Of a stretch of 64,000 bases of DNA, positions 1 through 64,000 are shown piece by piece. The position numbers and the translations under genes are program-made. This DNA comes from Atherix ibis. Its lineage: Eukaryota; Arthropoda; Insecta; Diptera; Athericidae. Location: positions 231,001 through 295,000 of the forward strand of contig CATQJD010000001.1 in assembly GCA_958298945.1 (NCBI GenBank). The letters run 5' to 3'. The notes beneath the pieces were generated by a model. It was not told where the DNA came from, did not search any database, and was given only the letters and a program-made list of their open reading frames with translations. The stretch's first letter is position 1. Every line of letters starts with the position of its first letter.

Positions 1-1888
1 ACAACGACTTCGAGATTATTTATAAACAAGGCAAAAAAGAATACTCATGCTGACACTCTTTCGCGACTAAAAGACATATCGTAATTAAAAAAGCTCATTC
101 CCAAGCATATTAACGTAGTTGGCTATCGAATGAAAGCTAACAAAAAACAAGGAGCTCAAAATAAAATTGATAAAATGCTCAAGAAGGATATTAATAAAAA
201 TAAAATGGATGAAAATCCTAAGAAGAATAGTAAAAATAATATAGAGAGAAAATACACATGCGAGTGTACCTCCATATCAGACATATGGAACGTAAAACTT
301 ATCTGATTTGAATATATATAGATTAGCCCACTATTAAGATAAATAATTTAAATAAATGGAACGCTAGGATAAACATTAATAAAAGGAGCACCAAATATTT
401 TAATTGAGAATAATAAGGATCATATTATAAAATATAATAAGGAGCCGACAGATCAAATGGAAATTATCACCTTGATCAAAAAGTTACCAGAAAAATTAAA
501 AATACAAGTATATTCATCTAAATCTATATTGTCCCCTTCAAAGTAATCCCCATCGACTTTAACACACTTATGCCAGCGCTTGATCCAATCCTCGAAACAT
601 TTTTTATATTCGGTTTTCGGTATGTCCATCAGTGCTTCCTTCGATTTTTTCATTACTTCCTCTCGGTTGTTGAAACGCGCTCCCCGTAATGGTTTTTTAA
701 CTCGATTGGACAGAAAGAAGTCACAGGAAGCCAAATCAGGTGAATCCGAATTTGTTGGATGATATTTGTTGTATTTTTGTCAAAAAATTACGAATAATGA
801 TGGAACTGTGCGACGGTGCGTTATCATGGTGCAAAATCCACGAGTTTTCTGCCCACAATTCTGATCTCTTTCGGCGAATTGCTTCGCGCAAACGTCTCAT
901 AACGCCCAAATAATACTCTTTGTTTACTGTCCAGCCTTCTGACAAAAATTCATGATGCACTACACCGTTGTAATCCATGAAAATCGTGAGCATTGCCTTT
1001 TTTTTGACTGAAAACGACGTGATTTTTTTGGTGTCAGCTCATTTGGTAAACGCCATTCACTTGCCTGATGTCTGGATTGTGTGTCGTACTCATAAACCCA
1101 CGTTTCGTCTTCAGTAATGATCCTTTTGATGAATGTGGGATCGGATTCAGCCTCGCAAATCATGCCTTTTGCGACGTCAACACGGTCTCTTTTTTGCATG
1201 AACTTGAGGTCTTTTGGCACCAACTTTGCTGCTACACGTCGGAAACCCAAATCATTAACCAAAATATCTTGGACGGATATGTTCAAGGCAATGTTCAAGT
1301 CCTTCGCTATCTCTCTGATGGTTAATTTGCGGTTATTGACCAACATTTCTTTTTTTTATCAATGTTTTCGTCGGTTCTCGATGTCGATGGTCTGACACTG
1401 CTTTCATCATCTTCGATTGACTCACGACCACTTTTGAACTGCACGTGGCGTTTTCTTTAGAAAATCGTTTTCTTTAGAGAATCGTTGCCGAAACACTTTT
1501 CCAACATTTCAAACGTTCGCGCACCATTAAATCCGTTTTTTACGCAAAATTTAATACAAGTTCGTTGTTGCCAATTTAAATTCGTTTCTAAAATTGTAAA
1601 AAATCGCCAACACACACAGAGATAGATGTACTCTTGGCTACGTAACTTTTGCAAATGTCAAGCTATGCTAAGTTTTAGAGGGAATATCAACAACAGATGT
1701 ACCAACTTAACAAAACAAAAATAACTCAAATCGGAACAATGAGAGCGCCACACTCTCCAAAAGATTATATGATTCACAAGCAGACAAAAAATGAAAGAAT
1801 TAAGTTAGGCCTTACAATGACAAAATATTCAATATTTTATATATCTCGAAATTTAAAAATATGGTCAGTGATACGAAAACAAATTTGG
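1..1888. repeat. Left, partial copy of a 4.05 kb tandem duplication (gypsy plus mariner)
   Basis: Bases 1-1888 match 4053-5942 almost base for base, with only scattered substitutions. The first about 90 bases are the end of a gypsy RNase H region, in a frame reading DFEIIYKQGKK. The rest is gypsy linker with the mariner inserted. At about 1889 the sequence jumps back to gypsy gag, whereas the second copy continues into integrase, so the duplication joint lies at about 1888/1889. The low divergence implies a recent duplication, later than the mariner insertion. Confidence 0.9.
453..1709 (-). pseudogene. Mariner (irritans-like) transposase pseudogene, copy 1
   Basis: This is a decayed mariner-family transposase. 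Read on the minus strand, the N-terminal helix-turn-helix part (about 1655-1457 and 1346-1150) precedes the catalytic motifs: EDETWVYEYD (first Asp, about 1105), HHDNAPSH (second Asp, about 830) and a C-terminal segment with LASCDFFLSNRVKKPLRG (third Asp of a D,D34D triad, about 720). These motifs lie in different frames, with breaks near 1350 (one base lost in a T run compared with copy 2), near 990 and near 745, so no functional transposase is encoded. The 5' end near 1709 carries a TTAAGTTGGTAC-like sequence that resembles mariner termini; the other end is not resolved. It sits inside gypsy sequence on the opposite strand. Confidence 0.88.
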
Positions 1889-1959
1889 AAAAAATGACCA
1901 AACCCGCAATACAGCACCTAATTTACAATCCAAATTAGCAGCAAAAAAAAAGCCAATTT

Positions 1960-2400
1960 CCACATAGAATATTTTGCAAATAGAATTGGAACTATAATTT
2001 CCCAATTAAACAAAGTATACCTAATGAACTTAGGAGAGGCTGCGACCGAATACATCATGAAGATAAATGATAATTTGGCATTAAATACCGTTAAGAAAGG
2101 AATAAATTTGGAGTTCCAGCGAATCATCAACGCTGCAAGATACCAAACATTTCAAGAGGCCATAACCCTAACAATTGAGGCTTGTAATACTCATGAGAAC
2201 GGGAGAACATTCATAAATCAGGATTCATTTAGAAACATTAATAACTTTGGGTACATTAATAATAATACTACAAACAGATAAATTAATCATAATAATAGAA
2301 GCAATGCTAGTTATAACAATTGTAATAATAATAATCATAATAACTCATAAGAATAATATAAGAAACAGGATGTATAACTTTTATAATAATCAACAAAAAA
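1960..2400 (+). pseudogene. Gypsy gag fragment
   Basis: An open stretch at 2024-2281 includes LGEAATEYIMKINDNL and FQEAITLTIEACNTHENGRT, typical of the helical capsid-like gag of insect gypsy elements. It is followed by a low-complexity Asn-rich tail, encoded by repeated AAT and AAC codons, that runs into stops. No CCHC knuckle is readable. The assignment rests on position just before a protease and RT in the same element. Confidence 0.55.
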
Positions 2401-2544
2401 AGTAACAATAATCAATTAAACAAATAACAATAATAGAATAAAGCTCCGAAGAAAATCTAAACATATTCTTAGAAATTTAAGCAAATATAATATTAACCAT
2501 AATTATATAATAACTATATTACCCTTAAATATAATAATAATAAT

Positions 2545-2830
2545 GTTAAATTTTTAAAAGATGCAGGTGCATATGTATCTATTTACACTGAAACAAAATA
2601 CATACAATAACGGGCATAACCAAACAAAATTTATATATAAAAGGCTTAGCGTTCCTAAAAATAAAATATGAAGATAAAATATTGAAACATGCGTTCCATG
2701 TAGTCAATCATAACCTGCCAATAATTACAAATGGCATAATAGGTAGAAATTTCTTAGTAAAATATTCGCCAAAGATTGGTGACGAAACAATAAATATACC
2801 AATAGGGGGCAACCATGAAAATGTACACAA
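2545..2830 (+). pseudogene. Gypsy aspartic protease fragment
   Basis: The frame near 2550 reads KFLKDAGAYVS, matching the retropepsin active-site context (normally LIDTGAxVS) with the catalytic Asp-Thr-Gly altered to Asp-Ala-Gly. Downstream, HAFHVVNHNLPIITNGIIGRNF (2685-2750) matches the second conserved retropepsin block (ILGRDF-like). Several stops separate the two blocks, so the enzyme is dead. Confidence 0.6.
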
Positions 2831-2958
2831 GCGTGAAATAAATACTTCTTACATGGGTAATTTAAAATATCTTAATAGTATGGATGTACTAATATAGCTA
2901 ACTTTGGGAGATTCTAATACAAAAATTGGCAGAAGGAAATTATGTTTGAAAAACCAAT

Positions 2959-3131
2959 ATGAGTTTCATCTGGAAGGCGACTTACAATCAACGAATGCTT
3001 TATATACCCAACATATAACGTATACCGTACACATTAAGAACTATAGATTGCCTCATTCCCCGATAGAGTAAATCAATAGTCAGGTGGAAAAGCATTCGTT
3101 GATTGTTATTCGCCTTCCAGATGAAACTCAT
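2959..3131. repeat. Fold-back inverted repeat, 42 bp arms
   Basis: Arms 2959-3000 and 3090-3131 are reverse complements with two mismatches, separated by 89 bases. The arm starts ATGAGTTTCATCTGGAAGGC. It lies between gypsy protease and RT and is not part of a known gypsy feature. Confidence 0.9.
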
Positions 3132-3177
3132 CTTTTCAAGATGATATAGTCGAGCCATCACCTCTCTTAGTTTATCC

Positions 3178-4145
3178 AAAAGGATAGGAAAAAAAATGGA
3201 GATTGGTTGTCGAATATAGACAACTCAACAAAAAAAATAGTTAATAATAAATTTCCATTAACTCGCCTCGATGATGTCCCAGAGAAACTACGAGGTGCAA
3301 AATTACTATCCTTTCTCAACATGACAAGTTGCTTCCACCAAATATCGAAACCACTAATCGCATTCTCCACCAACAGAGGTCATTACCAATTTAAAAGTTA
3401 CCCTTTGATCTAAAAATCTCCACAAATAGTTTCCAATGAATGCCAGCAATAGTATTAGCTGGTTTGGATGAGTCATACCAAAGACTATTATGTCATCAAC
3501 ATATATAAATATGTTGATAACATAATACGAGTAGTCTTTGGTTCAGACTTACGTAACCATAACTAGAACCTCAAACTAAACCCCCGCAAAATGTAGTATT
3601 CTAAAAAAGGAATGGGGTAATTTACAGCAGATGGGATAAAAATGGATCCAAACATGAACATATTATTTGCGTGGATATCTAACTGCACAGAGATATTCCA
3701 TACACTACGTAAACTATTAATAAGCCCACCCTTACTCCAATATTCCGAGTTCGACAAATAATTTGTTATAACTATAGATACCTTATGTTATACCCTGGGT
3801 GCTATTTTATCACAGGAAAAAATTGGCAAAGACATAACAATAGCATACGCTAGCAGTACACTGAATAAATATGAGCCAAATAAGCTAATTATAGAAAAAG
3901 AGCTGCTGGATAGACATTGAGGTATAAACCATTTTAGACTATATCTATATAGCAGACGGCTGCAAATTATAACCAATCATCGCCTACTAGTAAACTTATT
4001 TAGCTACAAAATTCCTCATCGAAGCTAAGTGGAACTCATCTAGATTTAATGGACAACGACTTCGAGATTATTTATAAACAAGGCAAAAAAGAATACTCAT
4101 GCTGACACTCTTTGGCGACTAAAAGATATATCGTAATTAAAAAAG
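3178..4145 (+). pseudogene. Gypsy reverse transcriptase and RNase H remnants
   Basis: The RT start reads KKKWRLVVEYRQLNKKIVN, then KFPLTRLDDVPEKLRGAKLL and NMTSCFHQI (3190-3350), the usual fingers and palm-entry motifs of gypsy RT. AFSTNRGHYQFK follows at about 3360. The catalytic-box region (about 3500) is scrambled by a hairpin, and only weak VFGSDLRNHN-like sequence survives. RNase H follows in several frames at about 3790-4110, including IAYASSTLNKYEPNK and DNDFEIIYKQGKK. Multiple frameshifts and stops make it non-functional. Confidence 0.85.
3477..3542. repeat. Fold-back inverted repeat inside gypsy RT
   Basis: ACCAAAGACTA...TTATGT on the left pairs with ACATAA...TAGTCTTTGGT on the right around a short loop near 3505, with one small gap. 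It replaces the sequence where the RT catalytic box should be. Confidence 0.8.
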
Positions 4146-5942
4146 CTCATTCCCAAGCATATTAACGTAGTTGGCTATCGAATGAAAGCTAACAAAAAAC
4201 AAGGAGCTCAAAATAAAATTGATAAAATGCTCAAGAAGAATATTAATAAAAATAAAATGGATGAAAATCCTAAGAAGAATAGTAAAAATAATATAGAGAG
4301 AAAATACACATGCGAGTGTACCTCCATATCAGACATATGGAACGTAAAACTTATCTGATTTGAATATATATAGATTAGCCCACTATTAAGATAAATAATT
4401 TAAATAAATGGAACGCTAGGATAAACATTAATAAAAGGAGCACCAAATATTTTAATTGAGAATAATAAGGATCATATTATAAAATATAATAAGGAGCCGA
4501 CAGATCAAATGGAAATTATCACCTTGATCAAAAAGTTACCAGAAAAATTAAAAATACAAGTATATTCATCTAAATCTATATTGTCCCCTTCAAAGTAATC
4601 CCCATCGACTTTAACACACTTATGCCAGCGCTTGATCCAATCCTCGAAACATTTTTTATATTCGGTTTTCGGTATGTCCATCAGTGCTTCCTTCGATTTT
4701 TCCATTACTTCCTCTCGGCTGTTGAAACGCGCTCCCCGTAATGGTTTTTTAACTCGATTGGACAGGAAGAAGTCACAGGAAGCCAAATCAGGTGAATCCG
4801 AATTTGTTGGATGATATTTGTTGTATTTTTGTCAAAAAATTACGAATAATGATGGAACTGTGCGACGGTGCGTTATCATGGTGCAAAATCCACGAGTTTT
4901 CTGCCCACAATTCTGATCTCTTTCGGCGAATTGCTTCGCGCAAACGTCTCATAACGCCCAAATAATACTCTTTGTTTACTGTCCAGCCTTCTGACAAAAA
5001 TTCATGATGCACTACACCGTTGTAATCCATGAAAATCGTGAGCATTGCCTTTTTTTTGACTGAAAACGACGTGATTTTTTTGGTGTCAGCTCATTTGGTA
5101 AACGCCATTCACTTGCCTGATGTCTGGATTGTGTGTCGTACTCATAAACCCACGTTTCGTCTTCAGTAATGATCCTTTTGATGAATGTGGGATCGGATTC
5201 AGCCTCGCAAATCATGCCTTTTGCGACGTCAACACGGTCTCTTTTTTGCATGAACTTGAGGTCTTTTGGCACCAACTTTGCTGCTACACGACGGAAACCC
5301 AAATTATTAACCAAAATATCTTGGACGGATATGTTCAAGGCAATATTCAAGTCCTTCGCTATCTCTCTGATGGTTAATTTGCGGTTATTGACCAACATTA
5401 CTTTTACTTTATCAATGTTTTCGTCGGTTCTCGATGTCGATGGTCTGACACTGCGTTCATCATCTTCGATTGACTCACGACCACTTTTGAACTGCACGTG
5501 GCGTTTTCTTTAGAGAATCGTTTTCTTTAGAGAATCGTTGCCGAAACACTTTTCCAACATTTCAAACGTTCGCGCACCATTAAATCCGTTTTTTACGCAA
5601 AATTTAATACAAATTCATTGTTGCCAATTTAAATTCGTTTCTAAAATTGTAAAAAAATCGCCAACACACACAGAGATAGTTGTACTCTTGGCTACGTAAC
5701 TTTTGCAAATGTCAAGCTATGCTAAGATTTAGAGGGAATATCAACAACAGATGTACCAACTTAACAAAAAAAACATAACTCAAATCGAAACGATGGGAGC
5801 GCCACACTCTCCAAAAGATTATATGATTCACAAGCAGACAAAAAATGAAAGAATTAAGTTAAGCCTTACAATGACAAAATATTCAATATTTTATATATCT
5901 CGAAATTTAAAAATATGGTCAGTGATACGAAAACAAATTTGG
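4053..5942. repeat. Right copy of the 4.05 kb tandem duplication
   Basis: Matches 1-1888 at an offset of 4052. Here the RNase H end is contiguous with upstream gypsy RT, and the right end runs on into gypsy integrase, so this is the copy in its original context. Confidence 0.9.
4505..5763 (-). pseudogene. Mariner (irritans-like) transposase pseudogene, copy 2
   Basis: Duplicate of the mariner at 453-1709. This copy keeps a longer N-terminal frame (5012-5497, 161 residues), including SGRESIEDDERSVRPSTSRT in the DNA-binding region, because the T-run deletion of copy 1 is absent. EDETWVYEYD, HHDNAPSH and LASCDFFLSNRVKKPLRG are again in different frames with the same breaks near 5040 and 4800. 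The transposase was therefore already inactive before the 4.05 kb duplication. The 5' terminal TTAAGTTGGTAC-like sequence lies at about 5750-5763. Confidence 0.88.
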
Positions 5943-5943
5943 T

Positions 5944-6975
5944 ATCAGATAATTAAAAATCTTCATTGTGGATATTGTTATATAAACAGCCAATATGAAT
6001 AACGGATGACTTGAAAATGAAAAGGTTAATAGAAGAACATCATTCTACTGCATAAGGGGGTTATATTTGCATAAAAAGATGCATTGCCAAATTAAACCAA
6101 AACTTCGTATAGAAAAATATGAACAGAATACTAAAAAGATATATTGCCGATTATGAAAACAGTTCAAAAAATTAGGTAGTTAGACAAATACAAGAACCAT
6201 TGTTAATAACTGGAACCCCATACAGTAGACTTTTACAAAGATACATATATATCCTAACTATTCAATATGTGCTCATGATTTATCTTGAAGCATTTCCTAT
6301 GGCGACTAAAAAGAATGCTTCAAAAAATTCAAAACAGACAAGAGTACAGAATTTAACAATTCTTTGTTCAGTAACCTATGCAAAACACTAAAAGTAGAAC
6401 ATGTAATGTCAGCAGAGTTCCACCATGAAACCTTAGGGTCTATAGAAATAAATTATAGAACACTAAACGAATAACTGTTTTAGTTCACAGAAGACGACAA
6501 TTTGAATGAGTGGATACCATATTACGTTTTTGCATACAACACAACTCCCAATGCTGAAATAAAATTTATCTCTTTGAAATTAGTATTTCGAAAATGATAT
6601 TAATGCCATCAGTTGTATCACAAGTTTAATCAACAATACTATATAATACTTAGGACTATATAGTATCGTTGATACAACTCAAGCTGTAGATAAAGAGATA
6701 CAACTCAAGCTACAGAGAGCATTAGTGATATTAAAAGAACGACTTATTATGGGGAAATTAAGTCAAAAAGCACATAAAATAAAAATATGAATCCTGCTTC
6801 GCTAAAAGTTGGAGATCTTGTCTACCTTAAATCTGGGAATGGTAATAAAAATGAGATTCCATACGAAGGTCCCAATGAAATAGTGAAACAGGATGACGTA
6901 AACTCAATAATTAAAATTAAAAACAAGTTGAGAACCATCCACAATAATAATTTGAAAAGGGATACAACCCATTAA
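5944..6975 (+). pseudogene. Gypsy integrase remnants
   Basis: Fragments in several frames: a zinc-binding-like section (about 6015-6130); QEPLLITGTPYSR (6190-6230), the proline-rich lead into the catalytic core; ILTIQYVLMIYLEAFPMATKK (about 6250-6315), the first catalytic-Asp region with the Asp lost; and NLNEWIPYYVFAYNTTPNAE (about 6500-6555), the C-terminal side of the core. An open frame at 6787-6975 reads LKVGDLVYLKSG and YEGPNEIVK, a typical integrase C-terminal SH3-like segment. There are many stops, so it is non-functional. Confidence 0.8.
6632..6690. repeat. Imperfect fold-back plus direct repeat in gypsy integrase
   Basis: AGTTGTATCA ... AATACTATATA on the left is mirrored by TATATAGTAT ... 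TGATACAACT on the right with a 13-base interruption. The element GATACAACTCAAGCT is then directly repeated at about 6670 and 6697. Confidence 0.65.
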
Positions 6976-6991
6976 CAGAAATATACATATT

Positions 6992-7529
6992 GTAAAAGAT
7001 AATTGAATCTATTAAAAATATTCAAGATATATGTATATGTGTAATATAAGATAAACACGTTATAATTAAACAAGAATATCATAATAATATCATAATCAAT
7101 TAAATGTAAATGATTTTATAAGTAAATAAAGAATATAAATTTTATACAGTATAGGCAAGATCTGTTAAATATAAGAATGTATTGACATAAAGAAATATTA
7201 TAAATAAATGAAAACTATTGTGTCATGGCATATACGAATTCAATATAATAATTTTATATGCAATATTATATGTATGAATTGTGTAAACAATTTTAAGAGT
7301 GCATTGTTTTCATCAGTTTATTCATAGATAATAATGCAACCAACTCTGGTCAGTGCACTGTACATCGTGAGCTGATAACGGTTGAGGACTACAAATATCC
7401 TAGGCGTATACCGTGGTGTAAAAAAATATTAAAACTTATTCACTTGAATTGAGTTGATAAAATTTAGAACGTAAATAAAAACTAGTGATTCTTAAGCTCA
7501 AAATCTTGAGAATTTAATTTTACTACACT
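6992..7529 (+). mobile_element. Candidate gypsy 3' LTR
   Basis: A non-coding AT-rich segment directly after the integrase C-terminus, beginning TGTAAAAG and ending TTTTACTACA, so it has TG...CA ends. No second LTR lies in the window for comparison and no clear polypurine tract precedes it. The boundaries are inferred. Confidence 0.3.
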
Positions 7530-8590
7530 GTCAACGTCATATATGAACATACGTCCATGCTACTTCCCACTCTATCTCCTACTCATTTTATTATTCAATA
7601 TTGCTCCAAGGTCCTCGTGGTGTGATTCAGCAGAGTAAACTTTAGTGCGCTTCAAATACTGCTAAATCACAATACGAGAGCTCTGTAACAACACAGGTTC
7701 TTCTACAGATTTATCAGAGGTGGGAAAACTGAAAAAATGAAAGCCCTGTAGCCATTGGTAGCTGGGGACGTGGTTGTGCTGTGCCAGTCAGATATCACAT
7801 ATGTGCGGATTGATATGTATACCCAGGTTAGCTTTTTAATAATGTATTGCCTCCCAGAAGCGTACGTCTTTTGACTATTTCAATTCCTTGTCGACATATT
7901 ACTCAAAGAAGAAGCAATGCGTGAAGTGTACCCAAACCCATAATTCACTATGCTATCAAGTTCTCAAACCAAACTTCTTCTTAAAGTCAATACCCAAATA
8001 TAATTCACGATTAAGACTTGGAATTATATTGACTGTCGAAATGTCTATGACGCCACGGAACGTAATTGAGGTGGTAAATAGCGGAAGAGCCGACTAATTA
8101 TATCAGCTCTTCCGCTATTTACCACCTCAACGGTTGCTTTCCACTTGCATACCATTTGTAAAGCTAATAGCAACTCAGCATTATATAACAAACCGTTTAA
8201 ATCACGTTCCAGTAATTGGACACGGGCATACGGTCTTACATCTCCTTGGAGAGATATAATGATCGAAGCTAATATGGTAAATATTCAATTCAGAGGACGT
8301 TTTTTCAGGAGACTCTCAAGCTTAAGGTAGAGCGTTTCGGATGGTAAATTTAGGATTTTTGTCAACATCAGTTATCAGTGAATTGGTGAAAGAATTGATT
8401 TTGAAACTTCAATATTATCTGTACTAGAGGACGGAGAAATTGAGAGGCTATTGAAATAGGAAGAAGATATATTTAGAGTGATGTAAAAACTGGACTCAAT
8501 TGGACTCCAGCATATTGGAACAGTATTTATCCCGGTACTGATTTGAACCGGTAGAGATTAAAATTACAGCACACTGTAATAATAGTAAAT
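7530..8590. other. AT-rich region without a recognised gene
   Basis: No convincing coding sequence. A short stretch near 7914-7977 reads QCVKCTQTHNSLCYQ, with a C-x2-C-x3-H spacing like a gag zinc knuckle, and has a diverged copy at 9757-9820. The perfect hairpin at 8066-8130 is also here. Confidence 0.5.
8066..8130. repeat. Perfect 25 bp inverted repeat
   Basis: Arms 8066-8090 and 8106-8130 are exact reverse complements (arm begins TTGAGGTGGTAAATAGCGGA) with a 15-base loop. It does not look like a terminator: there is no adjacent gene and no T tract. Confidence 0.95.
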
Positions 8591-8599
8591 TACACAAAA

Positions 8600-8815
8600 T
8601 TTAATTTCCCTCAACACTCAGAAATTCATCTCTTTCATCGATAAACACATTCAAACTTTTTAAATTCCTAGAATGATGAACAATTCTAGTTTTAATTACA
8701 TGCTGCATGTCAAACTGAAATTCATGTTGTCGAATTATATAAATTATTTTCATGTATACTATGTTTAATTCATCTATAGTTAAAACTCCGAACTGCACCG
8801 ATCGATTTGACATCT
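8600..8815 (-). pseudogene. BEL/Pao retrotransposon pol fragment (integrase-proximal)
   Basis: A 70-residue frame on the minus strand contains GVLTIDELNIVYMKIIYIIR, QHEFQFDMQHVIKT and NLKSLNVFIDERDEFLSVEG. This matches the pattern I know from BEL/Pao polyproteins ahead of the integrase zinc region: an 'LT..EL......II...Q...F..E' segment, then 'L..L.PFlDe.g.LRVGGRL'. Here the invariant end has decayed to LSVEGN followed by a stop. No flanking BEL/Pao sequence is recognisable, so it is a short relic. Family assignment is from memory of the motif, not a search. Confidence 0.55.
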
Positions 8816-8820
8816 TATAT

Positions 8821-8880
8821 AAAGAATGATAATCCTTAATTATATATTATATACAATATAATTAAGGATTATCATTCTTT
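8821..8880. repeat. Perfect 25 bp inverted repeat
   Basis: Arms 8821-8845 and 8856-8880 are exact reverse complements (arm begins AAAGAATGATAATCCTTAAT) with a 10-base loop. It directly abuts the BEL/Pao fragment. Confidence 0.95.
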
Positions 8881-11004
8881 GAACATATACGAAAATTCGG
8901 CGAATTTTTTTAAAAAAACAGACTTTTCTAATACTGCATCTCGAAATTTTGATTCATTATTTGTACCCCCTGGTGCTATTGGTAAATTTTCGCTACTATG
9001 ATTACGTTGCTCAGGCAATTTTGAAGCGGAACACTATTTATGAACTGGCCAAAACTATTGAATATCACTCTACATTTTTTAATAGAGCTGTCTGGCCGAA
9101 CCACATATGAATAATCTGATTTAGGAATATCTTTTCAAGAAATGAATGTGACCCAATGTTCTTAATTCGTTAAAAATATTGCAATTTTTTTGTTTCACTT
9201 CCGGTTACTTTTCAAGCCAACTTATTAAAAATATTATTAGTTATAATTGACAAAATCCAATACCTTATGTTTGTTTTAAATTGGTTTATTCGAGATTTAA
9301 CTAAAATTGACGCTCTATATGTAAGACGTAAGGAATTTGGTCCAACTCCAGTAACTTGTGCATTAATTACATGTCGTTTCAGTTTAAAAAGTAAGGTTTT
9401 GTTACGGCAGTCCTGAACAGGTGTTCGAGTAGTTCGATTTGGGTAGACTTTGCACTTCTTGAAATTGAACTACTTTGTGAAAATTCATAATTTGATAGCT
9501 ACCCATGTTTTTTTCGGATATCCAAAATTATACGAAAAAAATTATTTTTATTTTAAATTTTTTTAAAAAAACGGCTAAAAAATACAAAAAATATTAATTT
9601 CGGAAATTTATTTTGTCGCAACAGTTTGAAAAAAAAATTGAACAAAAATATTGGCATCGTTCAAATATAAGAAAGTTATAACCTCATCGATTATTGATTT
9701 TTCTCCAATTTTTTTTTCTAGAAAAACTGGTTACCGATGAAAAACAATAAAAATTAGCAATACGTGAAGCAGACCCAAACCCATGATTCGCCATGCTGCC
9801 AAGTTATCAAACCAAACACCTTCTGGTTATCGATGAAAAACAATAACAAGAAATTATAAAAATTAAATTTTATTTTAATAAGGTCTTTAAACTATCTTGA
9901 TATTCTGGAACTCGAATAATTTTATTTCCATATCCTTACTTCAATTTCAATATTAAGTTGTACGAAGTAGTATTTTATAGGCATACTTGTATAAATGCAT
10001 TGATAAAAATATAAATTATAATGTCTTTGCCATATACTAAGTAAAATTATAATTTGGTATGATTTACAACAAATAAATAAGGGTAACGCAGAGCAGATAA
10101 AAATTCATAACATTGGCAGAAGAAAAAAAGGAGCAGAATTTTTCTTGAATACAATTCATGCAAAGAACACAATGGATCAATGATTTGAGAAATTCATATT
10201 CACAGCTGAAAGACAATTTATACAATACTGTGTATTTGAGATTTTCAATAGCATAATTATACATGAGTTTAATCAAATAAAAAATAAAAAATTGAAAATT
10301 TTAGATTTTTAAAATTTTTTCTTTTTCTGTTCTTCCCATATCTTTATATTCTATAGTTTTTTTTCCCTTTTTCTTTCTCCTTAGATTTTTTTTCTATCTT
10401 TTTTTCCTTTTCTCCTTATTTTAGTTCTCGTTTTTTTTTTTTATATGAATTTATTGTGAGACAAATTTACATTTTTTTAGTACCAAGAAGCATGTGAAAA
10501 AAATAAGAAGTTTAATTGGCAAAATAATTTAAATATTTCCTTTAAATAATGTATAACTAAACTGTAATCGAAATAGCCATTAATATTAGTGACTATTAAC
10601 TGTTTTTAATATTACATTACACAATAGTAAAAAAAATCTTATTTGAAGCAAAACATAACTTACTATATTAGTAATTTAATAAATTGAAAAATAGAGAAAA
10701 CAATGCAATCTAAATGAGAGTAACAGATTGAACTGGGTAACTTAAATAATGAAAATGAGAATGTAATATATACGTAAAAAAAACTAACTTATATTAATTT
10801 TAATTGAATAATAGAAACTGAATATGAATTTTTTTTGGTTATATTAGAAAATTGAAAGCAAAATCGATCTTTTCTTTAAATACATAATATAAAATATTAC
10901 TGGAAATAGCATTTTTGTCAGTCGTGGTATCGATACCAGCAATATTCATGGGACACCAGCTTTATCAGCTGCTATGTAGCTGGTATTAGGTGACATATAT
11001 GGTT
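8881..11004. other. AT-rich intergenic region
   Basis: No gene recognised. Homopolymer runs are frequent (T-rich 10300-10445). At 9728-9751 and 9824-9847 the sequence CTGGTTANCGATGAAAAACA is directly repeated and brackets the second copy of the zinc-knuckle-like segment of 7914-7977. Near 10924-11004 a GGTATCGATACC palindrome resembles sequence at 11440-11510. Confidence 0.5.
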
Positions 11005-11519
11005 GGAACACACATCTGGTATTGATATCATGATATCGATATAATGAACGCAGAGATACCATGTAGAATATTAACCCCTGACACACAACCGTTCATGGTG
11101 TAGTTCCACGTTTCAGCTTTTGTGTTTTGGCTGGTAAGAAAATGACATATTTATTATCATTGTATATGAGCTATTTATCAAAAATAATTAGGCTGGAAGG
11201 GGAAAATAAAATTTTAAAACTACAATCAATTAAAAACTAGAAAATATAATGTTTATATTCCATATTAATAACTTTTACTTCCAAACTAATGTAAAGAAAT
11301 CCAATTATGAACTGAGAAGAGAACGTAATTTTTACTTCCTACAAGCAACCGAACAAGTCGACGCCATTTTTTAGGTCCTCTATTTTCTACTGATGAGCAG
11401 TGCAGATACCACGTTGGTGTACAGGGAAAATGAGAAAATATTTGTGGTATTAATACCAGGAATATTCATCGAATACCAGCTCTTTCAGCTGCATGGTATC
11501 TATACCAGATGTGTGCCCC
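11005..11519. mobile_element. Candidate MITE with short terminal inverted repeats
   Basis: The left end begins GGAACACACATCTGGTATTG. The right end, reverse complemented, begins GGGGCACACATCTGGTATAG, and both continue GATA(T/C)CATG. About 28 bp of terminal match enclose about 515 bp with no ORF. I cannot identify a target duplication, so superfamily is open. Confidence 0.45.
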
Positions 11520-11529
11520 TAGCATAAAA

Positions 11530-11807
11530 CTAAGCAATATTTTTAAATATAAAGAATATTGCTTGTAGTTATATTTAAATTAAATGTGTCTTTGAAAAAA
11601 GTGAGTTAAATTGTATATTCATTATGATTTTGGAACACAGAAAATTTCTATTCCGAAAATGATATATCACTGGAGGTCATATCTACAGAAAAAATGCAAC
11701 CCATATGTATGCAGGAATTTCGATTTATTGCCGCTTGGACATTATTTTATGTATGCATGCACAAACATTTCATGTCAAGGCATATCCGGTATTCTTATAT
11801 CGAACGT
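11530..11807 (+). repeat. Composite unit U0a (3' end fragment)
   Basis: From the TTGTAGTTATATTTAAATTA motif through the GAATACAGAAAATTTCTATT-like and TTTATTGCCGCTTGG segments, this matches the right end of later units but is more diverged. The usual terminal inverted repeat has decayed to GGTATTCTTATATCGAACGT. Confidence 0.75.
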
Positions 11808-12281
11808 GACTTTCTTAAGCATATGAAGGTTTTAAAAATTTCGGAAACGACAAAAACATGGTTGGCTTTGTCGTCGGAACTGTGTACCAGCCTTAAGCCT
11901 ATAATGATAGCAATTCAATTTCCACTAAAACTAAAACCACGTGTACTTGATGCTGTTAAAAGTTTTAAAGTATTAATAATCTTAAGGGAATGCACAACTA
12001 TTTTCTCGCCAAATTAGAAATTGAAATAGAAATAAGATAAGTGAGTAGATTATTTGTAGTTATATTAAAAAATTGCATGAAACATAATTTATAAGTAAAC
12101 AATTTTATTAAAATTATGTTTAATTAGTTCATTTACACGAAACTCATTAATTTCTGAGCGTATTTGCTATTCAATAAACTAAAACGGTTATGAAAATTTA
12201 TAAAACGTTTACATTATAGTGGTTGGTCACTTTACTACGGTCGCCTAGCCTTAGATTATGGAAGAACTGGCTAGGCCTTAG
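11808..12281 (+). repeat. Array spacer s0
   Basis: A copy of the inter-unit spacer (GTGAC...TTAAG...GGAAGCGACAAATACATG-like start, then AACTAAAACCAC, then AAATAGAAATAAGATAAGTG), ending with the CTTAGATTATGGAAGAACTG terminal-repeat-like sequence before the next unit. The frame through KPIMIAIQFPLKLKP is open, as in other spacers. Confidence 0.75.
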
Positions 12282-12504
12282 CTTTAGATTAAAAAAATAC
12301 CTGGATATCAAGCGAATGTCAAGCGCCTCAATTTGATAGACTTTCGGATAGTTTTAATGACATGTCGCTGGAGGTTATATTTACACACAAAATGCTACCC
12401 ATGTATATACAGGAATTTCGATTTATTGCCGCTTGGCCATTGTTTTATATATGCTTATACAAACAACTGACGTCGGGGCCTATCCGGATGTTCTTTAATC
12501 TAAG
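12282..12504 (+). repeat. Composite unit U0b (internally deleted)
   Basis: Starts CTTTAGATTAAAAAAATACC and ends TTCTTTAATCTAAG, so both terminal repeats are present. A deletion near 12358 joins the 5' part (CTTTCGGATAGTTTTAA) directly to the 3' part (GTCGCTGGAGGTTATATTTA). It is a short non-autonomous-looking derivative of the unit. Confidence 0.8.
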
Positions 12505-13076
12505 GTGACGTGCTTAATCATGGGAAGGTTTTAAACATTTTGGAAGCGACAAATACATGTTGTTTGTCTTTGATGTCGTAATTGTATACCAGTTTTAAAG
12601 ACTATAATGATAGCAATAAAATTCCCACTAAAACTAAAACCACATGCACTTGATGTTGTCAAAAATTTTAAGATCTTCACAATCTTAAAGGAATGCACAA
12701 AACTACAACTGTTTTCTCGCCAAATTCGAACTTGTTTTATTATTTCAGTTGTAGATCAAGTACTGCCACACATTTCAGTATTTTTTTATGTGCCAAGATT
12801 GTTGTTTGATAGTTGAAATTGAAATAGAAATAAGATAAGTGAGTACATAATTTGTAGTTATATTAAAAAATTGAATGAAACAATTTATAAGTTAACAATT
12901 GTATTAAAATTATGTTTAATTAGTTCATTTACACGAAACTCGTTAATTTCTGAGAGTATTTGCTATTCAGTCAACTGAAATCGCTGTGAAAATTTATAAA
13001 ACGTTTACATTCTAGTGGTTGGTCACTTTATTGCGTCACCTAACCTTAGATTTTAGAAGAACTTGATAGGCCTCCA
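12505..13076 (+). repeat. Array spacer s1
   Basis: Spacer copy between U0b and U1. It includes an open frame at 12607-12816 (KFPLKLKPHALDVVKNFKIF and RQIRTCFIISVVDQVLPHIS) that is shared, with mutations, by most spacers. No family recognised. Confidence 0.75.
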
Positions 13077-13127
13077 CTTTAGATTAAAATATACGTGGGT
13101 AGGACCGTTTGTCGGATTTTTGTATAT

Positions 13128-13495
13128 AGGCGTTTTCCTTTGGACCAATTTTACTACTAGTCGGTAGTTCTAGCTGTCATCATCTACTCTACCTCGAACA
13201 AACGAGCACACTGAACCGGGAGTTGCGTATACAATTTACGTTAGGTGGATTCTAGTTGCTAAAGTGAAAATAGATAGTTTTGCGGGTTCATTGGTTATGT
13301 TGAAGACTCATATTTTTGTCAGTATTGTTTATGTGTGAATAAAGTCAGTTTTTATTGTTTATGTGTGAGTAAGCTCAGTATTGTTGCTGACTATTTTGAG
13401 GTAATGTTTCTACTAGTGTTTAGAATTTGGCTTTCCTTTGGTCATTTACTCGCAGCTACCGACTAGTAGCAAAATTGGTCCAAAGGAAAGCGCCT
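13128..13495. mobile_element. 368 bp MITE with 40 bp terminal inverted repeats
   Basis: The ends begin AGGCG(T/C)TTTCCTTTGGACCA and match for 40 bp with two mismatches. Compared with the uninterrupted units, which read GTATATGTATACGC here, the insertion is flanked by TAT at 13125-13127 and 13496-13498, a 3 bp target duplication. It has no ORF. A 3 bp duplication with AGGCG ends suggests a PIF/Harbinger-like parent, but the duplication is TAT rather than the usual TTA/TAA. Confidence 0.88.
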
Positions 13496-14279
13496 TATGT
13501 ATACGCAATTTTCTGTCTAAATTATTGCAAACGCGGTCAGAAATCGTAATTCTTGCAAATTTTTGTGGAGATTTTTTATATAGATGACACCTACTGACAT
13601 CTTGTATTCGTAATAAAAATATTTTGAATTACAAAAGCATAATTAATATTCATTTCAACTCACTTATTCTAAACAAAAATATAATAAAGACATAAGAGAT
13701 GGCAACATTTTTTTCCAATCTTCTGTTATTATATCCAATTGTATTTTAGGTTTATTATGTATTTTGCAAATATCAAGCGCCTCGATTTGATAGACTTTCG
13801 GATAGTTTTAAAACACGCCATTCTCCATGGTGAGAATGGAAAATCTTGCATACTTCGGTTTGTTGTTCAAGTTATTATTCTGATACTTATAGGAAAGTGC
13901 AAGTGAAAGTGTGTTTTTCATCTTCTTTAAAGAATTTACGAAAAAGTAAGTATTTATATAAATAGTTTTATTGTTTATGACATTTAATAGAAAGTTTTTA
14001 TTTCATAATATTAAGTGTTTTGTAAAGGATTGCTGGTCATTCAACGAAATGAGGATACCGAGAATTTCTTTCTTATATAAGTTGACATCTTTATTTTTAC
14101 TAGAGAAATTATTAAAAATTTATTTTGTGATGTGTTTAAATAATTTTTAATGATTTCTTCAGTCAAGAATGTGGTAAAAAAGTGTAATGTTCGATGTTGA
14201 ATTAAGGTAAACAAATGTGATTTTGACAGTTCAATGTTCATCGAAAAATAGTCCAGTGCCAGCGCGGGTAAAGTGTACG

Positions 14280-14469
14280 AGATCTGTTCAAAAATTTTCG
14301 CGAATTTTGAATTTCCGCGGGTTACGTATATACGATTTTCGATTTTTTGGTGGCGTTTGGTTGGTACAAACTCACTTTTTGCCTCTCACTTATGCCGACA
14401 AGTTCGGCCATTTGGAATGTTCAGTTAATTTTTGACAGCTGTTTTGCTTTCACCTGTTTTGGCTCGTAT
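14280..14469. mobile_element. 190 bp unidentified insertion with 5 bp duplication GTACG
   Basis: Absent from every other unit at this point. GTACG occurs at 14275-14279 and again at 14470-14474. The insert starts AGATCTGTTCAAAAATTTTC and is locally GC-richer (TTCGCGAATT, CCGCGGGTTACG). No tail, inverted repeat or ORF points to a known family. Confidence 0.6.
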
Positions 14470-14669
14470 GTACGGTTCGAGGGGGAGTGATTGCAAGCTA
14501 ATACTATTCCTAAGAAGGTCAGCGCAGTTTTATTAAATTACACATTAATGGCTAATGAATGGAGGAAACTAATTTATGCCTTAGCTGTGGCTATTTATAA
14601 TTATCATATGTACAGTATAATCTTTGTAAGAAGTTTATATCGATAAAATCAAATAATATGGATGTATAG

Positions 14670-15600
14670 GAATGGACAATTGGAATAAAATCTGAAGATA
14701 AGGATTTACTGGAATGCACAAATAAGGGAAATAAATTTGATGAAAATTTACCATATATTTAAAACAATCAAACTATTATTAATCTTAAAGTGAAGAGACC
14801 GCATTATATCTACCGATTATCAAAATTGTAATAATTATGATCCCGAAACAGAAAAATTGAAAATTGACATAGAAGATTTGAAGAAAATGTTGCCAATAAA
14901 AACTATTCTACTAAAAGATATCAATAAAATGTTGCCAATAGCAAAGGAAGTTCTTGCAAGCAGGTTAATCAATACTGATTTGGAAAGCATATGAATTTAT
15001 CATTTTAATTTATCATTTTAGATAAAAAGAACGAGGAAATTATTACTTTCGCGCAAAGGAGTATTCTTTGGCAATTAAGGAATGTACTAAATCAATTCAA
15101 CTTTTACCTTTGGTTGCAACATAATATAGCCGTGTATTAGCAAGTATGTAATAAATTCTTAGAATGAGGATAAATTTATTAAGTTGTTATATCTGTTCGA
15201 ATGCAAATATTCAAAAATTCAGAGTGCATGAACGACTATGAAAAATACATAGAGAAGGATCCCAATGATGTAAGAGCGCTTTTACGGAAATGTGAAACCA
15301 TTTTACCACTGCATAAGGAATACAATGTTGGTTACATTACATTTAGATGTCACTGAAGTTTATATTTACACAAAAAATGCTACCCTTGTATAATATAAAC
15401 CATTTTACCACTGCATAAGGAATACTATGTTGGTTACATTACATTTATAATGAAATTAAATTTTTGAACTAATCAAATTATTTAGGCACCATAAGTATAT
15501 AAAAAGATTTAGGATGGCGATTCTAAAAATGCACCAGCACTGCGGTATATAAAAAAACTTTAAAGAATTTATAATAAACCATTTTTCCTAGTTAGTTTTA
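14670..15600 (+). pseudogene. Captured SPAG1-like TPR gene fragment in U1
   Basis: Reads (in pieces) STDYQNCNNYDPETEKLKID, then the TPR start KERGNYYFRAKEYS, then CMNDYEKYIEKDPNDVRALL and RKCETILPLHKEYNVG. From memory, SPAG1 and its relatives have a Y-D-x-W-D-x-(F/Y)-D lead-in, a TPR 'KEKGNEAF....Y..A...YTRSI..LP' and then 'D.EKVLELEPGNVKALLRRA'. This U1 copy alone keeps ALLRKC open where most copies have AL-stop-R. The lead-in, TPR and second helix are in different frames with intron-like gaps (ATTTATCATTTTAG before the TPR; CAAGTATGTAAT...TTCAG inside it). At 15345-15440 a 49 bp section is duplicated around a piece of the unit 3' end. Confidence 0.6.
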
Positions 15601-15645
15601 TGAATTAAAAAATAAATAAACAAAATATGATGGGTTCATATAACG

Positions 15646-16020
15646 ATGGAGGCAGAAAAGGAAGTAGCGGTGCTCAGAAGGACAACTGGTAAAGATGGCA
15701 AACATATGGTTATCATAGAGGTTAGTGCTAAGGTTAAGGAGAAAATGTTGTGTGAGAGACGTGTGTTTGTGGGATCGTTGTGCCTACCAATTCGTGAATA
15801 CGAATTGGTACGTAGGTGCCACGGTTGCCTGGATTTCGGGCATCTCCGCGATGGCTGTAGGCGGGCTGGAAGGCTCTGCAGTAGGTGTGGTAGTGGTGAC
15901 CATCTCGCTCGGGAATGCCCGAACGTAGAGTTCTGCCGCAACTGCCATCTGCGGGGTCTTCCGGGTACGCACTCCGTCATGTCGGAGGATTGCCCAGTGT
16001 ACGTTTGTCGCCTAAAATGA
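15646..16020 (+). pseudogene. R1-like ORF1 (gag) C-terminal fragment with zinc knuckles
   Basis: 124 residues. The visible motifs are CHGCLDFGHLRDGC and CSRCGSGDHLAREC, both C-x2-C-x4-H-x4-C, and a third cysteine cluster CRNC...H...C near the end. In R1-clade elements these knuckles bind RNA at the end of ORF1, upstream of ORF2. The N-terminal part of ORF1 is missing, and the first ATG (15646) is internal to the ancestral ORF. A 20 bp direct duplication (16005-16024 and 16030-16049) sits at the stop and fuses straight into the middle of the endonuclease, so ORF1-ORF2 spacing is abnormal. Confidence 0.85.
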
Positions 16021-16049
16021 TTATGAGGATTGTCGCCTAAAATGATTAT

Positions 16050-18714
16050 CTTGATGCAGTGTTGGCTAAGTGTGGACGTTCGGCTGTGCTGATCGGTATG
16101 GATGCGAATGCTGTTTCTCCTCTCTGGTATAGCAAGAGGGGAGATACTGACCAGCCGAGTTGTGTGAGGGGCAGGCAACTCGAAGAGTGGATTCTGGCCA
16201 GTAGTATGAATGTACTGAATGTTTCGAGTGAATGGTATACTTTCAGCGGACCGAATGGGCAGAGTGGCATTGATGTCACACTGTGCAATCGTGCTGCTGA
16301 CTGTTATGAGGGGAGTGAGCGATCACAACCTCATCGAACTGGTGGTAACGGCGCCAATGGATGACCATCGCGAAGTTTCTCCGCGTGGTAGGCGGTGGCA
16401 TACCAGTGGGGTGGACTGGATGGTCTACGGGGAGGAGGTCGCGGCTGAGATCTGTGAGTTTACTAGATTTCAGTCGATGCGATTGGAGGAAAAGGTGGTT
16501 GAACTGAGCAGATGCGTGAATGTTGTGAATGATAGGTGCATGAGTAAAAGAGTAGAGGGGCGTAGGAGAGTGACTCCATGGTGGAACCGGGAGCTCGGCT
16601 CGGAAAAGAGAAAAGTTGGTAGGTTGCGTAGGATCTACCAGCGAAATAGACGCCGTGGTGTAGATGCGCACACTGAAGGTGTGACCTTCAGGGCGGCCAG
16701 AGCTGAGTATGTGACAGGTATTAGACTTGCCAAGGAAAAGCACTGGCACAAGTATGTTAATGAAATTGGAAATGCGGATGTATGTGGTTCGGTGTATCGT
16801 TTATGTATGCGCAAAGGTGCTCGAAATGATATTTCGAGTATCAGAGTGAATGACGGGTATACAAGTAATTGGGAGGACAGTGTGAATGCGTTGATGAGTG
16901 ACTTCTTTCCTGGGATTGAAAGGCAAGAAGAAGTGACTGTTAGCAGGAGATACCCCCTGCCGTTTGAATGGGAAGAAATTGATCGATCGGTGTGGAGCAC
17001 GAAAGTGCGAAGTGCCCCAGGATTGGATGGAGTGACTGGTAAGATGATGAGAAGTGTCTGGCGGACCATTCCCGCACATGTGAGTAGCCTTTACGGTGAA
17101 TGCCTGGAGAGTGGTGTGTTTCCGCGTGAATGGAAAGTGGGAGACGTGGTCATCCTTCCCAAGTCTCCGGACGGGATTCGGACTGACCCGTCCTCCTACA
17201 GGCCGAAATGTTTACTGCCAGTATTCGGCAAGGTCCTCGAGCGAATGATGGTACACCGGTTGAATGTGAAGTTGGCAGACTTCAATGTGTCCGGCTCTCA
17301 GTATGGATTTACGAGAGGTAAATCGACTGAGGATGCCTGGATGCGTGTACGGCAGTATGTGGATGAAAGTATGAGTAAATACGTATGTGGTGTGTTTGTT
17401 GATTTCAAGAGTGCGTTCAACTGCCTGCCATGGGATCGCATCATGGAGCGACTGGAGGAGGTTTCATGTGAAGAGGCTTCGCTATGGCGAAGTTACTTCC
17501 ATGAAAGGTATGCGGTGGTGTGTGGGAATAATGGTCGGATTGTTTGCCAGATGGTGCGTGGCTGTCCACAGGGATCTGTGGCCGGCCCAGCCATCTGGAA
17601 TATGATGATGAATGGTCTCTTGGTGCGGTTGGAGGAGACCGGATGTGTTGTGGTCGCATATCCGGATGATATTCTGCTCTTAATTGAGGGGGGGAGTAGG
17701 TCTGCAGTGGAGGTGGCGGGAACCCGCTATATGCAGTTTGTTTCAGAATGGGGTGAAAGAATGGGCGTTATGCTGTTGAAGGGGTTTTTGGCGGCCAGTA
17801 GGCCGCCCAATATTCGCATAGAGACGGTTGGGGTCCGATATGTGCAACAAGTGAGGTACCTTGGATTAATGTTTGGAGAGGGGCTGAACTTTCGGCCTCA
17901 CTTGCAACATCTAAGGGGACGCGTAGCCGGTTTAGTTGGCATGCTGGTGCGAGTATTTTGTAAGGAATGGGGCCTTAAATCCAGAGCGGTGAGGGTCCTG
18001 TATAAGAGTGTGTTTCTTACGTGTGCGATGTATGCGTCTTGCGTGTGGGCCGACCTTATGCGCCACCAGTATGCGAGGGTGGGCATAAATTCGGTCCAAC
18101 GTTTGGTTCTGTATGCGTGTTTGAATGTGTGTAGAACCGTTTCAACTGAGGCGATGCAGGTCCTCATGGGAGAAATTCCATGGGACCTGGAAGTGCTGCG
18201 TGGAAGTATCCACTACCGTCTACGGCGGAGCATCCCGCTTACCGGTTGTTCGGTTAGGAATGATGAGGTTCAGGACCTTAGTCCGCGCCATCAGCGTATA
18301 CTGGTCCTGAACAAAATGTATGAGATATGGCAGCAACGATGGGATGAAAGTGTGAATGGCAGATAGACGCACATGTTCATTCCGAATGTGTGCTTTGCAT
18401 CTGCGTATGGTTTTGAGTTTGGTCTGTCCCTTGGGTATTTGCTCACGGGACACGGCAGTTTGAATGGGTTCCTGTATAGGCGTGGTCTGGCTATGGAGGC
18501 TAGATGCCCTTGTGGGGCGGAGGAGGAGAGTGTTAAGCACCTCGTGGAGTGTAGCCTGTACGGGGACTTGCGTGACATAGGTGCATGTGGAATCGTGGTG
18601 AATGAGGAGGGTGTGGATGTGAGTGGTGTGTTGAGTGTAAAAGAGAGATATGAATGCTCGAATGCGTTTGCCGTGGCACTGTTTGAAAGACGAATGAGAA
18701 TGTTGCGTGAATGA
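16050..18714 (+). pseudogene. R1-like ORF2: endonuclease remnant, reverse transcriptase, C-terminal zinc motif
   Basis: Endonuclease C-terminal half at 16050-16310 (LIGMDANAVSPLWYSKRG, then GQSGIDVTLCNR). A frameshift near 16305 is followed by VSDHNLIELVV, the APE 'SDH' motif, in the long frame 16219-18366. RT blocks: RTDPSSYRPKCLLPVFGKVL, QYGFTRGKSTEDAW, GVFVDFKSAFNCLPWDRI, GCPQGSVAGPAIWN and the catalytic box AYPDD at about 17656-17670. The family norm is YADD, so one residue next to the catalytic Asp pair is changed to Pro. A TAG at 18364-18366 interrupts the same frame, which resumes to 18714 with CPCGAEEESVKHLVEC, the C-C-H-C motif at the end of R1-type ORF2. Frameshift, stop and YPDD make it non-functional. 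Confidence 0.9.
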
Positions 18715-19272
18715 GTGACTGTATGACACGCAGGGTGGCTACAACCGGGTGAAAGACCAAGGTCGATTCCGGTTGTACCTTCGAGTCTTGGCGAACCCGC
18801 GTACCTGAGCTGGCCTAGCAGTGCCTAGGAATTTACAAGATTCCTTACCGTAGCTCTACGAGCGGAGTACAAACCAAAGTACTCTTAAAACATAAATGGG
18901 TACCACGGGGATCGGGAGCCCCACAGTAGAATATACTGTGCCCGATCTAGGTGAGGCGCCATTTGGCAGCAACGTGGTGGTTGTGGTTAATACCCATGTC
19001 GCGGGTACGGTCTTCTGATCGCAGGTGTGAGGTAACTGGCAAATGTACCAATGCATTGTACTTATCTCGGGCACTGTCACTGCTTATGACAGTAGAGGTT
19101 TAGATAGTCCTCGACACCAGCAGGTGGAGTGGTCGGCTTGTAACTGACTGCTAACAGCTAACTGCCAGTAATGGTGGTGCGTTGATTGAGCGTATCTCAA
19201 TCCCTATAGTCGCAGGCGATTCGTGGTCGTGAGGTTTGGACAACCAGGTCACGTTAAATAACTATTTCTCAC
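18715..19272 (+). other. R1-like 3' untranslated region
   Basis: GC-richer than the flanks, with no ORF of note, ending ...GTTAAATAACTATTTCTCACT at the junction with unit sequence. No poly-A tail is visible. Confidence 0.6.
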
Positions 19273-19723
19273 TGTTTCTAAAGAGTATAGTATTTTATTA
19301 AAAATTTACCATCAAATAACAAAAGTCACAATATTAATAGATATATTTGCTTACGCATAATAATATAAGTGCAAATGGTTTTAAAATAACCTCGATAATC
19401 GCATACTGAACTTTAAAATTGCCCCACACTGATTTTCGACTTTTCTGTAATTTTGCATGTGTGTGTGTTCTTCCTAAAACACAATCGCCTTCCTAAATTA
19501 TTGCAAACGCGGCGAGAAATCGTAATTCTTGCAAATTTTTTTGGTGATTTTTTATATAGACATGACACCCACTGACATCTAGTATTCCTAATAAAAATAT
19601 TTTGAATTACAAAAGCATAATTAATATTCATTGCAAATCACTTATTCTAAACAAAAATAAAATATAGACATAAGAGATGGCAACATTTCTTTTCAATCTC
19701 CTGTTATTATATCAATTGTATTT

Positions 19724-19946
19724 TGTTTTGGGTATGTGTGAATAAAATAAATAGAAACTGTGTGTGCTGAATATAAGAAAATGTATAAACACTTTATTGA
19801 ATAAAGTCTATAATTATAAGGAGGCGCACACATGCTCACTCGGCGACAGTCAGAGGAGATCTGGCGCCCCGCGTGCACAGCTAACCGAGCATACAAAGCC
19901 GAACCACAGAGGTCAGCACTACATGTGGTACACGTTTACTTTAATA
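19724..19946 (-). mobile_element. Solo LTR of the copia element at 22935-27550
   Basis: 223 bp, nearly identical to the LTRs at 22935-23157 and 27328-27550. On + it starts TGTTTTGGGTATG and ends TTTACTTTAATA (CA end mutated to TA). It is flanked by TATTT at 19719-19723 and 19947-19951. The insertion site and target duplication are identical to those of the full-length element in the next unit. Confidence 0.93.
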
Positions 19947-20675
19947 TATTTTAGGTTTATGTATTTTGCAAATATCATTCAAATATCAAGCTCCTCAATT
20001 TGATAGATTTTCGGATAGTTTTAAAACACGCCATTCTCCATGAAATGGTAGCAAACCGAAATTCTGGTATACTTCTGTTTGTTGTTCAAGTTATTATTTT
20101 GATACTTATCGGAAAGTGCAAATAAAAGTGGGTTTTCATCGTCTTTAAAGAATTTACGAAAAAGTAAGTATTTAAATAAATAGTTTAAAATTTTTATTTC
20201 ATAATATGAAGTGTTTTGTAAAGGGTTGCTGGTCATTCAACGAAATGAGGATACCGGGAATTTCTTTCTTTATGTAAGTTAACATCTTTATTTTAATTAG
20301 AGAAATTATTAAAAATTTATTTTATGATGTGTTTAAATAATTTTTAATGATTTGTTCAATAAAGAATATGGTAAAAAAGTGAAATGTTTGAGGTTGAATA
20401 AAGGTAAACAAATGTGATTTTGACAGTTCAATGTTTATCGGAAAATAGTAAAGTGCCAGCGCGCATAAAGTCCGTGTACGGTTTGAGCGAGAGTGATTGC
20501 AAGTTAATACTATTCCTAAGAACGTAAGCGCAGTTTCATTAAATTACACATTAATGGCTAATGAATGGAGGAAAATAAATAATGCCTTAGTTGTCACTAT
20601 TTATAAATATCATATGTACAGTATAATCTTTGTAAAAAGTTGATATCGATAAAGTCAAATTATATGGATTTATAG

Positions 20676-21490
20676 GAATGGACAATTGAAATAAAATCTG
20701 AAGATAAGGATTTACTGGAATGCACAAATAAGTGAAATAAATTTGATTAAAATTTACCATCTATTGAAAACAATACTTTCAAATTACCTAATATTAACAA
20801 TCAAACTATTAATAATGTTAAAGTGAAGAGAGACCGCATTATGTCGATCGATTACCGAAATTGCAATAATTATGATCCCGAAACAGAAAAATTGAAAATT
20901 AACATAGAATATGTCAAGAAAATGTTGGCAATAAAAACTGTTCTACTAAAAGATATCAATAAAATGTTGCCAATAGCAAAGGAAGTTATTGCAAGTAGGT
21001 TAATCAATACTGATTTGGAAAGCATATGAATTTATCATTTTAGATATATAGAACGAGGTAATTATTACTTTCCAGCAAAGGAGTATTCTTTGGCAATTAA
21101 GGAATGTACTATAATAGCTGTATATAATAGCTGTATATTGGCAAATATGTAATATATTCTTAGAATGAGGATAAATTTATTAAGAAATAATATCTGTTCG
21201 AATGGAAATCTTCAAAAAATTCGGAGTGCATGGACGACTATGAAAAATACATAGAAAAGGATCCCAATGATGTAAGAGCGCTTTAACGGAGAGATGAAAC
21301 CATTTTACCACTGCAGGAGGAATACAATGTTGGTGACATTACATTTAGAATGTAATTAAATTATTGAACTAATTAAATTATTTAGGCACCATAAGTATAT
21401 AAAAAGATTTACGATGGCGATTCTAAAAATGTAGTAGATCTTCCGCATATAAAAAATTTCAAAGAATTTATTAGTAACTATTCCTCCTAG
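20676..21490 (+). pseudogene. Captured SPAG1-like TPR gene fragment in U1b
   Basis: The frame 20823-21029 reads MSIDYRNCNNYDPETEKLKI, then MLAIKTVLLKDINKMLPIAK and EVIASRLINTDLESI, then stops. After the intron-like ATTTATCATTTTAG the TPR start is present, but most of the TPR helix B is deleted (TGTACTATAATAGCTGTATA). See U5 for the fullest TPR. Confidence 0.55.
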
Positions 21491-22028
21491 TTAGTTTTAT
21501 GAATTAAAAAATAAATAAACAAAATATGACCGTTTCTAAAGAGTATAGTATTTTATTAAAAATTTACCATCAAATGAAAAAATTCACAATATTAATAGAT
21601 ATATTTGCTTACCCATAATAATATTATAAGTGCAATTGATTTTAAAATTACCTCGATAATCGTATACTGAACTTAAAAATTACCCCCAAATGATTTTCGA
21701 CTTTTCTGTAATTTTGCATGTGTGTGCGTTCTTACTAAAATACAATCGCATTTATTATCAGAATATTGTAAAAAAACATATTGGATGTAGTTATGTTTAA
21801 ATTAAATGTATATTTAAGAAAACTGAGTTAAAATGTATATTCTTTATGCTTTTGGAATACAGAAAATTTCTATTCTGAAAATGAGATGTTACTGGAGGTT
21901 ATATTTACATAAAAAATGCTACCCATGTATATACAGAAATTTCGATTTATTGCCACTTGGCCATTGTTTTATGTATGCTTATACAAACAACTTACGTCGG
22001 GGTCTATCCGGATGTTCTTTAATCTAAG

Positions 22029-22634
22029 ATGACATCCTTACGTAAGGGAATGTTTTAAACATTTGGGAAGCGACAAATACATGTTGCTTGTCTTTGCTGT
22101 CGTAATTGTATACCAGTCTTAAAGCCTATAATGATAGCAATATAATTCCCACTAAAACAAAAACCACATACACTTGATGTTGTCAAATTTTTTAAAATCT
22201 TTACAATCTTAAGACATTGCACAAAACTACAACTGTTTTCTCGCCAAAAAACAGTTTTAGTTTTGTGCAATGTCTTAAGATTGTAAAGATCTTGTTTTAT
22301 TATTGCAGTTTTAGATCAAGTACTGCCATACATTTCAGTGTTTTTTTGTGCCATGATTATTGTTTGATAGTTGAAATTGAAATAGAAATAAGATAAGTGA
22401 GTACATTATTTGTAGTTATATTAAAAAATTGCGTGAAACAATTTATAAGTAAACAATTTTATTAAAATTATGTTTAATTAGTTTATTTACGCAAAACTTG
22501 TTTATTTCTGAGAGTATTTGCTATTCAGTAAACTAAAATCGTTGTGAAAATTTATAAAACGTTTATATTCTAGTGGTTGGTCACTTTATTGCGTCACCTA
22601 ACCTTAAATTATAGAAGAACTGAATAGGCCTCCA
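22029..22634 (+). repeat. Array spacer s2 with fold-back insertion
   Basis: Spacer copy between U1b and U2. Compared with other spacers it contains an extra inverted copy of its own sequence (22248-22290). It ends with CTTAAATTATAGAAGAACTG before the U2 terminal repeat. Confidence 0.8.
22197..22290. repeat. Fold-back inverted repeat, 43 bp arms, in spacer s2
   Basis: Arms 22197-22239 and 22248-22290 are reverse complements with one mismatch and an 8-base loop. Other spacers read CTCGCCAAATTAGATCTTG here, so the right arm is an insertion of the inverted upstream sequence. Confidence 0.93.
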
Positions 22635-22934
22635 CTTTAGATTAAAAAATACCTGGATAGGCCCATATGTCGGATTTTCGTATATGTGTACGCAATTTTC
22701 TGTCTAAATTACTGCAAAGGCGGCGATAAATCGTAATTCTTGCAAATTTTTGTGGTGATTTTTTATATGGACATGACACCCACTGACATCTAGTATTCCT
22801 AATAAAAATATTTTGAATTACAAAAGCATAATTAATATTCATTGCAAATCACTTATTCTAAACAAAAATAAAATATAGACATAAGAGATGGCAACATTTC
22901 TTTTCAATCTCCTGTTATTATATCAATTGTATTT

Positions 22935-23157
22935 TGTTTTGGGTATGTGTGAATAAAATAAATAGAAACTGTGTGTGCTGAATATAAGAAAATGTATAAA
23001 CACTTTATTGAATAAAGTCTATAATTATAAGGAGGCGCACACATGCTCACTCGGCGACAGTCAGAGGAGATCTGGCGCCCCGCGTGCACAACTAACCGAG
23101 CATACAAAGCCGAACCAAAGAGGTCAGCACTACATGTGGTACACGTTTACTTTAACA
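22935..23157 (-). repeat. Copia 3' LTR
   Basis: On the minus strand it runs TGTTAAAG...CCAAAACA (TG...CA). It contains the motif AATAAA (+ strand) near its left side and AATAAAGT on both strands. The polypurine tract lies just inside at 23158-23166. Confidence 0.93.
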
Positions 23158-23166
23158 CCACTTCTT
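23158..23166 (-). promoter_or_regulatory. Copia polypurine tract
   Basis: The minus-strand sequence AAGAAGTGG directly precedes the 3' LTR TGTTAAAG. This is the expected plus-strand priming site. Confidence 0.75.
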
Positions 23167-23219
23167 AAACTGTACTACTATATAATAAAAAATATTTGCA
23201 ATATTATTTGCTTAGACCT

Positions 23220-24580
23220 ATTTTTAGACACATTTCATTGAAATGTTGATAGCGCCTAAAGACTTTGTAAACATATCGCCAAGCTGCTCTCTGAGCGCAC
23301 ATGAGTTACATTAATCCTACCATCATGATATAATTCGCGTACATAGTAATACCGAACTTCTATATGTTTTGAGCGCTTATGAAATTCATGATTCTTTGTC
23401 AGCTTTATTGCGCTTGCATTGTCTATAAACAATATTGGAGTACATTGATAAGAATTTATTTCACTCAGTAGTCTCTTGAGCCACACTAGTTCTTTAGCAC
23501 CTTCACTAGCAGCAACGAATTCCGCCTCTGTAGTTGACAGTGCTAATGATTTCTGCAACTGAGAAGTCCATGACACGGCAGTGTCTTCGATAAGAGATAC
23601 AAATCCATTTGTTGATCGTCGAGTGCTTATGTCGCCAGCAAAATCCGCATCTGAATAAGCACATAATCCTTTTGTAGATGGTGTGTAATGCAATCTAACA
23701 TGAACTGTTCCTTTTAGGTATCTAAAGATCCGTTTGACAGATGTCCAGTCTCGTGTAGTAGGTGTGGTCATTGACCTCGAAAATTTCGACACGGCGTAAG
23801 CAATATCCGGACGAGTAGCGCATGCTAGGTACATCAAAGATCCTACAGCTGACCGATACGGAATCTTCTTGTCTAGTGCACACGATTCTTCATGGTCTGA
23901 AGTATGATTTTCCACTGGTGTTTTTGTTGCATTGCAGTTTGTCATACCTAAACGTTGAAGTATTTTCATCGTGTAAGTCTCCTGTGTAATGAAGAAGCCA
24001 GATTCCCGACGTTGAATTCTCATGCCTAAAAATGATTCCAGAGATCCAACATTGATTTTAAACTCTGATTTAAGCTGATCCAGAAAAAGATTCACTTCTG
24101 CTTGTGTAGATCCAGCGATAAGACCATCCTCGATGTAAATTGCTACAACTAGTTTTCTTGATCCAGTTTTGCGAGCGTATATACAAACATCAGATTTTGA
24201 TTGTTGGAAATCATTTTCCTTCATAAAAGCGTCGAATCGGTTATTCCAGCATCGAGGAGATTGTTTTAAACCGTACAGAGATCTTTTTAGTTTACAAACT
24301 CGACCTGATTTGTCATCGAAGCCCTGTGGCTGAGTCATGTATATCTCTGTATCGATTTTGCCATAAAGAAATGCTGCTCGTACGTCAAATTGATCCAATA
24401 CTAATTTTTCATTTGCTGCTGTTGCGATTAGAGCTCGGATTGAGTCGTAACGAGCAACCGGGCTGAAGGTTTCCTCGTAGTCCAATTCAGCTCGTTGAAA
24501 TATACCACGGGCAACCAAACGAGCTCTGAATCGATCAATGTTACCGTCTGGCTTGTATTTTACTCAAAGTACCCAGCGGT
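23220..24580 (-). pseudogene. Copia reverse transcriptase and RNase H
   Basis: A 420-residue frame at 23256-24518. The RT start VARGIFQRAELDYEETFSPV is followed by DQFDVRAAFLYGKIDTEIYM, KRSLYGLKQSPRCWNN and the catalytic box IYIEDGLIAGS at about 24125-24145. Copia elements normally have YVDD, so the first catalytic Asp is replaced by Glu. RNase H follows with ALSTTEAEFVAASEGAKELV, FIDNASAIKLTKN and HKRSKHIEVRYYYVRE. The extreme C-terminus is frameshifted (the frame ends SESSLAICLQSL; the ancestral reading continues in another frame to about 23220). Upstream it is separated from the 24564-25814 frame by a stop near 24560. RT activity is unlikely because of the D-to-E change. Confidence 0.92.
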
Positions 24581-25814
24581 TGTCTATGACATGCTTGTTT
24601 GGTGGTAAATCTACCAATTCCCACGTTTCATTTTCGTCAAAGGCTTCCATTTCTTCATTCATGGCTTTGATCCATTGTTCAGAATAGCAGCCCTTTATGG
24701 CATCTTCAAAATTTATTGGCTCAAGATCTTGTTTAACAGCTCCCATCGTGTAAGCCCATGTTGAGTTTGCCTGGTGACTGGGCAATCTGTGAGTCTGATA
24801 GCCAACTTCATAATCATTTAGCTTCGGTGAAGCTTGAATTTTTCGAGTAGGACGAGAGTCGGAGATGATCTTTGAGTTTGCTTGAACCAGTGCTTCCTCA
24901 TCTACATCAATCTCTGCATCTTGGATGTAGTCGTCTTGATCATCGTCGTCTACTGGGTCATGGAACTCCTCACAGATGCTGTCGTCTTGTTCAGAATTAC
25001 AATCTTTTCTGGAAGTATTTGTGAGATGAAGTTCAATTTCATTTTGATTTGTACATAGCTTTTCAGGCCTAAAATCGACGTTACGTGAATTTATTACTCT
25101 ATGCTTTGATGGTACCCAAACTTGATATCCATCCTTTTCATTTACATAGCCAACAAACCGTCCAAATACAGCCTTGCTTCCAAACTTGCTTCGAAATTGT
25201 TTTGGCACATTTATATAGCATTCTGAGCCAAAAATCCTTAAGTAATTGAAACTCTTGAAAGATTGTCCTGACCATAATTCAATACGACTTTTATTAGATA
25301 CACTTGACTTTCCCGTGCGATTGATCAAAAATACTGCTGTGTCACATGCGTGGGCCCAAAAAGATTTTGGCATTTCACTGACAGATAACATAGAACGAGC
25401 TAACTCAACTACATGTCTATTTGATTGTTCTGAAACACCATTTTGTTCTGGTGTATATGGACATGAAAGTTGAAATTCTATACCTCTTTCACTCAAAATT
25501 TTACGTACTTTGGAGCAATCAAATTCACCACCACCGTCTGATCTGAAGAATTTTACTGTATGGCCAGCGGTATGACATTCATTTAAAAATGTGCTTAAAT
25601 GAGACGCTACTTCTGATTTTTCCTTCATGAAAAAAATGCGAGTGTATCTTGAAAAATCGTTCTTGAATACAACATAATATTTGAAACCGTTGATTGAACT
25701 TGTAGACATCGGACCATTTACATCCGAGTTGATCACTTCTCCAACTTTTTTTAGAACGATTTTGTCGTGGATGAAAGGGTTTTCTGTGCGGTTTTCCCAG
25801 TATGCATCCATCAC
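24564..25814 (-). pseudogene. Copia integrase core and IN-RT linker
   Basis: 416 residues. The integrase core runs from INSDVNGPMSTSSINGFKYY (first Asp) through FFRSDGGGEF (second Asp) to CPYTPEQNGVSEQSNRHVVE (catalytic Glu), a D,D35E arrangement. The copia GKGY-like C-terminal part follows (FGRFVGYVNEKDGYQVW), then an acidic linker (DDDDQDDYIQDAEIDVDEE) and the RT lead-in NEEMEAFDENETWELVDLPP. The core looks largely conserved. The frame overlaps the upstream protease frame by a frameshift near 25600-25750. Confidence 0.9.
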
Positions 25815-26340
25815 AGAATGATTTTGTGTCCTTGACTTTTACAGGTATTCCATTTTGTAGTAGGATTTCTCGCACATGTTGCTTGTCCTGATGACTGAGT
25901 CTTTCGTGCCACCCCTGGAGGTGATCCTCCGTGGTTGTGAGGTTAGCTGCCACTGTAGTTTTAGGTACACAAACACGCATGTTTATAATGTACACAGATC
26001 CTGAAAGCTTGCCAGTTGCCACGAGTTTATTTTTGAATCTCACTTCAACTCTATCGGCATCATATTTAACTTCATTTCCATGAGCTGTTGCCTGACGAAC
26101 AGAAAAGAGTTGGTGACAGATGTCTGGCACGTACCATACACTTTCTAATTTAGCAGAATACTTGCCATCGACAAAAACTTCTATATCAACACTGCCACAC
26201 CCATATGCGAGCATACAATTTTTGTTTGCAGTCTCGACTTGCTGCGGTATCGACAATGATTTATAAACAGAAAAATATTGTTTATTGGCAGTCATGTGAT
26301 GCGTAGCACCCGAGTTGGAAATCCAAACGTCTGCAGGCAT
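25579..26340 (-). pseudogene. Copia protease and integrase zinc domain
   Basis: The protease active-site region reads VWISNSGATHHMTANKQYF. The family motif is D-S-G-A, and here the Asp codon is AAC (Asn, + positions 26314-26316), so the protease is catalytically dead. The protease body follows (VWYVPDICHQLFSVRQ). The integrase zinc-binding H-H-C-C (GWHERLSHQ...H...FCDGCILGK) lies at about 25800-25910. The frame then shifts in the catalytic core; the correct reading continues in 24564-25814. A stop at about 26341 separates it from gag. Confidence 0.9.
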
Positions 26341-26469
26341 CGAGTCAGTTCCAACTGATTAACTAGTAGCTAGAAATGTGCTCTGTTTATTTGCACCATT
26401 CTTAGAACTAACCTCTGAGTTCTGATTCTCAGTATTTTTGCCCTCTGCTGCTATACACTTCCGACAGAT

Positions 26470-27238
26470 CGCGATAGTGGAAGATGCCCAGGTTTCTTGC
26501 AATAGTGGCATTGTCTTTTCTCCCTTTTCTCGAAATTTGACGAAGAACTTTCCGTTGACTTGTTAATTTTTTTTTTTATTGTAGACTTGCGACTTTGCAT
26601 GAAAAGCAGTGGACATCTGAGGCGCCTGTGTTGTAATAGAACTTTCTATTGAAACTAAATTTTCGACGAGTAGGTTACTCGTTTGCTCCGTTTCAGGAAT
26701 CTGATACCAGATGGAGCGGTAGAACTGGTACTCTGAGCCGAGTGTCTTGAATATACGATGATGCAATAACGACAACGGAAGTCAGTTCTTCGAGAATGTC
26801 AGTGAACACGTTTGATAATCGGGATGCATGCTTCTTAATCGACGTCGTCTCGTCCTTTGATATTCCGAAAAAGGTGTCAAACAATGTATATAACCTTTGA
26901 AGAGACGATTGTTCATACACTGATACTAGCGTGTCCCAAATATCTTTTGCGTTATTTTTCTTTCTTACGTACATAGCTGCGTCTTCTTCTAGCGCTGTAC
27001 CAATGATACGCGCCGCGCGCGTATTGTCGCTTTGCCAGGACCTATATTCTTTGGACGGATCACTATTGCCTGTTGGTCCTGCAGGACATGTCCGGGTGCC
27101 GTCAAAAATCGAAAAAAGACACTGTTCATTCAGACACAGTTCTATTTGCCACTTCCATGTTTCCCATTGCTCCTCGGATTTAAGTTTACGAATATTCACA
27201 CGGATGTACTTGTCGTGTTTGGAGTCTCCGTCCGCCAT
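26470..27238 (-). pseudogene. Copia gag
   Basis: Likely start at 27238 (MADGDSKHDKYIRVNIRKL). The frame 26693-27268 includes EEQWETWKWQIELCLNEQCL and AKDIWDTLVSVYEQSSLQRL, the classic copia gag (UBN2-like) pattern of W-x2-W-x2-Q and D-x-W-x2-L. Reading shifts frame near 26780 into RIFKTLGSEYQFYRSIWYQI (26563-26775). A degraded zinc knuckle, CHYCKKPGHLPLS, lies near 26490-26520. The product would be the capsid protein. It is broken by at least two frameshifts. Confidence 0.9.
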
Positions 27239-27313
27239 TTTTATCACACACGTTTCAATACAATTCAATGTACTTTATTTCACACGTTTCACTATATTAC
27301 TTTTGCAACGCAC

Positions 27314-27327
27314 CTGGGCCCATAACC
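27314..27327 (-). promoter_or_regulatory. Copia primer-binding site (half tRNA-iMet type)
   Basis: The minus strand reads GGTTATGGGCCCAG immediately after the 5' LTR CA end. This is complementary to the CTGGGCCCATAACC anticodon-arm segment of initiator Met tRNA, the internal tRNA fragment used as primer by copia-type elements, not the tRNA 3' end. Confidence 0.85.
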
Positions 27328-27550
27328 TGTTTTGACTATGTGTGAATAAAATAAATAGAAACTGTGTGCGCTGAATATAAGAATATGTATAAACACTTTA
27401 TTGAATAAAGTCTATAATTATAAGGAGGCGCACACATGCTCACTCGGCGACAGTCAGAGGAGATCTGGCGCCCCGCGTGCACAGCTAACCGAGCATACAA
27501 AGCCGAACCACAGAGGTCAGCACTACATGTGGTACACGTTTACTTTAATA
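27328..27550 (-). repeat. Copia 5' LTR
   Basis: 223 bp, near-identical to the 3' LTR and the solo LTR. On + its right end is TTTAATA where the 3' LTR has TTTAACA, a change shared with the solo LTR at 19724-19946. Confidence 0.93.
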
Positions 27551-28630
27551 TATTTTAGGTTTATGTATTTTGCAAATATCATTCAAATATCAAGCTCCTC
27601 AATTTAATAGATTTTCGGATAGTTTTAAAACACGCCATTCTCCATGAAATGGTAGCAAACCGAAATTCTGGTATACTTTTGTTTGTTGTTCAAGTTATTA
27701 TTTTCATACTTATCGGAAAGTGCCAGTGAAGGTGGATTTTTCATCTTCTTTAAAGAATTTACGAAAAAGTAAGTATTTACATAAATAGTTTAAAATTTTT
27801 ATTTCATAATATGAAGTGTTTTGTAAAGGGTTGCTGGTCATTCAACGAAATGAGGATACCGGGAATTTCTTTCTTTATGTAAGTTAACATCTTTATTTTA
27901 ATTAGAGAAATTATTAAAAATTTATTTTATGATGTGTTTAAATAATTTTTAATGATTTGTTCAATAAAGAATATGGTAAAAAAGTGAAATGTTTGAGGTT
28001 GAATAAAGGTAAACAAATGTGATTTTGACAGTTCAATGTTTATCGGAAAATAGTAAAGTGCCAGCGCGCATAAAGTCCGTGTACGGTTTGAGCGAGAGTG
28101 ATTGCAAGTTAATACTATTCCTAAGAACGTAAGCGCAGTTTCATTAAATTACACATTAATGGCTAATGAATGGAGGAAAATAAATAATGCCTTAGTTGTG
28201 ACTATTTATAAATATCATATGTACAGTATAATCTTTGTAAAAAGTTGATATCGATAAAGTCAAATTATATGGATTTATAGGAATGGACAATTGAAATAAA
28301 ATCTGAAGATAAGGATTTACTGGAATGCACAAATAAGGGAAATAAATTTGATGAAAATTTACCATATATTTAAAACAATCAAACTTTTATTAATCTTAAA
28401 GTGAATAGACCGCATTATATCTACCGATTATCAAAAGTGCAATAATTATGATCCCGAAACAGAAAAATTGAAAATTAACCTAGAAAATGTCAAGAAAATG
28501 ATGGGAATAGAAACTATTCTACTAAAAGATATCAATAAAATGTTGCCAATAGCAAAGGAAGTTCTTGCAAGTATATTTATAAATAGTTATATTGTTGATA
28601 GAACTTAATACGAATTTTTTATTTCAGAAA

Positions 28631-29556
28631 ATGAAGTGTTTTATGAAGAATTGCTGCTCAACCGAAGGAATGAGGAAGCCGGGAATTTCTTTCTTTCGGT
28701 AAGTTGATATTTTCATTTTTACTTCAGAAATTAAAAAAAATTTAGTTTATAATGTGTTTAGATGGTTTTGAATGATTTATTTTATGCAAAAAGTGTTTAA
28801 AAGTTGAAAGTTTGGCATTCAATGAATGTAAACAAATACGGTGTTGACAGTTCAATGTTTACCCGAAAATAGTTCAGTGCCGGCGTACATATAGTGTGTG
28901 TAAGAAAATTTAAGGGAACGAATTTTTTTAATAGTGCAAAAAATACGTGAATTTCTATTAATTGTTAATTGTAAAATTAAATTTAACGATCGTATATTTC
29001 TATGTTAACTTTACAGGTTCCCGCATAATAAATGGTTGCGGGAAAAGTGGATTGTGGCTGCAGCATCCGGTATTCCTAAGAATCGGGACGTTGTGTGCTC
29101 GGTTCACTTTAATAGAGCAGACATCAAAGTTGGAGCGAGAAGGAGCAAATTACAAACAAATGCTATTCCTTCCGTATTTGGTATATGGAATAGCCACACG
29201 GTAAGTTTTAATACTACAAAATTAATAATTGCAAAATTATAACGCATTCAAATCATTTTTGTAGGAAATCGGGCAACCACCAGCAAACCAGGCAAAGGTT
29301 GAAAATGAAACAGTAAGTTGTACGAATATTTTTGTATTGTATTTAATTTTGTTTCATTTTAAAAAGGAGTTCATGCGGGATGTCGTCGCATTGAACATTG
29401 AAGTTCCCTTCAATCATGCTGAGGAAGATAATGAACATGTAATTTAAAAACAATGGTTTATATATAATTTTGCCTTGTTTTATTTTGTAGGTCCCCAATA
29501 GCATCACCGAATGCGAGGACGTGCATTCAGCTGGAGAACCATTTAATGTACCGAAT
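28631..29556 (+). pseudogene. THAP-domain exons of P-like transposase
   Basis: Five exons with canonical splice sites: 28631-28698, 29017-29200, 29265-29312, 29367-29438 and 29491-29556. Exon 1 starts MKCFMKNC and ends in ...FF(R) before GTAAGT; exon 2 starts at a TTTACAG acceptor. Spliced together they give a complete C2CH THAP DNA-binding domain: C3 and C8, the FP motif, KWLREKWIVAA, the second zinc pair in VVCSVHF, and TNAIPSVF matching the family AVPTIF box. Exons 3-5 encode an acidic linker. All junctions keep the frame. In P elements the N-terminal THAP domain binds internal sites near the transposon ends. Exon 5 ends at a GTAATA donor, and the catalytic core expected next is missing. 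The reading is unusually intact for this window, so a truncated DNA-binding product is possible in principle. Confidence 0.8.
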
Positions 29557-29819
29557 GTAATAAATATAGTGAAAAAGTGGTCGAATACATATCCGGCTTT
29601 ATTGTTTTTAAGCTAGGCAAGTCTTTGCATTGCGAAGACTGTCTTTCAGCTTTAGAAGGGGAATTCACATCAAGCAGTTTGATAGCGTACAAGTCCTTAG
29701 GCTTTTTAAAGTACCCTTCTACAAGTGTTGTGAAAATTTGCCGAAGTGCTGAAAAACAAATTCGACAGCAGATGGCGGAATGTGGTCAGGATAGTTCCAT
29801 TTTAAATAAAGTAACTTAG
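29557..29819 (+). pseudogene. P-like transposase C-terminal fragment
   Basis: Open at 29577-29819 with VEYISGFIVFKLGKSLHCED and CLSALEGEF, then SLIAYKSLGFLKYPSTSVVK. This matches the conserved C-terminal block of THAP9/P-element transposases (Y-I-x-G-[FY]-[IV]-x2-K-L ... C-x2-C). It ends at TAG (29817-29819). The hundreds of residues that should lie between THAP exon 5 and this block are deleted. Confidence 0.75.
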
Positions 29820-31538
29820 AATAAAATCGCTATCAAAGTTAGGGAGCAATTTTGTAGAAGCTTCCTTATTCGAGAATACTATTTCTCATTTTATCAATAG
29901 TGGCCACTTTAATCATTTAATTAATTCAATAATTCAACAGTACTTACGCATCCGGTGGTACTATATTTCACGTTCATGTGTCGACAAACTTTCTGATCGT
30001 AGTTTCTTTAATAGATTAGTTTTATTTAAACACGCGTAAAATATTCATGCTCAATTTTTGTATCTTCTTTTCTTATCAGTAATATTCTGCGGTAGCTTCT
30101 CCCGACTATATTGCATTCATATTATATATTTCTTCGTCCCATCTCACTTTCATTTTTTCTTCTAAATGCAAACCTAATTACTTTTTTAAATATTGTATGA
30201 GTGCTCATACATCTTATTTGTTATTGTTACGGATTCATTTTCTTATCCCTTGCGTATGTACGGAATACAAATGTGCTTGCAACTAAGAATTTATTTTATT
30301 CGTATTAACGCAATCATTTATTTTAAATTCGACCCCCCCCCCCCCCCCATTTCTATCATTTTTCAGTCTGCTTTCCATTGTTGTTTTGATTGCGTTAAAT
30401 AAATAAAGTATATTCGGCTTATTATTTCAATAATTTTTTTTGCATTTGTACTTTTGCTTGCTTTATTAGACTATTTTCTAATGCATTCAGTAAATAATAT
30501 TGTTTTCATTTTTTTTAGAACATTAGTTATTAATTATTTAAGTATATTAAATTTTTCATCTTGTAATTTTGTTTTAAAGGTTTTCCTTTAACGCTGTATA
30601 TGATTAACACATTTATATTATAATTAAGGTTTTTGTATCTACAATACTTATGCTTGCTTAACATTAAAATTTATATTTACTAAGTTGCGGTGTGGTTTTA
30701 ATTTTTTCTTCCATCTTAACTTTTCATTTGTTTCTTGTTCTAAAAAAAAAACTTTTCATATAAGAAATATTATTTTTTTTGTTATAAAACGGAGAAGATG
30801 CGTTAGTTATATTTTTGTAAATTATTTTAAGCAGCATTTGCTATTTTTTTGTTTTGTTTTGTTTTAAGACATATTTATTTTTTAATTTAATTTAAGTCAC
30901 ATGCCTATTCAAATTACCATTAATTTTGCATTTTTGGAATGGACCATTTTATAATGCGTTTACTACATAATATTGTTTTCTTTTTTTAGAATATTAGCTA
31001 TAAATTATTTAACTACATTGAATTTTTCCATTCTAATTTAGTTTTAACGCATTTTGCTATAATGTTGTATACAATTAACTTCTATCTTATTAACAACTTG
31101 ATGTAATATTCTATGTAATTAATGCTTTTTTAATGAATTTTTATTTGTGGACATAATTGTTTTAATATAATCAAATAACTTGCAATTTTTTTTTATATAC
31201 TCTTGCACCTTATAATTCTGTTTTAATAAATAATATACAGTGAAATAAATAAAATGAAAATATATAATAAATAAATAAATATTTAAAAATAGAATACTGT
31301 GTTTTATTACATATTTACAAAACTAATTCCATCAAACAACGAGACCTGCAATATTAAAAAATCTGCTTCTTTACACATAAATGATATCACATATGAAAAA
31401 TGGTTTTAAACAAACCGCTTCAATCGCATATTGAAGTTTAAAAGTAGCCCCCAATGATTTACGCCGTTTCTGTTGTATTGCACGTGTGTGTGTCCTATGA
31501 ATGTATTGCCACAAAATTCGGTCAGAATTTTTGTGTAG
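29820..31538 (+). other. AT-rich 3' region of the P-like element
   Basis: No ORF of note. It contains a run of 16 C (30333-30348), unusual in this AT-rich context. It also holds a diverged direct duplication of about 170 bp (about 30430-30610 and 30915-31090), each half with TAATATTGTTTTC followed by a TTTTTTTAGAA run. From about 31215 it matches the left part of the inverted elements at 50351 and 60934 and the 3' end of the composite units. Confidence 0.65.
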
Positions 31539-31605
31539 AGGCCTATCCAGTTCTTCTTTAATCTAAGGCTTATACAAACAACCGACGTCGGGGCTATAAT
31601 CTAAG

Positions 31606-32174
31606 GTGACATCCTTACGCATGAGAATGTTTTAAACATTTTGAAAGCGACAAATACATGTTGCTTGTCTTTGCTATCGTAATTGTATACCAGTCTTAAA
31701 GCCTATAATGATAGGAATATAATTCCCACTAAAACAAAAACCACATACACTCAAGTGTTCAAATTTTTTAAAATCTTTACAATTTTAAGACATTGCACAA
31801 AACTGCAACTGTTTTCTCGCCAAATTAGATCTTGTTTTATTATTGCAGTTTTAGATCAAGTACTGCCACACATTTCATTGTTTTTTTGTGCCAGGATTAT
31901 TGTTTGATAGTTGAAATTGAAATAGAAATAAGATAAGTGAGTACATTATTTGTAGTTATATTAAAAAATTGCGTGAAACAATTTATAAGTAAGCAATTTT
32001 ATTAAAATTGTGTTTAATTAGTTTATTTACGCAAAACTTGTTAATTTCTGAGAGTATTTGCTATTCAGTAAACTAAAATCGTTGTGAAAATTTATAAAAC
32101 GTTTATATTCTAGTGGTTGGTCACTTTATTGCGTTACCTAACCTTAAATTATAGAAGAACTGGATAGGCCTCCA
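31606..32174 (+). repeat. Array spacer s3
   Basis: Preceded by a degenerate unit end (GACGTCGGGGCTATAATCTAAG, with the middle of the terminal repeat deleted). It shares ACGCATGAGAATGTTTTAAA with the spacer at 41545, so those two spacers are sisters. Confidence 0.8.
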
Positions 32175-34575
32175 CTTTAGATTAAAAAATACCTGGATAA
32201 GCCCATATGTCGGATTTTCGTATATGTGTACGCAATTTTCTGTCTAAATAACTGCAAAGGCGGCGAGAAATCGTAATTCTTGCAAATTTTTGTGGTGATT
32301 TTTTATATGGACGTGACACCCACTGACATCTAGTATTCCTAATAAAAATATTTTGAATTACAAAAGCATAATTAATATTCATTTCAACTCACTTATTCTA
32401 AACAAAAATATGATATAGACATAAGAGATGGCAACATTTCTTTCCAATCTTCTGTTATTATATCCAATTGTATTTTAGGTTTATTATGTATTTTGCAAAT
32501 ATCATTCAAATATCAAGCGCCTCAATTTGATAGACTTTCGGATAGTTTTAAAACACACCATTCTCCATGAAATGGTAGCAAACCGAAATTCTGGTATACT
32601 TCTGTTTGTTATTCAAGTTATTATTTTCATGCTTATGGGAAAGTGCAAATAAAAGTGGGTTTTTCATCTTCTTTAAAGAATTTACGAAAAAGTAAGTATT
32701 TAAATAAATAGTTTAAAAATTTTATTTCATAATATGAAATATTTTGTAAAGGGTTGCTGGTCATTCAACGAAATGAGGATACGGGAATTTCTTTCTTTAT
32801 GTAAGTTGACATTTTTTTTTTATTAGAGAAATTATTAAAAATTTATTTTGTGATGTGTTTAAATAATTTTTAATGATTTGTTCAGTAAAGAATATTGTTA
32901 AAAAAGTGAAATGTTTGAGGTTGATTAAAGGTAAACAAATGTGATTTTGACAGTTCAATGTTTATCAGAAAATAGTTCAGTGCCAGCGCGCGTAAAGTGC
33001 GTGTACGGTTTGAGCAGGAGTGATTGCAAGTTAATACTATTCCTAAGAACGTAAGCGCAGTTTCATTAAATTACACATTAATGGCTAATGAATGGAGGAA
33101 AATAAATTATGCCTTAGTTGTGACTATTTATAATTATCATATGTACAGTATAATCTTTGTAAAAAGTTGATATCGATAAATTCAAATTATATGGATTTAT
33201 AGGAATGGACAATTGGAATAACATCTGAAGATAAGGATTTACTGGAATGCACAAATAAGGGAAATAAATTTGATGAAAATTTACCATCTATTTAAAACAA
33301 TACTATCCAATTACCTGATATTAACAATCAAACTATTAATAATTTTAAAGTCAAGAGAGACCGCCTTATGTCGATCGATTATCGAAATTGCAATAATTAT
33401 GATCCCGAAACAGAAAAATTTAAAATTAACCTAGAATATGTCAAGAAAATGTTGGCAATGGAAACTATTCTACTAAAAGATATCAATTAAATGTTGCCAA
33501 TAGAAAAGGAAGTTCTTGCAAGTAGGTTAATCAATACTGATTTGGAAAGCATATGAATTTATCATTTTAGATATAAAGAACGAGGTAATTATTACTTTCG
33601 AGCAAAGGAATATTCTTGGCAATTAAGGAATGTACTAACTCAATTCAACTTTTACCTTTGGTTGCAACATATAATAGGTGTATATTGGCAAACATGTAAT
33701 ATATTCTTAGAATGAGGATAAATTTATAAAGTAATAATATCTGTTCGAATGGAAATTTTCAAAAAATTCGGAGTGCATGAACGACTATGAAAAATACATA
33801 GAAAAGGATCCCAATGATGTAAGAGCGCTTTAACGGGAAAATGAAACCATTTTACAACTGCATAAGAAATACAATATTGGTTACATTGCATTTAGAATGT
33901 AATTAAATTATTGAACTAATGAAATTATTTAGGCACCATAAGTATATAAAAAGATTTACGATGGCGATTCTAAAAATGTAGTAGATCTTCCGCATATAAA
34001 AAATTTCAAAGAATTTATTAGTAACCATTCCTCCTAGTTAGTTTTATGAATTAAAAAATAAATAAACAAAATATGACCGTTTCTAAAGAGTATAGTATTT
34101 TATTAAAAATTTACCATCAAATGACAAAATTCACAATATTAATAGATATATTTGCTTACCCATAATAATATTATAAGTGCAATTGATTTTAAAATTACCT
34201 CGATAATCGTATACTGAACTTAAAAATCGCCCCCAAATGATTTTCGACTTTTCTGTAATTTTGCATGTGTGTGCGTTCTTACTAAAATACAATCGCATTT
34301 ATTATCAGAATATTGTAAAAAAATATATTGGATGTAGTTATATTTAAATTAAATGTATATTTAAGAAAACTGAGTTAAAATGTATATGCTTCATGCTTTT
34401 GGAATACAGAAAATTTCTATTCTGAAAATGAGATGTTACTGGAGGTTATATTTACATAAAAAATGCTACCCATGTATATACAGAAATTTCGATTTATTGC
34501 CACTTGGCCATTGTTTTATGTATGCTTATACAAACAACTGACGTCGGGGCCTATCCGGATGTTCTTCAATCTAAG
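32175..34575 (+). mobile_element. Composite P-like unit U3 (uninterrupted, 2.4 kb)
   Basis: The cleanest unit. From left to right it carries the left terminal repeat CTTTAGATTAAAAAATACCT; a P-like 5' leader whose donor AAAAAGTAAGTATTT matches the inverted P-like elements; a THAP exon 1 relic (about 32735, MKYFVKGCW, first zinc Cys changed to Tyr, then a one-base deletion); the TPR-gene segment (33202-34036); a P-like 3' end from TAGTATTTTATTAAAAATTT onward; and the right terminal repeat GGCCTATCCGGATG...CAATCTAAG. Confidence 0.85.
33202..34036 (+). pseudogene. Captured SPAG1-like TPR gene fragment in U3
   Basis: Carries MSIDYRNCNNYDPETEKFKI then NLEYVKKMLAMETILLKDIN followed by a TAA, then the TPR start YKERGNYYFRAKE with a lost base in the next codon (ATTCTTGGCAATT instead of ATTCTTTGGCAATT), which throws the second TPR helix out of frame. 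ECMNDYEKYIEKDPNDVRAL follows with a stop. It is not translatable as one protein. Confidence 0.6.
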
Positions 34576-35145
34576 GTGACATACTTACGTAAGGGAATGT
34601 TTTAAACATTTTGGAAGCGACAAATACATGTTGCTTGTCTTTGCTGTCGTAATTGTATACCAGTCTTAAAGCCTATAATGATAGCAATATAATTCCCACT
34701 AAAACAAAAACCACATACACTTTATGTTGTCAAATTTTTTTAAATCTTTACAATTTTAAGACATTGCACAAAACTACAACTGTTTTCTCGCCAAATTAGA
34801 TCTTGTTTTATTATTGCAGTTTTAGATCAAGTACTGCCACACATTTCATTGTTTTTTTGTGCCAGGATTATTGTTTGATAGTTGAAATTGAAATAGAAAT
34901 AAGATAAGTGAGTACATTATTTGTAGTTATATTAAAAAATTGCGTGAAACAATTTATAAGTAAACAATTTTATTAAAATTGTGTTTAATTAGTTTATTTA
35001 CGCAAAACTTGTTAATTTCTGAGAGTATTTGCTATTCAGTAAACTAAAATCGTTGTGAAAATTTATAAAACGTTTATATTCTAGTGGTTGGTCACTTTAT
35101 TGCGTCACCTAACCTTAAATTATAGAAGAACTGGATAGGCCTCCA
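34576..35145 (+). repeat. Array spacer s4
   Basis: Spacer copy (GTGACATACTTACGTAAGGG start; AAATAGAAATAAGATAAGTG; ends with CCTTAAATTATAGAAGAACT before the U4 terminal repeat). Confidence 0.8.
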
Positions 35146-36067
35146 CTTTAGATTAAAAAATAGCTGGATAAGCCCATATGTCGGATTTTCGTATATGTGT
35201 ACGCAATTTTCTATCTAAATAACTGCAAAGGCGGCGAGAAATCGTAATTCAACTCACTTATTCTAAACAAAAATATGATATCGAAATAAGAGATGGCAAC
35301 ATTTCTTTCCAATCTTCTGTTATTATATCCAATTGTATTTTAGGTTTATTATGTATTTTGCAAATATCATTCAAATATCAAGCGCCTCAATTTGATAGAC
35401 TTTCGGATAGTTTTAAAACACACCATTCTCCATGAAATGGTAGCAAACCGAAATTCTGGTATACTTCTGTTTGTTATTCAAGTTATTATTTTCATGCTTA
35501 TGGGAAAGTGCAAATAAAAGTGGGTTTTTCATCTTCTTTAAAGAATTTACGAAAAAGTAAGTATTTAAATAAATAGTTTAAAAATTTTATTTCATAATAT
35601 GAAATATTTTGTAAAGGGTTGCTGGTCATTCAACGAAATGAGGATACGGGAATTTCTTTCTTTATGTAAGTTGACATCTTTTTTTTATTAGAGAAATTAT
35701 TAAAAATTTATTTTGTGATGTGTTTAAATAATTTTTAATGATTTGTTCAGTAAAGAATATTGTTAAAAAAGTGAAATGTTTGAGGTTGAATAAAGGTAAA
35801 CAAATGTGATTTTGACAGTTCAATGCTTATCGGAAAATAGTTCAGTGCCAGCGCGCGTTAAGTGCGTGTACGGTTTGAGCGAGAGTGATTGCAAGTTAAT
35901 ACTATTCCTAAGAACGTAAGCGCAGTTTCATTAAATTACACATTAATGGCTAATGAATGGAGGAAAATAAATAATGCCTTAGTTGTGACTATTTATAAAT
36001 ATCATATGTACAGTATAATCTTTGTAAAAAGTTGATATCGATATATTAAAATTATATGGATTTATAG

Positions 36068-36900
36068 GAATGGACAATTGAAATAAAATCTGAAGATAAG
36101 GATTTACTGGAATGCACAAATAAGGGAAATAAATTTGATGAAAATTTACCATCTATTGAAAACAATACTATCAAATTACCTAATATTAACAATCAAACTA
36201 TTAATAATGTTAAAGTGAAGAGAGAACGCATTATGTCGATCGATTATCGAAATTGCAATAATTATGATCCCGAAACAGAAAAATTTAAAATTAACCTAGA
36301 ATATGTCAAGAAAATGTTGGCAATAAAAACTGTTCTACTAAAAGATATCAATAAAATGTTGCCAATAGCAAAGAAGGTTATTGCAAGTAGGTTAATCAAT
36401 ACTGATTTGGAAAGCATATGGATTTATCATTTTATATATAAAGAACGAGGTAATTATTACTTTCGAGCAAAGAAGTATTCTTGGCAATTAAGGAATGTAC
36501 TAAATCAATTCAACTTTTACCTTTGGTTGCAACATATAATAGCTGTATATTGGCAAATATGTAATATATTCTTAGAATGAGGATAAATTTATAAAGTAAT
36601 AATATCTGTTCGAATGGAAATTTTCAAAAAATTCGGAGTGCATGAACGACTATGAAAAATACATAGAAAAGGATCCCAATGATGTAAGAGCGCTTTAACG
36701 GAAAGATGAAACCATTTTACAACTGTATAAGGAATACAATATTGGTTACATTGCATTTAGAATGTAATTAAATTATTGAACTAATTAAATTATTTAGGCA
36801 CCATAAGTATATAAAAAGATTTACGATGGCGATTCTAAAAATGTAGTAGATCTTCGGCATATAAAAAATTTCAAAGAATTTATTAGTAACCATTCCTCCT
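36068..36900 (+). pseudogene. Captured SPAG1-like TPR gene fragment in U4 (longest open frame)
   Basis: The frame 36215-36580 (121 residues) is the longest in any unit: MSIDYRNCNNYDPETEKFKI, then KKMLAIKTVLLKDINKMLPI and SRLINTDLESIWIYHF, then YKERGNYYFRAKKYSWQLRN. Here the usual TGA before the intron-like gap reads TGG, so translation runs straight into the TPR. A missing T (TTCTTGGCAATT) then shifts the second TPR helix out of frame, giving NVLNQFNFYLWLQ instead of the IKECTKSIQLLP seen in U5. Confidence 0.6.
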
Positions 36901-37066
36901 AGTTAGTTTTATGAATTAAAAAATAAATAAACAAAATATGACCGTTTCTAAAGAGTATAGTATTTTATTAAAAATTTACCATCAAATGACAAAATTCACA
37001 ATATTAATAGATATATTTGCTTACCCATAATAATATTATAAGTGCAATTGGTTTTAAAATTACCTC

Positions 37067-37080
37067 GATAATCGTATACT
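37067..37080. repeat. Left target-site duplication of Jockey-like element
   Basis: GATAATCGTATACT here and GATAGTCGTATACT at 41180-41193 (one mismatch) bracket the element. Uninterrupted units read GATAATCGTATACTGAAC. Confidence 0.9.
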
Positions 37081-37216
37081 TTTTTATTTTTACAGATATT
37101 TACAACTTCAATACAGTAATAAGCAAATTTGAGCAATAGTATTAATTAGCTTGAAAGGTTGTGGGAAGTAAACATAAAATGAAGTTCCTCCTGCTAGTGT
37201 GTGTTTTTGTTAAGCC

Positions 37217-38549
37217 TCAGTATTTTAGTAAATCACGTGACCAGTGACGCTTAAGTCTTCGATGGGTATTTCTAGGGAAGGAAGTAGAGGATAGTTCTTG
37301 AACAAGAGGATTATTATGATTGAGGACACGGGAACGGAACTTTTTATAACGAGACACAGCCACGTCAAAAACAAATGGGACCTTGAGATCACGATGAATA
37401 ACAGTATTGCGAACATAAAAGGGGGCATCGACAATTGTACGGAGTATTTTTGATTGAAGGGATTGGATTCGGCGGGAATTATATCCCCAGAGTTCTAGTC
37501 CGTATGTCCATATGGGTTTCAGTAAGGTATTGTATATCAGTACTTTGCTGTCTATAGTAAGTTTGGAACGTTTGTCTAGAAGTCGAAGTAGTTTAAGGTA
37601 ACGTCTTTTTAGTTCTTGTCTTTTATTTCTTGCATGCGGGTTCCATGTCAAGCGTTCATCTTAGTACAGTCCTAGGTACCGAGCTTCGGGCATGACTCAC
37701 GACGGAGGGCATGACTCACGACGGAGAGTGAAAGTTACCTGGGTAGATTTACGTTCATTGACTTTTATTCTCCATCTAGTAAACCAGTTCTGGAGGGTTT
37801 GCATTTGGATTTGGAGGGTTTCGGAAGCATGTTGGGGATTTTCACTAGATGCAAGGCACGCCGTATCATCGGCGTATGTAGCAAAGAAGATATTAGGGCA
37901 AATTGGGATATCGGATGTGTAAATGTTGTAGAGGATGGGTCCAAGTATGCTACCCTGAGGAACCTCAGCCAATATCCGAGAGATATTGGAGAGTTCGTTG
38001 GATTTATTTACTTGGAAGTGTCGGTTGGAAAGGAATGATCTTAGGACTATGAAATAGGTGGAAGGAAGGAACCTCTTGAGTTTCCAGAGTAGACCCGGGT
38101 GCCAAACTCTATCAAAAGCTTGACTAATATCAAGAAACACACCGGGACAGTACTCTTTTCTCTCTTAAGAGGATGGAATGAAATCGACAACTCGATGACA
38201 CTGCTGGGTAGTAGAGTGCTCGGCGCGGAAACCAAATTGGTGATTAGGAATTAAATTTGACGATTTTTGTAGAGGATGTCAGAAGGATGATTTTTTCAAA
38301 GATTTTTGAGAGTAGTGGAAGGAGACTTATTGGTCTGTAGGAAGTGGGGCGGTTTATTGTTTTATTGCGCTTAGTGATCATTTTAATGATGGCAAATTTC
38401 CAGAGGATTGGGAAATGTGCTGCTCTTTTAGGGAGTCGTTGGAGTATATTGGAGGTAATCAGATCATAGCCAGGAGCTTTATTTTTGGGAAGGAGCTTGA
38501 TTAAATTGGCAACTTCGGAAGGAGTGATTGCCTTAGGGGGAAGGATCAT
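37217..38549 (-). pseudogene. Jockey-like ORF2: reverse transcriptase and C-terminal domain
   Basis: Order on the minus strand: LIKLLPKNKAPGYDLITSNI (38510-38450), TSYRPISLLPLLSKIFEKII (about 38345-38285), FLDISQAFDRVWHPGLLWKL (38137-38080), EVPQGSILGPILYNIYTSDI and the intact catalytic box ATYADDTACLASS at about 37860, then NWFTRWRIKVNERKSTQVTF. An 18 bp direct repeat (CATGACTCACGACGG twice, about 37692-37725) disrupts the frame before the C-terminal WNPHARNKRQELKRRYLKLL and LKPIWTYGLELWGYN part. Frameshifts occur near 38270, 38150 and 37690. The YADD box is intact but no single frame spans the enzyme. Confidence 0.9.
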
Positions 38550-38845
38550 GGGTAAAGGAATGGATAGTTTCGTCTCGATTGTAGTGCAATGAGTCCTGTC
38601 TAATATGTCCTCATGTGGAGTAAATGTTTGTACAAGGTGTTCAGCAATAGCGTTTGCTTTATGTTTGTCCGTTTTGGCCCAGGTTCCGTCAGTTTTTCAT
38701 AAAGGGTGCTTTGTTTTTCTATAAGATAGTATTTGTCTTATAGCAGTCCACAAAGTTCTGTTTTTCGTTAGGGTTGAAGTGTAGTTTCTAAAACGTTCTG
38801 TATTGTATTTAGTGATTTCGTCATGTAGTTCTTTTTGCAGCATGT

Positions 38846-39507
38846 TCAGTTTGGTTTTGTCGCTGGGCATTCTTGTATGTTGCCAATGAGCTCTTTTTCT
38901 GCAATAAGACGCCTAATTGTTAATGGTTGAATTGTCAGGTTTTGTGTAGGTTTCGAGTTTTTACTTTTTTGCGAAAAGGCTGTAGCGTTTTGTAATGAAC
39001 ATGTAAACTTGTGTTCCGCGTCATCTAGTTCTTGTTCTGTTTTTAAGCTTTGTCGTAAGTCTAAATGCTCGTCAATATATTGTTTGAATAATTCCCAATC
39101 AATTGGTCCATTAATAAGTCTCGGCGCATTGACTTTTGCAGTGGATTGGGGATCGAGGACTAGTAGAACAGGGCTATGATCGGAGTTAAGATGTAGGAGT
39201 GAATTAACATTAATGTTGGAGGAATTCATGGGACTAGTTATAAAGTAATCTAGAAAGTCAGGAAGCTTGGATCTGGAAGTTGGCCAGTAAGTGGGAGTCG
39301 GAGGAAAGATGACTTGGTAGAGAGAGTCCTGAACGTTGTGTAGTTGCGTATGTAGAAGTTGGACCTGGACGTAAAGTGTGTTTCTGTAATGAGTACTACG
39401 TCTATTCGTTTGTCATGTAGTAATAAGTCAAGTTCTAGTCGTTTGGAACTCAGTCCATTAGTATTCCAAAGGAGGATTGTAAGGGAATTTGCAGTACAGG
39501 ACGACAT
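38846..39507 (-). pseudogene. Jockey-like ORF2: APE endonuclease fragments
   Basis: The N-terminus LTILLWNTNGLSSKRLELDL and RIDVVLITETHFTSRS (39500-39390) carries the first APE motifs (N and E). It then jumps within about 20 residues to TYWPTSRSKLPDFLDYFIT in another frame (39300-39230), skipping roughly 110 residues that should hold the catalytic Asp and Asn. HLNSDHSPVLLVLD (39190-39140) is the terminal SDH motif. This internal deletion removes the active centre. Confidence 0.88.
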
Positions 39508-39669
39508 TTATTTCTGAACGGTTGGCGATAAAGTTGACACAATGGACATCAACGCATTTACAAGAGGTGTTAGGATTTTATTTTATTCCTGTACAAGTGA
39601 GTTAGTTAATTGGGAGAACATTGAAGATATATCGTAGGACGAAAATGACGGAGGGGGAATATAGTTCTT

Positions 39670-39870
39670 ACTATATTGTTGTTGTTGTTGTACTTTTGGC
39701 TGCTGATATTGCTGTCGGTTTGGTTCTTGTTGAATTTCTGAGACTCCTGACGGGATATTAGTATTCGAATTTTGTCCTTGTTAATGTTGCTGTTGTGGCT
39801 GCTGTAGTTGTTAATGTTGCTGCTGCTGCTGTTGCTGTGTCTGTTGTTGTTGTTACTGTTGTTGTTGTCG
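39670..39870 (-). repeat. CAG/CAA (poly-Gln) microsatellite-like tract
   Basis: Many TGT/TTG/CTG repeats on +, reading QQQ on the minus strand. It encodes the Gln-rich end of Jockey-like ORF1, with scattered stops. Confidence 0.8.
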
Positions 39871-40884
39871 GTGTTGAGGTTGACCTGATGCTACTGATGC
39901 ATATGAAATGGTCGGTACTACGTAGCTTGTATGTGGGATTTGTGCTCTCTGAGGTTTTATTTTAGCTTGTAGGGTCTTGTAGGTAGCACAACCCTTATAG
40001 TTTGCTGGATGTGCACCCATGCAGTGGACGCACTTAACTGCACTTATGCTCTCTTTTAAGCATGAAGATGTCAAATGTTCACCAGCACATTTGACACATT
40101 TAGGCGGGTGCCTACAATAGGCTTTGGAGTGTCCAAATTCCTGGCACCTGTGGCATTGCACAATATCCTTTTGCGGATACGGTTCCTCTACTTTAATTTT
40201 TGTGTAGAACAATGTCTCTATTTTTAAAATTTCTTTGTTCTTCGCTGATGGTTCCAAGTCCACAAAAAATTGTGGAAGAGATCGATCCTCTTGTCCTTTG
40301 GTTTTAACGTTGTTGATGTTGCGCATAACGAAACCAAGCACTGCCAACTCGTTTTTGATGTCTTCCACCGGCGTAGTATGATGTAGGTAGCGAATCACTT
40401 CACGGAAAGGCTTTAACTTTTTAGGCTGATATGTGTGAAACTCCGATTAAGTCTCATCCAAGTACTTTACGACACTTCTGTGAGAGGCGCCGCTCTCTGT
40501 ATAAATTGCAAGACCTTTTGGATGGGCCTTGCATGTGAATTCACTCGTACCAATGAGTTTGTCAATGGCACGGCCTAAATCACAAAAATTGGTGATGTTT
40601 TTAACGTAAATGGGCGGTGTAGTCTGTTTCTCTGCCCCAATATCGGCATTAGAAGCAATTGCATCAGGAAGCGCTAAAGCAGCAAATCTGTTACTGCACG
40701 ACGGGTGGCTAGTTGTTGGCTCCGCTACTTGCTTTTGCTTCTTTGGAGGTTTTGGAGTTTTTGGCGATGAGAGCCGCTTTCCCGATACTTGTCTATCTCT
40801 GCCAGTCGGCTTTATGAATGTGGCAGAATCCGTAACAGAATCCGTAGATTTCACGGACGGTGACGTTGACCGCTTACGCGGCAT
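39853..40884 (-). pseudogene. Jockey-like ORF1 (gag) with three zinc knuckles
   Basis: Starts at 40884 (MPRKRSTSPSVKSTDS). A basic, Ser/Pro-rich N-terminus is followed by an RNA-recognition-like region. VIRYLHHTTPVEDIKNELAV and FFVDLEPSAKNKEILKIETL (about 40400-40220) come next, then zinc knuckles CHRCQEFGHSKAYC, CVKCAGEHLTSSC and CVHCMGAHPANYKGC. A single in-frame TAA at 40447-40449 (after KYLDET) splits it; the two halves are otherwise in the same frame. The protein is a nucleic-acid-binding gag acting in RNP formation. Family usual length is about 400-550 residues; here it is about 344 plus the Gln-rich tail. Confidence 0.9.
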
Positions 40885-41179
40885 AATCGTGCGTATGTAA
40901 ACTCTTGTCTTTTCTGCCTTATCAACAGTTTAATTGTTCACTGAAAATGTTGCCAAGCAGAGTACCGCTATGCAGCCTCTGCTTATGCAAATTTAACTCG
41001 GCGAAATGCAGTTATACTATTTGTAGTCTATTTATAGTCTGTACACTGTTTTTTCTCTCTCTTTTTTCCACGCAATTAGATGAGACACTTTCACTTCAAT
41101 AATAATAATTTATCACAATGGATTTTTCTACACCGAAAACAAAAACGTGACCGCTCTGTTCAAGAGTTCAAACACAACT
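40885..41179 (-). other. Jockey-like 5' untranslated region
   Basis: About 295 bp between the ORF1 start and the 5' target duplication, with no ORF. The coding-strand 5' end reads AGTTGTGTTTGAACTCTTGA. In Jockey elements this region carries the internal promoter; I cannot see a definite motif. Confidence 0.6.
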
Positions 41180-41193
41180 GATAGTCGTATACT
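41180..41193. repeat. Right target-site duplication of Jockey-like element
   Basis: GATAGTCGTATACT, pairing with 37067-37080. Confidence 0.9.
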
Positions 41194-41544
41194 AAACTTA
41201 AAATTTGCCCCCAAATGATTTTCGACTTTTCTGTAATTTTGCATGTGTGTGCGTTCTTACTAAAATACAATCGCATTTATTATCAGAATATTGTAAATAA
41301 AAAAATATATTGCATGTAGTTATATTTAAATTAATTGTATATTTAAGAAAACTGAGTTAAAATGTATATTCTTTATGCTTTTGGAATACAGAAAATTTCT
41401 ATTCTGAAAATGAGATGTTACTGGAGGTTATATTTACATAAAAAATGCTACCCATGTATATACAGAAATTTCGATTTATTGCCACTTGGCCATTGTTTTA
41501 TGTATGCTTATACAAACAACTGACGTCGGGGCCTATAATCTAAG

Positions 41545-42052
41545 GTGACATCCTTACGCATGAGAATGTTTTAAACATTTTGAAAGCGACAAATACATGT
41601 TGCTTGTCTTTGCTATCGTAATTGTATACCAGTCTTAAAGCCTATGATGATAGCAATGCAATTCCCGCTAAACCTAAAACCACATACACTTGATGTTTTC
41701 AAAAATTTTAAAATCTTTACAATCTTAAGACAATGCACAAAACTACAACTGTTTTCTCGCCAAATTAGATCTTGTTTTATTATTGCAGTTTTAGACCAAG
41801 TACTGCCACACATTTTAGTGTTTTTTATGTGCCAGGACTAATTTTTGATAGTTGAAATTGAAATAGAAATAAGATAAGTGAGTACATTATTTGTAGTTAT
41901 ATTAAAAAATTGCATGAAACAATTTATAAGTAAACAATTTTATTAAAATTGTGTTTAATTAGTTCCTTTACACAAAACTTGTTAATTTCTGAGAGTATTT
42001 GCTATTCAGTAAACTAAACTCCCTGTGAAAATTTGTAAAACGTTTATATTCT
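41545..42052 (+). repeat. Array spacer s5
   Basis: Spacer copy, sister to 31606-32174. It ends at TTTATATTCTAG, which is fused directly to the unit 5' internal sequence ACTTTCGGATAGTTTTAA. The left terminal repeat and the first about 350 bp of the next unit are missing, probably by recombination at TTCTAGA/TGATAGA-like sequence. Confidence 0.75.
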
Positions 42053-44099
42053 AGACTTTCGGATAGTTTTAAAACACGCCATTCTCTATGAAATGGTAGC
42101 AAACCGAAATTCTGGTATACTTCTGTTTGTTGCTCAAGTTATTATTTTGATACTTATCGGAAAGTGCAAATAAAAGTGGGTTTTTCATCTTCTTTAAAGA
42201 ATTTACGAAAAAGTAAGTATTTAAATAAATAGTTTAAAATTTTTATTTCATAATATGAAGTGTTTTGTAAACGGTTGCTGGTCATTCAACGAAATTAGGA
42301 TACCGGGAATTTCTTTCTTTATGTAAGTTTACATCCTTATTTTAATTAGAGAAATTATTAAAAATTTATTTTATGATGTGTTTAAATAATTTTTAATGAT
42401 TTGTTCAATAAAGAATATGGTAAAAAAGTGAAATGTTTGAGGTTGAATAAAGGTAAACAAATGTGATTTTGACAGTTCAATGTTTATCGGAAAATAGTTC
42501 AGTGCCAGCGCGCATAAAGTCCGTGTACTGTTTGAGCGAGAGTGATTGCAAGTTAATACTATTCCTTAGAACGTAAGCGCAGTTTTATTAAATTACACAT
42601 TAATGGCTAATGAATGGAGGAAAATAAATAATGCCTTAGTTGTGACTATTTATAAATATCATATGTACAGTATAATCTTTGTAAAAAGTTGATATCGATA
42701 AATTCAAATTATATGGATTTATAGGAATGGACAATTGAAATAAAATCTGAAGATATGGATTTACTGGAATGCACAAATAAGGGAAATAAATTTGATGAAA
42801 ATTTACCATCTATTGAAAACAATACTATCAAATTACCTAATATTAACAATCAAAATATTAATAATGTTAAAGTGAAGAGAGACCGCCTTATGTCGATCGA
42901 TTATCGAAATTGCAATAATTATGATCCCGAAACAGAAAAATTGAAAATTAACCTAGAATATGTCAAGAAAATGTTGGCAATAAAAACTGTTCTACTAAAA
43001 GATATCAATTAAATGTTGCCAATAGCAAAGGAAGTTATTGCAAGTAGGTTAATCAATACTGATTTAGAAAGCATATGAATTTATCATTTTAGATATAAAG
43101 AACGAGGTAATTATTACTTTCCAGCAAAGGAGTATTCTTTGGCAATTAAGGAATGTACTAAATCAATTCAACTTTTACCTTTGGTTGCAACATATAATAG
43201 CTGTATATTGGCAAATATGTAATATATTATTAGAATGAGGATAAATATATTAGGTAATAATATCTGTTCGAATGGAAATCTTCAAAAAATTCGGAGTGCA
43301 TGGACGACTATGAAAAATACATAGAAAAGGATCCCAATGATGTAAGAGCGCTTTAACGGAGAGATGAAACCATTTTACCACTGCAGGAGGAATACAATGT
43401 TGGTGACATTACATTTAGAATGTAATTAAATTATTGAACTAATTAAATTATTTAGGCACCATAAGTATATAAAAAGATTTACGATGGCGATTCTAAAAAT
43501 GTAGTAGATCTTCCGCATATAAAAAATTTCAAAGAATTTATTAGTAACCATTCCTCCTAGTTAGTTTTATGAATTAAAAAATAAATAAACAAAATATGAC
43601 CGTTTCTAAAGAGTATAGTATTTTATTAAAAAATTTACCATCAAATGACAAAATTCACAATATTAATAGATATATTTGCTTACCCATAATAATATTATAA
43701 GTGCAATTGATTTTAAAATTACCTCGATAATCGTATACTGAACTTAAAAATCGCCCCCAAATGATTTTCGACTTTTCTGTAATTTTGCATGTGTGTGCGT
43801 TCTTACTAAAATACAATCGCATTTATTATCAGAATATTGTAAAAAAATATATTGGATATAGTTATATTTAAATTAAATGTATATTTAAGAAAACTGAGTT
43901 AAAATGTATATTCTTTATGCTTTTGGAATACAGAAAATTTCTATTCTGAAAATGAGATGTTACTGGAGGTTATATTTACATAAAAAATGCTACCCATGTA
44001 TATACAGAAATTTCGATTTATTGCCACTTGGCCATTGTTTTATGTATGCTTATACAAACAACTGACGTCGGGGCCTATCCGGATGTTCTTTAATCTAAG
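42053..44099 (+). mobile_element. Composite P-like unit U5 (left end missing)
   Basis: Starts within the 5' leader, carries the THAP exon 1 relic MKCFVKNGCW-type at 42255 (ATGAAGTGTTTTGTAAACGG), the TPR segment (42725-43560), the P-like 3' end and the right terminal repeat GGCCTATCC...TTTAATCTAAG. Confidence 0.82.
42725..43560 (+). pseudogene. Captured SPAG1-like TPR gene fragment in U5 (best TPR)
   Basis: The frame 42755-43012 reads MDLLECTNKGNKFDENLPSI then ENNTIKLPNINNQNINNVKV and MSIDYRNCNNYDPETEKLKI before a TAA. After the intron-like gap the TPR reads YKERGNYYFPAKEYSLAIKE then CTKSIQLLPLVATYNSCILA in one frame. It has the TPR signature positions (Gly8, Tyr/Phe11, Ala20, Pro32) and is strikingly close to the first TPR of SPAG1-type proteins (KEKGNEAF...YTRSI..LP..VAYNN). 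A second block, SECMDDYEKYIEKDPNDVRA, matches the following TPR. SPAG1-like proteins are cytoplasmic HSP90/R2TP cofactors for axonemal dynein assembly. The identification is from motif recall. RPAP3 or TTC12 relatives are alternatives. Confidence 0.62.
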
Positions 44100-44200
44100 G
44101 TGACATCTTATGCATGGGAATGTTTTAAACATTTTGGAAGCGACAAATACATGTTGCTTGTCTTTGCTGTCGTAATTGTATACCAGTCTTAAAGCCTATA
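44100..44200 (+). repeat. Array spacer s6, left piece
   Basis: Spacer sequence up to TTAAAGCCTATA, where the copia-2 insertion or deletion joint begins. The right piece resumes at about 47564 with TTCCCACTAAAACTAAAACC. About 12 bp of spacer is lost at the joint. Confidence 0.8.
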
Positions 44201-44374
44201 AGAATAGTTTTGTATTTTAATGAAAGCAACTCAACAATTTATAGTAAATTAATATATTTAAAGATTAAGACGAAATTAATACAAGTAAGATGGCGTGGCT
44301 TTTTTTTACTATAACATGTTATAAAAGTAGAACAGTGTTACCAGGAAAATTGTCGACTATCAGTATTGCCAACA
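44201..44374 (-). repeat. Copia-2 3' LTR (partial)
   Basis: On the minus strand it begins TGTTGGCAATACTGATAG directly after the purine tract CTGAGGGGGAC (44375-44385). 174 bp remain before the spacer joint, and no CA end is recognisable. Confidence 0.65.
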
Positions 44375-45070
44375 GTCCCCCTCAGTTGACATTTCCTGTA
44401 TCCATAAAGTCTCTTTGTTAGTATATCAGCCTCCATCTTACTTGTTGGTATATGTAATACATTGATCTCTCCCTCCTGCACTTTTTCACGAATAAAGTGC
44501 TCTTTTATATTGATATGTTTGGAGCGAGAGCTGACAATTGGGTTCCTCGCTAGATTTTGAGCTGATGTGTTGTCGTTATATATTGTAATACTCGCTTGTG
44601 ATACACCCATATCTGATAAAAGCTGCTTAAGATGCATTGCCTCCTTAGCCGCATCAGTTAGACATTACACTGCTTCCTGAGTTGATATGGCAACAGTTCG
44701 TTGTTTACGTGATTCCCAGCAAATTACAGCTCCAGCTATTTTGAAACAATAGCCGGTGTATGAGCGGCGATCATCCAGACAAGATCCCCAGTCTGCATCT
44801 GTAAACCCCATTAGTGGTTGTCCTAACTTCATATATCAAGGTAACGCAGCACCCTCTTTGCAGCTTGCCGGTGACTATCATTAAAACAAGAGTTATACAG
44901 GCTTAAATAACTTATTGCATGACATATATCAGGTCTGGTCGCTATAGAGAGGTACATTAATGATCCGATCAAATTTTGATAAGGATAATTCGGTAGTTTA
45001 GGCCTGGTGCCATAGGTCTTTTAACTGGGTGGCATGTGGTCATATTAAATCTTTCTAAAATTTCATCAAT
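44338..45070 (-). pseudogene. Copia-2 RNase H region
   Basis: The frame 44338-44637 reads LKQLLSDMGVSQASITIYND then NTSAQNLARNPIVSSRSKHI, NIKEHFIREKVQEGEINVLH and MEADILTKRLYG, the standard end of copia pol (DN.SA..L..N...H.RSKHI). Upstream (44640-45070) the RNase H start (LMGFTDADWGS-like, about 44815-44765) and the RT tail survive only in broken frames. The first stop lies within AKEAM at 44638-44670. Confidence 0.88.
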
Positions 45071-45074
45071 ATAC

Positions 45075-45700
45075 TTAGATTAAGTGTGTTAAGTTTCCCA
45101 GGTCTCTCATTTCAAATGTTGACATTACATCATTTTTTAGGTTTTTTATTTTATGCTTATTTTTACTTGCAATGATGAAATCATCGACATATATTGCCAA
45201 AAATATTTTATCTCCCCCCTCAAAACAAGTATAAATACAGGGGTCTGCAGAAGAGGCCTGAAAACCCAGGTCCCTCATTTTAGCATCTAAGTTTTCGTAG
45301 CACTGTCTTCCAGCCTGTTTAAGTCCGTATATGGCCATATGTAGGCGGAATACTTTTTCTTCCTTTCCTTCTCTTAAGTCTTTTAGCATTTGCTGAGCTT
45401 TATTGAAGACAAGTTGATTGTTGTCGCATTCTTCTTTCATTATTTCACTGAAGAGTTCGTGTAGATCTTTTGGCAATGACATGTAAAGTTCTTCTTTAAT
45501 TTGGCCATTTAAAAATGCGTTAGATACATCAAGCTTGTTAATATGGAGTTCTTCAATGGACAATGCCAAATGTAGTCTAATTGAGCTCAATTTTGTGACT
45601 GGAGCATATGTCTCACCAAAATCTATCCCAGGGCGCTGAGCAAATCCGCGTGCCACTAGTCGGGCTTTTCGTCTTTCAATTTCTCCCGTTGGTTCATATT
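45075..45700 (-). pseudogene. Copia-2 reverse transcriptase
   Basis: The frame 45075-45656 (193 residues) reads ARGFAQRPGIDFGETYAPVT, then LHINKLDVSNAFLNGQIKEE, HMAIYGLKQAGRQCYENLDA and the intact catalytic box FLAIYVDDFIIASKN (about 45190). It includes an unusual insertion of about 40 charged residues (LHELFSEIMKEECDNNQLVF ... LREGKEEKV) between LPKD and the YGLKQ block. A frameshift near 45690-45700 separates it from the linker frame upstream, and a stop at about 45075 truncates it downstream. Confidence 0.9.
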
Positions 45701-46760
45701 TTATTTTAAATACAATTTTGGAGTCATTTTATTTTTGTTAACTACTTTCCATATTTGGTTTTTAAGATGAGCTTTGATTTCTTCTTTGAATGCTTTTCGC
45801 CATGAAAGTGCATCAGGAACAATTAGAGCTTCTTCTTCAGAAAATGATGAACTTTCACATTCATAGTCCAACGTCCATTTTGGTGGCTCTATTTTGTTTC
45901 GATCTCTTAGTGTCGTAGTCCGTAATTGATCTGATTCATGATCTAGTTCCAAATTAGTGTCTGGATCAGTTTCAATTTCAATTGCCTCATCGAATAAGTG
46001 TTCTTCTTCTTGACTTATGTTGTTGAAGTCTTGCTGGAGAGTAATTGGAGAATTTTCTGGTTGTATGTTGATTTCAATTGCTCTTTCTAATTTTGGTTTA
46101 GTAATTTTTACATCTACAAATAGATCTTCAATATAGTTTTCTTGTATAACATTTTGATATGGTTTATTTATGATTTGTACATCCTTTGTTATTACAACTT
46201 TTCTTTTTTTAGGATCCCATATGCGGTAGGCTTTTGATATCTCAGAATATCCAACGAAAATTCCCTCTTTTGCTCTTGAATCAAATTTAGATTTATTAAT
46301 GTTTTTATTTAAGAAAAAGGCTTTGGATCCAAAAATTTGAAAATATTTTGCAGATAGTTTTCTTTTGAACCATATCTGAAATGGAGTATTGTTATTAATT
46401 AAACGAGATGGTGATCGATTTATGATATAATTGGAACTAAATACAGCCTCAGCCCAAAAACAGTGAGTTAGGTTTCCCTTCAACATTAGGCATCTGGCTT
46501 TGTCCAAAATAGTCCGAGTCTTCCTCTCAGCCAATCCGTTCTGTTGAGGAGTATATGGAGCTGACAGTCTCCTTTGAATTCCATTTTCAATTAAATATTT
46601 TGTAAATTCTTTACTTGTATGTTCTCCGATTCCATTATCACTTTGGAGATATTTAATGTTTTTTCCAGTTAGGTTTTCAGCTTCTTCTTTAAATTGTTTA
46701 AAAAAGCTTAGGACTTCATTTTTCTTTTTTAGAAAATATATCTAAGTATATCGGCTTTTT
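45701..46760 (-). pseudogene. Copia-2 integrase catalytic core, C-terminus and IN-RT linker
   Basis: The frame 45701-46534 begins at AERKTRTILDKARCLMLKGN, just after the catalytic Glu motif (PYTPQQNGLAE, about 46560-46530). It continues through FWAEAVFSSNYIINRSPSRL, the copia GKGY-type block FVGYSEISKAYRIWDPKKRK, an acidic linker (QEEEHLFDEAIEIETDPD) and the RT lead-in SWRKAFKEEIKAHLKNQIWK. The D and Asp-Gly core (LQSDNGIGEH at about 46640) lies in the same region but is separated from the zinc domain by a stop near 46742. Confidence 0.88.
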
Positions 46761-47330
46761 TCGTCAATGAAAGTTACAAAGTAGCGGCACCCTGCATTTG
46801 ATGAAGTTCGCATGGGTCCGACTACGTTTGAATGGACAATTTCTAGTAATTCCAGATTTTTAACTTCTTGGCTGGATTTAAATGTTGATTTAGACATTTT
46901 GCCTTTTATGCATATTTCACAATCTGAAAAAGATTCATTGGGATTAAAGTTTAGGCCCACCATTGATTTTGTTTGATGCGCATATTTTAAAGTCATGTTG
47001 ATGTAGCCTAATTTTCTATGCCAGAATTTAATTTTAGATTGTTTTTCAGAATTTGACTCAAAATTTGTTAAATTAACATAATATAGCCCATTAATTTTGT
47101 TTGTCATGAGGATAGTGTCACCCTCATAATTTTTAATGAATGCTTTGCTTTTAGTAAAAGTCACATCAAATCCCTTTTCGGTAATTTTCCCAACTGAGAG
47201 TAAATTAACCGTCAATTCTGGAACATAAAGAGTGCTGGTAAGGTTAATTTCATGGTCTTTTGTTATACATATTTTGGCTAGTCCCTTTCCATTTATATAT
47301 GCTGAGTGCTCTGATTATGCTAATTTCAAA
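46742..47330 (-). pseudogene. Copia-2 protease end and integrase zinc domain
   Basis: The frame 46742-47215 reads MTVNLLSVGKITEKGFDVTF (protease C-terminal hydrophobic block), then FWHRKLGYINMTLKYAHQ and CEICIKGKMSKSTF (integrase H-H-C-C zinc domain), then LELLEIVHSNVVGPMRTSSN at the first catalytic region, where the usual Asp of HxD is Asn (HSNVVGPM). It ends in FVTFIDEKSRYT before a stop. The protease active site would lie at about 47330-47400 (WCLDSGAT-like); I read only partial evidence for it. Confidence 0.85.
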
Positions 47331-47563
47331 ACATTGTTTTCAGTCTTTTTAATGTCGCGGAAATATTTGTTGTTTTGAACACATGTGGGAGGTGCTTCCG
47401 GAATCCAAGCACCAGAAATTTGATGGTTTTCTTTCAGTCATTGTAGCGTGTGATTCCTCACTTAAGAATGTGTTTTCTCCCTTTCGACATTTACGATTCT
47501 CTGAATTTCGACACTGATCCATTCTGTGATTTTTACGACCGCAATTTTGGCATTTTAATTTTG

Positions 47564-47999
47564 ATTCCCACTAAAACTAAAACCAGATTTTTAAACTCTT
47601 TACAATCTTAAGACAATGCACAAAACTACAACTGTTTTCTCGTCAAATTAGATCTTGTTTTACTATTGCAGTTTTAGATCAAGTACTGCCACACATTTCA
47701 GTGTTTTTTTATGTGGAAGGATTATTTTTTGATAGTTGAAATTTAAATAGAAATAAGATAAGTGAGTACATTATTTGTACTTATATTAAAAAATTGCATG
47801 AAACAATTTATAAGTAAACAATTTTATTAAAATTGTGTTTAATTAGTTCATTTACGCAAAACTTGTTAATTTCTGAGAGTATTTACTATTCAGTAAACCA
47901 AAATCGCTGTGAAAATTTATAAAACGTTTATATTCTAGTGGTTGGTCACTTTATTGCGTCACCTAACCTTAGATTATAGAAGCACTGGATAGGCCTCCA
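47564..47999 (+). repeat. Array spacer s6, right piece
   Basis: TTCCCACTAAAACTAAAACC onward to CTTAGATTATAGAAGCACTG before U6. Confidence 0.8.
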
Positions 48000-49025
48000 C
48001 ATTCGATTAAAAAATACCTGGATAGGCCCATATGTCGGTTTTTCGTATATGTATACGCAATTTTCGGTCTAAATTATTGCAAACGCAGCGAGAAATCGTA
48101 ATTCTTGCAAATTTTTGTGGTGGTTTTTTATATAGACATGACACCCACTGACATCTAGTATTCCTAATAAAAATATTTTGAATTACAAAAGCATAATTAA
48201 TATTCATTTCAACTCACTTATTCTAAACAAAAATATGATATCGAAATAAGAGATGGCAACATTTCTTTCCAATCTTCTGTTATTATATCCAATTGTATTT
48301 TAGGTTTATTATGTATTTTGCAAATATCATTCAAATATCAAGCGCCTCAATTTGATAGACTTTCGGATAGTTTTAAAACACACCATTCTCCATGAAATGG
48401 TAGCAAACCGAAATTCTGGTATACTTCTGTTTGTTATTCAAGTTATTATTTTCATGCTTATGGGAAAGTGCAAATAAAAGTGGGTTTTTCATCTTCTTTA
48501 AAGAATTTACGAAAAAGTAAGTATTTAAATAAATAGTTTAAAAATTTTATTTCATAATATGAAATATTTTGTAAAGAGTTGCTGGTCATTCAACGAAATG
48601 AGGATACGGGAATTTCTTTCTTTATGTAAGTTGACATCTTTTTTTTATTAGAGAAATTATTAAAAATTTATTTTGTGATGTGTTTAAATAATTTTTAATG
48701 ATTTGTTCAGTAAAGAATATTGTTAAAAAGTGAAATGTTTGAGGTTGAATAAAGGTAAACAAATGTGATTTTGACAGTTCAATGTTTATCGGAAAATAGT
48801 AAAGTGCCAGCGCGCGTAAAGTGCGTGTACGGTTTGAGTGAGAGTGATTGCAAGTTAATACTATTCCTAAGAACGTAAGCGCAGTTTCATTAAATTACAC
48901 ATTAATGGCTAATGAATGGAGGAAAATAAATAATGCCTTAGTTGTGACTATTTATAAATATCATATGTACAGTATAATCTTTGTAAAAAGTTGATATCGG
49001 TAAATTCAAATTATATGGATTTATG

Positions 49026-49857
49026 GGAATGGACAATTGGAATAAAATCTGAAGATAAGGATTTACTAGAATGCACAGATAAGGGGAATAAATTTAATGA
49101 AAATTTACCATATATTTAAAACAATACTATCGAATTACCTAATATTAACAATCAAACTATTAATAATGTTAAAGTGAAGAGAGACCGCATTATGTCGACC
49201 GATTATGAAATTGCAATAATTATGATCCCGAAACAGAAGAATTGAAAATTGACCTAGAAGTAGTCAAGAAAATGTTGCCAATAGAAACCATTCCACTAAA
49301 TATATCAATAAAATATTGCCAATAGAAAAGGAATTTCTTGCAAGTAGGTTAATCAATACTGATTTTGAAAGCAGGTGAATTTATCATTTTAAATATAAAG
49401 AACGAGTTAATTATTAGTTTCGAGCAAAGGAGTATTCTTTGGCAATTAAGGAATGTAATAAATCAATTCAACTTTTACCTTTGGTTGCAACATATAATAG
49501 CTGTATATTGGCAAGTATGTAATATATTTTTAGAATGTGGATAAATCTATTAAGTAATAATATCTGTTCGAATGTAAATATTCAAAAATTCGGAGTGCAT
49601 GAACGACTATGAAAAATACATAGAAAAGGATCCCAATGATGTAAGAGCGCTTTAACGGAGAGATGAAACCATTTTACCACTGCAGGAGGAATACAATGTT
49701 GGTGACATTACATTTAGAATGTAATTAAATTATTAAACTAATTAAATTATTGAGGCACCATAAGTATATAAAAAGATTTACGATGGCGATTCTAAAAATG
49801 TAGTATATCTTCCGCATTTAAACAATTTAAATAATTTATTAGTAACCATTACTCCTA
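49026..49857 (+). pseudogene. Captured SPAG1-like TPR gene fragment in U6
   Basis: More decayed than U5: a base is lost in the lead-in (GACCGATTATGAAATTGC), and the TPR start reads NERVNY with GGT changed to GTT, removing the TPR Gly. The donor before the intron-like gap reads AGCAGGTGAATTT, which restores a GT donor. Stops interrupt it throughout. Confidence 0.55.
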
Positions 49858-50342
49858 GTTAGTTTTATGAATTAAAAAACAAATAAAAAAAATATGACCG
49901 TTTCTAAAGAGTATAGTATTTTATTAAAAATTTACCATCAAATGACAAAATTCACAATATTAATAGATATATTTGCTTACCCATAATAATATTATAAGTG
50001 CAATTGGTTTTAAAATTACCTCGATAATCGTATACTGAACTTAAAAATTGCCCCCAAATGATTTTCGACTTTTCTGTGATTTTGCATGTGTGTGTGTTCT
50101 TACTAAAATACAATCGCATTTATTATCAGAATATTGTAAAAAAATATATTGCATGTAGTTATATTTAAATTAAATGTATATTTAAGAAAACTGAGTTAAA
50201 ACGTATATTCTTTATGCTTTTGGAATACAGAAAATTTCTATTCTGAAAATGAGATGTCACTGGAGGTTATATTTACACAAAAAATGCAAAAAATGCTACC
50301 CATGTATATACAGAAGTTTCGATTTATTGTCGCTTGGCCATT

Positions 50343-50350
50343 GTTTTATG
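50343..50350. repeat. Left 8 bp target duplication of inverted P-like element
   Basis: GTTTTATG, repeated at 51717-51724. Empty units read CATTGTTTTATGTATGC once. Confidence 0.95.
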
Positions 50351-51716
50351 CTTAGATTAAAGAAGAACTGGATAGGCCTCTACACAAAAATTCTGTCCAA
50401 ATTTTATTGGCAATGCATTCATAGAACGCACACACATGCAATACAACAGAAACGGCGTAAATCATTGGGGGCCAATTTAAGATTTCAGTATGCGATTGAA
50501 GCGGTTCGTTTAAAACCATTTTTCATATGGGATACCATTTATGCGTAAAGAAGCAGATTTTTTAATATTGCGGGTTTTGTTGTTTGATGGAATTAGTTTT
50601 GTAAATATGCAATAAAATAGTGTTTTTTTTTTTAAATATTTATTTATTTATTATGTATTTTCATTTTATTTATTTCACTGTATATTATTTATTCTTGGGA
50701 ATACCGGATGCTGCTGCCACAATCCACTTTTCCCGCAACCATTTATTTTGTGGGAACCTGTAAAGTTAACATATAAATATACGATCGTAACATTTACTTT
50801 TACAATTAAGAATTAATAGAAATGACCGTATTTTTTGCACTATTAAAAAATTCGGTCCCTTAAACTTTCTTACACACACTTTATATACACCGGCACTGTA
50901 CTATTTCATAGTAAACATTGAACTGTCAACATCGGATTTGTTTACATTTATTCAATGCCGAACTTTTCACTTTTTGACCACTTTTTGGAAAAAATAAATC
51001 ACCAAAAAGGAATTTAGGCACATCACAAATAAAGTTTTTCTTATTTTGTTTAGTAAAAATAAAGATGTCAACTTACCGAAAGAAAGAAATTCCCGGCTTC
51101 CTCATTTTTTCGTATGAGAAGCAATTTCTCATAAAACACTTCATATCCTGAAATAAAAACTTCGTATTATCTTATATTAATAATATAACTATTTATAAAA
51201 TACTTACTTTTCCGTAAATACTTCTAAAGAGATGGAAATAACACTTTTAAAAACACTTTCCGAACCGCAACAGAACAACTTGAGAAATGTTAAAAATAGC
51301 CCGCTGTTTTCGGCATGTCACTACTTTCATGGAGAATGGCGCATTTGAAAACTCTCCTAAAGTCTACAAAATTGAGGCGCTTTATATTTGATTGATATTT
51401 ACGAAATGAATAATAAACCTAAAATAGAATTCCTTTCCGTATCAAAAGATTGTACAAAAAATAAAAATTGCCTATTGTTGTGTTTAAATTGTATTTCTGT
51501 TTCCAATAAGTGAATTAAAATGAATATAAATTGTGGTTTTGCAATTCAATAAATTTGTATTACGACAACTAGATGGCAGTGGATGTCATGTCTACATAAA
51601 AAAATCTACACAAAAATATCCCGCTTTTGCCATTTCTCGCCGGATGGCAATAATTTGTACACAAAATTGCGTATACATATACGGTAAGGGCCTATCCAGG
51701 TATTTTTTAATCTAAG
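50351..51716 (-). mobile_element. Internally deleted P-like element, inverted, nested in U6
   Basis: 1366 bp with perfect 8 bp target duplication and 28 bp terminal inverted repeats: both ends read CTTAGATTAAA...CTGGATAGGCC with three mismatches. Read on the minus strand it holds the 5' leader exon (donor GAAAAGTAAGTATTT at about 51200), THAP exon 1 (MKCFMRNC... to GTAAGTT, 51147-51080), and the start of THAP exon 2 (FPQNKWLREKWIVAAASGIP, about 50760-50700). It then jumps to the element 3' end. An 8 bp duplication is the hallmark of P-superfamily (and hAT) integration, and the THAP exons decide for P. Confidence 0.93.
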
Positions 51717-51779
51717 GTTTTATGTATGCTTATACAAACAACTGACGTCGGGCCCTATCCGGATGTTCTTTAATCTAAG

Positions 51780-52343
51780 GTGACATCCTTACGCATGGGA
51801 GTGTTTTAAACATTTTGGAAGCGACAAATACATGTTGCTTGTCTTTGCTGTCGTAATTGTATACCAGTCTTAAAGCCTACAATGATGGCAATACAATTCC
51901 CACTAAAACTAAAACCACATACACTTGATGTTGTCAAAAATCTTTACAATCTTAAGACAATGCATAAAACTACAACTGTTTTCTCGCCAAATTAGATCTT
52001 GTTTTATTATTGCAGTTTTAGATCAAGTACTGCCACACATTTCAGTGTTTTTTTATGTGCCAGGATTATTGTTCGATAGTTGAAATTGAAATAGAAATAA
52101 GATAAGTGAGTACATTATTTGTAGTTATATTAAAAAATTGCATGAAACAATTTATAAGTAAACAATTTTATTAAAATTGTGTTTAATTAGTTCATTTACA
52201 CAAAACTTGTTAATTTCTGAGAGTATTTGCCATTCAGCAAACTAAAATCGTTGTGAAAATTTATAAAACGTTTATATTCTAGTGGTTGGTCACTTTATTG
52301 CGTCACCTAACCTTAGATTATAGAAGAACAGGATATGTCTCCA
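51780..52343 (+). repeat. Array spacer s7
   Basis: Spacer copy with distinctive variants (GGGAGTGTTTTAAAC, CCTACAATGATGGCAATAC, and a deletion giving GTTGTCAAAAATCTTTACAA) that recur at 63820-64000. Confidence 0.82.
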
Positions 52344-54696
52344 CTTTAGATTAAAAAATACCTGGATAGGCCAATATGTCGGATTTTCGTATATATATAC
52401 GCAATTTTTTGTCTAATTTATTGCAAACGCGGCGAGAAATCGTAATTCTTGCAAACTTTTGTGGATATTTGTTATATAGATATGACACCCACTGACATCT
52501 AAAAATATTTTGAACTACAAAAGCTTAATTAATATTCATTTCAACTCACTTATTCTAAACAAAAATATAATATCGAAATAAGAGATGGCAACATTTCTTT
52601 CCAATCTTCTATTATTATATCAACTGTATTTTAGGTTTATGTATTTTGCAAATATCATTCAAATATCAAGCGCCTCAATTCGATAGACTTTCGGATAATT
52701 TTAAAACAAGCCAGTTTCCATGAAATGGTAGAAAACCGAAATTCTGGTACGTGTATACTTCTGTTTGTTGTTCCAGTTATTATTTTGATACTTATCGGAA
52801 AGAGCAAATAAACGTGAGTTTTTCATCTTCTTCAAAGAATTTACGAAAAAGTAAGTATTTACATAAATAGTTTAAAGTTTTTATTTCATAATATGAAGTG
52901 TTTTGTAAAGGGTTGCTGGTCATTCAACGAAATGAGGATACCGGGAATTATTTTCTTTATGTAAGTTGACTTCTTTATTTTTATTAGAGAAATTATTAAA
53001 AATTTATTTTGTGATGTGTTTAAATAATTTTTAATAATTTGTTTAGTAAAGAATATGGTAAAAAACTGAAATGTTTGTGGATGAATAAAGGTAAACAAAT
53101 GTGATTTTGACAGTTCAATGTTTATCGGAAAATAGTTCAGTGCCAGCGCGCGTAAAGTGCGTGTACGGTTTGAGAGGGAGTGATTGCAAGTTAATACTAT
53201 TTCTAAGAACATAAGTGCAGTTTTGTTAAATTACACATTAATGGCTAATGAATGGAGGAAAATAAATTATGCCTTAGTTGTGACTATTTATAATTATCAT
53301 ATGTACAGTATAATCTTTGTAAAAACTTGATATCGATAAATTCAAATTATATGGATTTATAGGAATGGACAATTGGAATAAAATCTGAAGATAAGGATTA
53401 ACTGGAATGCACAAATAAGGGGAATAAATTTGATGAACATTTACCATCTATTTAAAACAATACTATCGAATTACCTAATATTAACTATCAAACTATTAAT
53501 AATGTTAAAGTGATGAGAGACCGCATTATGATCCCGAAACAGAAGAATTGAAAATTGACCTAGATGTCAAGAAAATGTTGCCAATAGAAACTATTCCACT
53601 AAAAGATGTCAATTAAATATTGCCAATAGAAAAGGAATTTCTTGCAAGTAGGTTAATCAATACTGATTTTGAAAGCAGGTGAATTTATCATTTTAAATAT
53701 AAAGAACGAGTTAATTATTAGTTTCGAGCAAAGGAGTATTCTTTGGCAATTAAGGAATGTACTAAATCAATTCAACTTTTACCTTTGGTTGCAACATATA
53801 ATAGCTCTGCATTGGCAAGTATGTAATATATTCTTAGAATGAGGATTAATCTATTAAGTAATATCTGTTCGAATGCAAATATTCAAAAATTCGGAGTGCA
53901 TGAACGACTATGAAAAATACATAGAAAAGGATCCCAATGATGTAAGAGCGTTTTAACGGAAAGGTGAAGCCATTTTACTACTGCATAAGGAATACAATGT
54001 TTGTTACATTACATTTAGAATGTAATTAAATTATTGAACTAATTAAATTATTTAGGCACCATAAGTATATAAAAAGATTTACGATGGCAATTCTAAAAAT
54101 GCAGTAGATCTTCCGCATATAAACAATTTAAATAATTTATTAGTAACCATTCCTCCTAGTTAGTTTTATGAATTAAAAAATGAATAAACAAAATATGACC
54201 GTTTCTAAAGAGTATAGTATTTTATTAAAAATTTACCATCAAATGACAAAATTCACAATATTAATAGATATATTTGCTTACCCATAATAATATTATAAGT
54301 GCAATTCGTTTTAAAATTACCTCGATAATCGTATACAGAACTTAAAAATTGCCCCAAATGATTTTCGACTTTTCTGTAATTTTGCATGTGTGCGCGTTCT
54401 TACTAAAATACAATCGCATTTATTATCAGAATATTGTAAAAAAATATATTGGATATAGTTATATTTAAATTAAATGTATATTTAAGAAAACTGAGTTAAA
54501 ATGTATATTCTTTATGCTTTTGGAATACAGAAAATTTCTATTCTGAAAATGAGATGTTACTGGAGGTTATATTTACATAAAAAATGCTACCCATGTATAT
54601 ACAGAAATTTCGATTTATTGCCACTTGGCCATTGTTTTATGTATGCTTATACAAACAACTGACGTCGGGGCCTATCCGGATGTTCTTTAATCTAAG
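52344..54696 (+). mobile_element. Composite P-like unit U7
   Basis: Starts CTTTAGATTAAAAAATACCT and ends TTCTTTAATCTAAG with no large insertion. The THAP exon 1 relic at 52892 keeps MKCFVKGCWSFNEMRI. A small deletion removes the TAGTATTCCTAAT part at about 52500. The last about 300 bp are nearly identical to the end of U5, marking the start of the larger duplication. Confidence 0.87.
53362..54156 (+). pseudogene. Captured SPAG1-like TPR gene fragment in U7
   Basis: The DYRNCNN-encoding part is deleted (GACCGCATTATG joined to ATCCCGAAACAG), so the lead-in begins at DPETEELKIDLDVKKM. The TPR (NERVNY then SLAIKECTKSIQLLPLVATY) is partly open, followed by CMNDYEKYIEKDPNDVRA. It is broken by stops. 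Confidence 0.55.
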
Positions 54697-54798
54697 GTGA
54701 CATCCTTATGCATGGGAATGTTTTAAACATTTTGGAAGCGACAAATACATGTTGCTTGTCTTTGCTGTCGTAATTGTATACCAGTCTTAAAGCCTATA
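54697..54798 (+). repeat. Array spacer s8, left piece
   Basis: Ends AAAGCCTATA at the copia-2 joint, exactly as at 44200. The right piece is 58162-58598. Confidence 0.82.
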
Positions 54799-54935
54799 AG
54801 AATAGTTTTGTATTTTAATGAAAGCAACTCAACAATTTATAGTAAATTAATATATTTAAAGATTAAGACGAAATTAATACAAGTAAGATGGCGTGGCTTT
54901 TTTTTACTATAACATGTTATAAAAGTAGAACAGTG

Positions 54936-55235
54936 TTACCAGGAAAATTGTCGACTATCAGTATTGCCAACAGTCCCCCTCAGTTGACATTTCCTGTATC
55001 CATAAAGTCTCTTTGTTAGTATATCAGCCTCCATCTTACTTGTTGGTATATGTAATACATTGATCTCTCCCTCCTGCACTTTTTCACGAATAAAGTGCTC
55101 TTTTATATTGATATGTTTGGAGCGAGAGCTGACAATTGGGTTCCTCGCTAGATTTTGAGCTGATGTGTTGTCGTTATATATTGTAATACTCGCTTGTGAT
55201 ACACCCATATCTGATAAAAGCTGCTTAAGATGCAT
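54936..55235 (-). pseudogene. Copia-2 copy 2 RNase H
   Basis: Identical in sequence to 44338-44637 (SITIYNDNTSAQNLARN and SSRSKHINIKEHFIREKVQE). Same upstream stop. Confidence 0.88.
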
Positions 55236-55672
55236 TGCCTCCTTAGCCGCATCAGTTAGACATTACACTGCTTCCTGAGTTGATATGGCAACAGTTCGTT
55301 GTTTACGTGATTCCCAGCAAATTACAGCTCCAGCTATTTTGAAACAATAGCCGGTGTATGAGCGGCGATCATCCAGACAAGATCCCCAGTCTGCATCTGT
55401 AAACCCCATTAGTGGTTGTCCTAACTTCATATATCAAGGTAACGCAGCACCCTCTTTGCAGCTTGCCGGTGACTATCATTAAAACAAGAGTTATACAGGC
55501 TTAAATAACTTATTGCATGACATATATCAGGTCTGGTCGCTATAGAGAGGTACATTAATGATCCGATCAAATTTTGATAAGGATAATTCGGTAGTTTAGG
55601 CCTGGTGCCATAGGTCTTTTAACTGGGTGGCATGTGGTCATATTAAATCTTTCTAAAATTTCATCAATATAC

Positions 55673-56254
55673 TTAGATTAAGTGTGTTAAGTTTCCCAGG
55701 TCTCTCATTTCAAATGTTGACATTACATCATTTTTTAGGTTTTTTATTTTATGCCTATTTTTACTTGCAATGATGAAATCATCGACATATATTGCCCAAA
55801 GTATTTTTTCTCCCCCCTCAAAACAAGTATAAATACAGGGGTCTGCAGAAGAGGCCTGAAAACCCAGGTCCCTCATTTTAGCATCTAAGTTTTCGTAGCA
55901 CTGTCTTCCAGCCTGTTTAAGTCCGTATATGGCCATATGTAGGCGGAATATTTTTTCTTCCTTTCCTTCTCTTAAGTCTTTTAGCATTTGCTGAGCTTTA
56001 TTGAAGACAAGTTGATTGTTGTCGCATTCTTCTTTCATTATTTCACTGAAGAGTTCGTGTAGATCTTTTGGCAATGACATGTAAAGTTCTTCTTTAATTT
56101 GGCCATTTAAAAATGCGTTAGATACATCAAGCTTGTTAATATGGAGTTCTTCAATGGACAATGCCAAATGTAGTCTAATTGAGCTCAATTTTGTGACTGG
56201 AGCATATGTCTCACCAAAATCTATCCCAGGGCGCTGAGCAAATCCGCGTGCCAC
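55673..56254 (-). pseudogene. Copia-2 copy 2 reverse transcriptase
   Basis: 193 residues as in copy 1, with the catalytic box YVDD intact (AIYVDDFIIASKNRHKI) and the same charged insertion before YGLKQ. Truncated by the same stop. Confidence 0.9.
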
Positions 56255-56298
56255 TAGTCGGGCTTTTCGTCTTTCAATTTCTCCCGTTGGTTCATATT

Positions 56299-57360
56299 TT
56301 ATTTTAAATACAATTTTGGAGTCATTTTATTTTTGTTAACTACTTTCCATATTTGGTTTTTAAGATGAGCTTTGATTTCTTCTTTTAATGCTTTTCGCCA
56401 TGAAAGTGCATCAGGAACAATTAGAGCTTCTTCTTCAGAAAATGATGAACTTTCACATTCATAGTCCAACGTCCATTTTGGTGGCTCTATTTTGTTTCGA
56501 TCTCTTAGTGTCGTAGTCCGTGATTGATCTGATTCATGATCTAGTTCCAAATTAGTGTCTGGATCAGTTTCAATTTCAATTGCCTCATCGAATAAGTGTT
56601 CTTCTTCTTGACTTATGTTGTTGAAGTCTTGCTGGAGAGTAGTTGGAGAATTTTCTGGTTGTATGTTGATTTCAATTGCTCTTTCTAATTTTGGTTTAGT
56701 AATTTTTACATCTACAAATAGATCTTCAATATAGTTTTCTTGTATAACATTTTGATATGGTTTATTTATGATTTGTACATCCTTTGTTATTACAACTTTT
56801 CTTTTTTTAGGATCCCATATGCGGTAGGCTTTTGATATCTCAGAATATCCAACGAAAATTCCCTCTTTTGCTCTTGAATCAAATTTAGATTTATTAATGT
56901 TTTTATTTAAGAAAAAGGCTTTGGATCCAAAAATTTGAAAATATTTTGCAGATAGTTTTCTTTTGAACCATATCTGAAATGGAGTATTGTTATTAATTGA
57001 ACGAGATGGTGATCGATTTATGATATAATTGGAACAAAATACAGCCTCAGCCCAAAAACAGTGAGTTAGGTTTCCCTTCAACATTAGGCATCTGGCTTTG
57101 TCCAAAATAGTCCGAGTCTTCCTCTCAGCCAATCCGTTCTGTTGAGGAGTATATGGAGCTGACAGTCTCCTTTGAATTCCATTTTCAATTAAATATTTTG
57201 TAAATTCTTTACTTGTATGTTCTCCGATTCCATTATCACTTTGGAGATATTTAATGTTTTTTCCAGTTAGGTTTTCAGCTTCTTCTTTAAATTGTTTAAA
57301 AAAGCTTAGGACTTCATTTTTCTTTTTTAGAAAATATATCTAAGTATATCGGCTTTTTTC
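56299..57360 (-). pseudogene. Copia-2 copy 2 integrase core and linker
   Basis: AERKTRTILDKARCLMLKGN to RKALKEEIKAHLKNQIWKVV as in copy 1, with PYTPQQNGLAE and LQSDNG upstream in the same region (57130-57240). Confidence 0.88.
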
Positions 57361-57361
57361 G

Positions 57362-57920
57362 TCAATGAAAGTTACAAAGTAGCGGCACCCTGCATTTGAT
57401 GAATTTTCGCATGGGTCCGACTACGTTTGAATGGACAATTTCTAGTAATTCCAGATTTTTAAGTTCTTGGCTGGATTTAAATGTTGATTTAGACATTTTG
57501 CCTTTTATGCATATTTCACAATCTGAAAAAGATTCATTGGGATTAAAGTTTAGGCCCACCATTGATTTTGTTTGATGCGCATATTTTAAAGTCATGTTGA
57601 TGTAGCCTAATTTTCTATGCCAGAATTTAATTTTAGATTGTTTTTCAGAATTTGACTCAAAATTTGTTAAGTTAACATAATATAGCCCATTAATTTTGTT
57701 TGTCATGAGGATAGTGTCACCCTCATAATTTTTAATGAATGCTTTGCTTTTAGTAAAAGTCACATCAAATCCCTTTTCGGTAATTTTCCCAACTGAGAGT
57801 AAATTAACCGTCAATTCTGGAACATAAAGAGTGCTGGTAAGGTTAATTTCATGGTCTTTTGTTATACATATTTTGGCTAGTCCCTTTCCATTTATATATG
57901 CTGAGTGCTCTGATTATGCT
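57362..57920 (-). pseudogene. Copia-2 copy 2 protease end and integrase zinc domain
   Basis: As copy 1 (FWHRKLGYINMTLKYAHQ, CEICIKGKMSKSTF, HSNVVGPM), then a frameshift specific to this copy after GPMR. Confidence 0.85.
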
Positions 57921-58161
57921 AATTTCAAAACATTGTTTTCAGTCTTTTTAATGTCGCGGAAATATTTGTTGTTTTGAACACATGTGGGAGGTGCTTCCGG
58001 AATCCAAGCACCAGAAATTTGATGGTTTTCTTTCAGTCATTGTAGCGTGTGATTCCTCACTTAAGAATGTGTTTTCTCCCTTTCGACATTTACGATTCTC
58101 TGAATTTCGACACTGATCCATTCTGTGATTTTTACGACCGCAATTTTGGCATTTTAATTTT

Positions 58162-58598
58162 GATTCCCACTAAAACTAAAACCAGATTTTTAAACTCTTT
58201 ACAATCTTAAGACAATGCACAAAACTACAACTGTTTTCTCGTCAAATTAGATCTTGTTTTACTATTGCAGTTTTAGATCAAGTACTGCCACACATTTCAG
58301 TGTTTTTTTATGTGGAAGGATTATTTTTTGATAGTTGAAATTTAAATAGAAATAAGATAAGTGAGTACATTATTTGTAGTTATATTAAAAAATTGCATGA
58401 AACAATTTATAAGTAAACAATTTTATTAAAATTGTGTTTAATTAGTTCATTTACGCAAAACTTGTTAATTTCTGAGAGTATTTACTATTCAGTAAACCAA
58501 AATCGCTGTGAAAATTTATAAAACGTTTATATTCTAGTGGTTGGTCACTTTATTGCGTCACCTAACCTTAGATTATAGAAGCACTGGATAGGCCTCCA
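58162..58598 (+). repeat. Array spacer s8, right piece
   Basis: Nearly identical to 47564-47999. Confidence 0.82.
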
Positions 58599-59626
58599 CA
58601 TTCGATTAAAAAATACCTGGATAGGCCCATATGTCGGTTTTTCGTATATGTATACGCAATTTTCGGTCTAAATTATTGCAAACGCAGCGAGAAATCGTAA
58701 TTCTTGCAAATTTTTGTGGTGGTTTTTTATATAGACATGACACCCACTGACATCTAGTATTCCTAATAAAAATATTTTGAATTACAAAAGCATAATTAAT
58801 ATTCATTTCAACTCACTTATTCTAAACAAAAATATGATATCGAAATAAGAGATGGCAACATTTCTTTCCAATCTTCTGTTATTATATCCAATTGTATTTT
58901 AGGTTTATTATGTATTTTGCAAATATCATTCAAATATCAAGCGCCTCAATTTGATAGACTTTCGGATAGTTTTAAAACACACCATTCTCCATGAAATGGT
59001 AGCAAACCGAAATTCTGGTATACTTCTGTTTGTTATTCAAGTTATTATTTTCATGCTTATGGGAAAGTGCAAATAAAAGTGGGTTTTTCATCTTCTTTAA
59101 AGAATTTACGAAAAAGTAAGTATTTAAATAAATAGTTTAAAAATTTTATTTCATAATATGAAATATTTTGTAAAGAGTTGCTGGTCATTCAACGAAATGA
59201 GGATACGGGAATTTCTTTCTTTATGTAAGTTGACATCTTTTTTTTATTAGAGAAATTATTAAAAATTTATTTTGTGATGTGTTTAAATAATTTTTAATGA
59301 TTTGTTCAGTAAAGAATATTGTTAAAAAAGTGAAATGTTTGAGGTTGAATAAAGGTAAACAAATGTGATTTTGACAGTTCAATGTTTATCGGAAAATAGT
59401 TCAGTGCCAGCGCGCGTAAAGTGCGTGTACGGTTTGAGTGAGAGTGATTGCAAGTTAATACTATTCCTAAGAACGTAAGCGCAGTTTCATTAAATTACAC
59501 ATTAATGGCTAATGAATGGAGGAAAATAAATAATGCCTTAGTTGTGACTATTTATAAATATCATATGTACAGTATAATCTTTGTAAAAAGTTGATATCGG
59601 TAAATTCAAATTATATGGATTTATGG

Positions 59627-60455
59627 GAATGGACAATTGGAATAAAATCTGAAGATAAGGATTTACTAGAATGCACAGATAAGGGGAATAAATTTGATGA
59701 AAATTTACCATATATTTAAAACAATACCATCGAATTACCTAATATTAACAATCAAACTATTAATAATGTTAAAGTGAAGAGAGACCGCATTATGTCGACC
59801 GATTATGAAATTGCAATAATTATGATCCCGAAACAGAAGAATTGAAAATTGACCTAGAAGTAGTCAAGAAAATGTTGCCAATAGAAACCATTCCACTAAA
59901 TATATCAATAAAATATTGCCAATAGAAAAGGAATTTCTTGCAAGTAGGTTAATCAATACTGATTTTGAAAGCAGGTGAATTTATCATTTTAAATATAAAG
60001 AACGAGTTAATTATTAGTTTCGAGCAAAGGAGTATTCTTTGGCAATTAAGGAATGTAATAAATCAATTCAACTTTTACCTTTGGTTGCAACATATAATAG
60101 CTGTATATTGGCAAGTATGTAATATATTTTTAGAATGTGGATAAATCTATTAAGTAATAATATCTGTTCGAATGTAAATATTCAAAAATTCGGAGTGCAT
60201 GAACGACTATGAAAAATACATAGAAAAGGATCCCAATGATGTAAGAGCGCTTTAACGGAGAGATGAAACCATTTTACCACTGCAGGAGGAATACAATGTT
60301 GGTGACATTACATTTAGAATGTAATTAAATTATTAAACTAATTAAATTATTGAGGCACCATAAGTATATAAAAAGATTTACGATGGCGATTCTAAAAATG
60401 TAGTATATCTTCCGCATTTAAACAATTTAAATAATTTATTAGTAACCATTACTCC
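59627..60455 (+). pseudogene. Captured SPAG1-like TPR gene fragment in U8
   Basis: Essentially identical to the U6 copy, including the lost base in the lead-in and the GGT-to-GTT change in the TPR. Confidence 0.55.
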
Positions 60456-60933
60456 TAGTTAGTTTTATGAATTAAAAAACAAATAAACAAAATATGACCG
60501 TTTCTAAAGAGTATAGTATTTTATTAAAAATTTACCATCAAATGACAAAATTCACAATATTAATAGATATATTTGCTTACCCATAATAATATTATAAGTG
60601 CAATTGGTTTTAAAATTACCTCGATAATCGTATACTGAACTTAAAAATTGCCCCCAAATGATTTTCGACTTTTCTGTGATTTTGCATGTGTGTGTGTTCT
60701 TACTAAAATACAATCGCATTTATTATCAGAATATTGTAAAAAAATATATTGCATGTAGTTATATTTAAGAAAACTGAGTTAAAATGTATATTCTTTATGC
60801 TTTTGGAATACAGAAAATTTCTATTCTGAAAATGAGATGTCACTGGAGGTTATATTTACACAAAAAATGCGAAAAATGCTACCCATGTATATACAGAAGT
60901 TTCGATTTATTGTCGCTTGGCCATTGTTTTATG

Positions 60934-62297
60934 CTTAGATTAAAGAAGAACTGGATAGGCCTCTACACAAAAATTCTGTCCAAATTTTATTGGCAATGCA
61001 TTCATAGAACGCACACACATGCAATACAACAGAAACGGCGTAAATCATTGGGGGCCAATTTAAGATTTCAGTATGCGATTGAAGCGGTTCGTTTAAAACC
61101 ATTTTTCATATGTGATACCATTTATGCGTAAAGAAGCAGATTTTTTAATATTGCGGGTTTTGTTGTTTGATGGAATTAGTTTTGTAAATATGCAATAAAA
61201 TAGAGTATTTTTTTTTTAATATTTATTTATTTATTATGTATTTTCATTTTATTTATTTCACTGTATATTATTTATTCTTGGGAATACCGGATGCTGCTGC
61301 CACAATCCACTTTTCCCGCAACCATTTATTTTGTGGGAACCTGTAAAGTTAACATATAAATATACGATCGTAACATTTACTTTTACAATTAAGAATTAAT
61401 AGAAATGACCGTATTTTTTGCACTATTAAAAAATTCGGTCCCTTAAACTTTCTTACACACTTTATATACACCGGCACTGTACTATTTCATAGTAAACATT
61501 GAACTGTCAACATCGGATTTGTTTACATTTATTCAATGCCGAACTTTTCACTTTTTGACCACTTTTTGGAAAAAATAAATCACCAAAAAGGAATTTAGGC
61601 ACATCACAAATAAAGTTTTTCTTATTTTGTTTAGTAAAAATAAAGATGTCAACTTACCGAAAGAAAGAAATTCCCGGCGTCCTCATTTTTTCGTATGAGA
61701 AGCAATTTCTCATAAAACACTTCATATCCTGAAATAAAAACTTCGTATTATCTTATATTAATAATATAACTATTTATAAAATACTTACTTTTCCGTAAAT
61801 ACTTCTAAAGAGATGGAAATAACACTTTTAAAAACACTTTCCGAACCGCAACAAAACAACTTGAGAAATGTTAAAAATAGCCCGCTGTTTTCGGCATGTC
61901 ACTACTTTCATGGAGAATGGCGCATTTGAAAACTCTCCTAAAGTCTACAAAATTGAGGCGCTTTATATTTGATTGATATTTACGAAATGAATAATAAACC
62001 TAAAATAGAATTCCTTTCCGTATCAAAAGATTGTACAAAAAATAAAAATTGCCTATTGTTGTGTTTAAATTGTATTTCTGTTTCCAATAAGTGAATTAAA
62101 ATGAATATAAATTGTGGTTTTGCAATTCAATAAATTTGTATTACGACAACTAGATGGCAGTGGATGTCATGTCTACATAAAAAAATCTACACAAAAATAT
62201 CCCGCTTTTGCCATTTCTCGCCGGCTGGCAATAATTTGTACACAAAATTGCGTATACATATACGATAAGGGCCTATCCAGGTATTTTTTAATCTAAG
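60934..62297 (-). mobile_element. Internally deleted P-like element, inverted, nested in U8
   Basis: 1364 bp, duplicate of 50351-51716 with target duplication GTTTTATG at 60926-60933 and 62298-62305. It carries the same internal deletion joint. THAP exon 1 again reads MKCFMRNC at about 61725-61700; one later substitution changes the end to KDAGIS (GGCGTCCTC on +). Confidence 0.93.
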
Positions 62298-62360
62298 GTT
62301 TTATGTATGCTTATACAAACAACTGACGTCGGGGCCTATCCGGATGTTCTTTAATCTAAG

Positions 62361-62928
62361 GTGACATCCTTATGCATGGGAATGTTTTAAAAATTTTGGA
62401 AGCGACAAATACTGTTGCTTGTCTTTGCTGTCGTAATTGTATACCAGTCTTAAAGCCTATAATGATAGCAATACAATTCCCACTAAAACTAAAACCACAT
62501 ACACGTGATATTGTCAAAAATTTTGAAATCTTTACAATCTTAAGAAAATGCACAAAACTACAACTGTTTTCTCGCCAAATTAGATCTTGTTTTATTATTG
62601 CAGTTTTAGATCAAGTACTGCCACACATTTCAGTGTTTGTTTATGTGGCAGGATTATTGTTTGATAGTTGAAATTTAAATAGAAATTAGATAAGTGAGTA
62701 CATTATTTGTAGTTATATTAAAAAATTGCATGAAACAATTTATAAGTAAACAATTTTATTAAAATTGTGTTTAATTAGTTCATTTACACAAAACTTGTTA
62801 ATTTCTGAGAGTATTTGCTATTCAGCAAACTAAAATCGTGAAAATTTATAAAACGTTTATATTCTAGTAGTTGATCACTTTATTGCGTCACCTAACCTTA
62901 GATTATAGAAGAACAGGATATGTCTCCA
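62361..62928 (+). repeat. Array spacer s9
   Basis: Spacer copy with an open 99-residue frame (62372-62671: KPIMIAIQFPLKLKPHTRDI, KLQLFSRQIRSCFIIAVLDQ) that is the longest version of the spacer frame. No homology recognised. Confidence 0.78.
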
Positions 62929-63819
62929 CTTTAGATTAAAAAATACCTGGATAGGCCCATATGTCGGATTTTCGTATATGTATACGCAATTTTTTGTCTA
63001 ATTTAGTGCAAACGCGGCGAGAAATCGTAATTCTTGCAAACTTTTGTGGATATTTGTTATATAGATATGACACCCACTGACATCTAAAAATATTCAAAAA
63101 TTCGGAGTGCATGAACGACTATGAAAAATACATAGAAAAGGATCCCAATGATGTAAGAGCGTTTTAACGGAAAGGTGAAGCCATTTTACCACTGCATAAG
63201 GAATACAATGTTGGTTACATTACATTTAGAATGTAATTAAATTATTGAACTAATTAAATTATTTAGGCACCATAAGTATATAAAAAGATTTACGATGGCG
63301 ATTCTAAAAATGCAGTAGATCTTCCGCATATAAACAATTTAAATTTTATTAAAAATTTACCATCAAATGACAAAATTCACAATATTAATAGATATATTTG
63401 CTTACCCATAATAATATTATAAGTGCAATTGGTTTTAAAATTACCTCGATAATCGTATACTGAACTTAAAAATTGCCCCCAAATGATTTTCGACTTTTCT
63501 GTAATTTTGCATGTGTGTGCGTTCTTACTAAAATACAATCGCATTTATTATCAGAATATTTAAAAAAAATATATTGCATGTAGTTATATTTAAATTAAAT
63601 GTATATTTAAGAAAACAGTTAAAACGTATATTCTTTATGCTTTTGGAATACAGAAAATTTCTATTCTGAAAATGAGATGTCACTGGAGGTTATATTTACA
63701 CAAAAAATGCTACCCATGTATATACAGAAATATCGATTTATTGCCGCTTGGCCATTGTTTTATGTATGCTTATACAAACAACTGACGTCGGGCCCTATCC
63801 GGATGTTCTTTAATCTAAG
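62929..63819 (+). mobile_element. Composite P-like unit U9, internally deleted
   Basis: Starts CTTTAGATTAAAAAATACCT and ends TTCTTTAATCTAAG. Compared with U7, about 1.38 kb between CATCTAAAAATATT (63090) and CAAAAATTCGGAGTGC is missing, removing the THAP exon and the first TPR block. A second deletion near 63344 removes the segment ending in ATTCCTCCTAG. Confidence 0.82.
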
Positions 63820-64000
63820 GTGACATCCTTACGCATGGGAGTGTTTTAAACATTTTGGAAGCGACAAATACATGTTGCTTGTCTTTGCTGTCGTAATTGT
63901 ATACCAGTCTTAAAGCCTACAATGATGGCAATACAATTCCCACTAAAACTAAAACCACATACACTTGATGTTGTCAAAAATCTTTACAATCTTAAGACAA
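63820..64000 (+). repeat. Array spacer s10 (runs off the window)
   Basis: Matches 51780-51960 including its private variants (GGGAGTG, CTACAATGATGGC), so the array continues beyond the window. Confidence 0.82.

Follow-up and report, generated by a model that had tools for sequence, protein, structure and literature searches.

The window analysed here (64,000 nucleotides of Atherix ibis DNA, C7:231001-295000) was taken from an assembly of 670 Mb in 144 contigs. At positions 32175-34575 of its forward strand lies unit U4 of 2401 bp, which was identified by self-BLAST and genome search as a P-like element with a captured segment of the gene SPAG1. In the self-BLAST, complete or fragmentary copies of the unit appeared between 11.6 and 64 kb of the window. 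About 10 copies were distinguished there, several of them interrupted or cut and all on the forward strand. To the left of U4 are U1 (13077-15630, continuing at 19271-19491 after an R1-like LINE), U2 (19493-22028, with a solo LTR at 19724-19944) and U3 (22635-28585, split by a copia-like element at about 22935-27550 and cut at 28585). To its right are U5 (35146-37080 with the rest at 41180-41536, interrupted by a LINE-like element), U6 (42052-44101, left 356 bp missing), U7 (48000-51779, with a nested P-like element at 50351-51716), U8 (52344-54698), U9 (58599-62360, with a nested P-like element at 60934-62297) and the internally deleted U10 (62929-63821).

When the window was joined with the next 75 kb, the array spanned C7:245469 to about C7:363320 and contained 26 copies of the insert (2 of them partial), 10 of which start in the window and 16 beyond it. 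Amplification into a tandem array, as proposed in a preliminary description of this DNA, was thereby confirmed. The captured segments of the array showed 87.6-96.7% identity to that of U4, and U1 was the most diverged of 8 compared copies, with the lowest pairwise identities (90.1-91.5%). Wherever the flanks are preserved, the same spacer of about 570 bp follows the 3' side of the units (34576-35145, +, after U4). Thus, the array grew by duplication. No target duplication was found around the array unit (GGCCTCCA versus GTGACATA). A higher-order duplication of about 10.6 kb, from 43849 to 54446, explains why U7 and U9 are 99.7% and their nested P-like elements 99.4% identical. The spacer is closed by a P-end relic of about 30 bp (35114-35145; equivalents precede other units). 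The relic stands directly 5' of the unit's own left end, which places two P ends side by side in the same orientation.

The R1-like LINE in U1 (15631-19270) has an ORF of 715 aa (16219-18366) with 56 protein matches; the 4 that carried organism names (Anthophora-like, Lasius, Trichogramma and Tribolium) were all from insects. Copia-like ORFs were recognised by eye in the nested stretches 22935-27550, 44208-47587 and 54806-58186, of which the latter two are 99.6% alike and lie within the higher-order duplication. An antisense element, LINE-like by eye, is inserted in U5 (37081-41179), and the flanking U5 pieces overlap by 14 bp, as expected of a target duplication. At the left edge, window 1-5942 holds a direct duplication (1-1888 versus 4053-5942, 98.7%) with ORFs that look mariner-like by eye. 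The search of the window against Rfam gave zero matches.

Structure of the unit and P-like copies in the window

The left part of U4 (32175-33005, +; unit 1-831) is P-derived, includes the terminal repeat and leader, and is 72-77% identical to three P-like copies in the window. Unit 3-831 aligned with P50 at 51715-50871 (72.3%), unit 3-828 with P60 at 62296-61455 (72.4%) and unit 546-831 with P28 at 28617-28902 (77.1%). The alignment to the nested element covers the leader and THAP exon 1 and extends into intron 1. The leader donor AAAAAGTAAGTATTT is present in the unit, and the THAP exon 1 relic (32734-32800, +) is followed by the donor GTAAGT at 32801. The P-like left end, leader donor and THAP exon 1 relic that had been described before were confirmed.

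P50 (50351-51716, -) is a P-like copy without SPAG1, and P60 (60934-62297, -) is a duplicate of the P50 insertion (99.4%). Their terminal repeats of 28 bp, within the 27-31 bp or so usual for the P superfamily, are imperfect (89%) and in P50 start with CTTAGATTAAA; both copies are flanked by the target duplication GTTTTATG, whose 8 bp are likewise typical of the superfamily. P28 (28569-31567, +), also devoid of SPAG1, is a longer P-like copy with THAP exons. Its joined exons matched the Pfam family THAP with 6.9e-14; the unit keeps the exon-1 relic only. The C-terminal piece of P28 matched a zinc ribbon below the cut-off (0.0013), and no P-element model of Pfam was matched. The P-like copy reported earlier at 28573-31567 exists, but it lacks the left 511 bp or so and is fused to the cut unit at 28585. 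In the window, the terminal motif occurred 30 times at up to 6 mismatches, compared with 0 times in 20 mononucleotide shuffles. The same motif was found at the unit ends and at the ends of dispersed copies.

The ends of the unit had been said to align with the P-like elements on both sides, which held in full for the left side only. The right junction zone and the P-derived right subterminal part occupy 34037-34281 (+), with the P match starting at 34114 (P50 1127-1294 against unit 1940-2105). The subterminal part therefore does follow P50, but the terminus does not: where the normal P terminus would be expected, the right end (34282-34575, +) repeats the left 300 bp or so in inverted orientation, with 67-72% identity.

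Between the P-derived parts lies the captured SPAG1 segment (33044-34036, +; unit 870-1862). It is preceded by the left junction zone (33006-33043, +), in which P homology ends at about unit 831 and homology to the parent gene starts at about unit 851-870, the breakpoints being resolved to tens of bases only. As had been stated previously, this insert of about 1 kb is absent from the P-like elements; the window alignments gave no counterpart in P28, P50 or P60.

The captured SPAG1 segment and its parent gene

A protein search of the insect's own genome led to an open parent gene, first matched as C2:5464439-5465296, with open exons and no P ends. The SPAG1 gene was traced over C2:5464101-5465625 with an open reading of 431 aa. 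Its introns of 65, 57, 54 and 55 nt are all GT-AG, the splice sites being placed by reading frame and alignment to human SPAG1 rather than from transcripts. When joined from HLDFDY onwards, its 321 residues matched human SPAG1 (PDB 9hb4_G, residues 24-319) with E=1.1e-64, the best match in PDB. In the 16 kb of sequence examined around the parent, two later TPR stretches of human SPAG1 matched nothing but these exons. No P end was found there, and P50 yielded only two further matches, 26 and 35 bp long.

The captured segment is homologous to C2:5464306-5465340, with 72.2% identity between U4 and the parent over 1059 aligned positions. The alignment is confined to unit 870-1862; it starts partway through one exon and stops partway through the fifth. 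All pieces of the segment lie on the forward strand. The 3' part of exon E0 (33044-33119) is followed by intron 1 (33120-33202; 83 nt, GT-AG, compared with 65 nt in the parent), exon E1 with the DYRNCNNYDPETEK lead-in (33203-33525) and intron 2 (33526-33570; 45 nt, GT-AG, compared with 57 nt). Exon E2 (33571-33691), which encodes the TPR beginning KERGNYYF, has its end placed by alignment with the parent. Intron 3 (33692-33747) and intron 4 (33876-33932) were placed in the same way; the splice sites of the former and the donor of the latter have decayed in U4. Between them is exon E3 (NDYEKYIEKDPNDVRAL; 33748-33875), and the 5' part of exon E4 (33933-34036), which aligns with the parent, completes the segment. 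The translation of E4 alone gave an unconvincing best E of 0.17 against PDB.

For each of the parent's four introns, a counterpart was found in the copies. Intron 1 was recognisable in all 9 copies examined, with its AG end in 7, and intron 2 in 8 of 9 (AG in 4 of these 8), the ninth being U3, which is cut off before intron 2. Between the parent and U6, introns were 81-86% and exons 74-86% identical, the introns thus being conserved at least as well as the exons. Since the introns were carried along, genomic DNA was captured, as the preliminary description had suspected from intron-like gaps. A retroposed SPAG1 cDNA as the source of the segment is refuted by these introns, and this practically impossible reading, in favour of which nothing was found, was rejected.

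The protein signal of the unit itself is decayed. In a tblastn search of the whole window with human SPAG1 residues 86-286, 18 of 25 HSPs (E<=10) fell inside inserts, and the best score was 39.7 bits, whereas 50 dinucleotide shuffles reached no more than 26.6. When the pieces were joined, with SPAG1 already in mind, human SPAG1 ranked first in PDB (3.6e-10; 3.4e-11 with exon E0). Together with the colinear match of the parent, this bears out the SPAG1-like order of lead-in and TPR. Against Pfam, the joined pieces gave only a weak match to TPR_1 (2.8e-5, below the curated cut-off), whereas the parent was clearly above it (6.2e-13). The longest single ORF (36068-36577) alone matched no Pfam family, and in PDB it found only an adiponectin chain (E=6.5e-4) and not SPAG1. 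Thus, the SPAG1 signal requires joined pieces or SPAG1 as the query. A search of the joined pieces against the protein database returned no relative under its length and word limits, which has no bearing on absence.

Dispersed copies and coding constraint

The DNA search of the genome gave at least 110 matches (C7 included; 40 of 5391 candidates scored) and the protein search at least 210 (C7 included; 147 of 452 scored). Merged by hand, the listed protein matches fell into at least 64 places outside C7, namely 63 non-parental ones and the parent, and the DNA search added three more (L012-L014). Seventeen non-parental places were read, of which the DNA search had supplied 7 and the protein search 10; they were better matches or hand-picked rather than a random sample. 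P-like sequence was present on at least one side in 15 of the 17 and on both sides in 8; beside the SPAG1 fragments of L061 and L062, no convincing P sequence was found. A second open SPAG1-like gene may be among the remaining listed places.

Copy L011 (C3:66861377-66864460, 3084 bp) is complete, having both P ends and the SPAG1 segment, and is flanked on both sides by the perfect 8-bp target duplication GTTTGAAC. Both ends were also located in L012 and L033. L012 had no matching duplication (5 of 8 positions mismatched) and L033 showed no target duplication, so that one of three SPAG1-bearing dispersed copies with both termini located carries one. P-like ends thus flank the same segment elsewhere in the genome, in keeping with the amplification that had been proposed. 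L011 also holds an insert that looks mariner-like by eye.

The array copies in the window share their spacer and hence arose by duplication, not transposition, which would also be expected if P-like elements had inserted into a duplicated SPAG1 gene that was then duplicated in tandem, with no capture involved. In the unit, however, the P ends lie outside the SPAG1 segment and not within it, and the alignment to the parent does not reach beyond unit 870 on one side and 1862 on the other. Moreover, L011 combines P ends with a perfect 8-bp duplication on another chromosome. On the evidence of L011 and the parent, insertion into a SPAG1 copy was rejected as extremely improbable.

The TPR segment follows THAP exon 1 in sense orientation, as it would if it were part of the P-like transposon's own gene. 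Yet P-like copies without it exist, not only P28, P50 and P60 but also L016 and L017, the former with an 8-bp duplication containing 1 mismatch. In addition, there is an open SPAG1 gene without P ends, and, given the phase-2 end of THAP exon 1, a splice to the captured E1 would be out of frame. A TPR belonging to the transposon gene, which would have contradicted the capture envisaged earlier, is therefore scarcely credible and was rejected on account of the SPAG1-free P copies.

Since L011, L012 and L013 have the ordinary short P right end, the inverted 300-bp right end seems to be a later trait of the array lineage. This bears on the possibility that the SPAG1 piece was carried along between a pair of adjacent P-like copies moving as one block. 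Such macrotransposition has been proposed for a P-MITE of a mosquito (PMC1562414, in the part of that paper concerned with this element) and would fit the right terminus of the array unit, which is an inverted left end. The ordinary right ends of the three dispersed copies make the inverted end look later, however, and no P copies lie within the 16 kb around the parent. Macrotransposition is accordingly regarded as unlikely, while still carrying a noticeable share of the probability, and capture during gap repair is preferred.

Among the copies that were aligned, the start of the captured segment lies at nearly the same place. The left junction has a second form, B, in L015 and L063: there, P intron 1 extends about 150 bp further towards the segment than it does in the array unit. 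Two captures are possible, as is one capture followed by a deletion. L063 belongs to a region (C3:59660770-59679258) with four SPAG1-fragment matches in a row, three of them about 6.2 kb apart; the SPAG1-P copies there may form a second tandem array. On C1, the SPAG1-P copies L009 (C1:80306859) and L010 (C1:80965578) share about 4.9 kb at 97-99% identity, i.e., a duplication 0.66 Mb apart.

Each of the ten array copies examined contained a stop or a frameshift. Variable sites were distributed over the first, second and third codon positions as 53/222, 37/220 and 39/219 in the array (pieces c14a and c19 omitted), and as 115/181, 109/180 and 103/177 (p=0.58) in 8 rows of array and dispersed copies (exon E3 omitted). 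A coding function of the copies was rejected, there being no third-position excess in the array or in the array plus dispersed copies. Given the stops and frameshifts and the lack of codon-position bias, the SPAG1 fragment appears, as judged from sequence, to be carried and not used as protein.

Proposed origin and relation to known systems

A P-superfamily transposon very probably captured about 1 kb of host SPAG1 and spread to many sites, one lineage giving rise to the C7 array. The earlier idea of a P-like transposon with a captured gene was thus borne out, whereas neither the inverted ends of 300 bp nor the dispersal through the genome had been noticed. According to the proposed mechanism, about 1 kb of SPAG1, from the end of one exon to the start of the fifth and with four introns, would have been copied into the interior of a P element. 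It would have been placed in sense beside the THAP exon-1/intron-1 region and would have taken the place of the remaining transposase gene. The likeliest route of capture is a template switch while the gap left by P excision was being repaired. Defective copies can result from such gap repair when it is aborted, slips or switches template (PMC4168063, in its treatment of this repair), and template switching in double-strand-break repair is named as a route by which P and other TIR elements gain outside DNA (PMC8277862, in its discussion of such routes). Since the ends were kept, the element could have been moved in trans by a P-like transposase to many chromosomal sites, as the P ends and the target duplication suggest. 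The dispersed copies would then have decayed without coding constraint. One lineage would have taken an inverted left end as its right terminus, acquiring 300-bp inverted repeats, and this lineage and its flanking spacer would have been amplified in tandem, presumably by unequal exchange, to form the C7 array.

Pack-MULEs, Pack-CACTA and gene-carrying Helitrons capture and multiply fragments of host genes, mostly in plants and fungi, and Helitrons do so without TIRs. All of these differ from the present case in belonging to other transposon superfamilies than P. The survey of 100 animal genomes in PMC8277862 counts 370 Pack-TIR cases, of which 323 belong to hAT or TcMariner; insect reference genomes contributed none. 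The same source assigns Ssk-FB4, found in fly populations and tandemly duplicated at one locus, to MULEs, and mentions that P elements capture DNA upon artificial activation. As in the Pack-TIRs described there, TIR ends here enclose the duplicate of a host segment whose parent can be identified, and multiple copies have spread by transposition. Host sequence lies between the TIR ends, its parent is on C2, and L011 shows the copy moving with the element. Pack-TIR breakpoints show microhomology frequently, though not always. Unlike them, the present elements belong to the P superfamily, arose naturally and have left many decayed copies as well as an array of 26 (compared with PMC8277862 as far as its case descriptions go).

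The P-MITEs of Anopheles gambiae likewise combine P 5' and 3' ends and 8-bp duplications with a non-P interior, but this interior is described, in the passages of PMC1562414 that deal with it, only as unrelated to P, whereas here it was traced to five exons and four introns of SPAG1. Galileo, of the P superfamily, has long inverted ends and recruited internal sequence into them, and Tetris is a foldback element whose repeats formed satellite arrays (PMC3688188, PMC4079207 and PMC4168063, in their accounts of these elements). In contrast to what is given for these two, the inverted ends reported here are about 300 bp long, 67-72% identical and seen in the array unit but not in L011, L012 and L013, and the array unit is the whole element plus a spacer, with host exons inside. 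In view of the ordinary right ends of these three copies, the long TIRs of the array unit appear to be a derived trait and are not taken as a sign of membership of Galileo or the foldback elements.

A limited search of the open-licence PMC literature found no report of a natural P-superfamily element with an identified host gene. The kind of event, known as Pack-TIR or transduplication, is not new, but a P-superfamily carrier of an identified host gene apparently is, within that search. A natural P-superfamily element here contains part of a conserved host gene whose open parent is still present, and the many dispersed copies and the 26-copy array preserve what followed. Each step from the capture through spread and end replacement to the tandem array can therefore be dated within one genome.

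In the Stellate system of Drosophila, tandem repeats carrying the P-superfamily element 1360/hoppel silence a testis gene. By analogy, the C7 array and the dispersed SPAG1-P copies might give rise to small RNAs that target the host SPAG1, which is considered very unlikely. The parent and the array share six exact stretches of 21-30 nt, two of which overlap. All are in sense orientation, so that a small-RNA role would need antisense transcription. Going by the shared letters, such a role would be allowed only marginally. Outside the array, the dispersed fragment L061 has 40 nt in common with the parent gene.
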